From NCBI GenBank assembly GCA_001830425.1, contig MIAA01000050.1:546-49602 (forward strand): a stretch of 49,057 bases of DNA, in the 5' to 3' direction. Under the pieces are notes generated by a model, which made no database searches, was not told the DNA's origin, and worked only from the letters and a program-made list of their open reading frames with translations. Both the position numbers and the translations under genes were made by a program. Of the stretch, positions 1 through 49,057 are shown one piece after another. This DNA is from Rhodospirillales bacterium RIFCSPLOWO2_02_FULL_58_16. GTDB lineage: Bacteria; Pseudomonadota; Alphaproteobacteria; Rhodospirillales; 2-02-FULL-58-16. The stretch's first letter is position 1. Every line of letters begins with the position of its first letter.

Positions 1-1224
1 CTCGGAGGTACATCGCCCTCCGAGGGCGATGTTCCTCCGTCCGGCGGCGGCTCCGAGGGCGATGTTCCTCCGTCCGGCGGCGGCTCCGAGGGCGATGAAC
101 CCTCAGATATGTTCCCCGAGATGGCGCATGACATCTCGAACATGGTCCTGTATCTGGATAATGGGTCGGGCGATATCATGAAGGTCAAGATCGACAGCTT
201 CTCGGATGGCGATGAAGGTTGCCGCGACGCCGACGCGCTCAACCTCAGTGATTTCGTCGAGCAGAACTATGACGGCTACGAACTGGTCGCCGTCACCATC
301 AAGGCAGGCGACAACCATCCGAGCGGCTACGGCCCTGGCGAGGGCGAGTTGTTCGTCATCAACGACGCCTACAGCGAAGCCACCCTGCCGGTTGCCGATC
401 TTGCTGACGTCACTTGGCAGTACACGCAGGCGTTGGATGCCGGCTTGAGCGGTGATGAATCGTCCGACAGCGGCTCTGAGGATGGCGAATCGTCCGATGG
501 CGGCTCCGAGGATGGCGAATCGTCCGATGGCGGCTCTGAGGATGGCGAATCGTCCGACAGCGACTCTGAGGATGGCGAATCGTCCGACAGCGACTCTGAG
601 GATGACGAATCATCCGACAGCGGTTCTGAGGATGACGTGTCGTCCGATGGCGGCTCTGAAGGCGACGAGCCGGATCAGTCTTCCGGTAGCGATGATGGCT
701 CGTCATCGTCCGGCGATGCCCCTGCGGCGCAGGACGAAGAGGAAGAAGAGCCTGAACCGGTCAATGATCCTGATGTCGTGCTTTCCGGCGCCGATGAAGA
801 TGATGATCTTAGCGGCGGCAGCGGCGACGACACGGTCACCGGCGCCGATGGTGATGATGACCTTCGCGGCGGCAGCGGCGACGACGTTATTTACGGCGGC
901 GAGGGTGACGACACCATCTATGGCGGTGGCCAGAATGACCGCCTGTTCGGTGATGCCGGCGATGATCTCTTCGTCTTCGACAGCCTCAACGGCGATACCC
1001 AGGTTGATGGAGGCGGCGGCAAGTGGACCGATGTGATTGAGGTCTCCTTCGATGGCGGTCCGGGCATGTCTGCCGAAGGCGGCGGCTGGACGCTTGAGAT
1101 CGACGGCAAGGTGGTCGATGTCGCCGACGGTCAAGACTCCGTCGATATCGGCGGACACTCCGGTCGCATCACTACCGAGGAAGGCTCTATCGAGTTCGAT
1201 AACGTCGATAAGATTGAGTGGTAA
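1..1224 (+). CDS. RTX-type acidic repeat protein, 3' part (5' end outside window)
   Basis: The frame is open from base 1, so the Met at 109 is internal and the gene begins upstream of the window. The visible part has three zones. Bases 22-87 carry two perfect 33-bp units (GDVPPSGGGSE type). Bases 451-660 carry seven 30-bp units encoding Asp/Ser/Glu-rich decapeptides. Bases about 780-970 encode glycine/aspartate nonapeptides such as GGSGDDVIYGGEGDDTIYGG, typical of RTX calcium-binding repeats. The tail ends in FDNVDKIEW, a C-terminus common in large type I-secreted alphaproteobacterial proteins. By family, it should be exported by a type I secretion system and fold on binding calcium outside the cell. 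There is no catalytic domain in the visible part. It is followed by a strong hairpin, so it is probably not co-transcribed with the glycan genes. Confidence 0.85.
   Translation, partial: LGGTSPSEGDVPPSGGGSEGDVPPSGGGSEGDEPSDMFPEMAHDISNMVLYLDNGSGDIMKVKIDSFSDGDEGCRDADALNLSDFVEQNYDGYELVAVTIKAGDNHPSGYGPGEGELFVINDAYSEATLPVADLADVTWQYTQALDAGLSGDESSDSGSEDGESSDGGSEDGESSDGGSEDGESSDSDSEDGESSDSDSEDDESSDSGSEDDVSSDGGSEGDEPDQSSGSDDGSSSSGDAPAAQDEEEEEPEPVNDPDVVLSGADEDDDLSGGSGDDTVTGADGDDDLRGGSGDDVIYGGEGDDTIYGGGQNDRLFGDAGDDLFVFDSLNGDTQVDGGGGKWTDVIEVSFDGGPGMSAEGGGWTLEIDGKVVDVADGQDSVDIGGHSGRITTEEGSIEFDNVDKIEW
22..99 (+). repeat. 33-bp in-frame tandem repeat
   Basis: Two identical 33-bp units (22-54 and 55-87) start GAGGGCGATGTTCCTCCG, followed by the first 10 bases of a third unit. 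They encode 11-residue Gly/Pro/Ser-rich units of the RTX protein. Perfect identity suggests recent expansion. The array probably continues upstream of the window. Confidence 0.85.
451..660 (+). repeat. Seven 30-bp in-frame tandem repeats
   Basis: Seven contiguous 30-bp units start at 451, 481, 511, 541, 571, 601 and 631, each encoding a decapeptide of the type DGESSDGGSE. Units two to five are nearly identical and the outer ones have diverged, as expected for slippage or recombination inside an array. The length is a multiple of three, so copy-number changes stay in frame. There are no spacers, which excludes CRISPR. Confidence 0.9.
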
Positions 1225-1241
1225 CCCTACGTTGTTGCTAA

Positions 1242-1276
1242 GGAACGGGCTGCGGGATTATCCTGCGGCCCGTTTC
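1242..1276 (+). terminator. Intrinsic terminator-like hairpin after the RTX gene
   Basis: Arms 1245-1257 and 1261-1273 pair over 13 bp with two G-U pairs around a TTA loop, and the stem can extend outward to 1242/1276. The tail is only weakly T-rich (TTCCGTT). It lies 18 bases after the RTX stop codon and 23 bases before the next gene, so it probably separates the two transcription units. Confidence 0.6.
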
Positions 1277-1298
1277 CGTTCGAGGGCTATAGGGGGCG

Positions 1299-2861
1299 AT
1301 GTTGCGGGAGTTGCCACGAATATTCGTTAATATCGCCGGCTATCGTGATACCGAACTCCCGTGGACGATCAAGGATTTATTCGAGAAGGCCAGGCATCCG
1401 GAACGGGTGTTTGCCGGTATTTGCCGGCAGTATGCGCCCGGCGAGGATGATGATGCCGCGCCCGACGGCGTCTTTGCCGAGCAGTGCCGGGTTTATGATG
1501 TTCATGCCAAGGACAGCCTTGGGGTTTGCTGGGCGCGCCATCAGACGCAGAAACTGTGGCGCGGCGAGGAGTATGCCTTTCAGATAGACAGCCATATGCG
1601 GTTCGTCGTTGATTGGGATGAAGTGTTGCTTGATATGCTGGGCGAGTGTGACTCGGCCCGGCCTGTTCTGACCACTTACCCTGTTCCTTATACGCCCCCG
1701 GACAAGCTTGATTCGCCTGTCTTGCCGGTCATGTTCGCAAGGTTTTTTGACAATGACGACATCGTATCGTTCGGCTCCAGGATATCTTTGCCGGAGGACG
1801 CGCCTGAAAAGCCGCAACCATCGGCTTTTGTCGCCGCAGGATTTTTGTTCGGCCCCTCAAAGCTGATCGCCGACGTTCCTTATGATCCCCGTATATATTT
1901 TCAGGGTGAGGAAACCAATTTAGCGGTTCGTCTATGGACTCACGGGTGGGATTTTTTTACCCCCAACAAGGTCGTCTGCTATCACGATTTTTCAAAACGA
2001 CCGGAACGGCCCCGTCATTGGGAAGACAAGGTCGATTGGAGGAGGCTGAATACGGTTTCCAAGACTCGCCTACACCATCTTCTGGGCATGGAAAAAAACG
2101 GCGATCCGGAAGCGCTTAAGGGAATTGAGAACTTCGGCCTGGGCGCCCGGCGCACCCTTGCCGAATACGAGGCTTTCAGCGGCATTGATTACAAGCGCCG
2201 GTTAATCAATGGAAAGCCGGGACGCATAGCGGATTTACCTGCGGGCAGTCCGGAAAGAAAGGCCGACCGGAAACGCCGGTTCACTTTCATTAAAGAGAGT
2301 AACGGTTGGGGCTGTGAAGAGACCGCAAGCGGCGGCGGGTCAACCATGGCGCAGACGGAGGCGATTCGGCGGGACTTGCCGGGGGTATTTGATTCCCTGA
2401 ACATTCGGATTCTCGGCGATGCCGGATGTGGAGACCTTAATTGGATCAGCCATATAACGGGCGGTCTACAGGCCTATCTTGGTTTTGATATCGTCGATTC
2501 TTTGATAAATGAGGCAAGGGAAAAGTTTTACGACCGGCGCAACCACTTCTTTTCCCAAGTGGATATCGTGATTGACGCGCTGCCTGAATGTGACGCGATT
2601 ATATGCCGGGACTGCCTGACGCATCTGGATCATCAGGAAATATTGCCGGCCTTGAAGCTCTTCAAGGAGAGCGGGTCACGCTATCTTTTCGCCACCACCC
2701 ACTTCTTGGGGAAAAATACTGAGATCAAGACGGGCGGCTGGTTCCCCATTGACCTTACCGCCGCTCCTTTTAACCTCCCCAAACCTCTGATAACTATCAG
2801 CGAGGAGGCGCCGAATTCGACCAAGTCGCTTGGGGCATGGAAAATATCTGATCTTTTGTAA
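1299..2861 (+). CDS. GT60-like (GlcNAc-transferase family) glycosyltransferase fused to SAM methyltransferase
   Basis: The 520-residue protein has two domains. Residues about 7-260 match the GlcNAc glycosyltransferase family (PF11397, GT60; eukaryotic members glycosylate Skp1). The opening IFVNIAGYRDTELPWTIKDL, the IDSHMRFVVDWDE segment (96-108) and the FQGEETNLAVRLWTHGWDFF segment (201-220) are family landmarks. Residues about 335-520 form a separate class I methyltransferase, with a WGCEETASGGGS lead-in, a glycine-rich SAM loop ILGDAGCGDLNW (371-382) and a C-terminal Rossmann half. The start ATG follows AGGGGGC at short spacing. The methyltransferase domain usually occurs as a separate protein. 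A likely role is adding a HexNAc-type sugar and methylating the same glycan; the acceptor is unknown. The DNA is uniformly coding across the junction, which argues against an artefact. Confidence 0.8.
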   Translation: MLRELPRIFVNIAGYRDTELPWTIKDLFEKARHPERVFAGICRQYAPGEDDDAAPDGVFAEQCRVYDVHAKDSLGVCWARHQTQKLWRGEEYAFQIDSHMRFVVDWDEVLLDMLGECDSARPVLTTYPVPYTPPDKLDSPVLPVMFARFFDNDDIVSFGSRISLPEDAPEKPQPSAFVAAGFLFGPSKLIADVPYDPRIYFQGEETNLAVRLWTHGWDFFTPNKVVCYHDFSKRPERPRHWEDKVDWRRLNTVSKTRLHHLLGMEKNGDPEALKGIENFGLGARRTLAEYEAFSGIDYKRRLINGKPGRIADLPAGSPERKADRKRRFTFIKESNGWGCEETASGGGSTMAQTEAIRRDLPGVFDSLNIRILGDAGCGDLNWISHITGGLQAYLGFDIVDSLINEAREKFYDRRNHFFSQVDIVIDALPECDAIICRDCLTHLDHQEILPALKLFKESGSRYLFATTHFLGKNTEIKTGGWFPIDLTAAPFNLPKPLITISEEAPNSTKSLGAWKISDLL

Positions 2862-2978
2862 CCAGGATACTCGTGTTATATCACGCAATTGATGCTGTTT
2901 AGAAGCCGGCGGGGGAACCCGCCGGCGGCGTTCAGGATTTCACCTGGACTGCGGTAGCTTGTTTGTTCGATCATCGTG
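2862..2978 (+). promoter_or_regulatory. Leader region with GC hairpin and ops-like element before neuB
   Basis: This non-coding gap holds a perfect 9-bp GC-rich hairpin (GCCGGCGGG at 2905-2913 pairing with 2918-2926, loop GGAA). It is followed 23 bases later by TGCGGTAGCTTG (2950-2961), which matches 10 of 12 positions of the RfaH-recruiting ops sequence GGCGGTAGCGTG. A weak promoter-like pair (TTTTGT, 17-bp spacer, TATATC) precedes the hairpin. The hairpin lacks a T-tract, so plain termination is unlikely. A regulated leader for the glycan operon is possible but unproven. Confidence 0.35.
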
Positions 2979-4019
2979 ATGTCTAATATCAACTTACCTT
3001 TTTTACAAACCATCAACGTCGGCCATTGCAAGATCGGCGATGGGCATCCTGTATTTCTTATCGCCGAGGCAGGCGTTGCACATTTCGGCAATCCGGAAAA
3101 AGCGGATCGGTTGGTCGATCTTGCCGCCGAGGCGGGCGCGGACGCCTTTAAAACACAGGCCTTCATAACAGATGATCTGATTTCAAAGCGAAGCGGCGAC
3201 TGGTATGAGCGCATGCGTCCGAAGGAAGTAGATCTTCCATTTTTTTTACGCATGAAGAAGCGATGCGAAGATCAAGGGTTGATCTTTCTTTGTACGGCGC
3301 ATGATGAGTCGGCTTTACGGTGGGCGGATGAGCTGGAGGTTCCGGCCTATAAGATCGGCTCGGGGGAACGGGGAAATTGGCCGTTCCTGTCGGCCACCGC
3401 CAAACGTGGAAAGCCGATTATTCTGTCAACCGGCATGTACTCCAAAGATGATGTCGAACAAGCCATATCTATTTTGTCCGAGAGCGGTTGTTGCGAGCTT
3501 GCGTTGCTGCATTGCGTGACGGCTTACCCGGTTCCTTATGCAGAAGCAAATCTTGGGGCAATGGCCGAATTAAAACATCTTTTTCGGGGTCCGGTCGGCT
3601 ATTCTGACCATACTCAAGGCGAGCATGTCAGTCTGGCGGCGGTTGCATTGGGCGCTAAAGTGATCGAAAAACATATCACTCTCGATTTTGATGTTCCCAA
3701 TGCGCAGGACTGGAAGGTCTCCCTGGGTTCGGGTAATTTCCCTGATTTTGTGAAGCGGGTAAGGGAAGTCGAGGCCGCCTTGGGAACAGGGAGCCTGGAT
3801 ATCCAGGACTGTGAGCGTCCTTCTCAATTCTGGGCCTTGAAATCTCTGGTCGCTACGCGATTTCTTGCGGCAGGCGCCGTTATAGATGCTGCAATGCTTA
3901 CCGCCAAACGGCCCGGCGATGGTCTGCCTCCTTCGGAACTTCCCCGTATTATCGGTCGCAAATTGGCCCGGGAAATTGAGGAAGATATGCCTATCCGCGT
4001 GGAAGATTTGGAAGCGTGA
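2979..4019 (+). CDS. neuB: NeuB-family nonulosonic acid synthase (first copy)
   Basis: This cytoplasmic enzyme condenses phosphoenolpyruvate with a 6-carbon HexNAc-type sugar to give a 9-carbon nonulosonic acid. The N-terminal TIM-barrel shows the family motifs IAEAG (28-32), AGADAFKTQ (52-60), YKIGSGE, GKPIILSTGM, GYSDHT and EKHITLD. The last 60 or so residues form the SAF/antifreeze-like domain that caps the active site. The length (346) is normal. ATG at 2979 is preferred over the adjacent GTG at 2976; neither has a clear Shine-Dalgarno sequence, which is odd for the first gene of an operon. The stop overlaps the GTG of neuC by 4 nt. The sugar could be N-acetylneuraminate or a di-N-acetylated relative such as legionaminate. 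The neighbouring NeuC-type epimerase fits either. Confidence 0.9.
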   Translation: MSNINLPFLQTINVGHCKIGDGHPVFLIAEAGVAHFGNPEKADRLVDLAAEAGADAFKTQAFITDDLISKRSGDWYERMRPKEVDLPFFLRMKKRCEDQGLIFLCTAHDESALRWADELEVPAYKIGSGERGNWPFLSATAKRGKPIILSTGMYSKDDVEQAISILSESGCCELALLHCVTAYPVPYAEANLGAMAELKHLFRGPVGYSDHTQGEHVSLAAVALGAKVIEKHITLDFDVPNAQDWKVSLGSGNFPDFVKRVREVEAALGTGSLDIQDCERPSQFWALKSLVATRFLAAGAVIDAAMLTAKRPGDGLPPSELPRIIGRKLAREIEEDMPIRVEDLEA

Positions 4020-5161
4020 CTCGTCACATTGCGGTGTTGACCGGGAAACGAGGCGGCTTCGGCGCCATGAAGCCTATGCTTCACGCGATTATGGAAGATT
4101 CTGAACTGCGGCTTTCGTTAATCGTTACAGATCAGCATCTGAACCCTATTTTCGGCAAGACTATTTCAGAAATCAGGCGTGAATTCCCTATCGCCGCAGA
4201 GATTGATATAAGCCAATCGGATGGAAGCGCCCTTGCGCGCTCACGCGCACTTGGCGCTTGTTTGCTGGAAATGAGTTCGGCGCTGCATTCTATTCGCCCT
4301 GATATATTGGTTCTTTACGGTGATCGTGGGGAAGTTTTGGCCTCCGCCTTGGCCGCCATTCATCTCGATATTCCCATCGCCCATATTCAGGGAGGTGATC
4401 GTACCGGCAATGTGGATGAGTCGATGCGCCATGCCTTGACTAAGTTGGCGCATCTTCATTTTGCATCTACTGAAGAAAGCGCCGTACGCATCCGCAAAAT
4501 GGGGGAGGAAGAGTGGCGTATTCATGTCGTCGGCGATAGCCATGTCGATCAGATTACAGCCGGTAATTATTCTTCCCCGGAAGTTGTGCGTGACCGTTAT
4601 CGCCTTCAATGCGAAGATCGTCCCATACTTTTTCTTCTGCACCCTGAGACTGTCGTTCAACGGGACAGTTACACGGATGCCAAGGCGGCGCTTGGTGCCG
4701 TGTTGGCCCGCGAGAAAAGAACTATCGTCGTCTTCCCTTGTTCCGATCACGGCTATGAAGGGATTATTGCGGCCATCAAGGAGATCGAGGGTAGGCAGGG
4801 CGTATCGGTTCACCAAAATATTGATGCTCCTGACTTTTGGGGCCTCATGGCCATGGCTTCCGTCATGGTGGGAAATTCTTCTGCGGGTCTTATTGAAGCC
4901 CCCTATTTCCGTCTTCCCGCCGTTAATATCGGCCGGCGACAGCGAGGCAGGCAGAGGGCGGAAAACGTCATTGATTGCGATTATGGCGAAGAAGCCGTTA
5001 CGCAAGCTCTTTCGTCGGCGCTTGATGATGCTGAAACGGCAAGGCGCGTTGCACAAACCGGTCGGCCTTTTGGAGACGGCTTGGCCTTTCGCAGAATCGT
5101 GGATAAGCTGAAATCGGTTGAACTGGGGCAGCGACTGCTTGAAAAGCAGATAACCTATTAG
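4016..5161 (+). CDS. neuC: NeuC/LegG-type UDP-HexNAc 2-epimerase (hydrolysing)
   Basis: It should remove UDP from UDP-GlcNAc (NeuC) or UDP-N,N'-diacetylbacillosamine (LegG) with C2 inversion, giving the ManNAc-type substrate of NeuB. The GT-B-fold motifs are clear: GKRGGFGAMKPML (10-22), YGDRGE (101-106), AHIQGGD (122-128), DESMRHALTKLAHLHF (134-149) and a C-terminal NSSAGLIEAP loop that binds the nucleotide. The length (381) is normal. The GTG start overlaps the neuB stop (GTGA), implying translational coupling. No PglF/LegB, PglE/LegC or PglD/LegH genes are adjacent, which leans slightly toward a sialic-acid-type product unless those genes lie elsewhere. Confidence 0.88.
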   Translation: MTRHIAVLTGKRGGFGAMKPMLHAIMEDSELRLSLIVTDQHLNPIFGKTISEIRREFPIAAEIDISQSDGSALARSRALGACLLEMSSALHSIRPDILVLYGDRGEVLASALAAIHLDIPIAHIQGGDRTGNVDESMRHALTKLAHLHFASTEESAVRIRKMGEEEWRIHVVGDSHVDQITAGNYSSPEVVRDRYRLQCEDRPILFLLHPETVVQRDSYTDAKAALGAVLAREKRTIVVFPCSDHGYEGIIAAIKEIEGRQGVSVHQNIDAPDFWGLMAMASVMVGNSSAGLIEAPYFRLPAVNIGRRQRGRQRAENVIDCDYGEEAVTQALSSALDDAETARRVAQTGRPFGDGLAFRRIVDKLKSVELGQRLLEKQITY

Positions 5162-5170
5162 GTTAGTATT

Positions 5171-5860
5171 ATGAATGAAATCAAGACCTTGGCCATTGTT
5201 CCGGTTCGTGGCGGATCAAAGGGCGTGCCGCGCAAGAATTTACGTCTGATCGGCGGCGTTCCTCTTGTTGTTCGCGCCATTCGCTCCGGTCTTGATGCAA
5301 AACTTGTTTCTCAGGTCGTCGTGTCGACAGATGACGACGAACTGGCGGCAATCTCGGAATCTGCGGGAGCCTATGTTCTGCGCAGACCGATAGAGCTGGC
5401 GGAAGACGACACGCCGATGATGCCTGTCTTGAACCACGTTCTTGATGCTTTTGAGGCTGAAAATAATGCCGTTGGCGCCGTTGTTCTTCTCGATGCGACA
5501 AGCCCCTTTCGGCAAGCCGGGCACGTCGATTTGTGCGTTGAAAAATTATTTTATGAGAGTGCCCAATCCGTCATTACGGTGACGCAGCTTGAGCGTAATC
5601 CTTTCAATATTTTCAGCGTTGAGGGCGATGTCGCAACCAAATTCATTCAAAGTCCTTCCTGCGTATTCACGTCCAGACGGGAATTCTCCCATTTAATGCG
5701 CGTGAACGGATGCGTCTATGCGACTTGGGCAAAGAACATTCGCGCCGGCAAGTTGATTGTAGACCCTGTTTGCATCGTTGAGATGTCAGCCTCAGAGTCA
5801 ATAAACATAGATACCCCTTTGGATTTGAAGATTGCCGAGTTTCTGGAGAGTATTTTTTGA
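5171..5860 (+). CDS. neuA: CMP-nonulosonic acid cytidylyltransferase
   Basis: It transfers CMP from CTP to the nonulosonic acid made by the NeuB upstream, giving the activated donor. The CTP-binding P-loop IVPVRGGSKGVPRKNL lies at residues 9-24, the metal-binding LLDATSPFR segment at 106-114, and the closing INIDTPLD segment near the C-terminus. The 229 residues match the short NeuA/LegF/PseF class without an extra esterase domain. It starts 9 bases after the neuC stop and completes a three-gene set. It is clearly different from the second cytidylyltransferase at 14962, so the two probably activate different sugars. Confidence 0.9.
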   Translation: MNEIKTLAIVPVRGGSKGVPRKNLRLIGGVPLVVRAIRSGLDAKLVSQVVVSTDDDELAAISESAGAYVLRRPIELAEDDTPMMPVLNHVLDAFEAENNAVGAVVLLDATSPFRQAGHVDLCVEKLFYESAQSVITVTQLERNPFNIFSVEGDVATKFIQSPSCVFTSRREFSHLMRVNGCVYATWAKNIRAGKLIVDPVCIVEMSASESINIDTPLDLKIAEFLESIF

Positions 5861-5954
5861 ACATCGCGTTTCCAAATGGGCACGGTTGCCATATCCACTC
5901 CCGGTGTGCCGGGCGGTTCGCTTCTTGGCTTTTATTAACGGAATGGCGTTATAA

Positions 5955-7106
5955 ATGAGGATATTAATTCTAGGCGGTGACGGTTATCTCGGTTGGCCGA
6001 CGGCCATGCATTTTTCGCAGCGTGGCGACGAGGTCATGGGCGTCGATAATTTCATGAAGCGCAGAATAGAACTTGAGGACGGCATCGAACCTCTAATGCC
6101 TACTCCCACCTTGCATCGTCGCGTCCGGGCGTGGCAGGAGATTTCCGGCAAGATGATTGATCTGCGCGTCGGTGATCTTACCAACCATCGCTTTATTTAT
6201 AATATCCTGCGTGAGTTTCAACCTGATGCCGTTATTCACTACGCTGAACAACCTTCCGCGCCTTATTCAATGCAGGGACGCGAACAGGCCGTTCTTACCC
6301 AACACAATAACGTTATCGGAACGCTTAACCTTCTTTTCGCCATGAAGGCTCACTGTCCTTCTGCTCACCTTATCAAACTGGGCACGATGGGAGAATACGG
6401 CACGCCGAACATCGATATTGAGGAAGGTTACATAACCATCAATCACAACGGAAGAAACGACACTCTTCCGTTTCCCAAGCAACCGGGGAGTTTTTATCAT
6501 CTCTCAAAAGTGCATGATTCACACAATCTGATGTTTGCCTGCCGGGTTTGGGGATTGCGCGTTACGGACCTGAATCAGGGAGTGGTCTACGGCATCGACA
6601 CCGACCAAACTCTCATGGCCTCTGAGCTACGCACCAGTTTTCACTACGACAGTGTGTTCGGCACCGTACTCAACCGGTTTTGTGTTCAGGCGATTGCCGG
6701 CATCCCGCTGACCGTCTATGGCCAAGGCGGCCAAACGCGCGGCTTTCTTAATATCCGCGATACCTTGCAATGCGTCGAACTGGCCATTAAAAATCCAGCC
6801 GACGAGGGAGACTGTCGAGTCTTCAATCAGTTTACCGAAGTGTTCTCAGTGGCTGATTTGGCGAATCGCGTCAGGGATGCAGCAGCAGGCATGGGGTTGA
6901 AGGTCGCCATCGACCATATTGCCAACCCGCGCATTGAAAGCGAGGAGCATTATTACAATCCCGTTCATACCAAGCTGGTTGATCTGGGTTTAGCGCCGCA
7001 CCTGCTGACGTCCGATGTTATCTCAGGCATGTTGAAAACGATATCAAGCGCCCGCGACAGGATTGATCTTTCCTTGATCAATCCTTCCGTTCGCTGGCGG
7101 CGCTAG
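5955..7106 (+). CDS. sqdB: UDP-sulfoquinovose synthase (SqdB/SQD1 family)
   Basis: Family members convert UDP-glucose plus sulfite to UDP-sulfoquinovose using bound NAD. The match to plant SQD1 and bacterial SqdB runs along the whole 383 residues. It includes the nucleotide loop ILGGDGYLGWPTA (5-17), the catalytic TMGEYGTPNIDIEEGY (Thr144), the FYHLSKVHDSH segment (Tyr181 and Lys185 as the SDR pair), and YGQGGQTRGF and NQFTEVFSV later on. These agree with SQD1 Thr145/Tyr182/Lys186. No sqdC or sqdX lipid gene lies nearby, so the UDP-sulfoquinovose is more likely a donor for the surface glycan than for the sulfolipid SQDG. The 94-base gap upstream holds only a weak 5-bp hairpin. Confidence 0.88.
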   Translation: MRILILGGDGYLGWPTAMHFSQRGDEVMGVDNFMKRRIELEDGIEPLMPTPTLHRRVRAWQEISGKMIDLRVGDLTNHRFIYNILREFQPDAVIHYAEQPSAPYSMQGREQAVLTQHNNVIGTLNLLFAMKAHCPSAHLIKLGTMGEYGTPNIDIEEGYITINHNGRNDTLPFPKQPGSFYHLSKVHDSHNLMFACRVWGLRVTDLNQGVVYGIDTDQTLMASELRTSFHYDSVFGTVLNRFCVQAIAGIPLTVYGQGGQTRGFLNIRDTLQCVELAIKNPADEGDCRVFNQFTEVFSVADLANRVRDAAAGMGLKVAIDHIANPRIESEEHYYNPVHTKLVDLGLAPHLLTSDVISGMLKTISSARDRIDLSLINPSVRWRR

Positions 7107-7131
7107 TTCGTCGCCTTTATATGGGATTATT

Positions 7132-7980
7132 ATGGCGACATATCAACAAATAGTAAGTATTGTGCAAAATTATAATCTTTTTGATTTTAATGATGTTGAC
7201 AAAGTAAGCGCATATTCCCGAAGTATGAGTATTGAAAGTATTTGTCCGCCGATCAGCAGCGACATTCTCCCGGCGCCCTCTAATCCTAAATATAATGATC
7301 TTTGTCGCCTGCACTGGCTTGCCTTAAGTCGGCGAGCCGTGTCGGTTCTTGAATTCGGGTCCGGCTATTCGACGGCTGTTTTGGCCGATGCCTGCCGTGT
7401 TTTGCATAAGGAGTTTAATTCTTGGGCAGGTTCCAGCCTTCGATTTCAGCGGCCATTTCACCTTCATTCGGTCGAGGAGAGCGATGAATTCCTGGGGCGG
7501 ACCGAGACGATGCTTTCAAAAGAGGCAAGACCCTGTGTTTCTCTGTATAAGAGCAATGTCATTGTGACCGAGATGTTTCATCGGATCGTAACTCTTTATG
7601 ATAAAATTCCAAACTATGCCTTTGATCTTATTTATCTTGACGGCCCTTCACAAACAGCGAATTTGTCGGATATCAGAGGCTTTTCGTTTAATTCCCCGGA
7701 TCGAATGCCTATGGCGGCAGATATCATTACGCTGGAGTTTTTTCTTCCTCCGGGTTGTTTGATCATTGTCGACGGTAGAACAGCCAATGCGCGATTCTTG
7801 AGGTCATTTTTGAAAAGGCAGTGGGCCTATCAACATGATCCGGCGGCTGATGTGCATTATTTCGAGCTTCAGGAAACGCCTTTGGGAGTTTACAGCGAAC
7901 TGCACCTTTCGTTTTGTCTGCCGAACGGTTTTCTGCTGAACGGGTCGTCCGGGTCTGATGATCTAAGTCGTTCGAGATAA
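7132..7980 (+). CDS. Class I SAM-dependent methyltransferase-like protein
   Basis: This 282-residue protein carries a SAM-binding loop VLEFGSGYST (72-81) and a later strand DLIYLDGP (165-172) followed by LIIVDGR, the pattern of class I methyltransferases of the Methyltransf_24 type. An unusual N-terminal extension of about 60 residues may bind the acceptor. The first 100 bases are markedly AT-rich compared with neighbours, hinting at a separate origin. It lies 25 bases after sqdB and 7 bases before the next gene, so it is probably part of the same operon and methylates a sugar of this glycan. The substrate is not recognisable. Confidence 0.6.
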   Translation: MATYQQIVSIVQNYNLFDFNDVDKVSAYSRSMSIESICPPISSDILPAPSNPKYNDLCRLHWLALSRRAVSVLEFGSGYSTAVLADACRVLHKEFNSWAGSSLRFQRPFHLHSVEESDEFLGRTETMLSKEARPCVSLYKSNVIVTEMFHRIVTLYDKIPNYAFDLIYLDGPSQTANLSDIRGFSFNSPDRMPMAADIITLEFFLPPGCLIIVDGRTANARFLRSFLKRQWAYQHDPAADVHYFELQETPLGVYSELHLSFCLPNGFLLNGSSGSDDLSRSR

Positions 7981-7987
7981 GAAGTTT

Positions 7988-9376
7988 ATGACTAAAAAGA
8001 AACGCCTAAAGGTTCTCGTCTTTATTGACCATGACATCATTATCCGCCATTTCATAAAAAGCGGCGTTTTTTCCGAGCTGGCCGCCAAGCATGATGTCTT
8101 GTTCTGCCTTATTTCAGAGAATTATAAAAATGGGGCGCGCATCAGAACTCCGCTGGAATCGCTGGGACTGGGGGACAGGCTGCGGCGAATAGAAGTTGAT
8201 GACTATCGCCAGGGCAAATGGGCGAAACTGACCCATGTCAGCCGCTTGAAGTGGCGGCCCGGACAACATATGAGACACTTGCGCGACTTCACTCGGCATG
8301 CGATTGGGCCGGGGCATGTGCGGGAATACACCTTCCTGTCGCTACCCGGCGTTTATCATTGGTTTGAGCGCAAGACCTTGCGGGAGATTGTCGCCCACCC
8401 GAACACTCATCTTGAAAAGCTTTTTGATGAAGAACTTCCCGATGTCGTATTTCACCCATCGGTTCTTTACGGCCCGCTTATCCACGACCTTTGCTGCATC
8501 ACCGCTGAACGCCGCATTCCCATGACGGCAATTATGAATTCGTGGGATAATCCGGCCAGTAAGGCCAATATCTATTTGGCGCTTGACCGGTTGCTTGTCT
8601 GGGGTGAGCAAACCAGGGACCATGCGGTCAAGTATCTCAAAATTCACCCCTCTAACGTGACCATCTTCGGCGCTGCTCAGTTTGATGTCTACAGAAATCC
8701 GGCCCGTGTCACGAGAAGCGAATACGAACGCCTTCACGAGATTCCGTCCGGCAGCAAGATATTGCTTTACGCGGGCGCCAGTAAAGGCGCCGATGAGTTT
8801 GCGCACTTGTGCCTGTTGGATGAGGCGGTGGAGCGCGGCGACTTCGGGGAAAAGACTGCCGTTCTTTACCGTCCGCATCCTTGGGGAAACGGCGGTAAGG
8901 GAGGCAAAAGGATAATCGATCATCCATGGCGCAATGTTTTTCTGGAACTCGCCGGCAAACCTTATCTTGAATCGCTCAGGGAGGGAGATCAAGGAATCAC
9001 CCTTGCCGATTATAAGGACACAATCGATACATTAAGCAATGTTGACGCCGTTATTTCTCCGTTATCGACAATCATTCTGGAAGCGGCGATGCTGGGCAAA
9101 CCTTCCATATGTCTTCTGCCCTATGAGGAAGGCGCCGTTCATTTTAATCTGGCCGCCGGGTTGGCTCACTTTCAGGAAATATACGCATGGCCGGAATTCC
9201 TGAAGGCCCGAGGCGTTGATGAGTTAGTCCCGAAAGCTGTTGAATTGATGCAGCGTTCTCGCGATACGGTGCTATCGGCACGGCTGATTGAACTCAGTAA
9301 TTATTTTGCTCAACGGTTTGACGAGCCTTATGCAAGCCGTTTAGTGACTTACGCGGAATCTCTTTTCAGAGAATAA
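7988..9376 (+). CDS. GT-B transferase-like protein (CDP-glycerol glycerophosphotransferase-like)
   Basis: This 462-residue soluble protein has a GT-B layout. The N-terminal part (LKVLVFIDHD, then PDVVFHPSVLYGPL around 151-164) is followed by a C-terminal domain with KILLYAGASKG (257-267), VLYRPHPWG (292-300) and SPLSTIILEAAMLGKP (357-372). The HP pair and the serine-rich loop before the acidic residue resemble TagB/TagF-like enzymes and surface-carbohydrate transferases that use CDP- or UDP-activated donors. It is likely a glycosyl or polyol-phosphate transferase acting at the inner membrane. Donor and acceptor cannot be read from the sequence. A similar C-terminal pattern recurs in the proteins at 17969 and 19600. 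Confidence 0.6.
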   Translation: MTKKKRLKVLVFIDHDIIIRHFIKSGVFSELAAKHDVLFCLISENYKNGARIRTPLESLGLGDRLRRIEVDDYRQGKWAKLTHVSRLKWRPGQHMRHLRDFTRHAIGPGHVREYTFLSLPGVYHWFERKTLREIVAHPNTHLEKLFDEELPDVVFHPSVLYGPLIHDLCCITAERRIPMTAIMNSWDNPASKANIYLALDRLLVWGEQTRDHAVKYLKIHPSNVTIFGAAQFDVYRNPARVTRSEYERLHEIPSGSKILLYAGASKGADEFAHLCLLDEAVERGDFGEKTAVLYRPHPWGNGGKGGKRIIDHPWRNVFLELAGKPYLESLREGDQGITLADYKDTIDTLSNVDAVISPLSTIILEAAMLGKPSICLLPYEEGAVHFNLAAGLAHFQEIYAWPEFLKARGVDELVPKAVELMQRSRDTVLSARLIELSNYFAQRFDEPYASRLVTYAESLFRE

Positions 9377-9425
9377 TGACATCGTAGGATTCAAAGGCGT
9401 CGGGATAATCTGAGGGAATTTGACT

Positions 9426-10460
9426 ATGAAATTAACCGCTGACGACCCAAACGATCCGGCGTCCATAGTAAACGGCGCCGCCATTTTGATAACGGGAGGC
9501 ACCGGTTCGTTCGGACGCGCTTTCGTTGACAGGGTCGTGCGCGACTACAAACCTTCCCGTCTTGTTATCTTCTCTCGTGACGAGATGAAGCAGTACGAGA
9601 TGGCCCTTGATTTCAACGATGCCGATTATCCGTTCATCCGCTATTTCATCGGCGACGTGCGGGACGTGGAACGCCTGACCATGGCGATGCGGGGGATTGA
9701 TTACGTTATCCACTGCGCCGCGCTGAAGCATGTCACTGCGGCCGAATACAATCCCTTCGAGTGCATCAACACCAATGTGATCGGCGCCGAAAACGTCGTC
9801 AGGGCGGCGCTGAACTGCAAGGTCAAGAAGGTGCTTGCCCTGTCTACCGACAAGGCGGTGAATCCGATTAACCTTTACGGCGCCAGCAAACTGGCCGCCG
9901 ACAAGATATTCATCGCCGCCAACGCCTTGAGCGCCGGTATCGGCTCCCGGTTCTCCGTGGTGCGTTACGGCAACGTGTCAAATTCGCGCGGCAGCGTAGC
10001 GCCTATGTTTCGCCGTCTGATCAACGGCGGCGCGCAAAGTCTTCCGATTACCGATCCGCGCATGACGCGATTCTGGATCACCCTTGAGCACGGCGTCGAT
10101 TTTGTTTTGTCGAGTCTGGCGATGATGTGCCGGGGAGAAATTTTCGTGCCGAAAATTCCCAGTATTCACATTACCGATCTTGCGCGCTGCATGGCGCCGG
10201 ATTTGCCTCATAAAATTATAGGCATCCGCTCCGGCGAAAAACTGCATGAATCGCTGATTACGGAGGACGATGCGCGCAACACCCTGGAGCTTGACGACCG
10301 CTATGTAATCTTGCCGTTCAAGCGCACCGATATATCCGAGCGATTTGAGAGAGTGGGGGGCGTCCCGGTCGATGAGTCTTTTCAATATGTCAGCAATGCC
10401 AACAGCCGGTGGCTGGGGCCTGAGGAAATCAGGGCGACGTTGAAAGAAGGCCGGCACTGA
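9426..10460 (+). CDS. pseB: UDP-HexNAc 4,6-dehydratase / C5-epimerase, PseB-like
   Basis: This SDR-family enzyme should convert UDP-GlcNAc into a UDP-4-keto-6-deoxy-HexNAc with C5 inversion, the first step of pseudaminic-type sugars and of L-FucNAc. Motifs are TGGTGSFG (23-30), IHCAALKHV (95-103), STDKAVNP (140-147) and YGASK (151-155). The length (344) is in the PseB/FlaA1/CapE soluble range, without membrane segments. ATG at 9426 is chosen because GAGGG (9412-9416) sits 9 bases upstream; the TTG at 9420 would be too close. The one-base overlap with the next gene (TGATG) couples it to an RmlD-like reductase, as in the WbjB/WbjC (CapE/CapF) pair. The synthase, GNAT and cytidylyltransferase further on point instead to a nonulosonic acid. 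Confidence 0.88.
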   Translation: MKLTADDPNDPASIVNGAAILITGGTGSFGRAFVDRVVRDYKPSRLVIFSRDEMKQYEMALDFNDADYPFIRYFIGDVRDVERLTMAMRGIDYVIHCAALKHVTAAEYNPFECINTNVIGAENVVRAALNCKVKKVLALSTDKAVNPINLYGASKLAADKIFIAANALSAGIGSRFSVVRYGNVSNSRGSVAPMFRRLINGGAQSLPITDPRMTRFWITLEHGVDFVLSSLAMMCRGEIFVPKIPSIHITDLARCMAPDLPHKIIGIRSGEKLHESLITEDDARNTLELDDRYVILPFKRTDISERFERVGGVPVDESFQYVSNANSRWLGPEEIRATLKEGRH

Positions 10461-11314
10461 TGATACTGGTGCTGGGGGCCACCGGTATGCTGGGCCAGGC
10501 CCTGATGCGCGAGGCGTCAGGGCGGGGTATCAAAGCGGTAGGGGCGGCGCGCCATGACTCGGAAATAATACTGGACGCCGGTAATGAGGCGGCGCTGGGC
10601 GACGCCGTTATTCGCCTCAAGCCCGAACTGGTGATTAATGCGGCGGCGCTGACCGACATGGACGCTTGCGAGGCTGATCCCGGCGCGGCTTATCTTACGA
10701 ATGCCCGCCCCGCCGCTATACTGGCCGAGGCGTGCAGGCGATTGGAAATCGGCTTTGTGTATGTTTCCACCGACCATTATTACAGCGGCGACGGCGACAA
10801 TAAGCATGATGAGGAAATGCCGGTGCATCCGGTTAATGAATATGCCCGCTCCAAATACGCCGGCGAGGCGTTCGCTCTGACTTATCGGCGAAGTCTGGTC
10901 GTGCGGACCAACATTGTGGGCCGGCGGGGCTGGGTCGGACGCCCGACTTTTCTCGAATGGGCAATGGATTCACTTGAGCGACGCAAGCCGTTGCGTCTGT
11001 TTGATGATTTTTTCACCTCGCCTATTGATGTTGCCTCCTGCGCCAAGGCTATATTCGACTTGGTGGCCAAGGATGCGCGGGGCGTCATTAACGTGGCGGG
11101 GCGGGAAGTGTCCAGCAAGCGGCGGTTTGTCAGGGCTTTGGCGGATCAAATGGATATAATCCTCGATTGGGCGGAAACGGCCAGTGTGCGCGAATTGACT
11201 ACGCATCGGGCCGAAAGCCTGGGACTCGATGTAACGCGAGCGGAAAAGCTGTTGGGATATGCTATGCCTGATACCGCCCAAGTAGTGAGGTCGGCGCTTA
11301 AGGACGGGCTATGA
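10460..11314 (+). CDS. RmlD-like NAD(P)-dependent sugar reductase
   Basis: This 284-residue extended SDR shows LVLGATGMLGQ (3-13), INAAALTDMDACE (59-71), STDHYYSG (103-110) and the catalytic Tyr128-x3-Lys132. These are typical of dTDP-4-dehydrorhamnose reductases and of the CapF/WbjC reductase. It lacks the C-terminal cupin of CapF. Placed between PseB and NeuB, it probably reduces or rearranges the 4-keto sugar made by PseB. Such a step is absent from the textbook pseudaminate and legionaminate routes, so the pathway is a variant. It overlaps both neighbours (TGATG and ATGA). Confidence 0.75.
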   Translation: MILVLGATGMLGQALMREASGRGIKAVGAARHDSEIILDAGNEAALGDAVIRLKPELVINAAALTDMDACEADPGAAYLTNARPAAILAEACRRLEIGFVYVSTDHYYSGDGDNKHDEEMPVHPVNEYARSKYAGEAFALTYRRSLVVRTNIVGRRGWVGRPTFLEWAMDSLERRKPLRLFDDFFTSPIDVASCAKAIFDLVAKDARGVINVAGREVSSKRRFVRALADQMDIILDWAETASVRELTTHRAESLGLDVTRAEKLLGYAMPDTAQVVRSALKDGL

Positions 11315-12387
11315 GATACGACGGATCAATAATTATAGGCGGGCGGGAGATATCCATCGCTTCTCCCGCCTATTTTATTGCCGACATCGCCGCCAATCAC
11401 GATGGCGATTTTGAACGGGCCGAAACCCTCATCTATCTGGCTAAAGAAGCCGGGGCCGACGCTGTCAAGTTCCAGCATTTTCTGGCCGCCAAGATCGTCA
11501 GTGATCGGGGTTTTCGCGCTTTGGGCGGGCAGTCAGCTCATCAGGCCGAGTGGAAGAAGCCGGTTTATGAGATATACCGCCAATACGAATTCGATCGTAG
11601 CTGGAACGAGAAACTGGCCGCCGTCGCCAAAAAGGCGGAGGTCGAATTCATGACCACTCCCTACGATGTCGAGGCTGTCGAGGGAATTGACAGTCTGGTC
11701 GGGGCCTACAAGATCGGCTCGGGCGATATCACATGATTGCAATTTGTTTCTTTCTTGGCCGGAAAAGGAAAGCCGATCCTTCTGGCCACCGGGGCCGCCG
11801 ATATGGCCGACGTCGAGCGCTGCGTTGAGGCCGTTCTCGTTCGCACGCGCAAGATTGTTCTTATGCAGTGCAACACCAACTATACCGGCTCAATCGAAAA
11901 TTTCCGCTCGGTCAATCTCAATGTGTTGCGCAGTTTTGCTCTGCACTATCCCGGTATGGCGCTGGGGCTTTCCGATCACGCGCCGGGCCATGCCGCTGTA
12001 TTGGGAGCCGTGGCCCTGGGTGCGCGGGTAATCGAGAAGCATTTCACCGACGACAATGCCCGTGAAGGCCCCGACCATCGTTTTTCCATGACTCCCAAGT
12101 CGTGGCGCGAGATGGTTGATCGCACCCGTGAACTGGAGCCGGCCATGGGCGACGGGGTCAAGCGTGTAGAGGCCAACGAAGTCCAAGCCATCATCGTCCA
12201 GCGCCGCTGCTTAAGGCTGACCCGCAATTTAGAAACCGGAACGGTTTTGGCCGAAAGCGACCTTGAAGCGCTGCGTCCGGCCCCCGTAGGGTCTTACGAT
12301 CCCTATCGCCTTTCCGAGGTTGTGGGACGCCGCCTGATCCGTGCTAAAATAACCGGCGACGCCCTATACCCCGCAGACATGGAATAA
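11311..12387 (+). pseudogene. NeuB-family nonulosonic acid synthase (second copy) interrupted by in-frame TGA
   Basis: Both halves are in one frame and together make a full NeuB of 358 codons, interrupted only by TGA at 11734-11736 (codon 142). The first half (11311-11736) has FIADIAANHDGDFERA and GADAVKFQ and ends in YKIGSGDIT. The second half (11737-12387) resumes with FVSFLAGKGKPILLATGA, then LSDHAPGH, EKHFTDD and the C-terminal SAF domain. A single G-to-A change from TGG (Trp) would explain the stop; related NeuB proteins continue straight through here. TGA is an ordinary stop elsewhere in this window (for example at 11312-11314), so recoding is unlikely. It is either a very recent nonsense mutation or a sequencing error. 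A TTG directly after the TGA could allow restart, but the barrel would be split. Confidence 0.85.
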
Positions 12388-12389
12388 TC

Positions 12390-12932
12390 ATGCTTAAAGG
12401 CAATGTCATCAGTTTGAGGGCGGTCGAGCGCGAAGATTTGGCTTTGCTTCTTGCATGGCGTAACAAGCCGGAATTTCGCCGTTTATTCCGCGAATTTCGC
12501 GAGATTTCCATGGTTCAGCAGATTATGTGGTTCGAAAATACGGTGCTTGATGATCCGGCGACCCGTATGTTCTCGGTAATTGAAACGACCGGCGGACGCC
12601 TGCTCGGCGCTACCGGACTTTGCTACATCCACCCTATCGACCGCAGCGCCGATCTTTCCATCTATATCGGCGCCGATGATCTTTATATCGACGACATTTT
12701 TGCCCCCGACGCCGTCCGAACGCTTTTACGCTATGGTTTTGACGAATTGAATCTTCACCGGGTATGGGCCGAGATTTATTCTATCGATAATGCCAAGCAG
12801 GCTTTTTTTGCCGACCTCGGGTTCACCCTGGAAGGTCGGCACCGCCGGACTCATTGGACGGAGGGCGGATGGGTGGATTCCCTGTTTTACGGGCTGTTGG
12901 TTGATGAATGGCGCGGCAACCGATGCGGGTAG
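12390..12932 (+). CDS. GNAT N-acetyltransferase (PseH-like)
   Basis: This 180-residue protein of the RimJ/RimL/PseH-type GNAT fold begins LKGNVISLRAVEREDLALLL, with the acceptor-side LAWRNKPEFRRLF and the core GRLLGATGLCYIHPIDRSAD, and ends with the FADLGFTLEGRHR segment. In the pseudaminate pathway such an enzyme acetylates the 4-amino group of the UDP-amino sugar before the PseI/NeuB condensation. It starts 2 bases after the broken NeuB. Its last codons (CGA TGC GGG TAG) lie inside a decayed start of the cytidylyltransferase gene. This shows that its original downstream neighbour was pseF, with a 10-bp overlap. Confidence 0.8.
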   Translation: MLKGNVISLRAVEREDLALLLAWRNKPEFRRLFREFREISMVQQIMWFENTVLDDPATRMFSVIETTGGRLLGATGLCYIHPIDRSADLSIYIGADDLYIDDIFAPDAVRTLLRYGFDELNLHRVWAEIYSIDNAKQAFFADLGFTLEGRHRRTHWTEGGWVDSLFYGLLVDEWRGNRCG

Positions 12933-12991
12933 CCATCATCCCGGAGCGAAGCGTAAGCTCCCGCATTAAGGATAAAAACATTCATCCTTAA
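12923..12991 (+). pseudogene. Decayed 5' fragment of the cytidylyltransferase gene (remnant A)
   Basis: Sixty-seven bases match the first 67 bases of the intact cytidylyltransferase gene at 14962 with six substitutions (about 91% identity). The fragment still begins with ATGCGG and reads in frame as MRVAIIPERSVSSRIKDKNI, then HP and TAA. Beyond 12990 the similarity stops. The P-loop has changed (PERSVSS for PARSGST), so it is not functional. It overlaps the GNAT stop codon and marks the ancestral GNAT-pseF junction. Confidence 0.85.
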
Positions 12992-13076
12992 AAGTTTGTT
13001 GAGACAAAAACAAAGCAATGGACGGTGACGCGGATATTTATCTTGGAGAAGTTGCACATTTATGGAGGACGTAAAA

Positions 13077-13574
13077 ATGAAACGATCACTTGCTGTTATA
13101 ATATTTCTTTTCTCCGGCTTTTTATTTTATCCGGGTCAGGTTGTCGCCGGCTCGGAATCAGGGGAGGCGGCATTCTATGCCGGCGATTACAAAACTGCTC
13201 TGAAAATCTTTAATGCCCAAGCTGAAGGGGGAAACTACGGCGCATTATATTTTCTGGGCGAGATGCACCGGGAGGGTCTCGGCGTATCTCAAAGTTTTGC
13301 AAAGGCGGCTGAGTTTTATCTAAAGGCGGCCAAGGGAAATCATCCCTATCCTCAGTTGAGGTTGGGAGAAATGCACAGGGACGGAAAGGGCGTCGCTCAG
13401 GACCACAAGGCGGCTTACATGTGGTTTGACCTTGCTTCGTCTTATGGCGAACAAAAAGGAGCTACGGAACGAGACAGGATTGCCGAAAAATTGTCTCCGG
13501 CGGAAATCAATGAAGCCAAAAAAACAGCAAAGGACTGGGTGAGTAAATTGAGCGCCGAAAAACGACCCAACTGA
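13077..13574 (+). CDS. Secreted Sel1-repeat protein
   Basis: ATG at 13077 is chosen because GGAGG (13064-13068) lies 8 bases upstream; the ATG at 13062 overlaps that site. The 165-residue product has a signal peptide (MKRSLAVIIFLFSGFLF, cleavage probably near VVAG) and then two or three Sel1-type TPR repeats, for example ALYFLGEMHREGLGVSQ and PQLRLGEMHRDGKGVAQD followed by AAYMWFDLASSYGE. Sel1 proteins are protein-interaction scaffolds in the periplasm. It has no evident role in sugar synthesis. It sits between two cytidylyltransferase remnants, so it looks like inserted cargo. A short upstream frame (13019-13075, 18 codons) is probably not a gene. Confidence 0.75.
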   Translation: MKRSLAVIIFLFSGFLFYPGQVVAGSESGEAAFYAGDYKTALKIFNAQAEGGNYGALYFLGEMHREGLGVSQSFAKAAEFYLKAAKGNHPYPQLRLGEMHRDGKGVAQDHKAAYMWFDLASSYGEQKGATERDRIAEKLSPAEINEAKKTAKDWVSKLSAEKRPN

Positions 13575-13668
13575 AGCCGTTCCGCTTCGTTCAATATCTT
13601 CTTAAATGCGGTCGGGAAATGAAAAGAATTAAAAACATAACCAATGTTCACGCCAGTGCGGAAACGAT

Positions 13669-13732
13669 GCGGAAGCGTCCGCATCAAGGATAAAAACATT
13701 CATCCTTTCCGGGTTTCCCCGTTGATTTCCTG
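13669..13732 (+). pseudogene. Second decayed cytidylyltransferase fragment with internal deletion (remnant B)
   Basis: Bases 13669-13709 match 14990-15030 of the intact gene at 39 of 41 positions. They are followed immediately by 13711-13732, which match 15144-15165 at 21 of 22 positions. About 113 bp of the gene are therefore deleted between the two blocks. It is closer to the intact copy than remnant A and ends 11 bases before the radical SAM start. It is non-coding debris. Confidence 0.85.
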
Positions 13733-13743
13733 AGGCCTACTTT

Positions 13744-14925
13744 ATGAACGCCATTGTCAGACTGAAGCATTTTATCGCGAAATTGCCGATAGCAAATAAC
13801 ATTGCTTTGCGACGTAACTTTGACCGCATGCGCACCGGTTACCTTAATGATGTGTTTAGTGAATTGGAGAAGCATTTCACAGCAGAGCCGTTGGAGACAC
13901 TGAAGAAACCCCGCTCATCATTGATTGAGGTGACCAACAATTGCAATCTCAGATGTAAAATGTGCGGAACTCACAAGGCGACGCGCCGACGTGGGTACAT
14001 GTCTGAACAGACATTTGAGCGTGTTGTTTCCCAATGCGTCGAGAATGGGGGAAGAACAGGATTATTTACCGTTGGCGAAATATTTATGGTGCCTGAGAAA
14101 ACTCTGGATCGATTTATGGAGATTTGCAGAAAGTATAATTTTATTCCATTTATAAGCACCAATGCTCAATTCCCCCAGAGGTTAAAGCATATACTTGAAG
14201 AATTTCCTGATGTTGTCAGATATGTTGGTTTTTCTATTGATGGGGCGACAGAAAATACATATGAAAACATCCGGGTTAATGGAAAGTTTGATCGTGTAAT
14301 TGAGTCGCTTGATATTATGCGCCCATACTTGAAAAACGGCGTAGATCTCGGGATCAGGGCTGTGATTTCACTCGATAATATTCATGAAATCAGTGAAATT
14401 TTTAATCTCGGCAAAAGTTATATTAATCCGAAAAAAATTTCTTTTAATATTGTTAACAGCTTGGCTCCTGATGATATTTATTTTAACAATACTATTTTGC
14501 CTTACAAGAATATTTACAAGTCTCAGGCGCCGTGCAGTCTTCCGTTTTCAGACATATATTTTACTTATGATGGTCAAGCTACGCTGTGCTGCCGTGATTA
14601 TGAGGCGGAATTATCAATCGGGGACATCCATAAACATTCTCTTATCGATCTTTTTACCAATGAAAAAGCAAAAGCGATACGAGCGCAGCACCTTAACCCG
14701 CACAGTCTGAATATTAAACTTTGCAGTAATTGTTTCGGCGCTCTGCGTTTTGTCGGTACGGCGTTTAATTCCTATATTCATCTCTGTATGAATGCTCACC
14801 GGAATATGTCAGGCGATGAATTGCAGAGCCGTATCGAGAAATTATTGCACGACGTAGATACAGCCATCCCTCATGGTCCTTCAGTAATCAAGGCTGCCTT
14901 ATTAAGTTGTTTTAGCGACATCTGA
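13744..14925 (+). CDS. Radical SAM/SPASM-type protein
   Basis: This 393-residue protein has the radical SAM cluster motif NNCNLRCKMC (Cys67, Cys71, Cys74). It also has a SPASM-like C-terminal cluster region with Cys264, Cys282-Cys283, Cys327 and Cys330, in the usual order (APCSLPFSDIYFTYDGQATL, then CC, then CSNC). Such proteins bind one catalytic and at least one auxiliary iron-sulfur cluster; members in glycan loci act in sugar or cofactor modification. The gene is visibly more AT-rich than its neighbours, with many ATT, AAA and TTT codons, pointing to recent transfer. It lies between a pseF remnant and the intact pseF. The substrate is unknown. The start at 13744 has no convincing Shine-Dalgarno site. 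Confidence 0.8.
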   Translation: MNAIVRLKHFIAKLPIANNIALRRNFDRMRTGYLNDVFSELEKHFTAEPLETLKKPRSSLIEVTNNCNLRCKMCGTHKATRRRGYMSEQTFERVVSQCVENGGRTGLFTVGEIFMVPEKTLDRFMEICRKYNFIPFISTNAQFPQRLKHILEEFPDVVRYVGFSIDGATENTYENIRVNGKFDRVIESLDIMRPYLKNGVDLGIRAVISLDNIHEISEIFNLGKSYINPKKISFNIVNSLAPDDIYFNNTILPYKNIYKSQAPCSLPFSDIYFTYDGQATLCCRDYEAELSIGDIHKHSLIDLFTNEKAKAIRAQHLNPHSLNIKLCSNCFGALRFVGTAFNSYIHLCMNAHRNMSGDELQSRIEKLLHDVDTAIPHGPSVIKAALLSCFSDI

Positions 14926-14961
14926 TGAGTTCGGATATTATTGGAAAAACGAGAATTTAGG

Positions 14962-15663
14962 ATGCGGATAGCCATCATCCCGGCGCGCAGCGGAAGCACC
15001 CGCATCAAGGATAAAAACATTCATCCTTTCTGCGGCAAGCCGTTGTGTTCTTATCCTATGGAAGCGGCGAGGGAGTCGGGTCTTTTCGACATGATTCACC
15101 TTTCCACGGACAGTCAACGCTATGCCGATACGGCGGCCGGCCTGGGTTTCCCCGTCGATTTCCTGCGCGACCAAAGCCTGTCCCGGAATGACAGTTCGAT
15201 GATGGAAATGCTTCGCTGGGTGCTGGAACGATATGACGAAAAAGGGCAGGTCTTTAACGAGGTCTGCATGGTCTACGCCACCTCGCCGCTGATTGACGGC
15301 TCGGACATAGCCGAAGGATATGAGTTGTTCAGGCGCCATAACGGGGCAAAACCGCTTCTGGCGGTGGGGATGTTCCCCGCCCCATTGGAGCGCGCCCTGA
15401 AAATTGACGCTGACGGGATGCTGCGTTGGCTCCATCCGGAAAACCGGTTTCTTCACTCCCAGAACTGCATCAAGGCCTACTACGACGCGGCGGCGTTCTT
15501 GTTCGTCAGCCGTGAACATTTGTACGCAGATCGCCAAGGCGTGCTGGAGGAATTTCTGCCCTTGGTTCTGCCGTCCTGGAAGGCTGTTGATATCAATGAT
15601 CCGCAAGACATGGAGGTAGCGGAACTCCTCTATCTCGGCAGACGGGCCAGGGACGGCGCATGA
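14962..15663 (+). CDS. CMP-nonulosonic acid cytidylyltransferase (PseF-like)
   Basis: It activates a nonulosonic acid with CTP. The P-loop IIPARSGSTRIKDKNI is at residues 5-20, followed by HLSTDSQRYAD and VYATSPLI; the end has DINDPQDMEVAE. The start at 14962 rather than 14941 is supported by the two upstream remnants, which preserve exactly this ATGCGG beginning, and by the natural overlap with the GNAT stop in remnant A. The 233 residues are standard for PseF. It overlaps the oxidoreductase gene by 4 nt (ATGA). It belongs to the second nonulosonic acid set with PseB, the reductase and the broken NeuB. Confidence 0.88.
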   Translation: MRIAIIPARSGSTRIKDKNIHPFCGKPLCSYPMEAARESGLFDMIHLSTDSQRYADTAAGLGFPVDFLRDQSLSRNDSSMMEMLRWVLERYDEKGQVFNEVCMVYATSPLIDGSDIAEGYELFRRHNGAKPLLAVGMFPAPLERALKIDADGMLRWLHPENRFLHSQNCIKAYYDAAAFLFVSREHLYADRQGVLEEFLPLVLPSWKAVDINDPQDMEVAELLYLGRRARDGA

Positions 15664-16649
15664 CATCTTCCGGCCCGGTCCTTTCGACGGTTATCATCGG
15701 CTGCGGCAAGATCGCCGGCGGCTATGACGAAATTGATCGGCCGCAAGGTGTCATCACCCATGCCGCCGCCTGCCGCCGCCATCCCGGTTTTACCGTCGTC
15801 GCCTGCGTTGAACCCGACGAAGCGCGGCGTTCCGCTTTTATGGGGTTCTGGGACATCGGTCGAGGATTCGCCGACCTGGACGGCTTTCTTGACAGCGGAG
15901 CGGCGTTCGACGTGGCGGTTGTCAGCGCTCCGACGCCGGAACATGTTCCCATCCTGCGCCGTCTTCTCGCCACCGGCGTCAAGGGCGTCATGTGCGAGAA
16001 GCCGATCTGCGGTTCATGGCGGGAAAGCCGCGACATCGTGACGGCCTATGGCCGGGCCGGGCGGCTTATGGCGGTCAATTACCCGCGCCGCTGGAATCCG
16101 GCTATTGTTGATCTCAAGGAGCGGCTGGCCGACGGGGAATGGGGGGCGTTGCAATCGGTCGTTTGTCACTATGTCGGCGGCCTTATCAACAACGGCTGTC
16201 ACATGATGGACCTGCTGTCGTTTCTTTTCGGAAAGGTTGTTCCTCTATCCGTATCCGGGGTGAAAAATTCAGGCGGGGATGATTTTTTGTGCGATGTCAT
16301 GATGACGGTCGGCGGCGGCGCGACGGGAAGCATGATCGCCCTTGATGCAAGCCGTTACGGCACGTTTGAAATGAACGCTTACCTGGAGCGCGGCGCTTTC
16401 TCTCTGGAGGATTGGGGGCGGGTTCTCAGGCTGCGGCGGATAGAAGACGAACCGTTGGTTCCCGGTCGCAAGCGGCTGGCGGCGGCGACGGAAACAGAGA
16501 CCGGCTGGCGGGACGCCCAGTACCACGCTTACGACAACTTCCATGCCGCCATGACGTTGGGCGCTCCTTTGTCCAGTGACGGTGAAAGCGCGCTGGCGGC
16601 CGAGAAAGCCTGCGACGACATCCGCCGGATGGCGAAGGGAAAGTTATGA
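15660..16649 (+). CDS. Gfo/Idh/MocA-family oxidoreductase
   Basis: This 329-residue NAD(P)-dependent sugar oxidoreductase has the dinucleotide loop VIIGCGKIAGGYDE (11-24) and the conserved GVMCEKPICG segment (109-118; the EKP lysine binds substrate). The histidine-containing NNGCHMMDLLSF segment supplies the usual catalytic histidine. Family members oxidise or reduce a hydroxyl or keto group on sugar nucleotides or free sugars. Placed between the cytidylyltransferase and a DegT aminotransferase (4-nt overlaps on both sides), it probably makes the keto group that the aminotransferase then aminates. That step is not part of canonical pseudaminate synthesis. Confidence 0.8.
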   Translation: MTSSGPVLSTVIIGCGKIAGGYDEIDRPQGVITHAAACRRHPGFTVVACVEPDEARRSAFMGFWDIGRGFADLDGFLDSGAAFDVAVVSAPTPEHVPILRRLLATGVKGVMCEKPICGSWRESRDIVTAYGRAGRLMAVNYPRRWNPAIVDLKERLADGEWGALQSVVCHYVGGLINNGCHMMDLLSFLFGKVVPLSVSGVKNSGGDDFLCDVMMTVGGGATGSMIALDASRYGTFEMNAYLERGAFSLEDWGRVLRLRRIEDEPLVPGRKRLAAATETETGWRDAQYHAYDNFHAAMTLGAPLSSDGESALAAEKACDDIRRMAKGKL

Positions 16650-17959
16650 GCAAATTGGCGTTATTGGGAGGCGATCCCGTTCGCGTCAAGCCCTTCCCGG
16701 CTTACAACGTAATCGGCGCCGACGAGATCGATGCTGTTCGCGCCGTTATGGAAACCGGCGTCCTGTCCAGGTTTCTCGGAACGTGGCACGCTGATTTTTA
16801 CGGCGGTCCCCAGGTGCAGGCTTTCGAGAAGGAATGGGCGGCGACCTGTGGCGTCGAACACGCGGTGGCGGTCAATTCGGCCACCAGCGGCTTGTATGCC
16901 GCCGTCGGCGCCGCCGGCGTCGGGCCGGGCGACGAGGTGATCGTGCCTCCTCTCAGCATGACGGCAAGCGCGACGGCGGCGGTGATCTATGGCGGCGTGC
17001 CTGTGTTCTGCGATATTGACCCCGGAACCTTTAACCCAAGCCCGGACAGCATCCGCGACAAAGTGACCTCCAGAACCAGGGCGATCATGGTGGTTCATCT
17101 TCTGGGCCATCCGGCGGACATGGACCCGATCATGGCTGTCGCCGCCGAGCGCGGCTTGACGGTCATTGAAGATTGCGCCCAGGCGCTGTCGGCCGCCTAT
17201 AAGGGACGCCCGGTCGGCGCTATCGGTCATATCGGGGTATTCAGTCTCAATTACCACAAACACATCCACACCGGCGAAGGCGGGGTTTGCACCTCCAACG
17301 ATGCGCGGCTGGCCGACCGCATACGCCTGATCCGCAACCACGCCGAGGCGGTGGTCGCCGGCAAGGGCGAGACCGATCTGGTCAACATGGTGGGCTTCAA
17401 TTACCGCCTTGGCGAGATCGAGGCGGCCATCGGGCGCAGCCTGTTGCCCAAGGGCGTCGGGTTGGTGGATAAGCGTCGTCACAACGTCGCCTATCTGGAA
17501 CAGCGTCTCGGCGACCTTCCCGGCCTTGCCCCGGCCCGCGCCGTGGCCGGTTGCCGGCACAGTTATTACGCTCATGCCTTTCATTGCGATGAGACCGTAC
17601 ACGGCGTCTCCCGCGATCTGATGGTCCGCGCCCTGCGGGCGGAACTGCCGCCGACGGAGATGCGCGACGAGGCGGGAGGCGCTCTCATTGGCGGTTATAA
17701 GCCGCCGCTTTATCTTTTTCCCATGTACCAAAAACAGATCGGCTTCGGCGGCACGGGCTTCCCCTTCAAAGGCCCCCATTATTCAGGCAAGGCCGATTAT
17801 GCGGAGGGCCTCTGTCCCGCCGCCGAACACGCCGCCCGCACCATGATCACTCATGAATTGATGCGCCCGCCGATGACAAAGAAAGACCTGAACGATGTCG
17901 TCGCCGCCTTCCATAAAGTCTTTGACAACCTTCCGTCGCTGCGCGACTACGCCGACTGA
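16646..17959 (+). CDS. DegT/DnrJ/EryC1/StrS-type PLP sugar aminotransferase
   Basis: This PLP enzyme aminates a keto sugar using glutamate. Signature elements are NSATSGLYAAVGAAGVGPGD (77-96), the PLP-ring Asp176 in VIEDCAQA, and the Schiff-base Lys205 in FSLNYHKHIHTGEGG. At 437 residues it is longer than PseC (about 380), with an extra C-terminal stretch (GGYKPPLYLFPMYQKQ onward). The subfamily therefore differs from PseC. It overlaps the oxidoreductase by 4 nt, suggesting an oxidation plus transamination pair. The start at 16646 matches the ATGA overlap. Confidence 0.88.
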   Translation: MSKLALLGGDPVRVKPFPAYNVIGADEIDAVRAVMETGVLSRFLGTWHADFYGGPQVQAFEKEWAATCGVEHAVAVNSATSGLYAAVGAAGVGPGDEVIVPPLSMTASATAAVIYGGVPVFCDIDPGTFNPSPDSIRDKVTSRTRAIMVVHLLGHPADMDPIMAVAAERGLTVIEDCAQALSAAYKGRPVGAIGHIGVFSLNYHKHIHTGEGGVCTSNDARLADRIRLIRNHAEAVVAGKGETDLVNMVGFNYRLGEIEAAIGRSLLPKGVGLVDKRRHNVAYLEQRLGDLPGLAPARAVAGCRHSYYAHAFHCDETVHGVSRDLMVRALRAELPPTEMRDEAGGALIGGYKPPLYLFPMYQKQIGFGGTGFPFKGPHYSGKADYAEGLCPAAEHAARTMITHELMRPPMTKKDLNDVVAAFHKVFDNLPSLRDYAD

Positions 17960-17968
17960 TCGTATAAA

Positions 17969-19000
17969 ATGGCCAGGTTCATGTTCGCGGCCCATGACAT
18001 CGGCGGCGCCAATATGCTGGCGCCGGTGATGCCTTTGGCGATAAGGGCAGGGCACGAGGTTTTTCCCTTTGCCGACGGCCCGGCGCTTGCCGCCTGGCGC
18101 GGCATGACGGCAAAGGATTGCGATAAACTCACATCGTTGGCCTCGGCTGTCGGGGAAACAGCTCCTGACCTGATCATCACCGGCACAAGCCGCGCTTCGG
18201 AAATGGAGCGCAGCCTGTGGCGAATTGGCATTGAGCGCGGCGTTACCACCATCGCCGTCATCGATTCATGGGTTAATTTCCATAACCGATTCATTGATGC
18301 CTCCGGCGCGGAGATTCTTCCCGACGCGATCTGCGTCATTGACGAATGGTGTCGGCGGCGGATCGAAGCGGAGGGGTGGTGCGGGGCGCGCATTCACGTT
18401 GTCGGCCACCCTCACCTGCAAGAGCGTTTGGGCCGCACGACGGCGTTGCGTAAGGGACGAACACGGGCGGAAACTCCCCGGCTGACATTCTTTTCTGAAC
18501 CGATCCGCGAGGTCATGGGGTTTGCCAAGGACCAGTTCTGGGCTGCCGGTGAAATGGTTCGCGCATTGGGCGGGATCGGGCCGGCCTGTTTTACGGTCAA
18601 ACCTCATCCGACGGAAAAGGCTGAAACATGGCGGCGGTGGCGCGATCATTTCAAGAATGTAAAACATGTGGAGATCGAGATCGCCGGCGAAGACGATGCC
18701 GAGGCGCTTTTCATAAAATCGGATGTGGTGACCGGCATTCACAGCATAGCCCTGATCGAGGCGAATTTTCTCGGCATTCCCGTAATCACCATGCAGCCTG
18801 ACGGGCCGGCCGGGGGCAACCCCAGACTCGATACATTGCCCGGCGTGACGGTGGCGTCAAATCAAGACGAGCTTGGCCGGGCGCTGAAGAGCGCCCTGGC
18901 CGGCGGCGATATCCGGCCCGACGCCGGCGTCGTTTATGAAGTGGTGAACAACGCCGGCGCACGGTTATTATCGGCGATTGAGAAGGAAAATGACGCATAG
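17969..19000 (+). CDS. GT-B-fold protein, possible UDP-sugar hydrolase/transferase of the second nonulosonate set
   Basis: This 343-residue protein begins MARFMFAAHDIGGANMLAPV and has LIITGTSRASEMERS, HVVGHPHLQERLG, TVKPHPTEKAE and a C-terminal GIHSIALIEANFLGIPVITM loop. The pattern resembles GT-B enzymes such as UDP-sugar 2-epimerases, PseG hydrolases and wall-polymer transferases. The set lacks a recognisable PseG, the enzyme that frees the sugar from UDP before condensation, so this protein could fill that place. It could equally be a transferase. It lies 9 bases after the aminotransferase and overlaps the next GNAT gene by 11 nt. Confidence 0.5.
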   Translation: MARFMFAAHDIGGANMLAPVMPLAIRAGHEVFPFADGPALAAWRGMTAKDCDKLTSLASAVGETAPDLIITGTSRASEMERSLWRIGIERGVTTIAVIDSWVNFHNRFIDASGAEILPDAICVIDEWCRRRIEAEGWCGARIHVVGHPHLQERLGRTTALRKGRTRAETPRLTFFSEPIREVMGFAKDQFWAAGEMVRALGGIGPACFTVKPHPTEKAETWRRWRDHFKNVKHVEIEIAGEDDAEALFIKSDVVTGIHSIALIEANFLGIPVITMQPDGPAGGNPRLDTLPGVTVASNQDELGRALKSALAGGDIRPDAGVVYEVVNNAGARLLSAIEKENDA

Positions 19001-19583
19001 AGTGACGTCAGTAATTGTGTCAGGAGTCGGAATCCGGCTGGAACGGTTCACTGCGTCACTCCTGACGGATCGTTATGTCGGCTGGCTTAATGATCCCGAG
19101 ACAGTTCGTTACAGCGAGAATCGACACCGCCGCCACACCCTGAATAGTTGTGCTTCCTATTTTACCTCAATGGCGGATGGCGGGCATGAATTTTATGCGA
19201 TCATGAGACAAACGGATGGTTGTCATATCGGTAACATCACGATTTACGTTGATCATCCAAATAAAGTCGGCGATATCGCGATTATGATCGGCGAGGGATC
19301 GGCGCGGGGTTATGGATTGGGGCGGGAAGCGTGGTGTTTGGCATGTGAACACGCCCTGACTGTTCTTGGTCTTCGTAAGATAACGGCAGGAACAATGTCC
19401 GAGAACCGCCCGATGCTGGCCCTTATGGCGGCGGCGTCGATGAAGATTGAAGCCGTGCGGCCACGGCAATTTCTGCTCAACGGCCATGAAGTTGACGGCA
19501 TATATGCAGGTCGGTTTTGCGCCCCCGTTCCCGGTTCAGCGGGCCAAGGGAAGATTGTTAATGTCAAAAGCCGATGCCGATAA
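18990..19583 (+). CDS. GNAT N-acetyltransferase (second)
   Basis: ATG at 18990 is preferred because GAAGGAAA sits directly upstream; the frame also extends to a TTG at 18978. The 197-residue product has a RimJ/RimL-like GNAT fold: RLERFTASLLTDRYVGWLND, YSENRHRRHT, HIGNITIYVDHPNKVGDIAI and the acetyl-CoA loop GSARGYGLGREAW. It probably N-acetylates an amino sugar made by the aminotransferase two genes upstream, complementing the GNAT at 12390. Two acetyltransferases in one set fit a di-N-acetylated sugar. The last 20 residues (from APVPGSAGQG) are not typical of the family. Confidence 0.78.
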   Translation: MTHRVTSVIVSGVGIRLERFTASLLTDRYVGWLNDPETVRYSENRHRRHTLNSCASYFTSMADGGHEFYAIMRQTDGCHIGNITIYVDHPNKVGDIAIMIGEGSARGYGLGREAWCLACEHALTVLGLRKITAGTMSENRPMLALMAAASMKIEAVRPRQFLLNGHEVDGIYAGRFCAPVPGSAGQGKIVNVKSRCR

Positions 19584-19599
19584 ATGATTCTACAGTCCT

Positions 19600-21315
19600 G
19601 TGGGACAAGGGGTTGATTTGTTTTTAAGATCGCCGGATAAGCCGCCGTTTTTTCTTGGCCGAACGAGAATTAAGCAGGCCGTCAACGCCTTTCTGGAATT
19701 TGATTTGAAAAGGTTGCGGCGCCGGCGGCGCTTGGCGGGGAAGCGCCGTGAGGTCGAATACTATTTCCGGCGCCTGGCGGACAGGCCGGGCCGGCTTGAA
19801 GGCGCGGTTCTTATCGACGCCACCTGGGATAATCCGAATTATTGGGCGCGGTTGTCTCTTTTTCGTGCAGCCTTGGGCGTGGTTTCCGGCAACGAAGTCG
19901 CCGTCGTCGCCCCGCCGAGAAACGAGATCACAACCAAGTGTCTTAATAATCTGGGGATAACGCGAATCGAGGAATATAAAGATACGGCCATTGACGAAAG
20001 GTTTCTGACCAAGGCGTGCGACTTGCTCGCAAAAACCAACGCTCCGGGAGACATTCTGAGCTGGCGCCTTCCATATGACCTGCCCGCCGATATAGTCATG
20101 TATGACGCAATCCTCAAAAAACAGAGGATGCCGTGTATCGATCTTTCTGATCCCAAAATAGAGGGCTATGTCGCCACGATACTGCGGATTATCGATAATA
20201 ATATGGAGCTTTTGGACAGGATTCGGCCCCAACTGCTTTTGCTGTCACATCTCTCCGGTTTCTTTTCCGCCACTCTTGGCATGCTTGCGGCTCAAAAAAA
20301 TATACCGGCGATTTTTTTAGGCGGACGCTTTGGGACAGAACGATTCAAGAAAATCACCGGTAAATCTTATTTTTATGATTACTTTGACGTCCCTAAAAAC
20401 AAAGACCTGAATTTTATGATTCCGAACAAAGTAAAAGCTCTGGCCGAGATCGGCGATGCATATCTTAAAAAGCGATTTTTGGGGGAGACGACCGATATCG
20501 GGGGAATTTACGCCTACCAAAAGCGTAAAAAACATGTTGAACGAAAAGATATCCTTGAGAAATTCGGCTGGAACCCTGACCTGCCGATTGTCGTCGTATA
20601 TGCATCCAACTGGTTTGATTATCCCCATACCTATGGAATGAACCAATTTCGGGATTTTCTGGATTGGATCGGGGCAACCGTCGCCGTTGCCCGCGAGGTT
20701 ACGGACGTGAACTGGCTGTTCAAGGCTCATCCCTGCGATGCTTGGTACAAAGGCTCCACCCTGGATGATATTTTGCCCGATCCTATAGCCGTTCATGTCC
20801 GTCATGCGCAAAAAGATTGGCAGGGGAAATCACTTATCAACTGCGTTGACGCAATGATAACTTACCATGGATCGATCGGCATTGAGGGTGCCGCCCTCGG
20901 CAAGCCGGTCATGGTCGCTGACCGAGGATTTTATCACGATTTCGGTTTTGTGCATTTTCCCAAGAATCGCGAGGCGTATATCCATGCGTTGCGTAAAGCG
21001 TGGTGGTCGGACATGGATATGGATGATGCAGCTTTCCGCGCTAAAGTTTTTGCGGGCCTGTTTTACGGAGCGCCGGACTGGCGGAAGGGGTTTATTTTTG
21101 ATGATGATACTCGGGGTGAAGAGTTATACGAAACCATGCTTGATAAATTCGAGCAGAATAGGGAGGTCGTTGATCGGGTAATTAACGAAATATCCGACTG
21201 GTGGGAAAGCGACCATGATCGGTTACACGTTTATTTGATGGACAAGGCGGAGGGTTACCAGCTTTCAAATGCGGTCGAGACCGGCAGCCTTGTGAATTCC
21301 AAGAAATCTCCATAA
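19600..21315 (+). CDS. Large surface-polysaccharide transferase-like protein (GT-B C-terminal half)
   Basis: I do not recognise a named family. The 571-residue soluble protein has a basic N-terminus (about 30-60, rich in Arg/Lys), a central KNIPAIFLGGRFGTERFKKI segment and a C-terminal half with LPIVVVYASNWFD, LFKAHPCDAW and MITYHGSIGIEGAALGKPVM. The HP motif and the HGSIGIEGAALGKP loop resemble capsule and Kdo-type transferases and the proteins at 7988 and 17969. It probably acts in the cytoplasm on the lipid-linked glycan. GTG at 19600 is given as start; TTG at 19618, with AAGGGG 5 bases upstream, is at least as likely. The exporter gene follows by 22 bases. Confidence 0.55.
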   Translation: MGQGVDLFLRSPDKPPFFLGRTRIKQAVNAFLEFDLKRLRRRRRLAGKRREVEYYFRRLADRPGRLEGAVLIDATWDNPNYWARLSLFRAALGVVSGNEVAVVAPPRNEITTKCLNNLGITRIEEYKDTAIDERFLTKACDLLAKTNAPGDILSWRLPYDLPADIVMYDAILKKQRMPCIDLSDPKIEGYVATILRIIDNNMELLDRIRPQLLLLSHLSGFFSATLGMLAAQKNIPAIFLGGRFGTERFKKITGKSYFYDYFDVPKNKDLNFMIPNKVKALAEIGDAYLKKRFLGETTDIGGIYAYQKRKKHVERKDILEKFGWNPDLPIVVVYASNWFDYPHTYGMNQFRDFLDWIGATVAVAREVTDVNWLFKAHPCDAWYKGSTLDDILPDPIAVHVRHAQKDWQGKSLINCVDAMITYHGSIGIEGAALGKPVMVADRGFYHDFGFVHFPKNREAYIHALRKAWWSDMDMDDAAFRAKVFAGLFYGAPDWRKGFIFDDDTRGEELYETMLDKFEQNREVVDRVINEISDWWESDHDRLHVYLMDKAEGYQLSNAVETGSLVNSKKSP

Positions 21316-21337
21316 CACGGAACAAAAGAGTAATTTT

Positions 21338-23197
21338 TTGAATAGCCTTTGGACGTTCACCCGACGTTATGCCTTGACGTATTGGGGGCATACGGCGCTG
21401 GCCGCCGGCGCGGCCGTATTGGTTACGGTCCTAAACCTGTTAAGTCTCGGTCTGTTCGCCGCCATACCGCAACTGATCATGAAAAATTTCGGCAAGGGAG
21501 ATATCTTCGCCGGCGCGAAGCAGCCGAGCGGCGATATGATTCTCGGGCTGGATATCAACAGCATCCTGATGAAAATCGGGAGCCTGGCCGATCAACTTTC
21601 CGTCGAATACGGGATTGTTGTCAGCATCATCTTTGTCTCGGCGGCGTATTTATTGATAGTTATTCTTAGCAGGCTCACCCAGCTATTGTCAGAACAAACA
21701 TTATTGATCGCCAAGAACTATACGTCCCGCGCCGTCGTGAAGGACATGTTTCATCATGTATCCAACCTGTCCATGGAATTTTTCCATCGCCGGCAGGTCG
21801 GTGATCTGGCCTCGCGGATCATAGGCGACACCACTGCTTTGTCGGATGTCGTTTTCAGTACGGTAAGCATGATCTTGACCGTACTGCCGCTTTTTATTTT
21901 TTACTGGGCATTATTGGTGGTGATTAACTGGAAGCTGACCCTGGCGGCCACGGTAATTTTTGCGCTTAAGACCCTTGTTTCCAGATTTTTTGCTGAAAAG
22001 ATTCGTAAAAATATTATCAGCTCCGGCCGCATTAAAGGCAAAACCGCCGGCAAGATAACGGAAGTTCTCGCCAATATCGCCATCGTCAAGACTTTCGGGA
22101 TGGAGAGTTATGAACACGGCGTAATCGGCGGCATGGTGGATGACACCGCCCAATATAACTACCATCAAAAATTACTCGGTAATATTGATCACACGATTCA
22201 GACGATCCTGCAAAGCATTGCCGGCGTTTCCATAGCGACCTTGGGCGTGGTGATGCTGATCGACGGTTCGATAGAACTTGCCACGCTTCTTGTCTTCTTC
22301 TTTTCCGCCACCCGGACCCAGGAGCCGACAGGCAAGCTTCTCAGGTTTATTATGGATTATTACAAGGCTCGCGGATTGTCGGTTCGCGTTCTGGAAATAC
22401 TTAAAGAGCAGGCGACCGTTCATGACGGGGCCAAGACGGTTAATGGGTTCAAATCCACGATTGAGTTCAGGAATGTATCTTTTTGTTACCAAGCCGACAA
22501 AGCGGCCCTTCACAACATCAACCTGACCTTGCATAAGGGCGAGGTGCTTGCCGTGGTCGGTCCCAGCGGCGCGGGGAAAACATCGCTGCTGCAATTGCTG
22601 ATGCGCTTTTACGATCCTGATGAAGGCGATATCCTGCTGGACGGGGTCAACCTGCGGGAGTTCAGGCAGGCGTCACACAGGCGGTTGTTCGGCGTCGTGA
22701 CGCAGGACCCGATCCTCTTTAACGCTTCCGTTCGTGATAATATTTCCTATGCGGCAGTGGACATGGAGGTTGCCGAGGACGATGTTATCCGGGCGGCGCG
22801 GATCGCCCATGTCGATGAATTTGTTGAACAATGGGACGAGGGGTACGATACCTTCATCGGGGATCGCGGCGTCCGGTTGTCCGGGGGGCAAAGGCAGCGC
22901 GTCACCCTGGCGCGGGCAATTCTGAGAAATCCGGAAATTCTTATCCTTGATGAGGCGACCAGTTCACTGGACAGTCAATCAGAACGCCTTATCCAGGAAG
23001 CCGTTGATAAATTCCTGAAAGATCGCACGGCGATCATTGTCGCTCACCGTCTGTCTACCATCCGTAAAGCCGACCGCATCATCGTCATGGACAAAGGCAG
23101 GATCGTTGAAGAAGGGAACATCAAGGATTTGTTGGTCCGGCGCGGCGCATTTTATGACCTGTACACGGCCCAGTTCGGCTCACAAGATGATTTATAA
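21338..23197 (+). CDS. ABC exporter, MsbA/PglK type (fused membrane and ATPase domains)
   Basis: This 619-residue half-transporter has about six membrane segments in residues 12-330 followed by a nucleotide-binding domain. It has Walker A VGPSGAGKTS (407-416), the signature LSGGQRQR (from 514), Walker B ILILDEATSS (534-543) and the switch AHRLSTIR. Dimers of this type flip lipid-linked sugars or lipid A across the inner membrane. In this locus a role as glycan flippase is likely, since no Wzx gene is visible in the window. The start is TTG at 21338. It ends 13 bases before the convergent minus-strand gene. Confidence 0.88.
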   Translation: MNSLWTFTRRYALTYWGHTALAAGAAVLVTVLNLLSLGLFAAIPQLIMKNFGKGDIFAGAKQPSGDMILGLDINSILMKIGSLADQLSVEYGIVVSIIFVSAAYLLIVILSRLTQLLSEQTLLIAKNYTSRAVVKDMFHHVSNLSMEFFHRRQVGDLASRIIGDTTALSDVVFSTVSMILTVLPLFIFYWALLVVINWKLTLAATVIFALKTLVSRFFAEKIRKNIISSGRIKGKTAGKITEVLANIAIVKTFGMESYEHGVIGGMVDDTAQYNYHQKLLGNIDHTIQTILQSIAGVSIATLGVVMLIDGSIELATLLVFFFSATRTQEPTGKLLRFIMDYYKARGLSVRVLEILKEQATVHDGAKTVNGFKSTIEFRNVSFCYQADKAALHNINLTLHKGEVLAVVGPSGAGKTSLLQLLMRFYDPDEGDILLDGVNLREFRQASHRRLFGVVTQDPILFNASVRDNISYAAVDMEVAEDDVIRAARIAHVDEFVEQWDEGYDTFIGDRGVRLSGGQRQRVTLARAILRNPEILILDEATSSLDSQSERLIQEAVDKFLKDRTAIIVAHRLSTIRKADRIIVMDKGRIVEEGNIKDLLVRRGAFYDLYTAQFGSQDDL

Positions 23198-23210
23198 GAC
23201 AATAGCGGGA

Positions 23211-24944
23211 TCAGCATCTGGAGCCGACCTGCTTCAACCGCTCCTTAATGGAAGGGGCGTCGGCCGGCGCCGGAAGAATACGGCTGAAGTTGGTGCGTAT
23301 CTCGCTAACGCCTTGCCAATGAATGGCGTGAGCGCCGGAAGATGCGGTTATCTTATCGGTGATGACAAGTCGGCGGCCTTCCCTGGCGACCAGAACAAGG
23401 CTATCCGGCGGGATGATGGGGTGGTCGGGGGTAAATTTGCTTAGCGGCGTTGTCAGTCCTTCGTCGGTGACGGTCGAAAAGTAGCTTTCGTTGTTGCCGC
23501 TCTGCAAAAGCGGTTCGGAGTGATAGGCGTAAATATGTTCCCGGCCCATCATTTCGGGCGTCGTATACAACATCTGCATAAACACCATCAGACTATCTGA
23601 GCCGTCGAAAACAGGAACGATTCCTACGTTATGACGGAGGTCGGTAAACAGAAATGTCGTATTGCCGGAAACGTAGGGAACTTGTTCCACAAAACCTTTC
23701 CACATGTCGCAGTGGATATCTGCCGCCGTTTCCCAGTCATGGCGCAGGCCAACCCAGAATGCCACCCAAACGCCGGCTAATGCCACCACTCCGATCCTTA
23801 GCAAAGTCTGGAAAAAACGTTTTTTAAAGAGCGTCGGGATCAATGCCATCAGCACGGCGATCCCATATCCACTACTGGAAAAAATACGGGGGGCGCCGAT
23901 ATCCCATGAAACCGAAGGTGCATAATTTCCGGCCATTAGATATGGCGTGATCCCGAGGACAAACAAAGCGGCGCCGAGACCCGAGAGGCACCATCCGCCT
24001 TGCAGGAATCGGTTTATGCCGAATGCCGTATCCTCGGTGTAATCAGGAAGGCCGAGCAACAAACTGCCGCTTAATGCCGTGAACGCCGCGCCGAAGGCCA
24101 TGGCCGGCCGATCAAGGGAAAATAATCCATGGAACGGCGCGACAAGGTATCCACCGGTGTTCCATAAGGAGGCGGCAATGGCGTCAGCCTTGGGTAATCC
24201 TTTAATGGTGCTGGCGACATCCCCGAATTGAAGGCCGTATCTAAGGCCCAGGACAACAAGGAACGCTAGGAAAACGGCGACGCCCAGTTTGACAACCGAT
24301 GTGGTGAATTGCTCACCAAGCTTCCCGGCGCATCTTTCGGCCAATATTGGGATCACGAAAAAAGGGGCGGCAAAAATGAAAAGGACGGCATTTTCGTAGA
24401 CGGTAAATGATAAAATATAGGGTACGCATGAAACCGCCAGAACAAGCAATGAAGCATTATGCTTGGCCCAAGTTTGTAGCGAATAAATTGAAATCCAGAA
24501 AAGAAGCAAAGAAAGAGGGGCCGTATTCATTGCGTAGTAGTTCATCGCCATGGGCATAGGCATTGTGAAAGCCAACATGGCGGCGGCGGCGGCGAAGAAG
24601 GGACGCTGCGGGAACGCCCTTAGCAGACAAAGCCCGAACATAATTGAAGAAATTACATGAAGAAAAATTACAGCAAGAAAGAAAGCTATTCTATTAAATC
24701 CAAAAGTTTTAAAAACAATAATCCAAAATAATTCACGTCCTATTCGCTGTTTTCTATTAATAGCTCCAATAATGCTGTCAATAAAATCATTGAAAAATGG
24801 TATTCTTAAGTACTCGTACTCCGGCCCGGAGAATTGCAGATTCTTTATCAATCCGGCGAGGGAAAGGCCGGTCAGCAAAAAGACTGCGCCAAGCAGTGCG
24901 AGAGGAAGGCTCGGCGATTTCGGTAGTTTTTTCAGGAGATTCAT
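23211..24944 (-). CDS. Polytopic membrane protein, GT-C-like
   Basis: This 577-residue protein has roughly ten hydrophobic segments covering residues 13 to about 410, and a soluble C-terminal domain of about 160 residues. A long loop after the first segment (GPEYEYLRIPFFNDFIDSI) and scattered acidic residues in early loops fit GT-C transferases that use polyprenyl-linked sugars at the periplasmic face, such as GtrII-like glucosyltransferases. The family cannot be named with confidence. It is one of only two minus-strand genes and sits inside the plus-strand block. Its 5' part is AT-rich, so it may have been inserted. A TATAAT hexamer (24968-24973, minus) lies upstream. Confidence 0.55.
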   Translation of the reverse strand: MNLLKKLPKSPSLPLALLGAVFLLTGLSLAGLIKNLQFSGPEYEYLRIPFFNDFIDSIIGAINRKQRIGRELFWIIVFKTFGFNRIAFFLAVIFLHVISSIMFGLCLLRAFPQRPFFAAAAAMLAFTMPMPMAMNYYAMNTAPLSLLLFWISIYSLQTWAKHNASLLVLAVSCVPYILSFTVYENAVLFIFAAPFFVIPILAERCAGKLGEQFTTSVVKLGVAVFLAFLVVLGLRYGLQFGDVASTIKGLPKADAIAASLWNTGGYLVAPFHGLFSLDRPAMAFGAAFTALSGSLLLGLPDYTEDTAFGINRFLQGGWCLSGLGAALFVLGITPYLMAGNYAPSVSWDIGAPRIFSSSGYGIAVLMALIPTLFKKRFFQTLLRIGVVALAGVWVAFWVGLRHDWETAADIHCDMWKGFVEQVPYVSGNTTFLFTDLRHNVGIVPVFDGSDSLMVFMQMLYTTPEMMGREHIYAYHSEPLLQSGNNESYFSTVTDEGLTTPLSKFTPDHPIIPPDSLVLVAREGRRLVITDKITASSGAHAIHWQGVSEIRTNFSRILPAPADAPSIKERLKQVGSRC

Positions 24945-25043
24945 GGTCGTTTTTTTTGGTTAGTGGAATTATATTTTGATAGCGTGTATCACACTTGAGG
25001 TTCAACATATTTATATTCTATTCGTTCATTATCGGCTTTTCTT
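24945..25043. promoter_or_regulatory. Divergent promoter region, candidate
   Basis: This AT-rich 99-bp gap separates divergent genes. On the minus strand a perfect TATAAT lies at 24968-24973, about 24 bases upstream of the ATG at 24944, without a good -35 box. On the plus strand TTGAGG (from about 24993) is followed by AT-rich -10-like sequence before the ATG at 25044. Two promoters are plausible from layout; the boxes are weak. Confidence 0.35.
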
Positions 25044-25763
25044 ATGACTGATCTCAGCATTGTCCTGCCCGCTTATAACGAGCGCGAAAACATTGTTGCG
25101 TTGGTGGAGCGACTGCTTCAAGTCATGGATGGGGTTGTAAAGGGGCTGGAAATTATCGTCATTGACGATAACAGCCCGGACGGCACGGCCGAGGCTGTGC
25201 GTCGAGTCTTCTCCGGAGACCACCGCGTTCAGGTCGTCGTCCGCACCGAGAATAGAGGGCTGGCCAATTCCATTCGCGTCGGCATTGAAAAATCCGCCGG
25301 CGAAGTTGTCGTGGTTATGGATACGGATTTCAACCACCCGCCTGAATGTGTGCCGATTCTTTATGACTTTACCCGCCACGCCGACTTGGTGATCGGGTCA
25401 AGATTTACCTTCGGCGGCGGGACCAGTTCAAGCCGGTTACGTTACTATCTCAGCTACTGTTATAACCTTTTTATGCGTCTGGTTCTCGGCACCCGCATCG
25501 ACGATAACTTGGGCGGCCTGTTTTCAATAAAGCGCGAGGCCTTGGAGAAACTGGACTTTGACAAGATTTTTTGGGGCTATGGCGATTATTTTTTTCGTCT
25601 GCTGCTTCTCTCCCAACGTCTCGGCTTGCGCCATGTTCAGATTCCCGTGATGTATGGAAACCGTTTAGGAGGGGAGCCTAAAACAAGGTTTCTTAACATT
25701 TTTGCCAAGTATACAATGGAGGTTTTCAGGATCATCTATCTCAGGGCGACGGGACGATGGTAG
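25044..25763 (+). CDS. GT2 glycosyltransferase, dolichol-phosphate-mannose-synthase-like
   Basis: This 239-residue GT-A transferase has LSIVLPAYNERENI (4-17), the donor-binding IVIDDNSPDGTAEA (37-50) and the metal-binding VVMDTDFNHPPE segment, followed by the DNLGGLFSIKREAL region. There are no C-terminal membrane segments, so it is a short DPM1/GT2-type enzyme. By family, it loads a sugar on polyprenyl phosphate for use by GT-C enzymes, and the divergent neighbour at 23211 could be such a partner. It overlaps the adenylation gene by 7 nt. Confidence 0.82.
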   Translation: MTDLSIVLPAYNERENIVALVERLLQVMDGVVKGLEIIVIDDNSPDGTAEAVRRVFSGDHRVQVVVRTENRGLANSIRVGIEKSAGEVVVVMDTDFNHPPECVPILYDFTRHADLVIGSRFTFGGGTSSSRLRYYLSYCYNLFMRLVLGTRIDDNLGGLFSIKREALEKLDFDKIFWGYGDYFFRLLLLSQRLGLRHVQIPVMYGNRLGGEPKTRFLNIFAKYTMEVFRIIYLRATGRW

Positions 25764-27382
25764 ATTCGCCGACGTCAATACCGGCCTCGAAAGAGGAACG
25801 TAATCGCGCATCGAACCTTGCCGATCAGTTTCTATTAACATCAGAGCGCTTCAGCCGACGACTTGCCTTGTGGGCCGAGGAAGGAACTTATTCTTACGGC
25901 GACCTGCAAAAAGCCGCCTTGGGAATAGCGCACGTTTTGAGTCTAAACGCCCGGACAACCCCGCAAAATTGCGCCATTCTTGCACATCGAAGCCGGACGG
26001 CCTATGCAGGTATTGCCGGGTGCTTGCTTTCCGGCCATGCCTACATAGCTCTAAGCCCGAAGCATCCTATACACAGGCTTGAAACGATTCTTGATCAGTC
26101 CGAAGCCACATCTATCGTTATAGACGGCAAATGTTCCTCTATGGCGCATTTGTTGCTTGAGCGGTGCAGGAATTCGATGCGCGTCCTGATGCCCGATCAC
26201 AATGATGCCCCGGAGTGGACGCGCCGGTGTCCCCGCCACCGTTTTTATTACCGTTCGGACTTTTTAAACCAGGGTGAATTAAAGCCGACGGCGCAATCAT
26301 CGGATACCGCTTATATCATGTTTACATCCGGATCGACGGGTGTGCCGAAGGGGGTTGTTATCAGTCACGCCAATGTCATGGCTTATTCTCAAGCTATGAT
26401 TGAGCGGTATGGGTATTGTTCGGATGATCGCCTGATTCATTTGCCTGAACTCAGTTTTGATCTGTCCGTCCACGACTTGTTTGTCGCCTGGGCAAGCGGC
26501 GCGTCATTGTTCAGCGTTCCGGAGCGGGAATTGATGTTGCCGGATGATTTTGTTCGCCGACACGCATTAACCGGATGGACCTCCGTACCCTCGGCTGTGG
26601 CCTATTTGAAGCAATTCAATAAATTGAAGCCGGGCTGTTTTGAAGGACTACGGGTCAGCGTCTTTTGCGGCGAGCCTTTTTCGGGACAGTTGGCTTCAGA
26701 CTGGTGCGCCGCCGCGCCGAATGCCGTTGTCGATAATCTTTATGGCCCGACTGAAGCGACCGTCGCCTTTACAGGCTATTCATGCAGCAATGGCGTCGAC
26801 TTCTCTATCTTGCCGCTTGGCGAACCTTTTCCGGGCCTGGAAGTCGCCGTTTGCGATGAAACGCCGACACCTGTGCCGCCCGGTGAGATAGGCGAATTGT
26901 TTTTGGGCGGCATCCAGGTCGCTCAGGGTTATTGGCAAGATGACGAGATGACAAAAAGGCAGTTTATTGAACGAACTTTTTCAGGCAAAGTTTCCGAACG
27001 CTGGTATCGTACGGGTGACTTGGTCAGCTACGACGCCCGCGTCGGCTTGATTTACAAAGGACGCCTGACGCGCCAGGTGAAGATTCGAGGCTATCGCGTA
27101 GAGCTGACTGAAATCGAGGCTGTTCTGCGTCGTAATTTGAAGACGGAGTTTACGGCGGTAATTCCCTGCATGAATGAAAGCAAGACGGCTGATTATCTTG
27201 TCGCCTATGTAGAAACCGTTGATGATTTCATTGAGGATGATGTTAAAGGCGCATGTGAGGCTGATTTGCCGTCTTATATGATTCCGCGCCGCCTGTTTCG
27301 GCTGAACAAGATGCCGTTGACCGAGAATGGTAAAACTAACTATGAAACGCTTGAAGCGATGTTTCGTGAGATGGCGCCATGA
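25757..27382 (+). CDS. Stand-alone amino acid adenylation enzyme (NRPS A-domain / DltA-like)
   Basis: This enzyme activates an amino acid as aminoacyl-AMP and loads it on a carrier protein. The 541 residues show core motifs in order: A3 YIMFTSGSTGVPKGV (186-200), A4 FDLSVHD (234-240), A5 NLYGPTEAT (327-335), A7 YRTGDL (417-422), A8 KIRGYRVELTEIE (442-454) and the A10 lysine in LTENGKTNYE. Asp235 in A4 is the residue that binds the alpha-amino group in amino-acid-specific A domains, so the substrate is probably an amino acid and not a fatty or aryl acid. The specific residue cannot be read. Four-base overlap with the carrier protein gene supports a dedicated pair. Confidence 0.85.
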   Translation: MVDSPTSIPASKEERNRASNLADQFLLTSERFSRRLALWAEEGTYSYGDLQKAALGIAHVLSLNARTTPQNCAILAHRSRTAYAGIAGCLLSGHAYIALSPKHPIHRLETILDQSEATSIVIDGKCSSMAHLLLERCRNSMRVLMPDHNDAPEWTRRCPRHRFYYRSDFLNQGELKPTAQSSDTAYIMFTSGSTGVPKGVVISHANVMAYSQAMIERYGYCSDDRLIHLPELSFDLSVHDLFVAWASGASLFSVPERELMLPDDFVRRHALTGWTSVPSAVAYLKQFNKLKPGCFEGLRVSVFCGEPFSGQLASDWCAAAPNAVVDNLYGPTEATVAFTGYSCSNGVDFSILPLGEPFPGLEVAVCDETPTPVPPGEIGELFLGGIQVAQGYWQDDEMTKRQFIERTFSGKVSERWYRTGDLVSYDARVGLIYKGRLTRQVKIRGYRVELTEIEAVLRRNLKTEFTAVIPCMNESKTADYLVAYVETVDDFIEDDVKGACEADLPSYMIPRRLFRLNKMPLTENGKTNYETLEAMFREMAP

Positions 27383-27621
27383 CTCAAGACGAGGTCTGTG
27401 AAGCCATAATCGGGTATATGCGTTCCGCCGTAGGAAGCTCACGGTCTCAGTCTATTACGCCATCGACCAGGATTTACGATGCTATCGATTCATACGCCAT
27501 CGTAGAATTGGTATCTCACCTGACGGTGACATTAGGCAAGGAAATCGATTTCGGTGAAGCGACTACCGATGATTTGGAGACTCCTGAGTCATTTTCCAGG
27601 TTTGTCGCCGGGTTAGGGTAA
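27379..27621 (+). CDS. Acyl/peptidyl carrier protein
   Basis: This 80-residue carrier protein has the phosphopantetheine attachment serine at position 38, in DAIDSYAIVELV, with the typical acidic helix II and hydrophobic spacing. It should carry the amino acid activated by the enzyme upstream as a thioester on the 4'-phosphopantetheine arm. It overlaps the adenylation gene (ATGA) and the formyltransferase gene (TAATG), so the three are translationally linked. A phosphopantetheinyl transferase is not in the window and must come from elsewhere. Confidence 0.85.
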   Translation: MTQDEVCEAIIGYMRSAVGSSRSQSITPSTRIYDAIDSYAIVELVSHLTVTLGKEIDFGEATTDDLETPESFSRFVAGLG

Positions 27622-28529
27622 TGGTTTCGTTTCTTGTCGTCGGCGAAGGATTCCCTGCCTTTAATGTTCTTAACTTTTTACTTTCCAAGTCGAATGCGAG
27701 GGTTGCGGGCTACGTTGCCGGATCACATGCTTCCGTTAAAGCCATAGAGTTGGCAAAGTGCAGGAATGTAGAGCTGCTTGATCCGGCGATACTGACCGGA
27801 GCGGCCTTTTTTCCCTCTGTAGCGGATGCGGATTGGCTCATAAATATCAATGGCGTTACGTTAATTTCCAAGGAAGTTATCGCCCGCTTTCCAATGCGGG
27901 CCTTGAACATGCATCCTGCTCTTCTGCCGAACTACGCCGGTCTTCATTGTCATCAATGGGCAATCCGTAATGGCGAGCGGTTGCATGGAGCCACCATTCA
28001 TTTCATGGATTCCGATATCGACGCCGGACCGATCATCCGGCAGGTGCGAACGGCAATTCAAGATGAGGATACCGGCCTTTCTCTTTTTATGAGAACCATG
28101 AATATCGGCGCCGAATGCCTTTTGTATGTTCTGGACGATATTTTGAAAGGAACCGCTCTTTCATGTCGATCACAGGATATTTCACAAAGGCGCGTTTATT
28201 TTCATCGACACGCTCTTGATGGAACAATCGACTGGTCTTGGCCGGCGGAGAAACTTATTAATTTCGTGCGCGCCGCAAATTATGAACCCTTGGCATCGCC
28301 AACCTACCAACCGCTTTGGAGAAGCCTGAATGGTGACATTATTATCAAAAAGCTTAGACGTGGAGAAGTGATCAGTTCTGAAGCCCCCGGAAAGATTGTC
28401 GATGTCTGTGAAACAGGGCCTGTTATTTCGTGTGGGTCCGGCGAAACTGTTGTAATTACCAAGGCATTTCACATGGGGAAACCGGTGCCGCCATCGGATT
28501 GGAATCGATTCTTAATTAACGCGGGATGA
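27621..28529 (+). CDS. Formyltransferase (10-formyl-THF dependent, Fmt-like)
   Basis: This 302-residue protein has the formyltransferase N-terminal fold with catalytic Asn96 and His98 in LNMHPALLPNYAGLH, and Asp134 in FMDSDIDAGPII, the N-H-D triad of the family. Residues about 205-300 resemble the Fmt C-terminal domain. It should transfer a formyl group from N10-formyltetrahydrofolate to an amine. The housekeeping initiator-tRNA enzyme is unlikely in this context. The immediate neighbours (adenylation enzyme, carrier protein) suggest the amine is that of the carrier-bound amino acid, as in the LgrA start module. Direct formylation of an amino sugar, as by WbkC or VioF, is the alternative. Confidence 0.85.
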   Translation: MVSFLVVGEGFPAFNVLNFLLSKSNARVAGYVAGSHASVKAIELAKCRNVELLDPAILTGAAFFPSVADADWLININGVTLISKEVIARFPMRALNMHPALLPNYAGLHCHQWAIRNGERLHGATIHFMDSDIDAGPIIRQVRTAIQDEDTGLSLFMRTMNIGAECLLYVLDDILKGTALSCRSQDISQRRVYFHRHALDGTIDWSWPAEKLINFVRAANYEPLASPTYQPLWRSLNGDIIIKKLRRGEVISSEAPGKIVDVCETGPVISCGSGETVVITKAFHMGKPVPPSDWNRFLINAG

Positions 28530-28530
28530 T

Positions 28531-29127
28531 GTGCTGATTCGATCTCTGACCGTAGGTGATATTCCCGCCATGGCGGAGCTTCACGCTCACGCCTTGAATT
28601 GGTCGATCAACGGCCGCATGGGAATCAAGCATCTTTCGTGCGTGTATGCGCTTCTTTTGGACGGCGCCGATATTATAGGCTTCGCCTCTGAGCATCAGGG
28701 GCGTCTTGTCGCATTTCAAGTCAGCACGACCGATTGGCGAATGGTGCGTAAACGGTTATCAAGACTTCCATTTATGCGAAAACTGCGCGTATTTTTAAGC
28801 TGCCTCTTTCATCCATCGGATTTGATCGTTATTTTTGAGACAATGTTTTATGTCCCCAAAATTTTCTCCGATACCGATATTTCAGCAGAACTCATTGCGT
28901 GGATCGCCGAGCCGGGAAATTTTTTAGCCAGCCTGTCGGCGCATCAATGCCTGATGAGATCGCTTGCAGAATTGAAAGTGCGCGGCCATGAACGTTGTCT
29001 GGGTCAATTTCAAAAGCCTAATCCACGACCACAGGCATACCTTCAAAAGCTTGGTTATGATGTTGTCGCCCGGCTGAGGCGTAATGATATTTTTATTGTT
29101 CGTTGCAACGCCGGCGCCATCGTCTGA
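28531..29127 (+). CDS. GNAT-like acyltransferase
   Basis: This 198-residue protein starts at GTG 28531, one base after the formyltransferase stop. The N-terminus LIRSLTVGDIPAMAELHAHA is typical of GNAT folds, and the C-terminal QAYLQKLGYDVVARLRRND segment matches the last GNAT strands. The centre is divergent and hydrophobic (LRVFLSCLFHPSDLIVIF), without a clear RxxGxG/A acetyl-CoA loop. A ligand other than acetyl-CoA is therefore plausible. Given the upstream carrier protein, it could transfer a (formyl)aminoacyl group from the carrier to an amino sugar. This role is inferred from context. Confidence 0.6.
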   Translation: MLIRSLTVGDIPAMAELHAHALNWSINGRMGIKHLSCVYALLLDGADIIGFASEHQGRLVAFQVSTTDWRMVRKRLSRLPFMRKLRVFLSCLFHPSDLIVIFETMFYVPKIFSDTDISAELIAWIAEPGNFLASLSAHQCLMRSLAELKVRGHERCLGQFQKPNPRPQAYLQKLGYDVVARLRRNDIFIVRCNAGAIV

Positions 29128-29174
29128 CAATAAGGTTTAGTGTTTTGTCCGGGAACTAAAGTGAGGCATAGGCG

Positions 29175-30269
29175 TTGAAAATCGAAATCCCGTGGGCCAA
29201 GCCGACCTTCTTCGGGAACGAGAAGGATTATGTGATGGACGCCCTGAACTCCACCTGGATTTCCGGCGGGCCTTATGTCGAGCGTTTGGAGTGTAAGTTA
29301 CCCGAAATAATGGGGTCTCGCTTCGGCGTCGCCGTTTCCAGCGGCACGACGGCTTTGCATCTGGCGCTGCTTGCCGCCGGCGTCGGTTCCGGCGATGAGG
29401 TGATCGTTCCCGGCTACACCTTTGTCGCCGCCGCCAACATGGTGCTGGCGGTGGGGGCGACGCCGGTTTACGCCGACGTAGATCCCGCCACTTGGCTGCT
29501 TGACCCCAAAGTTCCGGCGCCGCTGATTACGGCAAAAACCAAGGCGATCATTCCGGTTCATCTGTACGGCAATGTCGCCGCCATGAAGGAGATTACCGCC
29601 TTCGCCGAAGAACAAAATATCATCGTTATCGAAGACGCCGCTCAGGCCGTTTTTTCCAAATACGATGGTCGTTACGCCGGCGCCATCGGCGCTCTCGGCG
29701 CCCTGAGCTTCCACGCGACCAAGACCATAACCACCGGAGAGGGCGGAATGGTGCTGACCAATGACCGGGAACTGCATGAAAAAATGATGCTGTTGCGTGA
29801 CCACGGTATGCGCAGGGGAAAACGCTACTGGCATGACGTGGTAGGATACAATTTCAGGATGACCAACCTGCAAGCGGCCCTAGGCTGCGCCCAGTTGGAA
29901 AATATTGATCACATTCTCCGTGAGCGTCACCGGGTTCATACTGCTTATAAAAAGAATCTGGCCGGAGATCGCCGGATAAAGGCGCAGCATTTTGAACGGG
30001 CGGTGGAACCTGTGCTGTGGACCTATGCCGTTCAGATGAACTGTGCGGATCGTGATCAAATCATTAAGGATATGGCTCTGAAAGGCATAGAAACCCGTCC
30101 GGGTTTTCATGCTTTGAGCGCCATGCCTCCCTATGATTGTCCCGAACTTCCGGTTGCATCGAAAATCGCCGGCAGTATCATTTCCTTGCCGACCTATCCT
30201 GACCTTGACGACCGCACCATTGATCACATCTGCGGCGTTTTCCGATCCGCCCTCGACCGACAGAAGTGA
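29175..30269 (+). CDS. DegT-family aminotransferase, GDP-perosamine-synthase-like
   Basis: This PLP enzyme makes 4-amino sugars. It begins IPWAKPTFFGNEKDYVMDAL with STWISGGPYVERLE close behind, a beginning characteristic of perosamine synthases (RfbE/Per). It also has SSGTTALHLALLAAGVGSGD (55-74), the PLP-ring Asp154 in VIEDAAQA, and Lys183 in SFHATKTITTGEGG. The length (364) is normal. The start is TTG with GTGAGG 8 bases upstream. The likely substrate is GDP-4-keto-6-deoxymannose, which the Gmd-like enzyme at 47443-48432 would supply. Next to the adenylation/formyl/acyl cassette it would create the amine that is acylated. Another 4-keto sugar nucleotide is possible. Confidence 0.85.
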   Translation: MKIEIPWAKPTFFGNEKDYVMDALNSTWISGGPYVERLECKLPEIMGSRFGVAVSSGTTALHLALLAAGVGSGDEVIVPGYTFVAAANMVLAVGATPVYADVDPATWLLDPKVPAPLITAKTKAIIPVHLYGNVAAMKEITAFAEEQNIIVIEDAAQAVFSKYDGRYAGAIGALGALSFHATKTITTGEGGMVLTNDRELHEKMMLLRDHGMRRGKRYWHDVVGYNFRMTNLQAALGCAQLENIDHILRERHRVHTAYKKNLAGDRRIKAQHFERAVEPVLWTYAVQMNCADRDQIIKDMALKGIETRPGFHALSAMPPYDCPELPVASKIAGSIISLPTYPDLDDRTIDHICGVFRSALDRQK

Positions 30270-30277
30270 TACCACTT

Positions 30278-30365
30278 CGTCATGCCCGTGCTTGTCACGG
30301 GCATCCACGTCTTGTTTGCTGACAAGTTGAAGACGTGGACGGCCGGGTCAAGCCCGGCCATGACG
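30278..30365. repeat. Intergenic palindromic repeat (REP-like)
   Basis: An 88-bp inverted repeat begins CGTCATGCCCGTGCTTGTCA and ends GGTCAAGCCCGGCCATGACG. Its arms pair through CGTCATG/CATGACG, GGGC/GCCC-type blocks and ACGTCTT/AAGACGT, and two local hairpins (CCCGTG...CACGGG and GGCCGGG...CCCGGCC) lie inside. Repeats with these ends are dispersed between genes in many alphaproteobacterial chromosomes (general knowledge). It lies in the 128-bp gap between the aminotransferase and the methyltransferase and may terminate or stabilise the transcript. Confidence 0.75.
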
Positions 30366-30397
30366 CTAATTTATAAAAAGCGAGTTGGTGTGACACA

Positions 30398-31195
30398 TTG
30401 AAATTTAATGATAATTTCCTGATTCGCTATCTTTCAGCGGCGCCTATGGCGTTGTCCATTGAACGGTCGCAGGAATGTCGCATTCTCAGCAAGCTGCCGT
30501 TTGCGCGTCCGATCCTGGATATGGGGTGCGGGGACGGCGTTTTTGCCGGTATCCTTTTCAATGAGTTTATTGATGCCGGAATCGATGCGGATCAAGCGGA
30601 AATCGATAATGCTGCGCGTACGGGTATGTACAAGGAGTTGATCGCCTGCAAGGGTAACGATGTGCCGAAAGACCAAGGCGCCTTTCAGACTGTCTTCAGC
30701 AACAGCGTTCTTGAACACATTATCGACCTGGGGCCGACGTTACGGGAGGTTCATCGTTTGTTGGCGCCGGGCGGACATTTTTATGTCACGGTTCCGACGG
30801 ATAGATTCGAGCGCTACTCGGTGGCGTCTCGTCTTCTGGAAGGGGTGGGACTGACGCGACTCGCAGGTCGTTACCGTTCATTTTATAATCGGTTTTGGCG
30901 GCACTATAACGTTCACGACGTTGCAGGATGGAGTGATATATTCAAGGAAGCAGGTTTTCGGGTGTCCACGAGCAGACTTTACCATCCGCAAAATCTTTGC
31001 ACCTTATGCGACTTCCTGGTGATATTCGCCTTACCCTCATTTGTCTTCAAAAAAGCATTGGGGCGGTGGATACTTATTCCGGCGTTCCGGCGTTTTTACA
31101 TACGTCTGCCGGGCGCGGCAATCGTTCCCTTGGTTGACCGATTGGAACAACAGGACGGCGGGGGGCTGGCATTTTTCGACCTGATCCGCCCTTGA
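30398..31195 (+). CDS. SAM-dependent methyltransferase (Methyltransf_11/23 type)
   Basis: This 265-residue class I methyltransferase has SAM loop ILDMGCGDGVFAG (39-51), AGIDADQ (motif II), FQTVFSNSVLEHIIDL and LLAPGGHFYVTVPTD. The C-terminal part carries hydrophobic stretches (TLCDFLVIFALPSFVF) that may bind a membrane-linked acceptor. The start is TTG at 30398 with a weak ribosome site. It is the first gene after the palindromic repeat and its stop overlaps the TTG of the next glycosyltransferase, opening the assembly block. It probably methylates a sugar of the growing glycan. Confidence 0.75.
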   Translation: MKFNDNFLIRYLSAAPMALSIERSQECRILSKLPFARPILDMGCGDGVFAGILFNEFIDAGIDADQAEIDNAARTGMYKELIACKGNDVPKDQGAFQTVFSNSVLEHIIDLGPTLREVHRLLAPGGHFYVTVPTDRFERYSVASRLLEGVGLTRLAGRYRSFYNRFWRHYNVHDVAGWSDIFKEAGFRVSTSRLYHPQNLCTLCDFLVIFALPSFVFKKALGRWILIPAFRRFYIRLPGAAIVPLVDRLEQQDGGGLAFFDLIRP

Positions 31196-32280
31196 GCCGC
31201 TCTTTCGGCGCCCGCTTGGGATGGCGGCTTGGTCGACTCGCCGCTCCGGGAAGGCGACCGGGCATCTATTATGTCATTGATGACGCCGATTGGTCGTTCT
31301 TGTGGGATGGGCGCTACATCACCGATGGGCTGCGTGATCGTCATGGCCGGAAGACGGAAATCATTCGCCGAGTCGACGGCTTAAAGGGGCAGATAATCCA
31401 GTTCGGTTCGCGCTATAAATTCCTGCATAAATCAAGCCGTTCCCTGCATTTGTATAACCGTGTTTTTCTCACCTGGTTTCATGGCGAGCTTACCGATCCT
31501 GAACTGGCCCCACATTTTGATATCCTTGCTCGCGTCGCCGGAGAAACGGAAAAAATAGTCGTGCCGTGCGCTTTAACCAGGATGCCGTTACTGGACATGG
31601 GCCTGCCGCCCGAACAATTGGCGGTTATTCCTCTCGGCGTCGAGTTGGGGCATTTTTGTCCTCCTTCTCCCAAAGAAAAGAAAAAGATTCGTAACGAGAT
31701 CGGACTGCCTGATGACGTCATGGTTATCGGCTCGTTCCAGAAAGACGGCGTGGGATGGGGCGAGGGCATGGAAGCGAAACTGATCAAGGGGCCTGACGTA
31801 TTTCTTGAAACCATCCGCGTCATGGCCGGCAAACACCCTCGTCTTTTCGTCCTGCTCACCGGCCCGTCACGCGGCTACGTCAAGGCGGGGCTGGATAAGA
31901 TCGGCGTCCCCTATATTCATAAAATGCTGGACGATTATCGTGACATTGTTCGTTATTATCAGGCTCTCGATCTTTACATTATTGCTTCGCGCTGCGAGGG
32001 GGGGCCAAAGGCGCTTTTGGAATCCTGGGCTTGCGGCGTGCCGCTGGCCTCTACCCGCGTCGGCATGTGCGCCGACCTCATGATCGACGGCGTCAACGGT
32101 GTGATGGTCGCGCAGGAAGATACTCAAGCTCTGGCGGAAGGGGCGCTGAGATTGATCAATGATCAACGCTTCAGGGAGCGGGTGGTGGACGAAGGATTGA
32201 AGCGTGTCGCCGATTACGGCTGGGGCAGCATCGCTGATCGTTACATGAGCGAACTTTACGCTCCCGTATTGGGCGAATAA
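31192..32280 (+). CDS. GT4-family glycosyltransferase
   Basis: This 362-residue GT-B retaining transferase has an N-terminal domain with GIYYVIDDADWSFLWDG, a middle QLAVIPLGVELGHFCP segment and the donor domain with MVIGSFQKDGVGW, then IIASRCEGGPKALLESWACG, where the EGGPKALLE motif binds the nucleotide-sugar. TTG at 31192 overlaps the upstream stop (TTGA). Its N-terminal half is clearly related to the partial gene at 48491: both have an aromatic/acidic opening, a FGS block, a T(W/F)FHG block and an IPLGV/VPLGV block. A GDP- or UDP-sugar donor is likely; specificity is unknown. Confidence 0.82.
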   Translation: MSRSFGARLGWRLGRLAAPGRRPGIYYVIDDADWSFLWDGRYITDGLRDRHGRKTEIIRRVDGLKGQIIQFGSRYKFLHKSSRSLHLYNRVFLTWFHGELTDPELAPHFDILARVAGETEKIVVPCALTRMPLLDMGLPPEQLAVIPLGVELGHFCPPSPKEKKKIRNEIGLPDDVMVIGSFQKDGVGWGEGMEAKLIKGPDVFLETIRVMAGKHPRLFVLLTGPSRGYVKAGLDKIGVPYIHKMLDDYRDIVRYYQALDLYIIASRCEGGPKALLESWACGVPLASTRVGMCADLMIDGVNGVMVAQEDTQALAEGALRLINDQRFRERVVDEGLKRVADYGWGSIADRYMSELYAPVLGE

Positions 32281-33287
32281 TGGTCTGGAATGCTGCAAGG
32301 GATTTTGCCGGCAGGTTCAGGCAACATGGCGGACCCAAGGTCGCCATCAACCTGAAGCCGCGCCGCAGTCCGTGGGGCGGCGGCAATCAATTCGTCGAGC
32401 AATTTGAGAGGCGGCTGTCGGCGGAAGGCTATTCGGTCGTTTTTAGGCTTGACGAGGATGTCCGCTGCATTCTCCTTATCGATCCGAGGGCCGAAAGTCC
32501 GACGGCTTTCAAAATGGCGGCGATCCGTTCCTTTAAGGAGAGGCGCCCGGATGTTCCCATCATCCATCGCGTCAATGAATGCGACCAACGCAAAGGCACC
32601 ACGGGCGTTGATAAGGTTCTCGGCGAGGCCAACGCCATCGTCGATTTTACGGTTTTTATCTCCGAATGGCTGAGGGATTATTTTGTCGAGCGCTGGTTTG
32701 ATCCGTCGCGGCCGCATATGGTCATCGGCAACGGAGCCGATCCGGCGATCTTTTTTCCCGGCGGAGAGACGGACGAGGCTCGCTCTCCATTTCGTCTGGT
32801 CACCCACCATTGGTCCGACAATTGGATGAAAGGTTTCAAGGTCTACCGGGAAGTGGACCGGATGATCGCCGACGGGAAATTGCCGGATGTTGCATTATCG
32901 GTCATCGGCAGGTGGCCGAGCGATATTCGCTGGCGCTCGGCAAAACTGCATGGACCGACCAGGGGTGAAAAATTGGCTGAATTATTGCGCTCCCATCACG
33001 CCTACCTGACCGCCTCTCTTTGGGAGCCTTGCGGCATGCATCACATCGAAGGCGCTCAGTGCGGCCTGCCCCTCATTTACCACAAGGACGGCGGCGGCAT
33101 CGTCGAGTTCGGCAAGCGGTATGGCATCGGCTTTACGGACAATGTGCGCGGGGCCATCCTTGAGGCGAAGGATAACTATGACATGCTGCGTTCCAAGGTT
33201 CTCGCCGACCCTCCTTCCGGCGCCCGGATGGTCGAACAATATTTGTCGGTAGTGAAGCGACTGCTGCCGCTTAACCTATGCGGCTGA
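32280..33287 (+). CDS. Glycosyltransferase (GT-B, group-1-like)
   Basis: This 335-residue protein has a GT-B layout. The N-terminal half includes INLKPRRSPWGGGNQFVEQF and IIHRVNECDQRKGTTGVDKV, followed by FTVFISEWLRDYF and VIGNGADPAIFFPGG (interdomain linker). The C-terminal half has LVTHHWSDNWMKGFKVY and LTASLWEPCGMHHIEGAQCG, where the EPCGMHHIE segment replaces the usual EGfpxxxxE. It is therefore a divergent group-1-like transferase. It starts on the last base of the upstream stop codon (TAATG) and overlaps the next gene by 10 nt. Confidence 0.72.
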   Translation: MVWNAARDFAGRFRQHGGPKVAINLKPRRSPWGGGNQFVEQFERRLSAEGYSVVFRLDEDVRCILLIDPRAESPTAFKMAAIRSFKERRPDVPIIHRVNECDQRKGTTGVDKVLGEANAIVDFTVFISEWLRDYFVERWFDPSRPHMVIGNGADPAIFFPGGETDEARSPFRLVTHHWSDNWMKGFKVYREVDRMIADGKLPDVALSVIGRWPSDIRWRSAKLHGPTRGEKLAELLRSHHAYLTASLWEPCGMHHIEGAQCGLPLIYHKDGGGIVEFGKRYGIGFTDNVRGAILEAKDNYDMLRSKVLADPPSGARMVEQYLSVVKRLLPLNLCG

Positions 33288-34378
33288 CGCTGTTCATGAC
33301 TCGCGGCATGTCCCTTGAAGCATGGGACAAAGCCGGGATGATCGACCGGGAGCTGGCTTTATACCGGCGGCTTCAGGAGCGGAAAGTGAAGGTCGGCATA
33401 GTCAGTTACGGCGGACCTTCTGAACTTTCTTACGCCGACCATTTGCCGGGACTAAAGATCATGTGCAACCGGTGGCGACTTCCCGCTTCCTGGTATGAGC
33501 GCCTGATTCCCTGGCTGCATGGATCATGGCTGCGCCGATCTAATGTGCTGAAGACCAATCAGATCAACGGGGGGCTTACGGCCCTTCGCGCCGCCCGCCT
33601 GTGGGGCAAGCCGTTGATTGTGCGGTGCGGCTATTTACTGTCGGATTCCCTTGCCGGCAAGGCCGGCGTCAATACCGCCCTGGCCATGGAGGTCAGCCTT
33701 TTCGCCGCCGCCCGGCGCGTGGTGGTTACGACCCAAGCCATGGCCGATGACGTGGCGCGTCGTTTGCCGCAAGCCGGGTCTAAAACGACCGTGATCCCCA
33801 ACTATGTAGACACGGACCTGTTTCGCCCCGACCGGGATGCAAAAAAAGATATAGATGTCCTGTTCATCGGTCGCTTGGCCGAACAGAAGAATATCGAGGA
33901 GCTGCTGAAGGCGGTGGCGCCTATGAAGGCGACCGTCGCCATTGTCGGTGATGGACCTCTGCGGGGACCGGTCGAGCAAGCCCAAACTGACCAAGGGAAT
34001 CGCCTTTGTTGGGTTCAGCGGATGGCGGGTAAGGACATTCCCGAACTTATGTCACGCGCCAAGGTATTCATTCTGCCATCGCATTGGGAGGGTCATCCCA
34101 AGGCGCTGATCGAGGCCATGGCCTGTGGGCTTCCCGTCATCGGCGGCGATTCTCCGGGAATTCGCGAAGTCATTAATCATGGAGTCACCGGTTGGCTCAG
34201 TGGTATTGATCATCAGGCGATCCGGGAAGCCATCACTTTTATCCTGGGGAATCCGGAGTTATGCGGAGCGCTGGGAAGCAATGCCCGCGCCCATGTCGTC
34301 GCCAATTATTCACTGAATATGATTGTTGAAAAGGAGTGGGCTTTGTTGCGGGAGCTTTGTGGTCAATGCGAAGGTTAA
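33278..34378 (+). CDS. GT4-family glycosyltransferase
   Basis: This 366-residue GT-B enzyme has the linker VIPNYVDTDLFRP, the donor-domain strand VLFIGRLAEQKNIEELL, AIVGDGPLRG, and the nucleotide-binding LPSHWEGHPKALIEAMACG with EGHPKALIE. It follows family order and length exactly. It starts with ATG inside the end of the previous gene (10-nt overlap), a strongly coupled arrangement. It should transfer a sugar from a nucleotide donor to the lipid-linked glycan in the cytoplasm; donor unknown. Confidence 0.88.
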   Translation: MRLTLFMTRGMSLEAWDKAGMIDRELALYRRLQERKVKVGIVSYGGPSELSYADHLPGLKIMCNRWRLPASWYERLIPWLHGSWLRRSNVLKTNQINGGLTALRAARLWGKPLIVRCGYLLSDSLAGKAGVNTALAMEVSLFAAARRVVVTTQAMADDVARRLPQAGSKTTVIPNYVDTDLFRPDRDAKKDIDVLFIGRLAEQKNIEELLKAVAPMKATVAIVGDGPLRGPVEQAQTDQGNRLCWVQRMAGKDIPELMSRAKVFILPSHWEGHPKALIEAMACGLPVIGGDSPGIREVINHGVTGWLSGIDHQAIREAITFILGNPELCGALGSNARAHVVANYSLNMIVEKEWALLRELCGQCEG

Positions 34379-35133
34379 GACGCCTTATCGGCGGCTTTCT
34401 CGGGTTTTTCCTCTCGACTCTGCCTGCCGCCCAACTCCAGACCCTGATCGCCGATCTGGTCAACCGACGGACAATGAAGATGGCGCCGGATGAAGGCTTG
34501 CGTTTCCTGTTCCGCCTTGATGGAGTCTTGTACAATCTGGCCGGACGGCTGGCCGAACGTTATGGAGAAGGGGTGCATGTTAAACACCGCCTTACCCGTT
34601 ACCACGATTTTTTTGTTGATCGTCTTGACCGGGCCGAGCGTGTTCTGGAGATAGGGTGCGGCGCCGGTAATTTGGCCCATGATGTGGCGATGCGCGCCGG
34701 ATGCTCCGTTACCGCCCTGGAAATAGATAGTGGAAAAATTGATATCGCCAAGAGTCGCTTTCCCGACTCTCCCGTTTTATGGTTGGTGGGAGACGCCGTG
34801 CAAAACCTTCCGGGGGAGAGGTTTGACGTGGTGATCATGTCCAACCTGCTTGAGCACTTGACCGAAAGAATCCGCTTCCTCAGCCGCGTTGCAGACGTTA
34901 CCGGCGCCGAACGCTTTCTTCTCAGGGTTCCTCTGTTCGAGCGTGACTGGCGGGTTCCCTTGAAGAAGGAACTGGGCGTGGAATGGCGATTAGACCCTAC
35001 TCATGAAACGGAATATACGTTGGAATCTTTCGCCGAAGAGATGGCCGAGGCCGGCCTTGCGATCATCCATCAGGAAGTCCGCTGGGGTGAGATATGGGCG
35101 GAAGCAACTCCGATAAAGCAAGGAAGTCATTAA
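34366..35133 (+). CDS. SAM-dependent methyltransferase (paralogue 1)
   Basis: ATG at 34366 is chosen over the TTG at 34336 because the product then begins MRRLRRL, like the paralogue at 46706 (MRKFCKAL). The 255 residues include KHRLTRYHDFFVDRL, SAM loop VLEIGCGAGNLAHD, VVIMSNLLEHLTER and LLRVPLFERDWRVPLKKELG near the end. The HDFFVD and VPLFER(D/H)W segments are shared with 46706-47461, pointing to duplication. It overlaps the upstream GT4 gene by 13 nt and the carbamoyltransferase by 1 nt. The substrate is probably a glycan sugar. Confidence 0.78.
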   Translation: MRRLRRLIGGFLGFFLSTLPAAQLQTLIADLVNRRTMKMAPDEGLRFLFRLDGVLYNLAGRLAERYGEGVHVKHRLTRYHDFFVDRLDRAERVLEIGCGAGNLAHDVAMRAGCSVTALEIDSGKIDIAKSRFPDSPVLWLVGDAVQNLPGERFDVVIMSNLLEHLTERIRFLSRVADVTGAERFLLRVPLFERDWRVPLKKELGVEWRLDPTHETEYTLESFAEEMAEAGLAIIHQEVRWGEIWAEATPIKQGSH

Positions 35134-36761
35134 TGTACGTTCTCGGCGTCGGCGGCTATATGCATGACTATAATTGCTGTCTGATCGACGTCGGCGGCAA
35201 GCGCGTCGCCATGGCCGAGGCCGAGCGGTTCTCCAGGAGCAAACACCATGTGGTGCGCGGGGAAGCCGAGGTCATGGCGCCGGTTCGCGTGGTCTGCGAC
35301 AGCCTCGGCATCAATCCGCGAAAGATCGACGTGGTGGTTCACGGCCATGCCGATCCCTTCCAGGTCAAGGAATGGCTGAAAAATGAATTGCCCAAGGCCA
35401 GGCATGTAGAGGTTGATCATCATCTCTGCCATGCCGCCGGAGCCTTCTACTCATCCGCTTATGACAAGGCGCTGATTGTTTCCATCGACGGTTTCGGCGA
35501 CGGCTCTTCCGGGGTCATCGCCTCCGGCGACGGCATGAATATAAGCGAGGTGACCAGGATCAGCGACGCCGACAGCATCGGCCTTGAATACCTGCGGGCG
35601 ACCTATCACCTCGGCCTCGGCGGCTACGGGGCGGAGGGCAAGACCCAGGGGCTGGCCCCCTATGGGGAGCCGACGGTGTTTGACGACTATATGAATGAAA
35701 TCCGGGTGACTGCCGATGGAAACATTATTCTTTCCGACCGGCTCAAGAGTCAGAGTTCCACTCTCGCCGTTGAAGGCGGCTACCTCAACACCCAAATTCT
35801 CACCAACCGCTTCCTTGATGATTACGGACCCAGGCGCATAACGCCCGAACCGTTGACCAAGGATCACAACAATCTGGCGGCAAGCGTGCAGAAGATGCTG
35901 GAGCATGTAATCGGCGAAGTTTGCCTTAACGGCAAAAGTAAAACCGGCCACGATGCTCTGGTCGTGTCGGGGGGGGTGATGATGAACTCATCGCTGAACG
36001 GTCGCCTTCTTGAAAGCGGCGCCTTCAAGGGCATCTACGCCCTGCCCATGGCGTCCGACAGGGGGATCGGGTTGGGCGCGGCCCTTTATTATGTACATGC
36101 CGAGATCAAGGTTCCCCGGTTCTTTGAACTGGATACGGTATTTTTCGGCGGAACCTGTTCCGACAAGGCCGCCGCCAAGGCGATGAAAAAAGCCGGGATC
36201 AGGCCTTTCGTCGTCGACGATATTCATGGTTACGCCGCAGAGGCTCTCAGCGAGGGAAAGATCATCGGCTGGGTTCAGGGACGTTCCGAGATGGGGGCCA
36301 GGGCATTGGGTCATCGCAGTATTTTGGCCGATCCCGGGAAGGCCGAAATGAAGGACATCATTAATCAAAGGGTCAAGCACCGGGAATGGTTCCGCCCCTT
36401 CGCCCCGGCGGTATTGGCCGAGAAAGCCGAAGATTATTTCGATTTTCCCGAAGGCGTCGCCGACCTGTCGTTCATGACCTTCACCGTTAAGGCCAAGGAC
36501 AAGGCTGTTGATGACGCCGCCGCCGCTATTCATGTCGATAAAACGGCGCGGGTGCAGACCGTAGATGAGGAGCGCAACCCGGATTTACACAAACTCATCA
36601 GCCGTTTTGATAAGCTGACCGGCGTTCCCATACTGCTCAACACCAGCTTCAACGATAATAATGAACCTATCGTTGAAACCGAGGCGGATGCGGTAAAGAC
36701 GTTCATGAAGACCGACATGGACGTGCTTTGCATAGGCAACGTGGTCGGGGTCAAGAACTGA
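35133..36761 (+). CDS. Carbamoyltransferase (NodU/CmcH family)
   Basis: It transfers a carbamoyl group from carbamoyl phosphate, via carbamoyl-AMP, to a hydroxyl of a sugar. The 542-residue product has the N-terminal ASKHA-like domain with VDHHLCHAAGAFYSSAY (metal-binding histidines) and SIDGFGDGSSG, then SGGVMMNSSLNG. The C-terminal carbamoyltransferase domain has WVQGRSEMGARALGHRSIL and LLNTSFNDNNEPIVET. ATG at 35133 follows AAGGA by 8 bases; the upstream in-frame extension to 35094 lies inside the previous gene. Homologues carbamoylate Nod factors, antibiotics and O-antigen sugars. Confidence 0.9.
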   Translation: MYVLGVGGYMHDYNCCLIDVGGKRVAMAEAERFSRSKHHVVRGEAEVMAPVRVVCDSLGINPRKIDVVVHGHADPFQVKEWLKNELPKARHVEVDHHLCHAAGAFYSSAYDKALIVSIDGFGDGSSGVIASGDGMNISEVTRISDADSIGLEYLRATYHLGLGGYGAEGKTQGLAPYGEPTVFDDYMNEIRVTADGNIILSDRLKSQSSTLAVEGGYLNTQILTNRFLDDYGPRRITPEPLTKDHNNLAASVQKMLEHVIGEVCLNGKSKTGHDALVVSGGVMMNSSLNGRLLESGAFKGIYALPMASDRGIGLGAALYYVHAEIKVPRFFELDTVFFGGTCSDKAAAKAMKKAGIRPFVVDDIHGYAAEALSEGKIIGWVQGRSEMGARALGHRSILADPGKAEMKDIINQRVKHREWFRPFAPAVLAEKAEDYFDFPEGVADLSFMTFTVKAKDKAVDDAAAAIHVDKTARVQTVDEERNPDLHKLISRFDKLTGVPILLNTSFNDNNEPIVETEADAVKTFMKTDMDVLCIGNVVGVKN

Positions 36762-37708
36762 TGGATTATAAATATTTCAGATATGCCGGGCGCGTCGCCG
36801 AACTGGTGCGTGACAATGGCCTGAAAGAGGGACTCCGTCAGGCCTTGGTGCGCTTTTTGCTTACCGGCAAGGATATTTTGCCGCTGGCCCGCGTTAAAAA
36901 GGAAGGCCTGTTTGCTACCGATGTGGATGCCGTCCACGAGCGGGAGAAAATCAGAATCCGCTCTACGCCGATGATGTTTGACGCTTCGCATGTAGACGCC
37001 GCCTATCCGCTGGTTTTCGAGAAAGACGGCAAGTTCCTGCGTCATGTATTTTTGCCGGCCAAGGGCAAAAGTCGGGGGCTGGTCGTGCGCTTCCATGGCC
37101 ATAACGCCTTTCGGCATTTGGGGATAATGAAATCGTGGGAACATTTTGACGTGCTGGCTCCCTGGGATACTTTCGGCTGGAAACGTCAGGGAAGCTGGTT
37201 CTGGGGTGAAAAAGGCGACGGCTTCGTCGCTGAAATGATTCAGGAATTGATTGCCGGTTTTCGCGACAAGTCGCCGGGGCTGCCGTGGTTCTGCACGGGC
37301 GGCTCGATGGGCGGATTCGGCGCTCTTTACCACGGCATACGCTACGGCTGCGACGGCATTTACGTCTTGTATCCGCAGGTTGATCTTAATGCCAAGATTG
37401 ACGATTACGGCGGCGATGTCGCCGATAACCCCTATGCCTATCTGCGCGGCGATAACATGCCGGACTTGCTGGAAATCGCCGGGAATAGTGAAACCCTGCC
37501 TCCCATGTTCCTGATCCAGAATCAATACGATCACGTTAATCCTTTTGCCGACCATGCCTTTCGCCTGCTGGAAATCTACAATCGCCGCAAGGGCTGGTAC
37601 GGCCTTCGCGTACATCCGTCGGTAGGACATGACGGCGACGGCAGTCAGGAAGAAGCGGAGCTGTTTTTCTCGATGATCCTGGACCGGAAGGAGGGGCGGT
37701 TGAAGTGA
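36761..37708 (+). CDS. Alpha/beta hydrolase
   Basis: This 315-residue cytoplasmic hydrolase has the nucleophile elbow CTGGSMGGFGALYHG (Ser in GGSMGG), an acid in LIQNQYDHVNPFAD and a histidine in VHPSVGHDGDGS, together a complete catalytic triad. ATG at 36761 shares one base with the carbamoyltransferase stop (TGATG). No signal peptide is seen. It could be an esterase or acyl-transferring enzyme acting on glycan substituents. The tight coupling to the carbamoyltransferase hints at a shared substrate. The specific reaction is not evident. Confidence 0.7.
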   Translation: MDYKYFRYAGRVAELVRDNGLKEGLRQALVRFLLTGKDILPLARVKKEGLFATDVDAVHEREKIRIRSTPMMFDASHVDAAYPLVFEKDGKFLRHVFLPAKGKSRGLVVRFHGHNAFRHLGIMKSWEHFDVLAPWDTFGWKRQGSWFWGEKGDGFVAEMIQELIAGFRDKSPGLPWFCTGGSMGGFGALYHGIRYGCDGIYVLYPQVDLNAKIDDYGGDVADNPYAYLRGDNMPDLLEIAGNSETLPPMFLIQNQYDHVNPFADHAFRLLEIYNRRKGWYGLRVHPSVGHDGDGSQEEAELFFSMILDRKEGRLK

Positions 37709-38703
37709 CGGCGCCGACCGTCAGCGTGCTGATGGCCGTTCATAACGGGGAGGCTTTCCTGGCCGACGCCGTCGCCGGCGTTCTTGCGCAGACGGGACCG
37801 AGTTTCGAGTTCATCATCATCGACGACGGTTCCGGCGACAAGACGGCGGAGATGCTTGCTTCCCTGACCGACCCGCGCATCATTACCCGTCGCAACGCCG
37901 ATAATCTGGGCCTGACGGCGTCCCTCAACATCGGCCTAAAAATGGCCAGGGGTGAATTTATCGCCCGCATGGATGTAGATGACCAGTCCCTGCCCGGTCG
38001 TCTGGAGGCCCAGGTCGAGGCCCTGGCCCGGAGCGGGGCCTCCATCTGTTTCTGCCGCTGCCTGATCGCCGATGAAGCGACGGGCGGGGAAAAAGAACGG
38101 CGGGAACCGGATTGGCCGCTGGTTCGCTGGCGGGTTCTCTTTGACAATGCCTTCGGCGCTCATTCGGCGGCGATGTTCCGCCGCCAAGCCATAATTGATG
38201 CGGGCGGCTACGACGAAGGATTCCGCTATGCCCAGGATTATGATCTTTGGGACAGGTGCCTGACTCGCGGCCTTGAGTTTGTTTACGAGCCAAAGCCTCT
38301 GCTTCGCTTTTGCGCGCACCGGCAGTCTATTACCTCCCTTCGCGCCAAGGAGCAGGCCGAGGCGGCGCGTGTCGTCAGCATTCGCGCCCTGAAGCGGGCA
38401 TTTGATAATGTGCCGGAAGATGAGTTGGCGGGGTTGCGTTGGCTGATGACCGGATATGATTTCCCCCGGCAACCGGGCGCCGTAGATGCCGCCCTTCACG
38501 GCTGTTTGAAGCGGGCCGGTCGTTTTTCCGCTCCATCCGTATGGAAGGACGCCGCCTCGCGGCTGGCTCGTCGTTTGAAGGATTTGGATGGAGCAAGACG
38601 CAGGACGGCGGTTCGGCGTATGCTGGAGGCGGCGGTTCGCTCCCGCTCCGCAACGGCCTTGGCGCGCTCCGTTTATGCGATGTTTTTTCCGGGGAGAGTC
38701 TGA
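37705..38703 (+). CDS. GT2-family glycosyltransferase
   Basis: This 332-residue GT-A enzyme has VSVLMAVHNGEAFLADAV, the donor-binding FIIIDDGSGDKT, the DXD-type ARMDVDDQSLPGRLE and the acceptor-side YDEGFRYAQDYDLWDR (the ED/QD-DLW signature). The GTG start overlaps the hydrolase stop (GTGA). It is a normal WcaA/WbbL-type transferase that adds one sugar to the lipid-linked glycan. Sugar specificity cannot be read. The C-terminal 90 residues are basic, which may help membrane contact. Confidence 0.85.
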   Translation: MTAPTVSVLMAVHNGEAFLADAVAGVLAQTGPSFEFIIIDDGSGDKTAEMLASLTDPRIITRRNADNLGLTASLNIGLKMARGEFIARMDVDDQSLPGRLEAQVEALARSGASICFCRCLIADEATGGEKERREPDWPLVRWRVLFDNAFGAHSAAMFRRQAIIDAGGYDEGFRYAQDYDLWDRCLTRGLEFVYEPKPLLRFCAHRQSITSLRAKEQAEAARVVSIRALKRAFDNVPEDELAGLRWLMTGYDFPRQPGAVDAALHGCLKRAGRFSAPSVWKDAASRLARRLKDLDGARRRTAVRRMLEAAVRSRSATALARSVYAMFFPGRV

Positions 38704-39480
38704 ATGGTAAAATCCCTGCTGTTGAAAATGATCGGCTCTCATGGTTACGAACTGCATCGGAAAGACGGACGCTCCTCCTTTGCCGGCGTACTCAGACATG
38801 CCAAGAAGATGGGAGTGAATCCGGCGGAGGTGATTGATGTCGGCGCCGCTCACGGGCGATTTACCGAGATATGCTCCAGGATATTCCCCAACGCCGGTTA
38901 TCTGTTGATCGAGCCGCTGAAGGAATACACGCCTTATCTGGATAAGGTGTGTTCGAAGCTGTCCCGCTCCCGGCATATCCTCATCGCCGCCGCTTCCCGG
39001 TCGGGGGAAATGACGCTCAATGTCCATCCTGATCTGGTGGGGTCATCATTTTATCGCGAGGATGAGGATTCCGATGTCAACGGCGTTCCGCGCTCCGTTT
39101 CGACGGCGCCGCTTGATGATCTGGTCAAGAACGCGGGAGCGTTGTCTCCCTACCTGCTCAAGGTGGATGTGCAGGGCAGTGAACTGGATGTTCTTTACGG
39201 CGCCGGGGAGACATTGAAAAATACCGAGCTGCTTATTCTCGAAGCATCTTTCCTGTCGTTCTTCGCCGGCGCTCCGATCTTTTATGACGTGATCGCGCAT
39301 ATGAAATCCAGGGGGTTTGTTGTTTACGACATTTTCGGATTGTCTCACCGGCCCCTGGACGGCGCGTTGGCCCAGGCCGACATCGCCTTTGTCAAAGAGG
39401 ACAGTCCGTTAAGGGCCGATCATCATTACGCCACCGGCGAGCAGCGCCGAGCCTTGACAAGGCGTCTTAGGACCCGGTGA
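38704..39480 (+). CDS. FkbM-family methyltransferase
   Basis: This 258-residue protein has the FkbM pattern: VIDVGAAHGRFTEICSRIFP (SAM loop), YLLIEPLKEY, VSTAPLDDLV and YLLKVDVQGSELDVLYGAGE, where the DVQGSE segment is the family signature. The end (HRPLDGALAQADIAFVKED) is typical too. FkbM enzymes O-methylate sugars or related hydroxyls. It starts directly after the GT2 stop and overlaps the next GT by 4 nt, so it may methylate the sugar added by one of its neighbours. Confidence 0.88.
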   Translation: MVKSLLLKMIGSHGYELHRKDGRSSFAGVLRHAKKMGVNPAEVIDVGAAHGRFTEICSRIFPNAGYLLIEPLKEYTPYLDKVCSKLSRSRHILIAAASRSGEMTLNVHPDLVGSSFYREDEDSDVNGVPRSVSTAPLDDLVKNAGALSPYLLKVDVQGSELDVLYGAGETLKNTELLILEASFLSFFAGAPIFYDVIAHMKSRGFVVYDIFGLSHRPLDGALAQADIAFVKEDSPLRADHHYATGEQRRALTRRLRTR

Positions 39481-40676
39481 GCAAACGCATCGCCATTGTT
39501 TCGGACATGGTTCCGCCTTCCTGGGGCGGCGGCATCGCCAGTTCTCATTACCATCTTTCCCGCGTACTCAAAAAGAACGGGTATGAGGTCAAGGCGTTTG
39601 CCTGCTTTGATCAAGGGGGAGACGCCAAGGATGTAGTCAGGCGCAGAAGCCCGCAATGGATGGTGCGCCTCATCCGTCGGGCCAACAGTCTGCTGTTCCG
39701 TTTTCTCGACCGGGAAAAAGCCGCCTACCAGTTCGCCGACATCCTGTTGCGGGCATGGGGAGCTTTTCGGCTTAACGGTGATCTATCCCAATTTCGGCCC
39801 GATGTTATTATCCTTCCCGATCATGGAGCGCCCGGCCTCTTCATCCGCCCCATCAAGGGATGCCGCTGGGTGCTGATCGCCCATCACAATCCCATGCGCT
39901 TTCTCGACTTGCCGTTGATTGGCCCCCATTCCGAGCGGGACGCGCGCATAGCCATGCGGCTGGAGGATCGTGTTCTTAAAACCATCGACAAGGTGATCTG
40001 CCCCTCCGCTTACATGAAGGAAGTTTTTTCGGCGTCGCATCGCTTTAATGGCCCGGTGGAGGTTGCGCCGAACCTTGTTGAGGATGATTTCCTTGACGGC
40101 GTTGAGATGGCGGACCCGCGTCGGGATATGGGCCTGGAAGCGGACGCTCCCCTTATCTACATCCCGGCCGGGGGCAATAAGTTCAAGGGTGCGCTGATGC
40201 TGTGCGATGTCGTCAAGGGCCTGTGCGGGGCCGCCGGGGGGCCTGTCGGTTTTTATATTTCCGGCGCCGTGCCGCCGGAGCTTGGCGAGCGCCTTCACGC
40301 CGTATCTCCCAAGGCTCGATGGTTCATGCCCGGCAATGTAAGCGGTGAAGAAAATTTGTCATGGATAAAGGCTTGTTCTTTCGGCATTTGTCTGAGTCTG
40401 GTGGAAAATTACAGCATGGCTTTGCTGGAGGCGGCGCTGTGCGGACTTCCCATGGTCGCTTTCGATGTGGGAGGCAACCGGGAGATCATTGTCTCCGGCG
40501 AAACCGGTTTTCTCGCCGCTGAATTGGACACGGTTGCTTTGATTGGATCGGCGTCCCGATTACTTGACCCGTCCGAACTGGACGACATGCGTCGGCGAAC
40601 TTTTGCCGATGCGCGGGCGCGGTTGAGCGAGGCCGCCGTCGCTCCCCGCTGCATAAAAAGCATTCTGGGCCTGTAG
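39477..40676 (+). CDS. GT4-family glycosyltransferase
   Basis: This 399-residue GT-B transferase has the N-terminal IAIVSDMVPPSWGGGIASSH acceptor-binding loop, VICPSAYMKEVF, VAPNLVEDDF, PLIYIPAGGNKFKGA, and the donor site LSLVENYSMALLEAALCG with a later FDVGGNREIIV. The VENYSMALLE segment replaces EGFGxxxLE but keeps both acidic residues. The GTG start overlaps the FkbM stop (GTGA) and the stop overlaps the GTG of the next gene. Confidence 0.83.
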   Translation: MSKRIAIVSDMVPPSWGGGIASSHYHLSRVLKKNGYEVKAFACFDQGGDAKDVVRRRSPQWMVRLIRRANSLLFRFLDREKAAYQFADILLRAWGAFRLNGDLSQFRPDVIILPDHGAPGLFIRPIKGCRWVLIAHHNPMRFLDLPLIGPHSERDARIAMRLEDRVLKTIDKVICPSAYMKEVFSASHRFNGPVEVAPNLVEDDFLDGVEMADPRRDMGLEADAPLIYIPAGGNKFKGALMLCDVVKGLCGAAGGPVGFYISGAVPPELGERLHAVSPKARWFMPGNVSGEENLSWIKACSFGICLSLVENYSMALLEAALCGLPMVAFDVGGNREIIVSGETGFLAAELDTVALIGSASRLLDPSELDDMRRRTFADARARLSEAAVAPRCIKSILGL

Positions 40677-41965
40677 TGCGCATCCTTCAGGTAAACACAT
40701 TCGATGTCGGCGGCGGCGCCGAGATGGTGGCGTCGCGTTTGCACGCAAGCTATCGCCAAGCCGGAAACCGGGCGCGGCTTGCGGTCAAGAAAAAGCTCGG
40801 CGATGACCCGGATGTTTTCGCCATCCCCGAAACCGGCGCATTTTTGAAAGCCTCTACGGCGATCGGATCATTAAGATTGCCGGGCTGCGGATTGCTTGGG
40901 CAGGTGTTGCGTGACGCGGCCAGACCGGGAGCAAGAGGCAATCGGTCGCGGGGAATCGAGGATTTTGATTTCCCGTCCACGAGGACGCTTGCCGAGCGTT
41001 CCGATATCCTCCAATGCCATAATCTTCACGGCAACTACTTCGACCTTTGCGCCTTGCCCGTTCTTTCCAGGGCGTTGCCGGTGGTTCTGACCCTGCACGA
41101 TAGCTGGATGTTAAGCGGCCACTGCGCCCATTCCTTTGATTGTACGCGGTGGAAGACGGGCTGCGGCGCGTGTCCCGATCTTGGCATTTATCCGGCGGTC
41201 AAGAGCGACTCCACCGCATACAATTGGCGGCGCAAGCAGGATATTTACACCGGCAGCCGCCTTTACGTCGCCGCTCCTTCCAACTGGCTGATGGAGCGGG
41301 TGGAACAGTCCATGATGATGCCGGGGATTGTTGAAAGACGGGTGATCGGCAACGGCATTGATGATTGTTTTTTTCAGGCGGCGGACGGCGGCGGCGTTCG
41401 CCGCTCCCTCGGCATCGCCGACGACGCCAAGGTTCTTCTGTTTGCCGCCAACACCATCCGCGAAAATGAGTGGAAGGACTACAATACATTGCGCGGCGCC
41501 ATTGAGCGGGTTGCCAACAAACTTGGCGGTCAGGAAGTGGTCCTAATTGCCCTTGGCGATAACGGCCCCGAAGAAAAGATCGGCGACGTTCGATTGTGCT
41601 TCGTTCCGTTCCAACGTGATCCGGCGAAGGTTGCCGCCTACTACCGGGCCGCCGATGTGTACCTGCACGCGGCGCGGGTCGAGACATTCTCGTTGACTAT
41701 TGCCGAGGCCATGGCTTGCGGAACGCCGGTAGTGGCGACGTCGGTCGGCGCCGTACCCGAGCGCGTCGGCAAGGACACGGGGATGCTGGTCAGCCCCGGC
41801 GACGAAGAAGCCATGGCCTCGGCGACGGTTCGGCTCTTGACCGACGGGGATTTGTGCCGGAAGCTCGGCGCCAACGCCGAACGGCTGGCCGTGAGCGCCT
41901 ACCGGGCGGAGACGCAGGCGCAAGCCTATCTGGACTGGTTCAGGGAAATTCTGGAAAGCAGGTGA
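40676..41965 (+). CDS. GT4-family glycosyltransferase, WcaC-like
   Basis: This 429-residue transferase has the opening RILQVNTFDVGGGAEMVA, then LQCHNLHGNYFDL, LTLHDSWMLSGHCAHSFDC and the cysteine cluster WKTGCGACPDLGIYP. These recur in colanic-acid WcaC-like GT4 enzymes. The donor domain shows VLLFAANTIRENEWKDY and LHAARVETFSLTIAEAMACG (ETFSLTIAE). GTG at 40676 uses the last base of the previous stop codon. The cysteines may bind a metal or be structural. Confidence 0.86.
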   Translation: MRILQVNTFDVGGGAEMVASRLHASYRQAGNRARLAVKKKLGDDPDVFAIPETGAFLKASTAIGSLRLPGCGLLGQVLRDAARPGARGNRSRGIEDFDFPSTRTLAERSDILQCHNLHGNYFDLCALPVLSRALPVVLTLHDSWMLSGHCAHSFDCTRWKTGCGACPDLGIYPAVKSDSTAYNWRRKQDIYTGSRLYVAAPSNWLMERVEQSMMMPGIVERRVIGNGIDDCFFQAADGGGVRRSLGIADDAKVLLFAANTIRENEWKDYNTLRGAIERVANKLGGQEVVLIALGDNGPEEKIGDVRLCFVPFQRDPAKVAAYYRAADVYLHAARVETFSLTIAEAMACGTPVVATSVGAVPERVGKDTGMLVSPGDEEAMASATVRLLTDGDLCRKLGANAERLAVSAYRAETQAQAYLDWFREILESR

Positions 41966-42828
41966 TGATTTCCATCGTTACGCCTTCCTTCAATCAAGGG
42001 CGCTTTATCGAAGAGACCATCGTCTCGGTGGTGGGCCAGGGCTGTCTTGACCTGGAGTACATCGTGATCGACGGCGGCTCCGATGATGAAACTCTCGACA
42101 TTATTAAAAAATATGAAGACCGTCTGGCGTGGTGGGTCAGCGAGCCGGACGGCGGCCAGTACGACGCCCTTAACAAGGGCTTCGCAAAATCCACCGGCGA
42201 GATCATGGGCTGGTTGAACTCCGATGACAAATACACTCCTTGGACCTTGTCGGTGGCGGCGGAGATTTTCCGGCAACTCCCCGAAGTGGAGTGGTTGACC
42301 TCGATGTATCCGCTGGTCTGGGACGAGAAGGGCCGGGCGGTGCGCTGTGCGCCGCGCGGGCCGTTTAACGGCGATGATTTCTTCAAGGGGGACAACCTGC
42401 CGGGCATGGGCCGTCAGGCGACGGGGTGGATTCAGCAGGAGGCCACCTTCTGGCGACGCTCCTTGTGGGAGCGGGCCGGCGGATCGCTGGATGCTTCCAT
42501 GAGCTACGCCGGGGATTTCGAGCTTTGGGCCAGATTCTTCAAACTTGGGGTTCTTTACGCCGCCGATGTTCCGCTGGGCGGTTTCCGCCGCTACGGCGCC
42601 CAGAAGACGGGGACGGCGCCGGACAAATACAAACAGGAAGCCTTGCAGGCCTTGCTCCGCCACGGAGGAAAGCCGAGAGGACAACCGGCCGCCGCCATTG
42701 CTCACGGCTGTAAACGGATATGCCCCAACCGCCTTAAGCCGCTGATGTCCGAACTTCACCTTATAACCCTCGGCAAGGTGTGTGTCTTTGATACGGACAG
42801 CGGGCGATGGGGCGTTGTTGAGAGATAA
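41965..42828 (+). CDS. GT2-family glycosyltransferase
   Basis: ATG at 41965 is chosen because it overlaps the upstream stop (TGATG) and begins the GT-A core; the in-frame extension back to 41716 lies within the preceding gene in another frame. The 287 residues have ISIVTPSFNQGRFIEETI, YIVIDGGSDDETLDII, EPDGGQYDALNKGFAKSTGE, GWLNSDDKYTPW (DXD-like) and a later QEATFWRRSLWERAGG. This is the typical layout of WcaA-like group 2 transferases. It closes the run of sugar transferases before the SGNH/ligase block. Confidence 0.87.
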   Translation: MISIVTPSFNQGRFIEETIVSVVGQGCLDLEYIVIDGGSDDETLDIIKKYEDRLAWWVSEPDGGQYDALNKGFAKSTGEIMGWLNSDDKYTPWTLSVAAEIFRQLPEVEWLTSMYPLVWDEKGRAVRCAPRGPFNGDDFFKGDNLPGMGRQATGWIQQEATFWRRSLWERAGGSLDASMSYAGDFELWARFFKLGVLYAADVPLGGFRRYGAQKTGTAPDKYKQEALQALLRHGGKPRGQPAAAIAHGCKRICPNRLKPLMSELHLITLGKVCVFDTDSGRWGVVER

Positions 42829-42838
42829 CGGAGCCGTA

Positions 42839-44230
42839 TTGAAAGCTGTTTCACTCCTTTTGTTTGCCTGCGGGCTGGGGCTTGCCGGCGCATCGACCGC
42901 TGCCGATCTTTGGGGGGGATATGCCGGTTGGGGGCCTTTGCAGATTGCCGGGATCGTTGCCGGCGGCTTCTTGGTCTTTCTGGGAGCGATTATCGCTTTT
43001 CAGAGAAGCCGCGCATGTTTAAAGCGGTTTCTTGCAACCGGGACATCACTGGTTATTTTCAGCGTGTGCTTCGGCCTCGCCATTGCCGAGATCGCCTTGC
43101 GGCTGTGGGAAGGGGGTAGCGGCAATGCTTCTTACTTTGTCGAGAGGGAACAGCTTTCCAAATTAATCCCTGATGAGAATCTTCTCCACAAGATACCCGC
43201 GAATACATACGGACATGACGCCGACGGGTTTCGCAACGTTCGCGTTCCCGAGCAGACCGATATCGTTGCCATCGGCGATTCCTGGACCTGGGGCGTCAAC
43301 GCGGAGCGCTCTCAGTCATGGCCGTCTCGGTTGGCGGCGCTTACCGGAAAGAATGTCTACAACATGGGGATGGGGGGATATGGACCGGCGCAGTATTGGT
43401 TCCTGAACAAGCGGTCAAAAAGTCTCTCTCCTGAATTGGTCGTCATCGGATTGTATTTGGGTAACGATATGATCGACGCCGAGAACGTCGTCTACCGACT
43501 TGACGCCTATGCGGATTTCAGAGACCCGACTTACGCGGCTTCCGATAAGGAATACAAAGTCGGGGAAAAAATTAGGGAACTTAATCGGCTTAAGAAGGAG
43601 TGGATAAGCAAGCGTATGGCCAAGCAAGCCCGAGAAACCTTATCGGGGTGGGCCGGTCTGTTGCTCCGCTACAGCGCCGTGGCGCGTCTGGCGGCCCGTG
43701 CCGAATTGGCGCCGGTTACCACGCTGAAAGAGCTTGAGTTCATGGCCTTCAAGGACTGGGCGCGGCAGGCTCCAGATCACACCATCGTTATCGACGGCAA
43801 ATACCTGAAAACTATTCTGCATCCATCCGAGCATCTGTTCGCCGTGGATTTGGACAACCCCCGGATTCGTGAAGGCGTGGCGTTGACCAAGAAAATACTC
43901 TTGAGCCTCCGGCAATCGTTGGAGGCCGAGGGAACCGGGTTGCTGATCCTGATATTGCCGAGCAAGGAGCTTGCCTTTGCTCACATCGTTATGAAGCAGG
44001 GTCAGCCGGTCGGCGAAATGTTTTCAAAAGCGGTTCGCATGGAGGAACGGATCAGAGAGGACTTGTTCTCTTTTATGGAGTTAAACAAAATCGCCATGAT
44101 TGACGCCCTGCCGGTCTTGCGTGATGCCGTTGAGTCCGGCGTTGATGTCTTCCCCAAAGACGGGGACACTCATCCTTTGCCGGCGGGATATAGATTAATC
44201 GCCGAAAAAGTTTACGAGAAACTGAGATGA
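42839..44230 (+). CDS. Membrane-anchored SGNH/GDSL hydrolase-like protein
   Basis: TTG at 42839 is preferred because GGAG (42830-42833) lies 5 bases upstream; the longer frame to 42782 overlaps the upstream gene. The 463-residue product has about three N-terminal membrane segments (3-20, 34-53, 66-84), then a periplasmic SGNH domain. Block I is VAIGDSWTWG (nucleophile Ser148), followed by LGNDMID, and block V is DTHPLPAGY (Asp/His pair). Such proteins (AlgJ/AlgX-like, or the SGNH half of acyltransferases) usually move O-acetyl groups on exported polysaccharides. It overlaps the ligase gene by 4 nt. Confidence 0.75.
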   Translation: MKAVSLLLFACGLGLAGASTAADLWGGYAGWGPLQIAGIVAGGFLVFLGAIIAFQRSRACLKRFLATGTSLVIFSVCFGLAIAEIALRLWEGGSGNASYFVEREQLSKLIPDENLLHKIPANTYGHDADGFRNVRVPEQTDIVAIGDSWTWGVNAERSQSWPSRLAALTGKNVYNMGMGGYGPAQYWFLNKRSKSLSPELVVIGLYLGNDMIDAENVVYRLDAYADFRDPTYAASDKEYKVGEKIRELNRLKKEWISKRMAKQARETLSGWAGLLLRYSAVARLAARAELAPVTTLKELEFMAFKDWARQAPDHTIVIDGKYLKTILHPSEHLFAVDLDNPRIREGVALTKKILLSLRQSLEAEGTGLLILILPSKELAFAHIVMKQGQPVGEMFSKAVRMEERIREDLFSFMELNKIAMIDALPVLRDAVESGVDVFPKDGDTHPLPAGYRLIAEKVYEKLR

Positions 44231-45420
44231 ATTTGGTCGCCGGAATTTTTACGGCAATGATTTTTTTGTTGCCGCCTGTTGCCGTCTACGCGCCGATGGG
44301 CATGACGCCCTTGGTCTGCACGGCGGCGGTCGCGCTGTTGTTTGACCGGCGGGTGCGGGATGAATTGGCGGCGTCAGGGGCGCCGAGGATATTATGGGCG
44401 TTCGCTCCCTTGTCGGCGTGGGCGCTGGCGTCCGTTGCCTGGACCATTCAGCCGGGCAGGGCCGTTAACGTCTGGCTGTCGATTGTTTTGCTGGCGGCGG
44501 CGGCTTGGGTTCTTGCCGTCGGCGCCCGTCTGCTCGGTGAGCGGGACCAAAAGCGGGTGACGGCCTTTATGGTCGGGAGCGCGGCGATGTTTCTGATTAT
44601 CCTCGGCGTTGAAAATTTCAGCGAAGGGTTTGTCATAAAATTTCTTAAGGCATCCAAGGGCAAGGGCGTCAACGACTACATGGCCTGGATCAATCCGGGG
44701 AACACCATTCTGTCCGTCTGCGCTTGGCCGATGATCTTTGCCGCCGGACGCCGGATAAATTTATTGAGCGGCGTTTTGTTGTATGGGTTGATTATTACGG
44801 TGCTGGCCTTCGGCACGTCGTCGGCGCCGGTTGCCGCCATGTTGGTCTCTTCACTGGTTTTTGCCGCCGTGTCGGCGGGCAAGCGTCCGGTATTGATTGC
44901 GGTAGCGGCGTCGCTTGCCGTCGGCGCCCTGGCGTTCCCATTCTTCATACAGTTATTCACCTCGGACGAAATCGGACAAATGTTCAGCTCCGACAAGGGT
45001 TCATGGCAGCACCGCTGGGCGATCTGGGAATTTGTCCGGGGGCGCATCATGGATCATCCGCTTATCGGATGGGGGCTGGATTCGTCCCGCTTTATTCCCG
45101 GCGGCAGAGAAAACATATTCGGACAGAACTACGCCGAGATTTTGCCTTTGCATCCTCATAACGCCTTTCTTCAGATATGGCTGGAGTTGGGCGTCGTCGG
45201 CGCTGCGGCGATGGCGGTCCTGACGGCGAGTGTGCCTTTTCAATTGCATCGTATGGCGCGGGATTGGCCGGGGACGGCCTGCCTGATGGCCGGCTTTATC
45301 GTCTACATGGTTCTCGGACAACTCAGTTTCGGCATCTGGCAGAACTGGTGGATCGCCACGGGGATTGTCATGCTGACTCTGTTTCTGGCCGCAATGCCGC
45401 AAAAGAAGGCTGCGGAATGA
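44227..45420 (+). CDS. O-antigen ligase/polymerase family membrane protein (Wzy_C domain)
   Basis: This 397-residue protein has about ten to twelve membrane segments and one large periplasmic loop between about 245 and 320. The loop carries the family signature WAIWEFVRGRIMDHPLIGWG and LPLHPHNAFLQIWLELGVVG, with the conserved Arg, Gly and His residues of WaaL/Wzy_C proteins. It should either ligate the lipid-linked glycan to lipid A core or another acceptor, or polymerise repeat units. Sequence alone does not separate WaaL from Wzy or from PglL-type O-oligosaccharyltransferases. It sits between two SGNH genes with 4-nt overlaps. Confidence 0.86.
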   Translation: MNLVAGIFTAMIFLLPPVAVYAPMGMTPLVCTAAVALLFDRRVRDELAASGAPRILWAFAPLSAWALASVAWTIQPGRAVNVWLSIVLLAAAAWVLAVGARLLGERDQKRVTAFMVGSAAMFLIILGVENFSEGFVIKFLKASKGKGVNDYMAWINPGNTILSVCAWPMIFAAGRRINLLSGVLLYGLIITVLAFGTSSAPVAAMLVSSLVFAAVSAGKRPVLIAVAASLAVGALAFPFFIQLFTSDEIGQMFSSDKGSWQHRWAIWEFVRGRIMDHPLIGWGLDSSRFIPGGRENIFGQNYAEILPLHPHNAFLQIWLELGVVGAAAMAVLTASVPFQLHRMARDWPGTACLMAGFIVYMVLGQLSFGIWQNWWIATGIVMLTLFLAAMPQKKAAE

Positions 45421-46709
45421 GAAACGCGGTTCTTGTCCTGGTCTCCGTAGTTCTGTCTTTGCTGGGGTTCGAGGCGGCTCTCAGGATCGCGCCAAATAAT
45501 TATCTTCGGCTTTATCAGAATGTGACGCCTGATCGCTCGACAATAAATCACAGGTCCGTGGCGCAAGGCCTGTATGTCATGGAGGCAGGCGAGTCCTTGC
45601 GTAATGTCGGCGGCTGTTTTGATAACGCCTCTATCCGCGTTAATTCACAGGGGTTCAGGGGGAATGAATGGCGGCTCGAAAAGACGGGAAGGCGGGTGGC
45701 GGTTCTCGGCGATTCTTTCGCTGCCGCCTTGCAGACGCCGGACAGGTTGCTTGCCGTCAATATTATCGGCGATCTTCTCGGCGTGGAGGCGCTTAATGCC
45801 GGGATAAGCGGTTATTCGACTCTCAACCAATTACAGGCATATCGCACGTTGATCAAACCCTATAAGCCGGACCTGACGCTTTTGTTTTTTTACATAGGCA
45901 ATGACTTGACCGGAAATAGCTGCCGCCTGGATCAAGGGCGCAGTTATTGCGCCGCCTTGGAAGCCGGTAAAGTTGTGGCGGAGGCGCCGCCGGCGGCCAA
46001 GCCGCAAACGACCGACCAGCCCGGCGATGTGATCGGCGCTCTCAAGGACTTCCTGCGGCCACGGTTGGTTCTTTATCAGGCGATGCATGATCTGAAACTG
46101 ATCGTCTACGGCCTGTTCAATCAGGCGCGGGGCCATGTGCCGGGCCGGTGGCGCCAATATCTGGTCAACGAGCCGCCGGAATTCAGGGAAGCATGGGTCA
46201 TCACCGAGTCGCTTATCCGCGACCTGAAGACCGAGGTCGAAGCCGATGGAGCGCGGCTGGCGGTGGTTATTATTCCCGAACATTTCGCTTCCGGGACCGA
46301 CTGGAAAAGCGAGATCAGATACGGCGCGGGAAGCGCCGTGACCGATGACTTCGATCCTCGCCACCCGACCCGGCGATTGATGGAAATCACCAAGAGGCTT
46401 GGATTGCCGGCTTTTGACCTGCTACCCTCATTCATCAGATATCGTAATTCCTTTGCTTTGCCCTATCCCGGCTTTTCGTTTGCTTGTGACGGACATTGGA
46501 ACCCATTGGCTCACAGTCTGGTCGCTCATGATGTGGCAACGTTCATCGCTGAATCCGGGTTGTTGCCGAGTGGGCCGTTTTCTCCTTCCGCCCTGGAGGA
46601 GAAGCGCCGCGTCGTCTTTGCGACGGAGCCTCGGAAAATATTGGGGCCGTACGCCTATGAGCAAATCTACAATGGAGGCGTTTATACCGGATTGGAATCA
46701 GCGCCGTGA
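45417..46709 (+). CDS. SGNH hydrolase-like protein with N-terminal membrane anchor
   Basis: ATG at 45417 overlaps the ligase stop (ATGA) and begins a signal anchor (LVLVSVVLSLLGFEAAL); the longer frame to 45177 is inside the ligase gene. The 430-residue periplasmic domain has block I RVAVLGDSFAAALQ (Ser100), ISGYSTLNQLQAYRTLI, FFYIGNDLTGNSC and the C-terminal DGHWNPLAHSLVA (catalytic Asp and His). The active site is complete. It is probably an acyltransferase or esterase acting on the exported glycan. It is distantly similar in layout to the gene at 42839, but with one membrane segment. Confidence 0.75.
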   Translation: MRNAVLVLVSVVLSLLGFEAALRIAPNNYLRLYQNVTPDRSTINHRSVAQGLYVMEAGESLRNVGGCFDNASIRVNSQGFRGNEWRLEKTGRRVAVLGDSFAAALQTPDRLLAVNIIGDLLGVEALNAGISGYSTLNQLQAYRTLIKPYKPDLTLLFFYIGNDLTGNSCRLDQGRSYCAALEAGKVVAEAPPAAKPQTTDQPGDVIGALKDFLRPRLVLYQAMHDLKLIVYGLFNQARGHVPGRWRQYLVNEPPEFREAWVITESLIRDLKTEVEADGARLAVVIIPEHFASGTDWKSEIRYGAGSAVTDDFDPRHPTRRLMEITKRLGLPAFDLLPSFIRYRNSFALPYPGFSFACDGHWNPLAHSLVAHDVATFIAESGLLPSGPFSPSALEEKRRVVFATEPRKILGPYAYEQIYNGGVYTGLESAP

Positions 46710-47461
46710 GAAAGTTTTGCAAGGCCCTGGCCCGGATAATAGCCGAACCGTTTTCGTTGATTCCTTTCAGGATGCGGCGCGGCCTGATCGTCGGGTTGTT
46801 GCTGATTGAATCGCGAATCGGTTCGCCTGAGAGCGGATTGAGGCGTCTGTTCGCTTTGTGGGACGATCTGGACCTGTTCATTAATGAACGGGCCACCGCT
46901 TATGGCAATGGCGCCAACCCCAAGCACAGGTTGACCGGCTATCATGATTTTTTTGTCGATAACATCCCGGCGGGGAGCCGGGTTCTGGATGTCGGCTGCG
47001 GCATCGGCGCCGTGGCGCGTTCTATCGCCAATCGCGTCGAAGGCGTCCTGGTCACCGCCGTTGATCTGGATAAGGCGGTGCTTGAAAGAGCGCGTGGCGA
47101 GGAGACGCCGGTCAATCTGACATTCATCCATAGCGATGGCGTTCGGGATCTGGCGGACGAACATTGGGATGTGATCGTCTTGTCCAATGTATTGGAGCAT
47201 ATGGAGGACCGTAAGGAACTGCTTGCCGATCTGCTGCGCCGCAACACGCCCAAGCGGGTTCTGATCCGCGTGCCTTTATTCGAGCGCCACTGGCATTTGC
47301 CGTTGAGGAAGGAGTTGGGGGTCAATTATTTTTCCGACCCGACTCATCATATCGAGCACACCGTCGATGAATTCGAGGCGGAGATGAAGGACGCCGGCTT
47401 GATCATTGTCGATAGGCAGACCCTATGGGGTGAAATGTGGGCTTATTGCCGACCGGCGTGA
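46706..47461 (+). CDS. SAM-dependent methyltransferase (paralogue 2)
   Basis: The GTG start overlaps the SGNH stop (GTGA). The 251 residues include KHRLTGYHDFFVDNI, SAM loop VLDVGCGIGAVARSI, VIVLSNVLEHMEDR and LIRVPLFERHWHLPLRKELG. These match the gene at 34366 block by block, including the unusual HDFFVD and VPLFER segments. It is the last gene of the long plus-strand run. Its 3' end overlaps the minus-strand dehydratase gene by 19 bp, so the two transcripts converge. Confidence 0.8.
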   Translation: MRKFCKALARIIAEPFSLIPFRMRRGLIVGLLLIESRIGSPESGLRRLFALWDDLDLFINERATAYGNGANPKHRLTGYHDFFVDNIPAGSRVLDVGCGIGAVARSIANRVEGVLVTAVDLDKAVLERARGEETPVNLTFIHSDGVRDLADEHWDVIVLSNVLEHMEDRKELLADLLRRNTPKRVLIRVPLFERHWHLPLRKELGVNYFSDPTHHIEHTVDEFEAEMKDAGLIIVDRQTLWGEMWAYCRPA

Positions 47462-48432
47462 CTGCCGCTTTCCGCTTCGGCCATCAGGCGGACAACGTCT
47501 TTCATCTGCGTCTCGGCGCGCCATTTCAATATTCGGAGAGCCTTGGACGGATCGCCGGCGCTGGTGATTATGTCGGTGGGGCGGAACAGTGACGGATCGC
47601 TTTTTACATGATCGCGCCAATCAAGATTGAAATGAGAGAAAGCGGCGGCGGCGAGGTCTTTCAGCGAATGACTTTTGCCGGTGGCGATAACGAAGTCGCC
47701 GGGCCGGTTCTGTTGCAGCATTCGCCACATGGCATCGACGTATTCCGGCGCCCAGCCCCAGTCTCTGCGGATATCCAGGTTTCCAAGATGCAAAACACCG
47801 GAGCCTTCGGCGGCGATGCGAGCGGCTCCCCTGATGATCTTTCCGGTGACAAAGAGTTCCGGGCGCAGGGGTGATTCGTGATTGAAAAATATTCCCGAAC
47901 AGGCAAACAGACCGAAGTCTTCACGGTATTTCGCGGTTTTGTAAAAGGCTTCGGCCTTGGCTGCGGCATAAGGGCTTTGCGGATTGAACGGCGTCTGTTC
48001 ATCAGCCGGGGAATCGCCCGTATCGCCGAAGCATTCCGAAGTGGCGGCATTATAATAGCGGATGGAAACGTCGGCGGCGAGAATCGCCTTGAGTATATTG
48101 AGTGAGCCTAGAGTAATGACCTCGATAGTCTCTTTCGGTTTTTCAAATGACATGGCGACCGAACTGGGGCCGAGCAGGTTATAAATTTCCGTCGGGGACG
48201 TTAGTTCGATGGCTTTTTCTACGCTTTGAATATCGGCGGGCGTCGCTGAATGGATAGTTACCCGGTGACGAACTCCCAATGTTTCGAGATTAACAAAAGA
48301 CGTTGTTTCGGCGTCGCGGGATGTCCCATGGACCTGATAACCTTTATCAAGAAGCAATCGGCAAAGATACGCGCCGTCCTGACCGGAAACGCCGAAGATC
48401 AAGGCGCATGGCTTCTTTTCTGTTATCGGCAT
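47443..48432 (-). CDS. gmd: GDP-mannose 4,6-dehydratase family protein
   Basis: This NADP-dependent extended SDR should convert GDP-mannose to GDP-4-keto-6-deoxymannose. The 329 residues show LIFGVSGQDGAYLCRLL (11-27), EIYNLLGPSSVAMSF (82-96), the catalytic Thr131/Glu133 in NAATSECFGD, and Tyr155/Lys159 in SPYAAAK. The positions match Gmd. The GFFNHESPLRP-type segment reads as IFFNHESPLRPELFVTGKI. It is slightly shorter than E. coli Gmd (373), lacking part of the C-terminus. It would feed the perosamine-synthase-like aminotransferase at 29175, some 17 kb away. It is divergently transcribed from the GT4 gene at 48491. Confidence 0.88.
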   Translation of the reverse strand: MPITEKKPCALIFGVSGQDGAYLCRLLLDKGYQVHGTSRDAETTSFVNLETLGVRHRVTIHSATPADIQSVEKAIELTSPTEIYNLLGPSSVAMSFEKPKETIEVITLGSLNILKAILAADVSIRYYNAATSECFGDTGDSPADEQTPFNPQSPYAAAKAEAFYKTAKYREDFGLFACSGIFFNHESPLRPELFVTGKIIRGAARIAAEGSGVLHLGNLDIRRDWGWAPEYVDAMWRMLQQNRPGDFVIATGKSHSLKDLAAAAFSHFNLDWRDHVKSDPSLFRPTDIITSAGDPSKALRILKWRAETQMKDVVRLMAEAESGSHAGRQ

Positions 48433-48490
48433 CTTAGTTTGCTACATCTTTTTTCAGGGCAAGTATACACTCCATGAAAGTTCTCTCTTA
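48433..48490. promoter_or_regulatory. Divergent promoter region, candidate
   Basis: This 58-bp gap separates divergent starts. GTATAC at 48463-48468 gives a TATACA on the plus strand (48464-48469) and a TATACT on the minus strand (48462-48467). The minus-strand box has TTAAGA 18 bases upstream. A five-codon frame (ATG 48474 to TAA 48491) ends on the GT4 start codon. The layout supports promoter activity; individual boxes are only moderate. Confidence 0.35.
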
Positions 48491-49057
48491 ATGCCGCCGT
48501 TAAGAACCATGGCGGCGGGCGCTTTACGAAAAGGGATCGGCGTCGGCTACGGCGCAATGCATGATCTGGGCGTTTATCGTTGCGGCGCTCCTCCGGTTAT
48601 GTTCGTCACCGAAGGCGCCAATTGGACCATTCATTTCATCGGCAAAGGTTATGCGGACGGCATAGAAGCCGTTCATCCCGGAACCATCGGGTTGACTCAT
48701 CGCCCTTATAAACTCTTTGACCGCATCGTTCATTTCGGCTCGCAGTTTTTCTGGCGACTGTGGGCCGAATCCTTGTCGCCCTCCAACAGGGCCGTCGTTA
48801 CCTTTTTTCACGGCAAGCATGAGGACGGCCCGGAAATGTCGCAAAACATTGACTATTTCCTCTCTAACCTGGGGCGGCTGGAGCGGGTGGTGACGGCGGC
48901 CTCGCTCGTTGAGCGGCGCTTATTGCAATGGGGCGTCCCCAGGGAAAAACTGGTCCGCGTGCCGCTGGGGGTGGATACGTCCTTGTTTTATCCGCCCGGC
49001 GAGGAACAAAGGCGCGCAATGCGGACGCGGCTGGGCGTGCCGGACGGCGCCGTCTGC
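48491..49057 (+). CDS. GT4-family glycosyltransferase, N-terminal part (runs off window)
   Basis: An open frame of 189 codons continues past the window end. It begins MPPLRTMAAGALRKGIGVGY and contains MFVTEGANWTIHFIGKGYAD, VHFGSQFFW, VVTFFHGKHEDGPEMSQ and VRVPLGVDTSLFYPP, the interdomain linker of GT4 enzymes. It parallels the N-terminal half of the transferase at 31192 block by block, so the two are paralogues. The start is uncertain: no Shine-Dalgarno is visible before 48491, and ATG 48509 is an alternative. The donor domain lies outside the window. Confidence 0.8.
   Translation, partial: MPPLRTMAAGALRKGIGVGYGAMHDLGVYRCGAPPVMFVTEGANWTIHFIGKGYADGIEAVHPGTIGLTHRPYKLFDRIVHFGSQFFWRLWAESLSPSNRAVVTFFHGKHEDGPEMSQNIDYFLSNLGRLERVVTAASLVERRLLQWGVPREKLVRVPLGVDTSLFYPPGEEQRRAMRTRLGVPDGAVC

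Follow-up and report, generated by a model that had tools for sequence, protein, structure and literature searches.

A stand-alone adenylation enzyme, a carrier protein and a formyltransferase encoded beside a PerA-type aminotransferase: a possible N-formyl-aminoacyl sugar cassette in a Rhodospirillales bacterium

Analysis of a 49,057-nucleotide stretch of contig MIAA01000050.1 from Rhodospirillales bacterium RIFCSPLOWO2_02_FULL_58_16 (hereafter the window) identified a run of genes between positions 25044 and 30269, all transcribed from the + strand. The likely first gene of the run encodes a GT2 glycosyltransferase (25044..25763, 239 aa; PF00535, 112 bits) and is followed by genes for a stand-alone amino-acid adenylation (A) enzyme (25757..27382, 541 aa), a carrier protein (27379..27621, 80 aa), a formyltransferase (FT; 27621..28529, 302 aa), a GNAT-like protein of a rare family (28531..29127, 198 aa) and a DegT/PerA-type sugar aminotransferase (29175..30269, 364 aa; PF01041, 377 bits). 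The last five genes had been described in an earlier note, and the ORF coordinates place them as given there. The note had called them tightly packed, which holds for the first four: these ORFs overlap or abut (4 bases shared between the A and carrier genes), whereas the aminotransferase begins 47 bases later, at a TTG codon. The GT2 gene, missing from that description, shares 7 bases with the A gene and is a sixth tightly packed member of the operon; its product resembled ArnC-like and other glycosyltransferases weakly, all scores lying far under the NCBIfam cut-offs. The predicted formyltransferase (F), A and carrier (PCP) functions lie in three separate ORFs and not in one chain, as in an LgrA-type F-A-PCP module. 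Genes of the NeuB, NeuC and PseB types are also located within the window.

The A enzyme matched PF00501 (211 bits) and TIGR01733 (331 bits, above the cut-off of 317). All core motifs tested were found, with Asp235 lying within FDLSVHD and the A10 lysine, of the Lys517 type, at position 526; the amino-acid A domain described before is intact. The pocket code was extracted as D L H T V C L V A + K. The pocket, which the earlier note had left to be checked, is small: its segment is closest to that of AlmE (structure 4oxi, Gly) and also resembles that of DltA (3dhv, D-Ala). The enzyme fell outside the DltA family in two models (TIGR01734, 259 vs 560 bits; NF003417, 269 vs 476 bits). The pocket suggests a small amino acid as the substrate, most likely glycine, with alanine second.

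The carrier protein scored 14.8 bits against PF00550, under the gathering cut-off of 20.8. The phosphopantetheine attachment residue that had been assigned to it, Ser38, is present in a DS motif, and the serine is kept in two further homologous carriers. A search of the genome for the phosphopantetheinyl transferase (PPTase) family yielded a single gene, in a 155-codon reading frame.

The FT contains both domains of an Fmt-like enzyme (PF00551, 88.5 bits; PF02911, 39.4 bits), and Asn96, His98 and Asp134, reported as intact, were all invariant in comparison with its nearest relative, the homologue in genome G311. An FT search of genome contigs gave five matches; no match to the A, carrier or GNAT-like genes of the window was obtained at any of these five loci, and the one examined closely (L007) is an ordinary Fmt.

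The protein encoded at 28531..29127 had been called a divergent GNAT lacking an obvious acetyl-CoA loop. The absence of the loop was verified, the pattern [RQ]xxGx[GA] not being found in this protein. The GNAT identity was not confirmed: there was no notable Pfam match, no PDB match at E<=10, and no significant match to two GNATs of the window in a profile comparison. A loose GNAT-like C-terminal stretch, judged by eye, remains; the single-sequence AlphaFold model had a pLDDT of 37 and no reliable fold. Searches of genomes (samples of the order, class, phylum and relatives) gave one clear homologue, in G354 (28% identity, E 2.9e-30), weaker matches being taken as chance, and none was found in plasmids and viral contigs. 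In G354 the gene lies beside a YdjC (deacetylase)-formyltransferase fusion and an A-like ligase, and the A-carrier-FT trio is absent. In this ligase Asp235 is replaced by Val, ruling it out as an amino-acid enzyme; the GNAT-like gene is therefore not bound to the A-carrier-FT set alone. We propose the protein as a candidate acyltransferase of putative GNAT fold.

The assignment of the aminotransferase as a 4-aminosugar enzyme was borne out by its closest solved DegT relatives, the perosamine synthases 3bn1, 3dr4 and 3dr7 (309-312 bits; next relative, 238 bits), and GDP-perosamine synthase is its predicted activity. The gene at 47443..48432, on the opposite (-) strand and 17 kb from the cassette, encodes a GDP-mannose 4,6-dehydratase (Gmd), as had been stated. 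Solved dehydratases of this type scored 225-284 bits, against 82 for a reductase, and a reductase assignment was dismissed; the TIGR01472 score, 324 bits, is under the cut-off of 415. Gmd is a possible supplier of GDP-4-keto-6-deoxymannose.

In the search for the same five-gene order in other genomes, the A, carrier and FT core was recovered as discrete genes at four further loci, and the GNAT-like homologue only in G354, where the trio does not occur. Two of the four loci are in the taxonomic order of the window (both glycan loci), one is in its class and one is on an Agrobacterium plasmid. The gene orders are Antibiotic_NAT-carrier-A-FT (G025, L078); hexapeptide acyltransferase-A-FT-carrier, adjoining a pseudaminate-type pathway with PseB-like, DegT and NeuB-type genes (G004, L079); deacetylase-carrier-FT-MT-GNAT-A, with the deacetylase in place of an aminotransferase (G311, L038); and A-carrier-FT, as in the window, plus a PPTase gene (the plasmid, L067). 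The cassettes resemble one another only distantly, at about 28-39% identity. Each of the three other chromosomal cassettes includes an N-acyltransferase-type gene, of the AAC(3) type, the hexapeptide type or a double GNAT, mutually unrelated. Fused FT-A-PCP proteins were found in G915 and as two plasmid proteins. A siderophore locus (L062) and three plain sugar-FT loci (L061, L070 and L071) were set aside, having no discrete A-carrier-FT set. The four discrete loci and the fused proteins lend independent support to the proposal that a carrier-bound amino acid is handled by F, A and PCP functions residing in separate, cooperating proteins.

By simple similarity, the best solved relatives of the window FT include ArnA, a GDP-perosamine FT and Fmt, which rank above LgrA. 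In the FT tree, Fmt, ArnA, the siderophore FTs and, with a single exception, the sugar FTs formed a clade with 96/96 support; the window FT lies outside it, near peptide-synthetase F domains. A smaller tree rejected (p-AU 0.019) a group made up of the window FT and five sugar FTs, with the caveat that these five do not themselves form one clade. The position of His109 is occupied by His or Asn in 12/12 carrier-linked FTs and in 0/12 members of the 96/96 clade, a difference noticed afterwards. At strict cut-offs, all three unseeded FT matches adjoin, or are fused to, an A domain and a carrier. Genomic linkage and tree position point to the window FT as a putative carrier-acting F domain.

These findings suggest a pathway in which the A enzyme would adenylate a small amino acid and charge the 80-aa carrier with it on the phosphopantetheine arm, and the separate FT would cap the carrier-bound amine using 10-formyl-tetrahydrofolate as the donor. 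The GNAT-like protein would then pass the formyl-aminoacyl group on to the 4-amino function that the PerA-like aminotransferase had introduced, the acceptor probably being GDP-perosamine derived via Gmd and the product being used in the surface glycan of the locus. Formation of a formyl-aminoacyl-carrier by three separate proteins is fairly likely. Acceptance by an amino sugar is supported indirectly, by the PerA-like gene in the run, Gmd in the window and the N-acyltransferase-type genes in the cassettes of the three other chromosomal loci. For the complete sequence of events, assembly on a discrete carrier followed by transfer to an amino sugar, we consider the balance to be slightly favourable.

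The similarity of the window FT to ArnA and to the GDP-perosamine FT, with a PerA-type aminotransferase gene in the same run, could instead reflect two modifications: the FT would formylate GDP-perosamine directly, in the manner of WbkC, and the A enzyme, carrier and GNAT-like protein would add an uncapped amino acid elsewhere, in the manner of AlmEFG or Dlt. The G508 locus (L039) fits this explanation, having gmd and perosamine genes and an FT but neither A nor carrier genes; its FT falls among the carrier-linked FTs, near that of the window. Against it, neither G311 nor the Agrobacterium plasmid has a PerA-type gene near its A, carrier and FT genes, the same trio is fused in one protein elsewhere, and the window FT lies outside the main sugar-FT clade, its grouping with five sugar FTs being rejected as well, with the caveat given above. 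We regard it as rather unlikely.

It is also quite unlikely that the formyl-aminoacyl-carrier is made for an acceptor other than perosamine, such as another sugar amine of the locus (e.g. from a nonulosonic-acid pathway), a lipid or a small molecule. The NeuB-, NeuC- and PseB-type genes of the window, the pathway adjoining the G004 cassette and the deacetylase of G311 would be in line with such an acceptor, but in the window a PerA-type aminotransferase gene directly follows the cassette, and perosamine synthases are its nearest solved relatives by a wide margin. A split starter module of peptide natural-product synthesis, unrelated to glycan, would recall the F domains known in NRPS starter modules (PMC8949500) and the plasmid trio, which has genes for a condensation domain, an acyl-CoA dehydrogenase and a PPTase in its vicinity and does not obviously belong to a glycan locus, but it is very improbable given that the Pfam scans of the window revealed no condensation domain, the genome search found a single PPTase-family gene and 3/5 of the discrete cassettes are among glycan genes.

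Several known systems come close to the proposed pathway. AlmE, AlmF and AlmG, which modify Vibrio cholerae lipid A with glycine, likewise comprise a stand-alone A enzyme, a discrete carrier and a transferase, and no solved structure matches the window pocket segment more closely than that of AlmE; however, that system has no formyltransferase, it modifies an acyl chain of lipid A and not a sugar amine, and AlmG belongs to a different transferase family. The D-alanylation enzymes DltA and DltC share full-length A-enzyme similarity (the TIGR01734 score above) and a similar small pocket, but the window enzyme is far under the DltA cut-offs, and in the proposed pathway the amino acid would also be capped with formyl and passed to the amine of a sugar. 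The LgrA initiation module of linear gramicidin, with related NRPS F domains, provides the same three functions, whereas the window encodes three separate proteins in the order A-PCP-F. The NRPS F domains act after the amino acid has been loaded onto the T domain (PMC8949500). WbkC-type GDP-perosamine N-formyltransferases and ArnA share the fold family, the catalytic triad and a perosamine-type aminotransferase nearby, but the clade containing ArnA and most sugar FTs excludes the window FT, whose gene runs with A and carrier genes.

The predicted product belongs to the chemical class of the N-acyl-aminoacyl amino sugars known in bacterial polysaccharides, among them N-acetyl-D-alanyl and N-acetylglycyl derivatives (PMC3210612), and an N-formyl-L-alanyl group has been reported in V. 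anguillarum O2 (PMC10059132). In the literature searched we found no description of the enzymes or the gene set for formylated aminoacyl amino sugars, and one review describes carrier-dependent formylation for only three NRPS products (PMC8949500).

With the three-gene core in four other genomes, the predicted pathway is testable, and the separate small proteins allow direct assay of aminoacyl-carrier formylation. More tentatively, and with somewhat less confidence than we have in the pathway itself, the A, carrier and FT genes may form a mobile core that plugs into varied N-acyltransferases (GNAT-like, AAC(3)-like and hexapeptide) and varied amino sugars across bacteria, an unnamed carrier-based decoration of surface sugars with formyl-amino acids. 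A split F, A and carrier set would take carrier-dependent formylation beyond peptide synthesis and into glycans, and genome readers would gain a marker for formyl-aminoacyl glycans.

Reading of the open reading frames confirmed the five cassette genes at the positions claimed in an earlier note, all on the + strand: a stand-alone amino-acid adenylation enzyme (A; 25757-27382), an 80-aa carrier (27379-27621), a formyltransferase (FT; 27621-28529), a GNAT-like protein (28531-29127) and a DegT/PerA-type aminotransferase (29175-30269). The genes are tightly packed: 4 bases are shared between A and carrier and 1 base between carrier and FT, a single base separates the FT from the GNAT-like gene, and the aminotransferase gene lies 47 bases further on. 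A GT2 gene (25044-25763) has a 7-base overlap with the A gene, which brings the run to six genes. It is located in a large surface-glycan locus with glycosyltransferases, an O-antigen-ligase-type protein, NeuB- and PseB-type genes, methyltransferases and Gmd; the assembly has 2.73 Mb in 53 contigs.

In the window, a second NeuB-type gene (11302-12387, +) contains an in-frame stop just before 11737, with the N-terminal half in the upstream frame and the C-terminal half in the listed ORF; this could be due to decay or to an assembly error, which are indistinguishable here. In a nonulosonic-acid gene group, 5955-7106 (+) encodes a protein near UDP-sulfoquinovose synthase (479 bits, below the cut-off of 575). 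A radical SAM/SPASM gene (13744-14925, +), with a GC content of 0.41 against about 0.5-0.6 in its surroundings, was possibly acquired. The proteins of 7132-7980, 7988-9376, 17969-19000 and 23211-24944 (282-577 aa) had no Pfam match at the thresholds used. The product of 35094-36761 (+) is 36% identical to a protein adjoining the cassette of genome G004 (locus L079, 4898-6520) and, judged by eye only, looks like a carbamoyltransferase.

The A enzyme scored above the threshold of the amino-acid adenylation model and carries Asp235, as proposed, with all core motifs tested and the A10 Lys. The top solved match of its pocket segment was 4oxi, labelled EntF-related protein in the PDB copy; this structure is AlmE with glycyl-AMP. 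DltA scored lower. AlmE uses glycine (PMC12930378). The specificity code was DLHTVCLVA-K; three other cassette A enzymes have DLHFLCLIA-K, as does an additional A enzyme from a plasmid, and the fourth cassette, that of G004, has DLFCTCQCA-K. For the window A enzyme we infer glycine or alanine as the substrate. On a Solidesulfovibrio plasmid (L030, 8025-11596), an A enzyme with the DLHFLCLIA-K code lies with a carrier and an Antibiotic_NAT gene but no formyltransferase, and this set may be an uncapped counterpart.

The predicted carrier Ser38 is present within a DS motif, although the carrier sequence is divergent. A PPTase family search of the genome, which a divergent PPTase could escape, returned one gene with a short reading frame; this PPTase would have to serve the carrier.

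The FT retains N96, H98 and D134 in the alignment, as claimed. It is one of four PF00551 genes in the genome. Of the other three, the tree places one with Fmt, so that the window FT is not needed as housekeeping Fmt; the remaining two pair separately and are taken for PurN/PurU types. This tree comprises 27 sequences. A clade supported at 96/96 contains Fmt, ArnA, the siderophore FTs and every sugar FT except one; the window FT and all other carrier-linked FTs fall outside it and do not make up a supported single clade. The excepted sugar FT comes from a gmd/perosamine locus (L039) and sits, with a long branch, among the carrier-linked FTs. In a smaller tree, constraining the window FT with five sugar FTs was rejected (p-AU 0.019), a weak test because the five are not one clade themselves. 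The His109 position, noticed post hoc, is His or Asn in 12/12 carrier-linked FTs versus 0/12 in the 96/96 clade; it is Asn in the L039 FT and His in one of two outgroup sequences (L001).

GNAT identity for the 28531-29127 product is a plausible label, not a result: the protein had neither a Pfam nor a PDB match, and its single-sequence structure model was unusable. Among genomes sampled at three taxonomic levels (order, 297; class, 385; phylum, 398), with partial overlap between the samples, a homologue (28% identity, E 2.9e-30) was found in one further genome only, G354, adjoining a YdjC-formyltransferase fusion. This glycan-type locus also has two adenylate-forming enzymes and a carrier-like protein, identified by eye and with no Pfam match. 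Val replaces Asp235 in the ligase closest to the window A; the locus is therefore related to the window cassette, not the same system. At 4066-7066 of L031 (G354), carrier-like and SDR-like proteins occur with a second adenylate-forming enzyme and with a protein of 201 aa that faintly resembles the window's GNAT-like protein, which suggests another carrier-based acylation set.

Solved relatives placed the aminotransferase closest to perosamine synthases, and by similarity Gmd is a true GMD, both as anticipated. In the window, the PerA-type enzyme points to 4-amino-6-deoxymannose as the putative acceptor.

A search of other genomes, as suggested in the earlier note, showed recurrence of the core: discrete A, carrier and FT genes occur in four other loci, and each chromosomal locus has a different acyltransferase type. 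In the same taxonomic order, L078 (G025) has an Antibiotic_NAT acyltransferase, carrier, A (39% identical to the window A) and FT; in L079 (G004), a hexapeptide acyltransferase gene precedes those for A, FT and carrier, and PseB-like, DegT and NeuB genes come next. In the same class, L038 (G311) has a deacetylase, carrier, FT, methyltransferase, a double-GNAT-like protein (sub-threshold Pfam matches only) and A. An Agrobacterium salinitolerans plasmid (L067) has A, carrier and FT ordered as in the window, with a PPTase. FT-A-PCP fusions occur as single proteins in G915 and two plasmids. In strict FT-profile searches, all three matches found in addition to the two seeds, those in G915, G025 and G004, lie next to A and carrier genes or are fused to these domains; these counts come from finite, non-exhaustive genome samples and imply no prevalence. 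The L078 cassette adjoins a DegT-like aminotransferase and a second, sugar-type FT; the two FTs lie end to end on opposite strands (8837-10628), a natural comparison for specificity.

The cassette is most economically read as three steps, loading, formylation and transfer: the A enzyme would form an aminoacyl-carrier, the FT would cap it with formyl, and the neighbouring acyltransferase would deliver the formyl-aminoacyl group to the amine of a sugar. N-acetylated aminoacyl sugars exist (PMC3210612), and V. anguillarum O2 bears an N-formyl-L-alanyl group (PMC10059132). The individual parts are all known; the open-licence papers searched gave no description of a split formyl-aminoacyl set that serves a glycan. 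The different acyltransferase type beside the core at each chromosomal locus fits a core reused with different acceptors.
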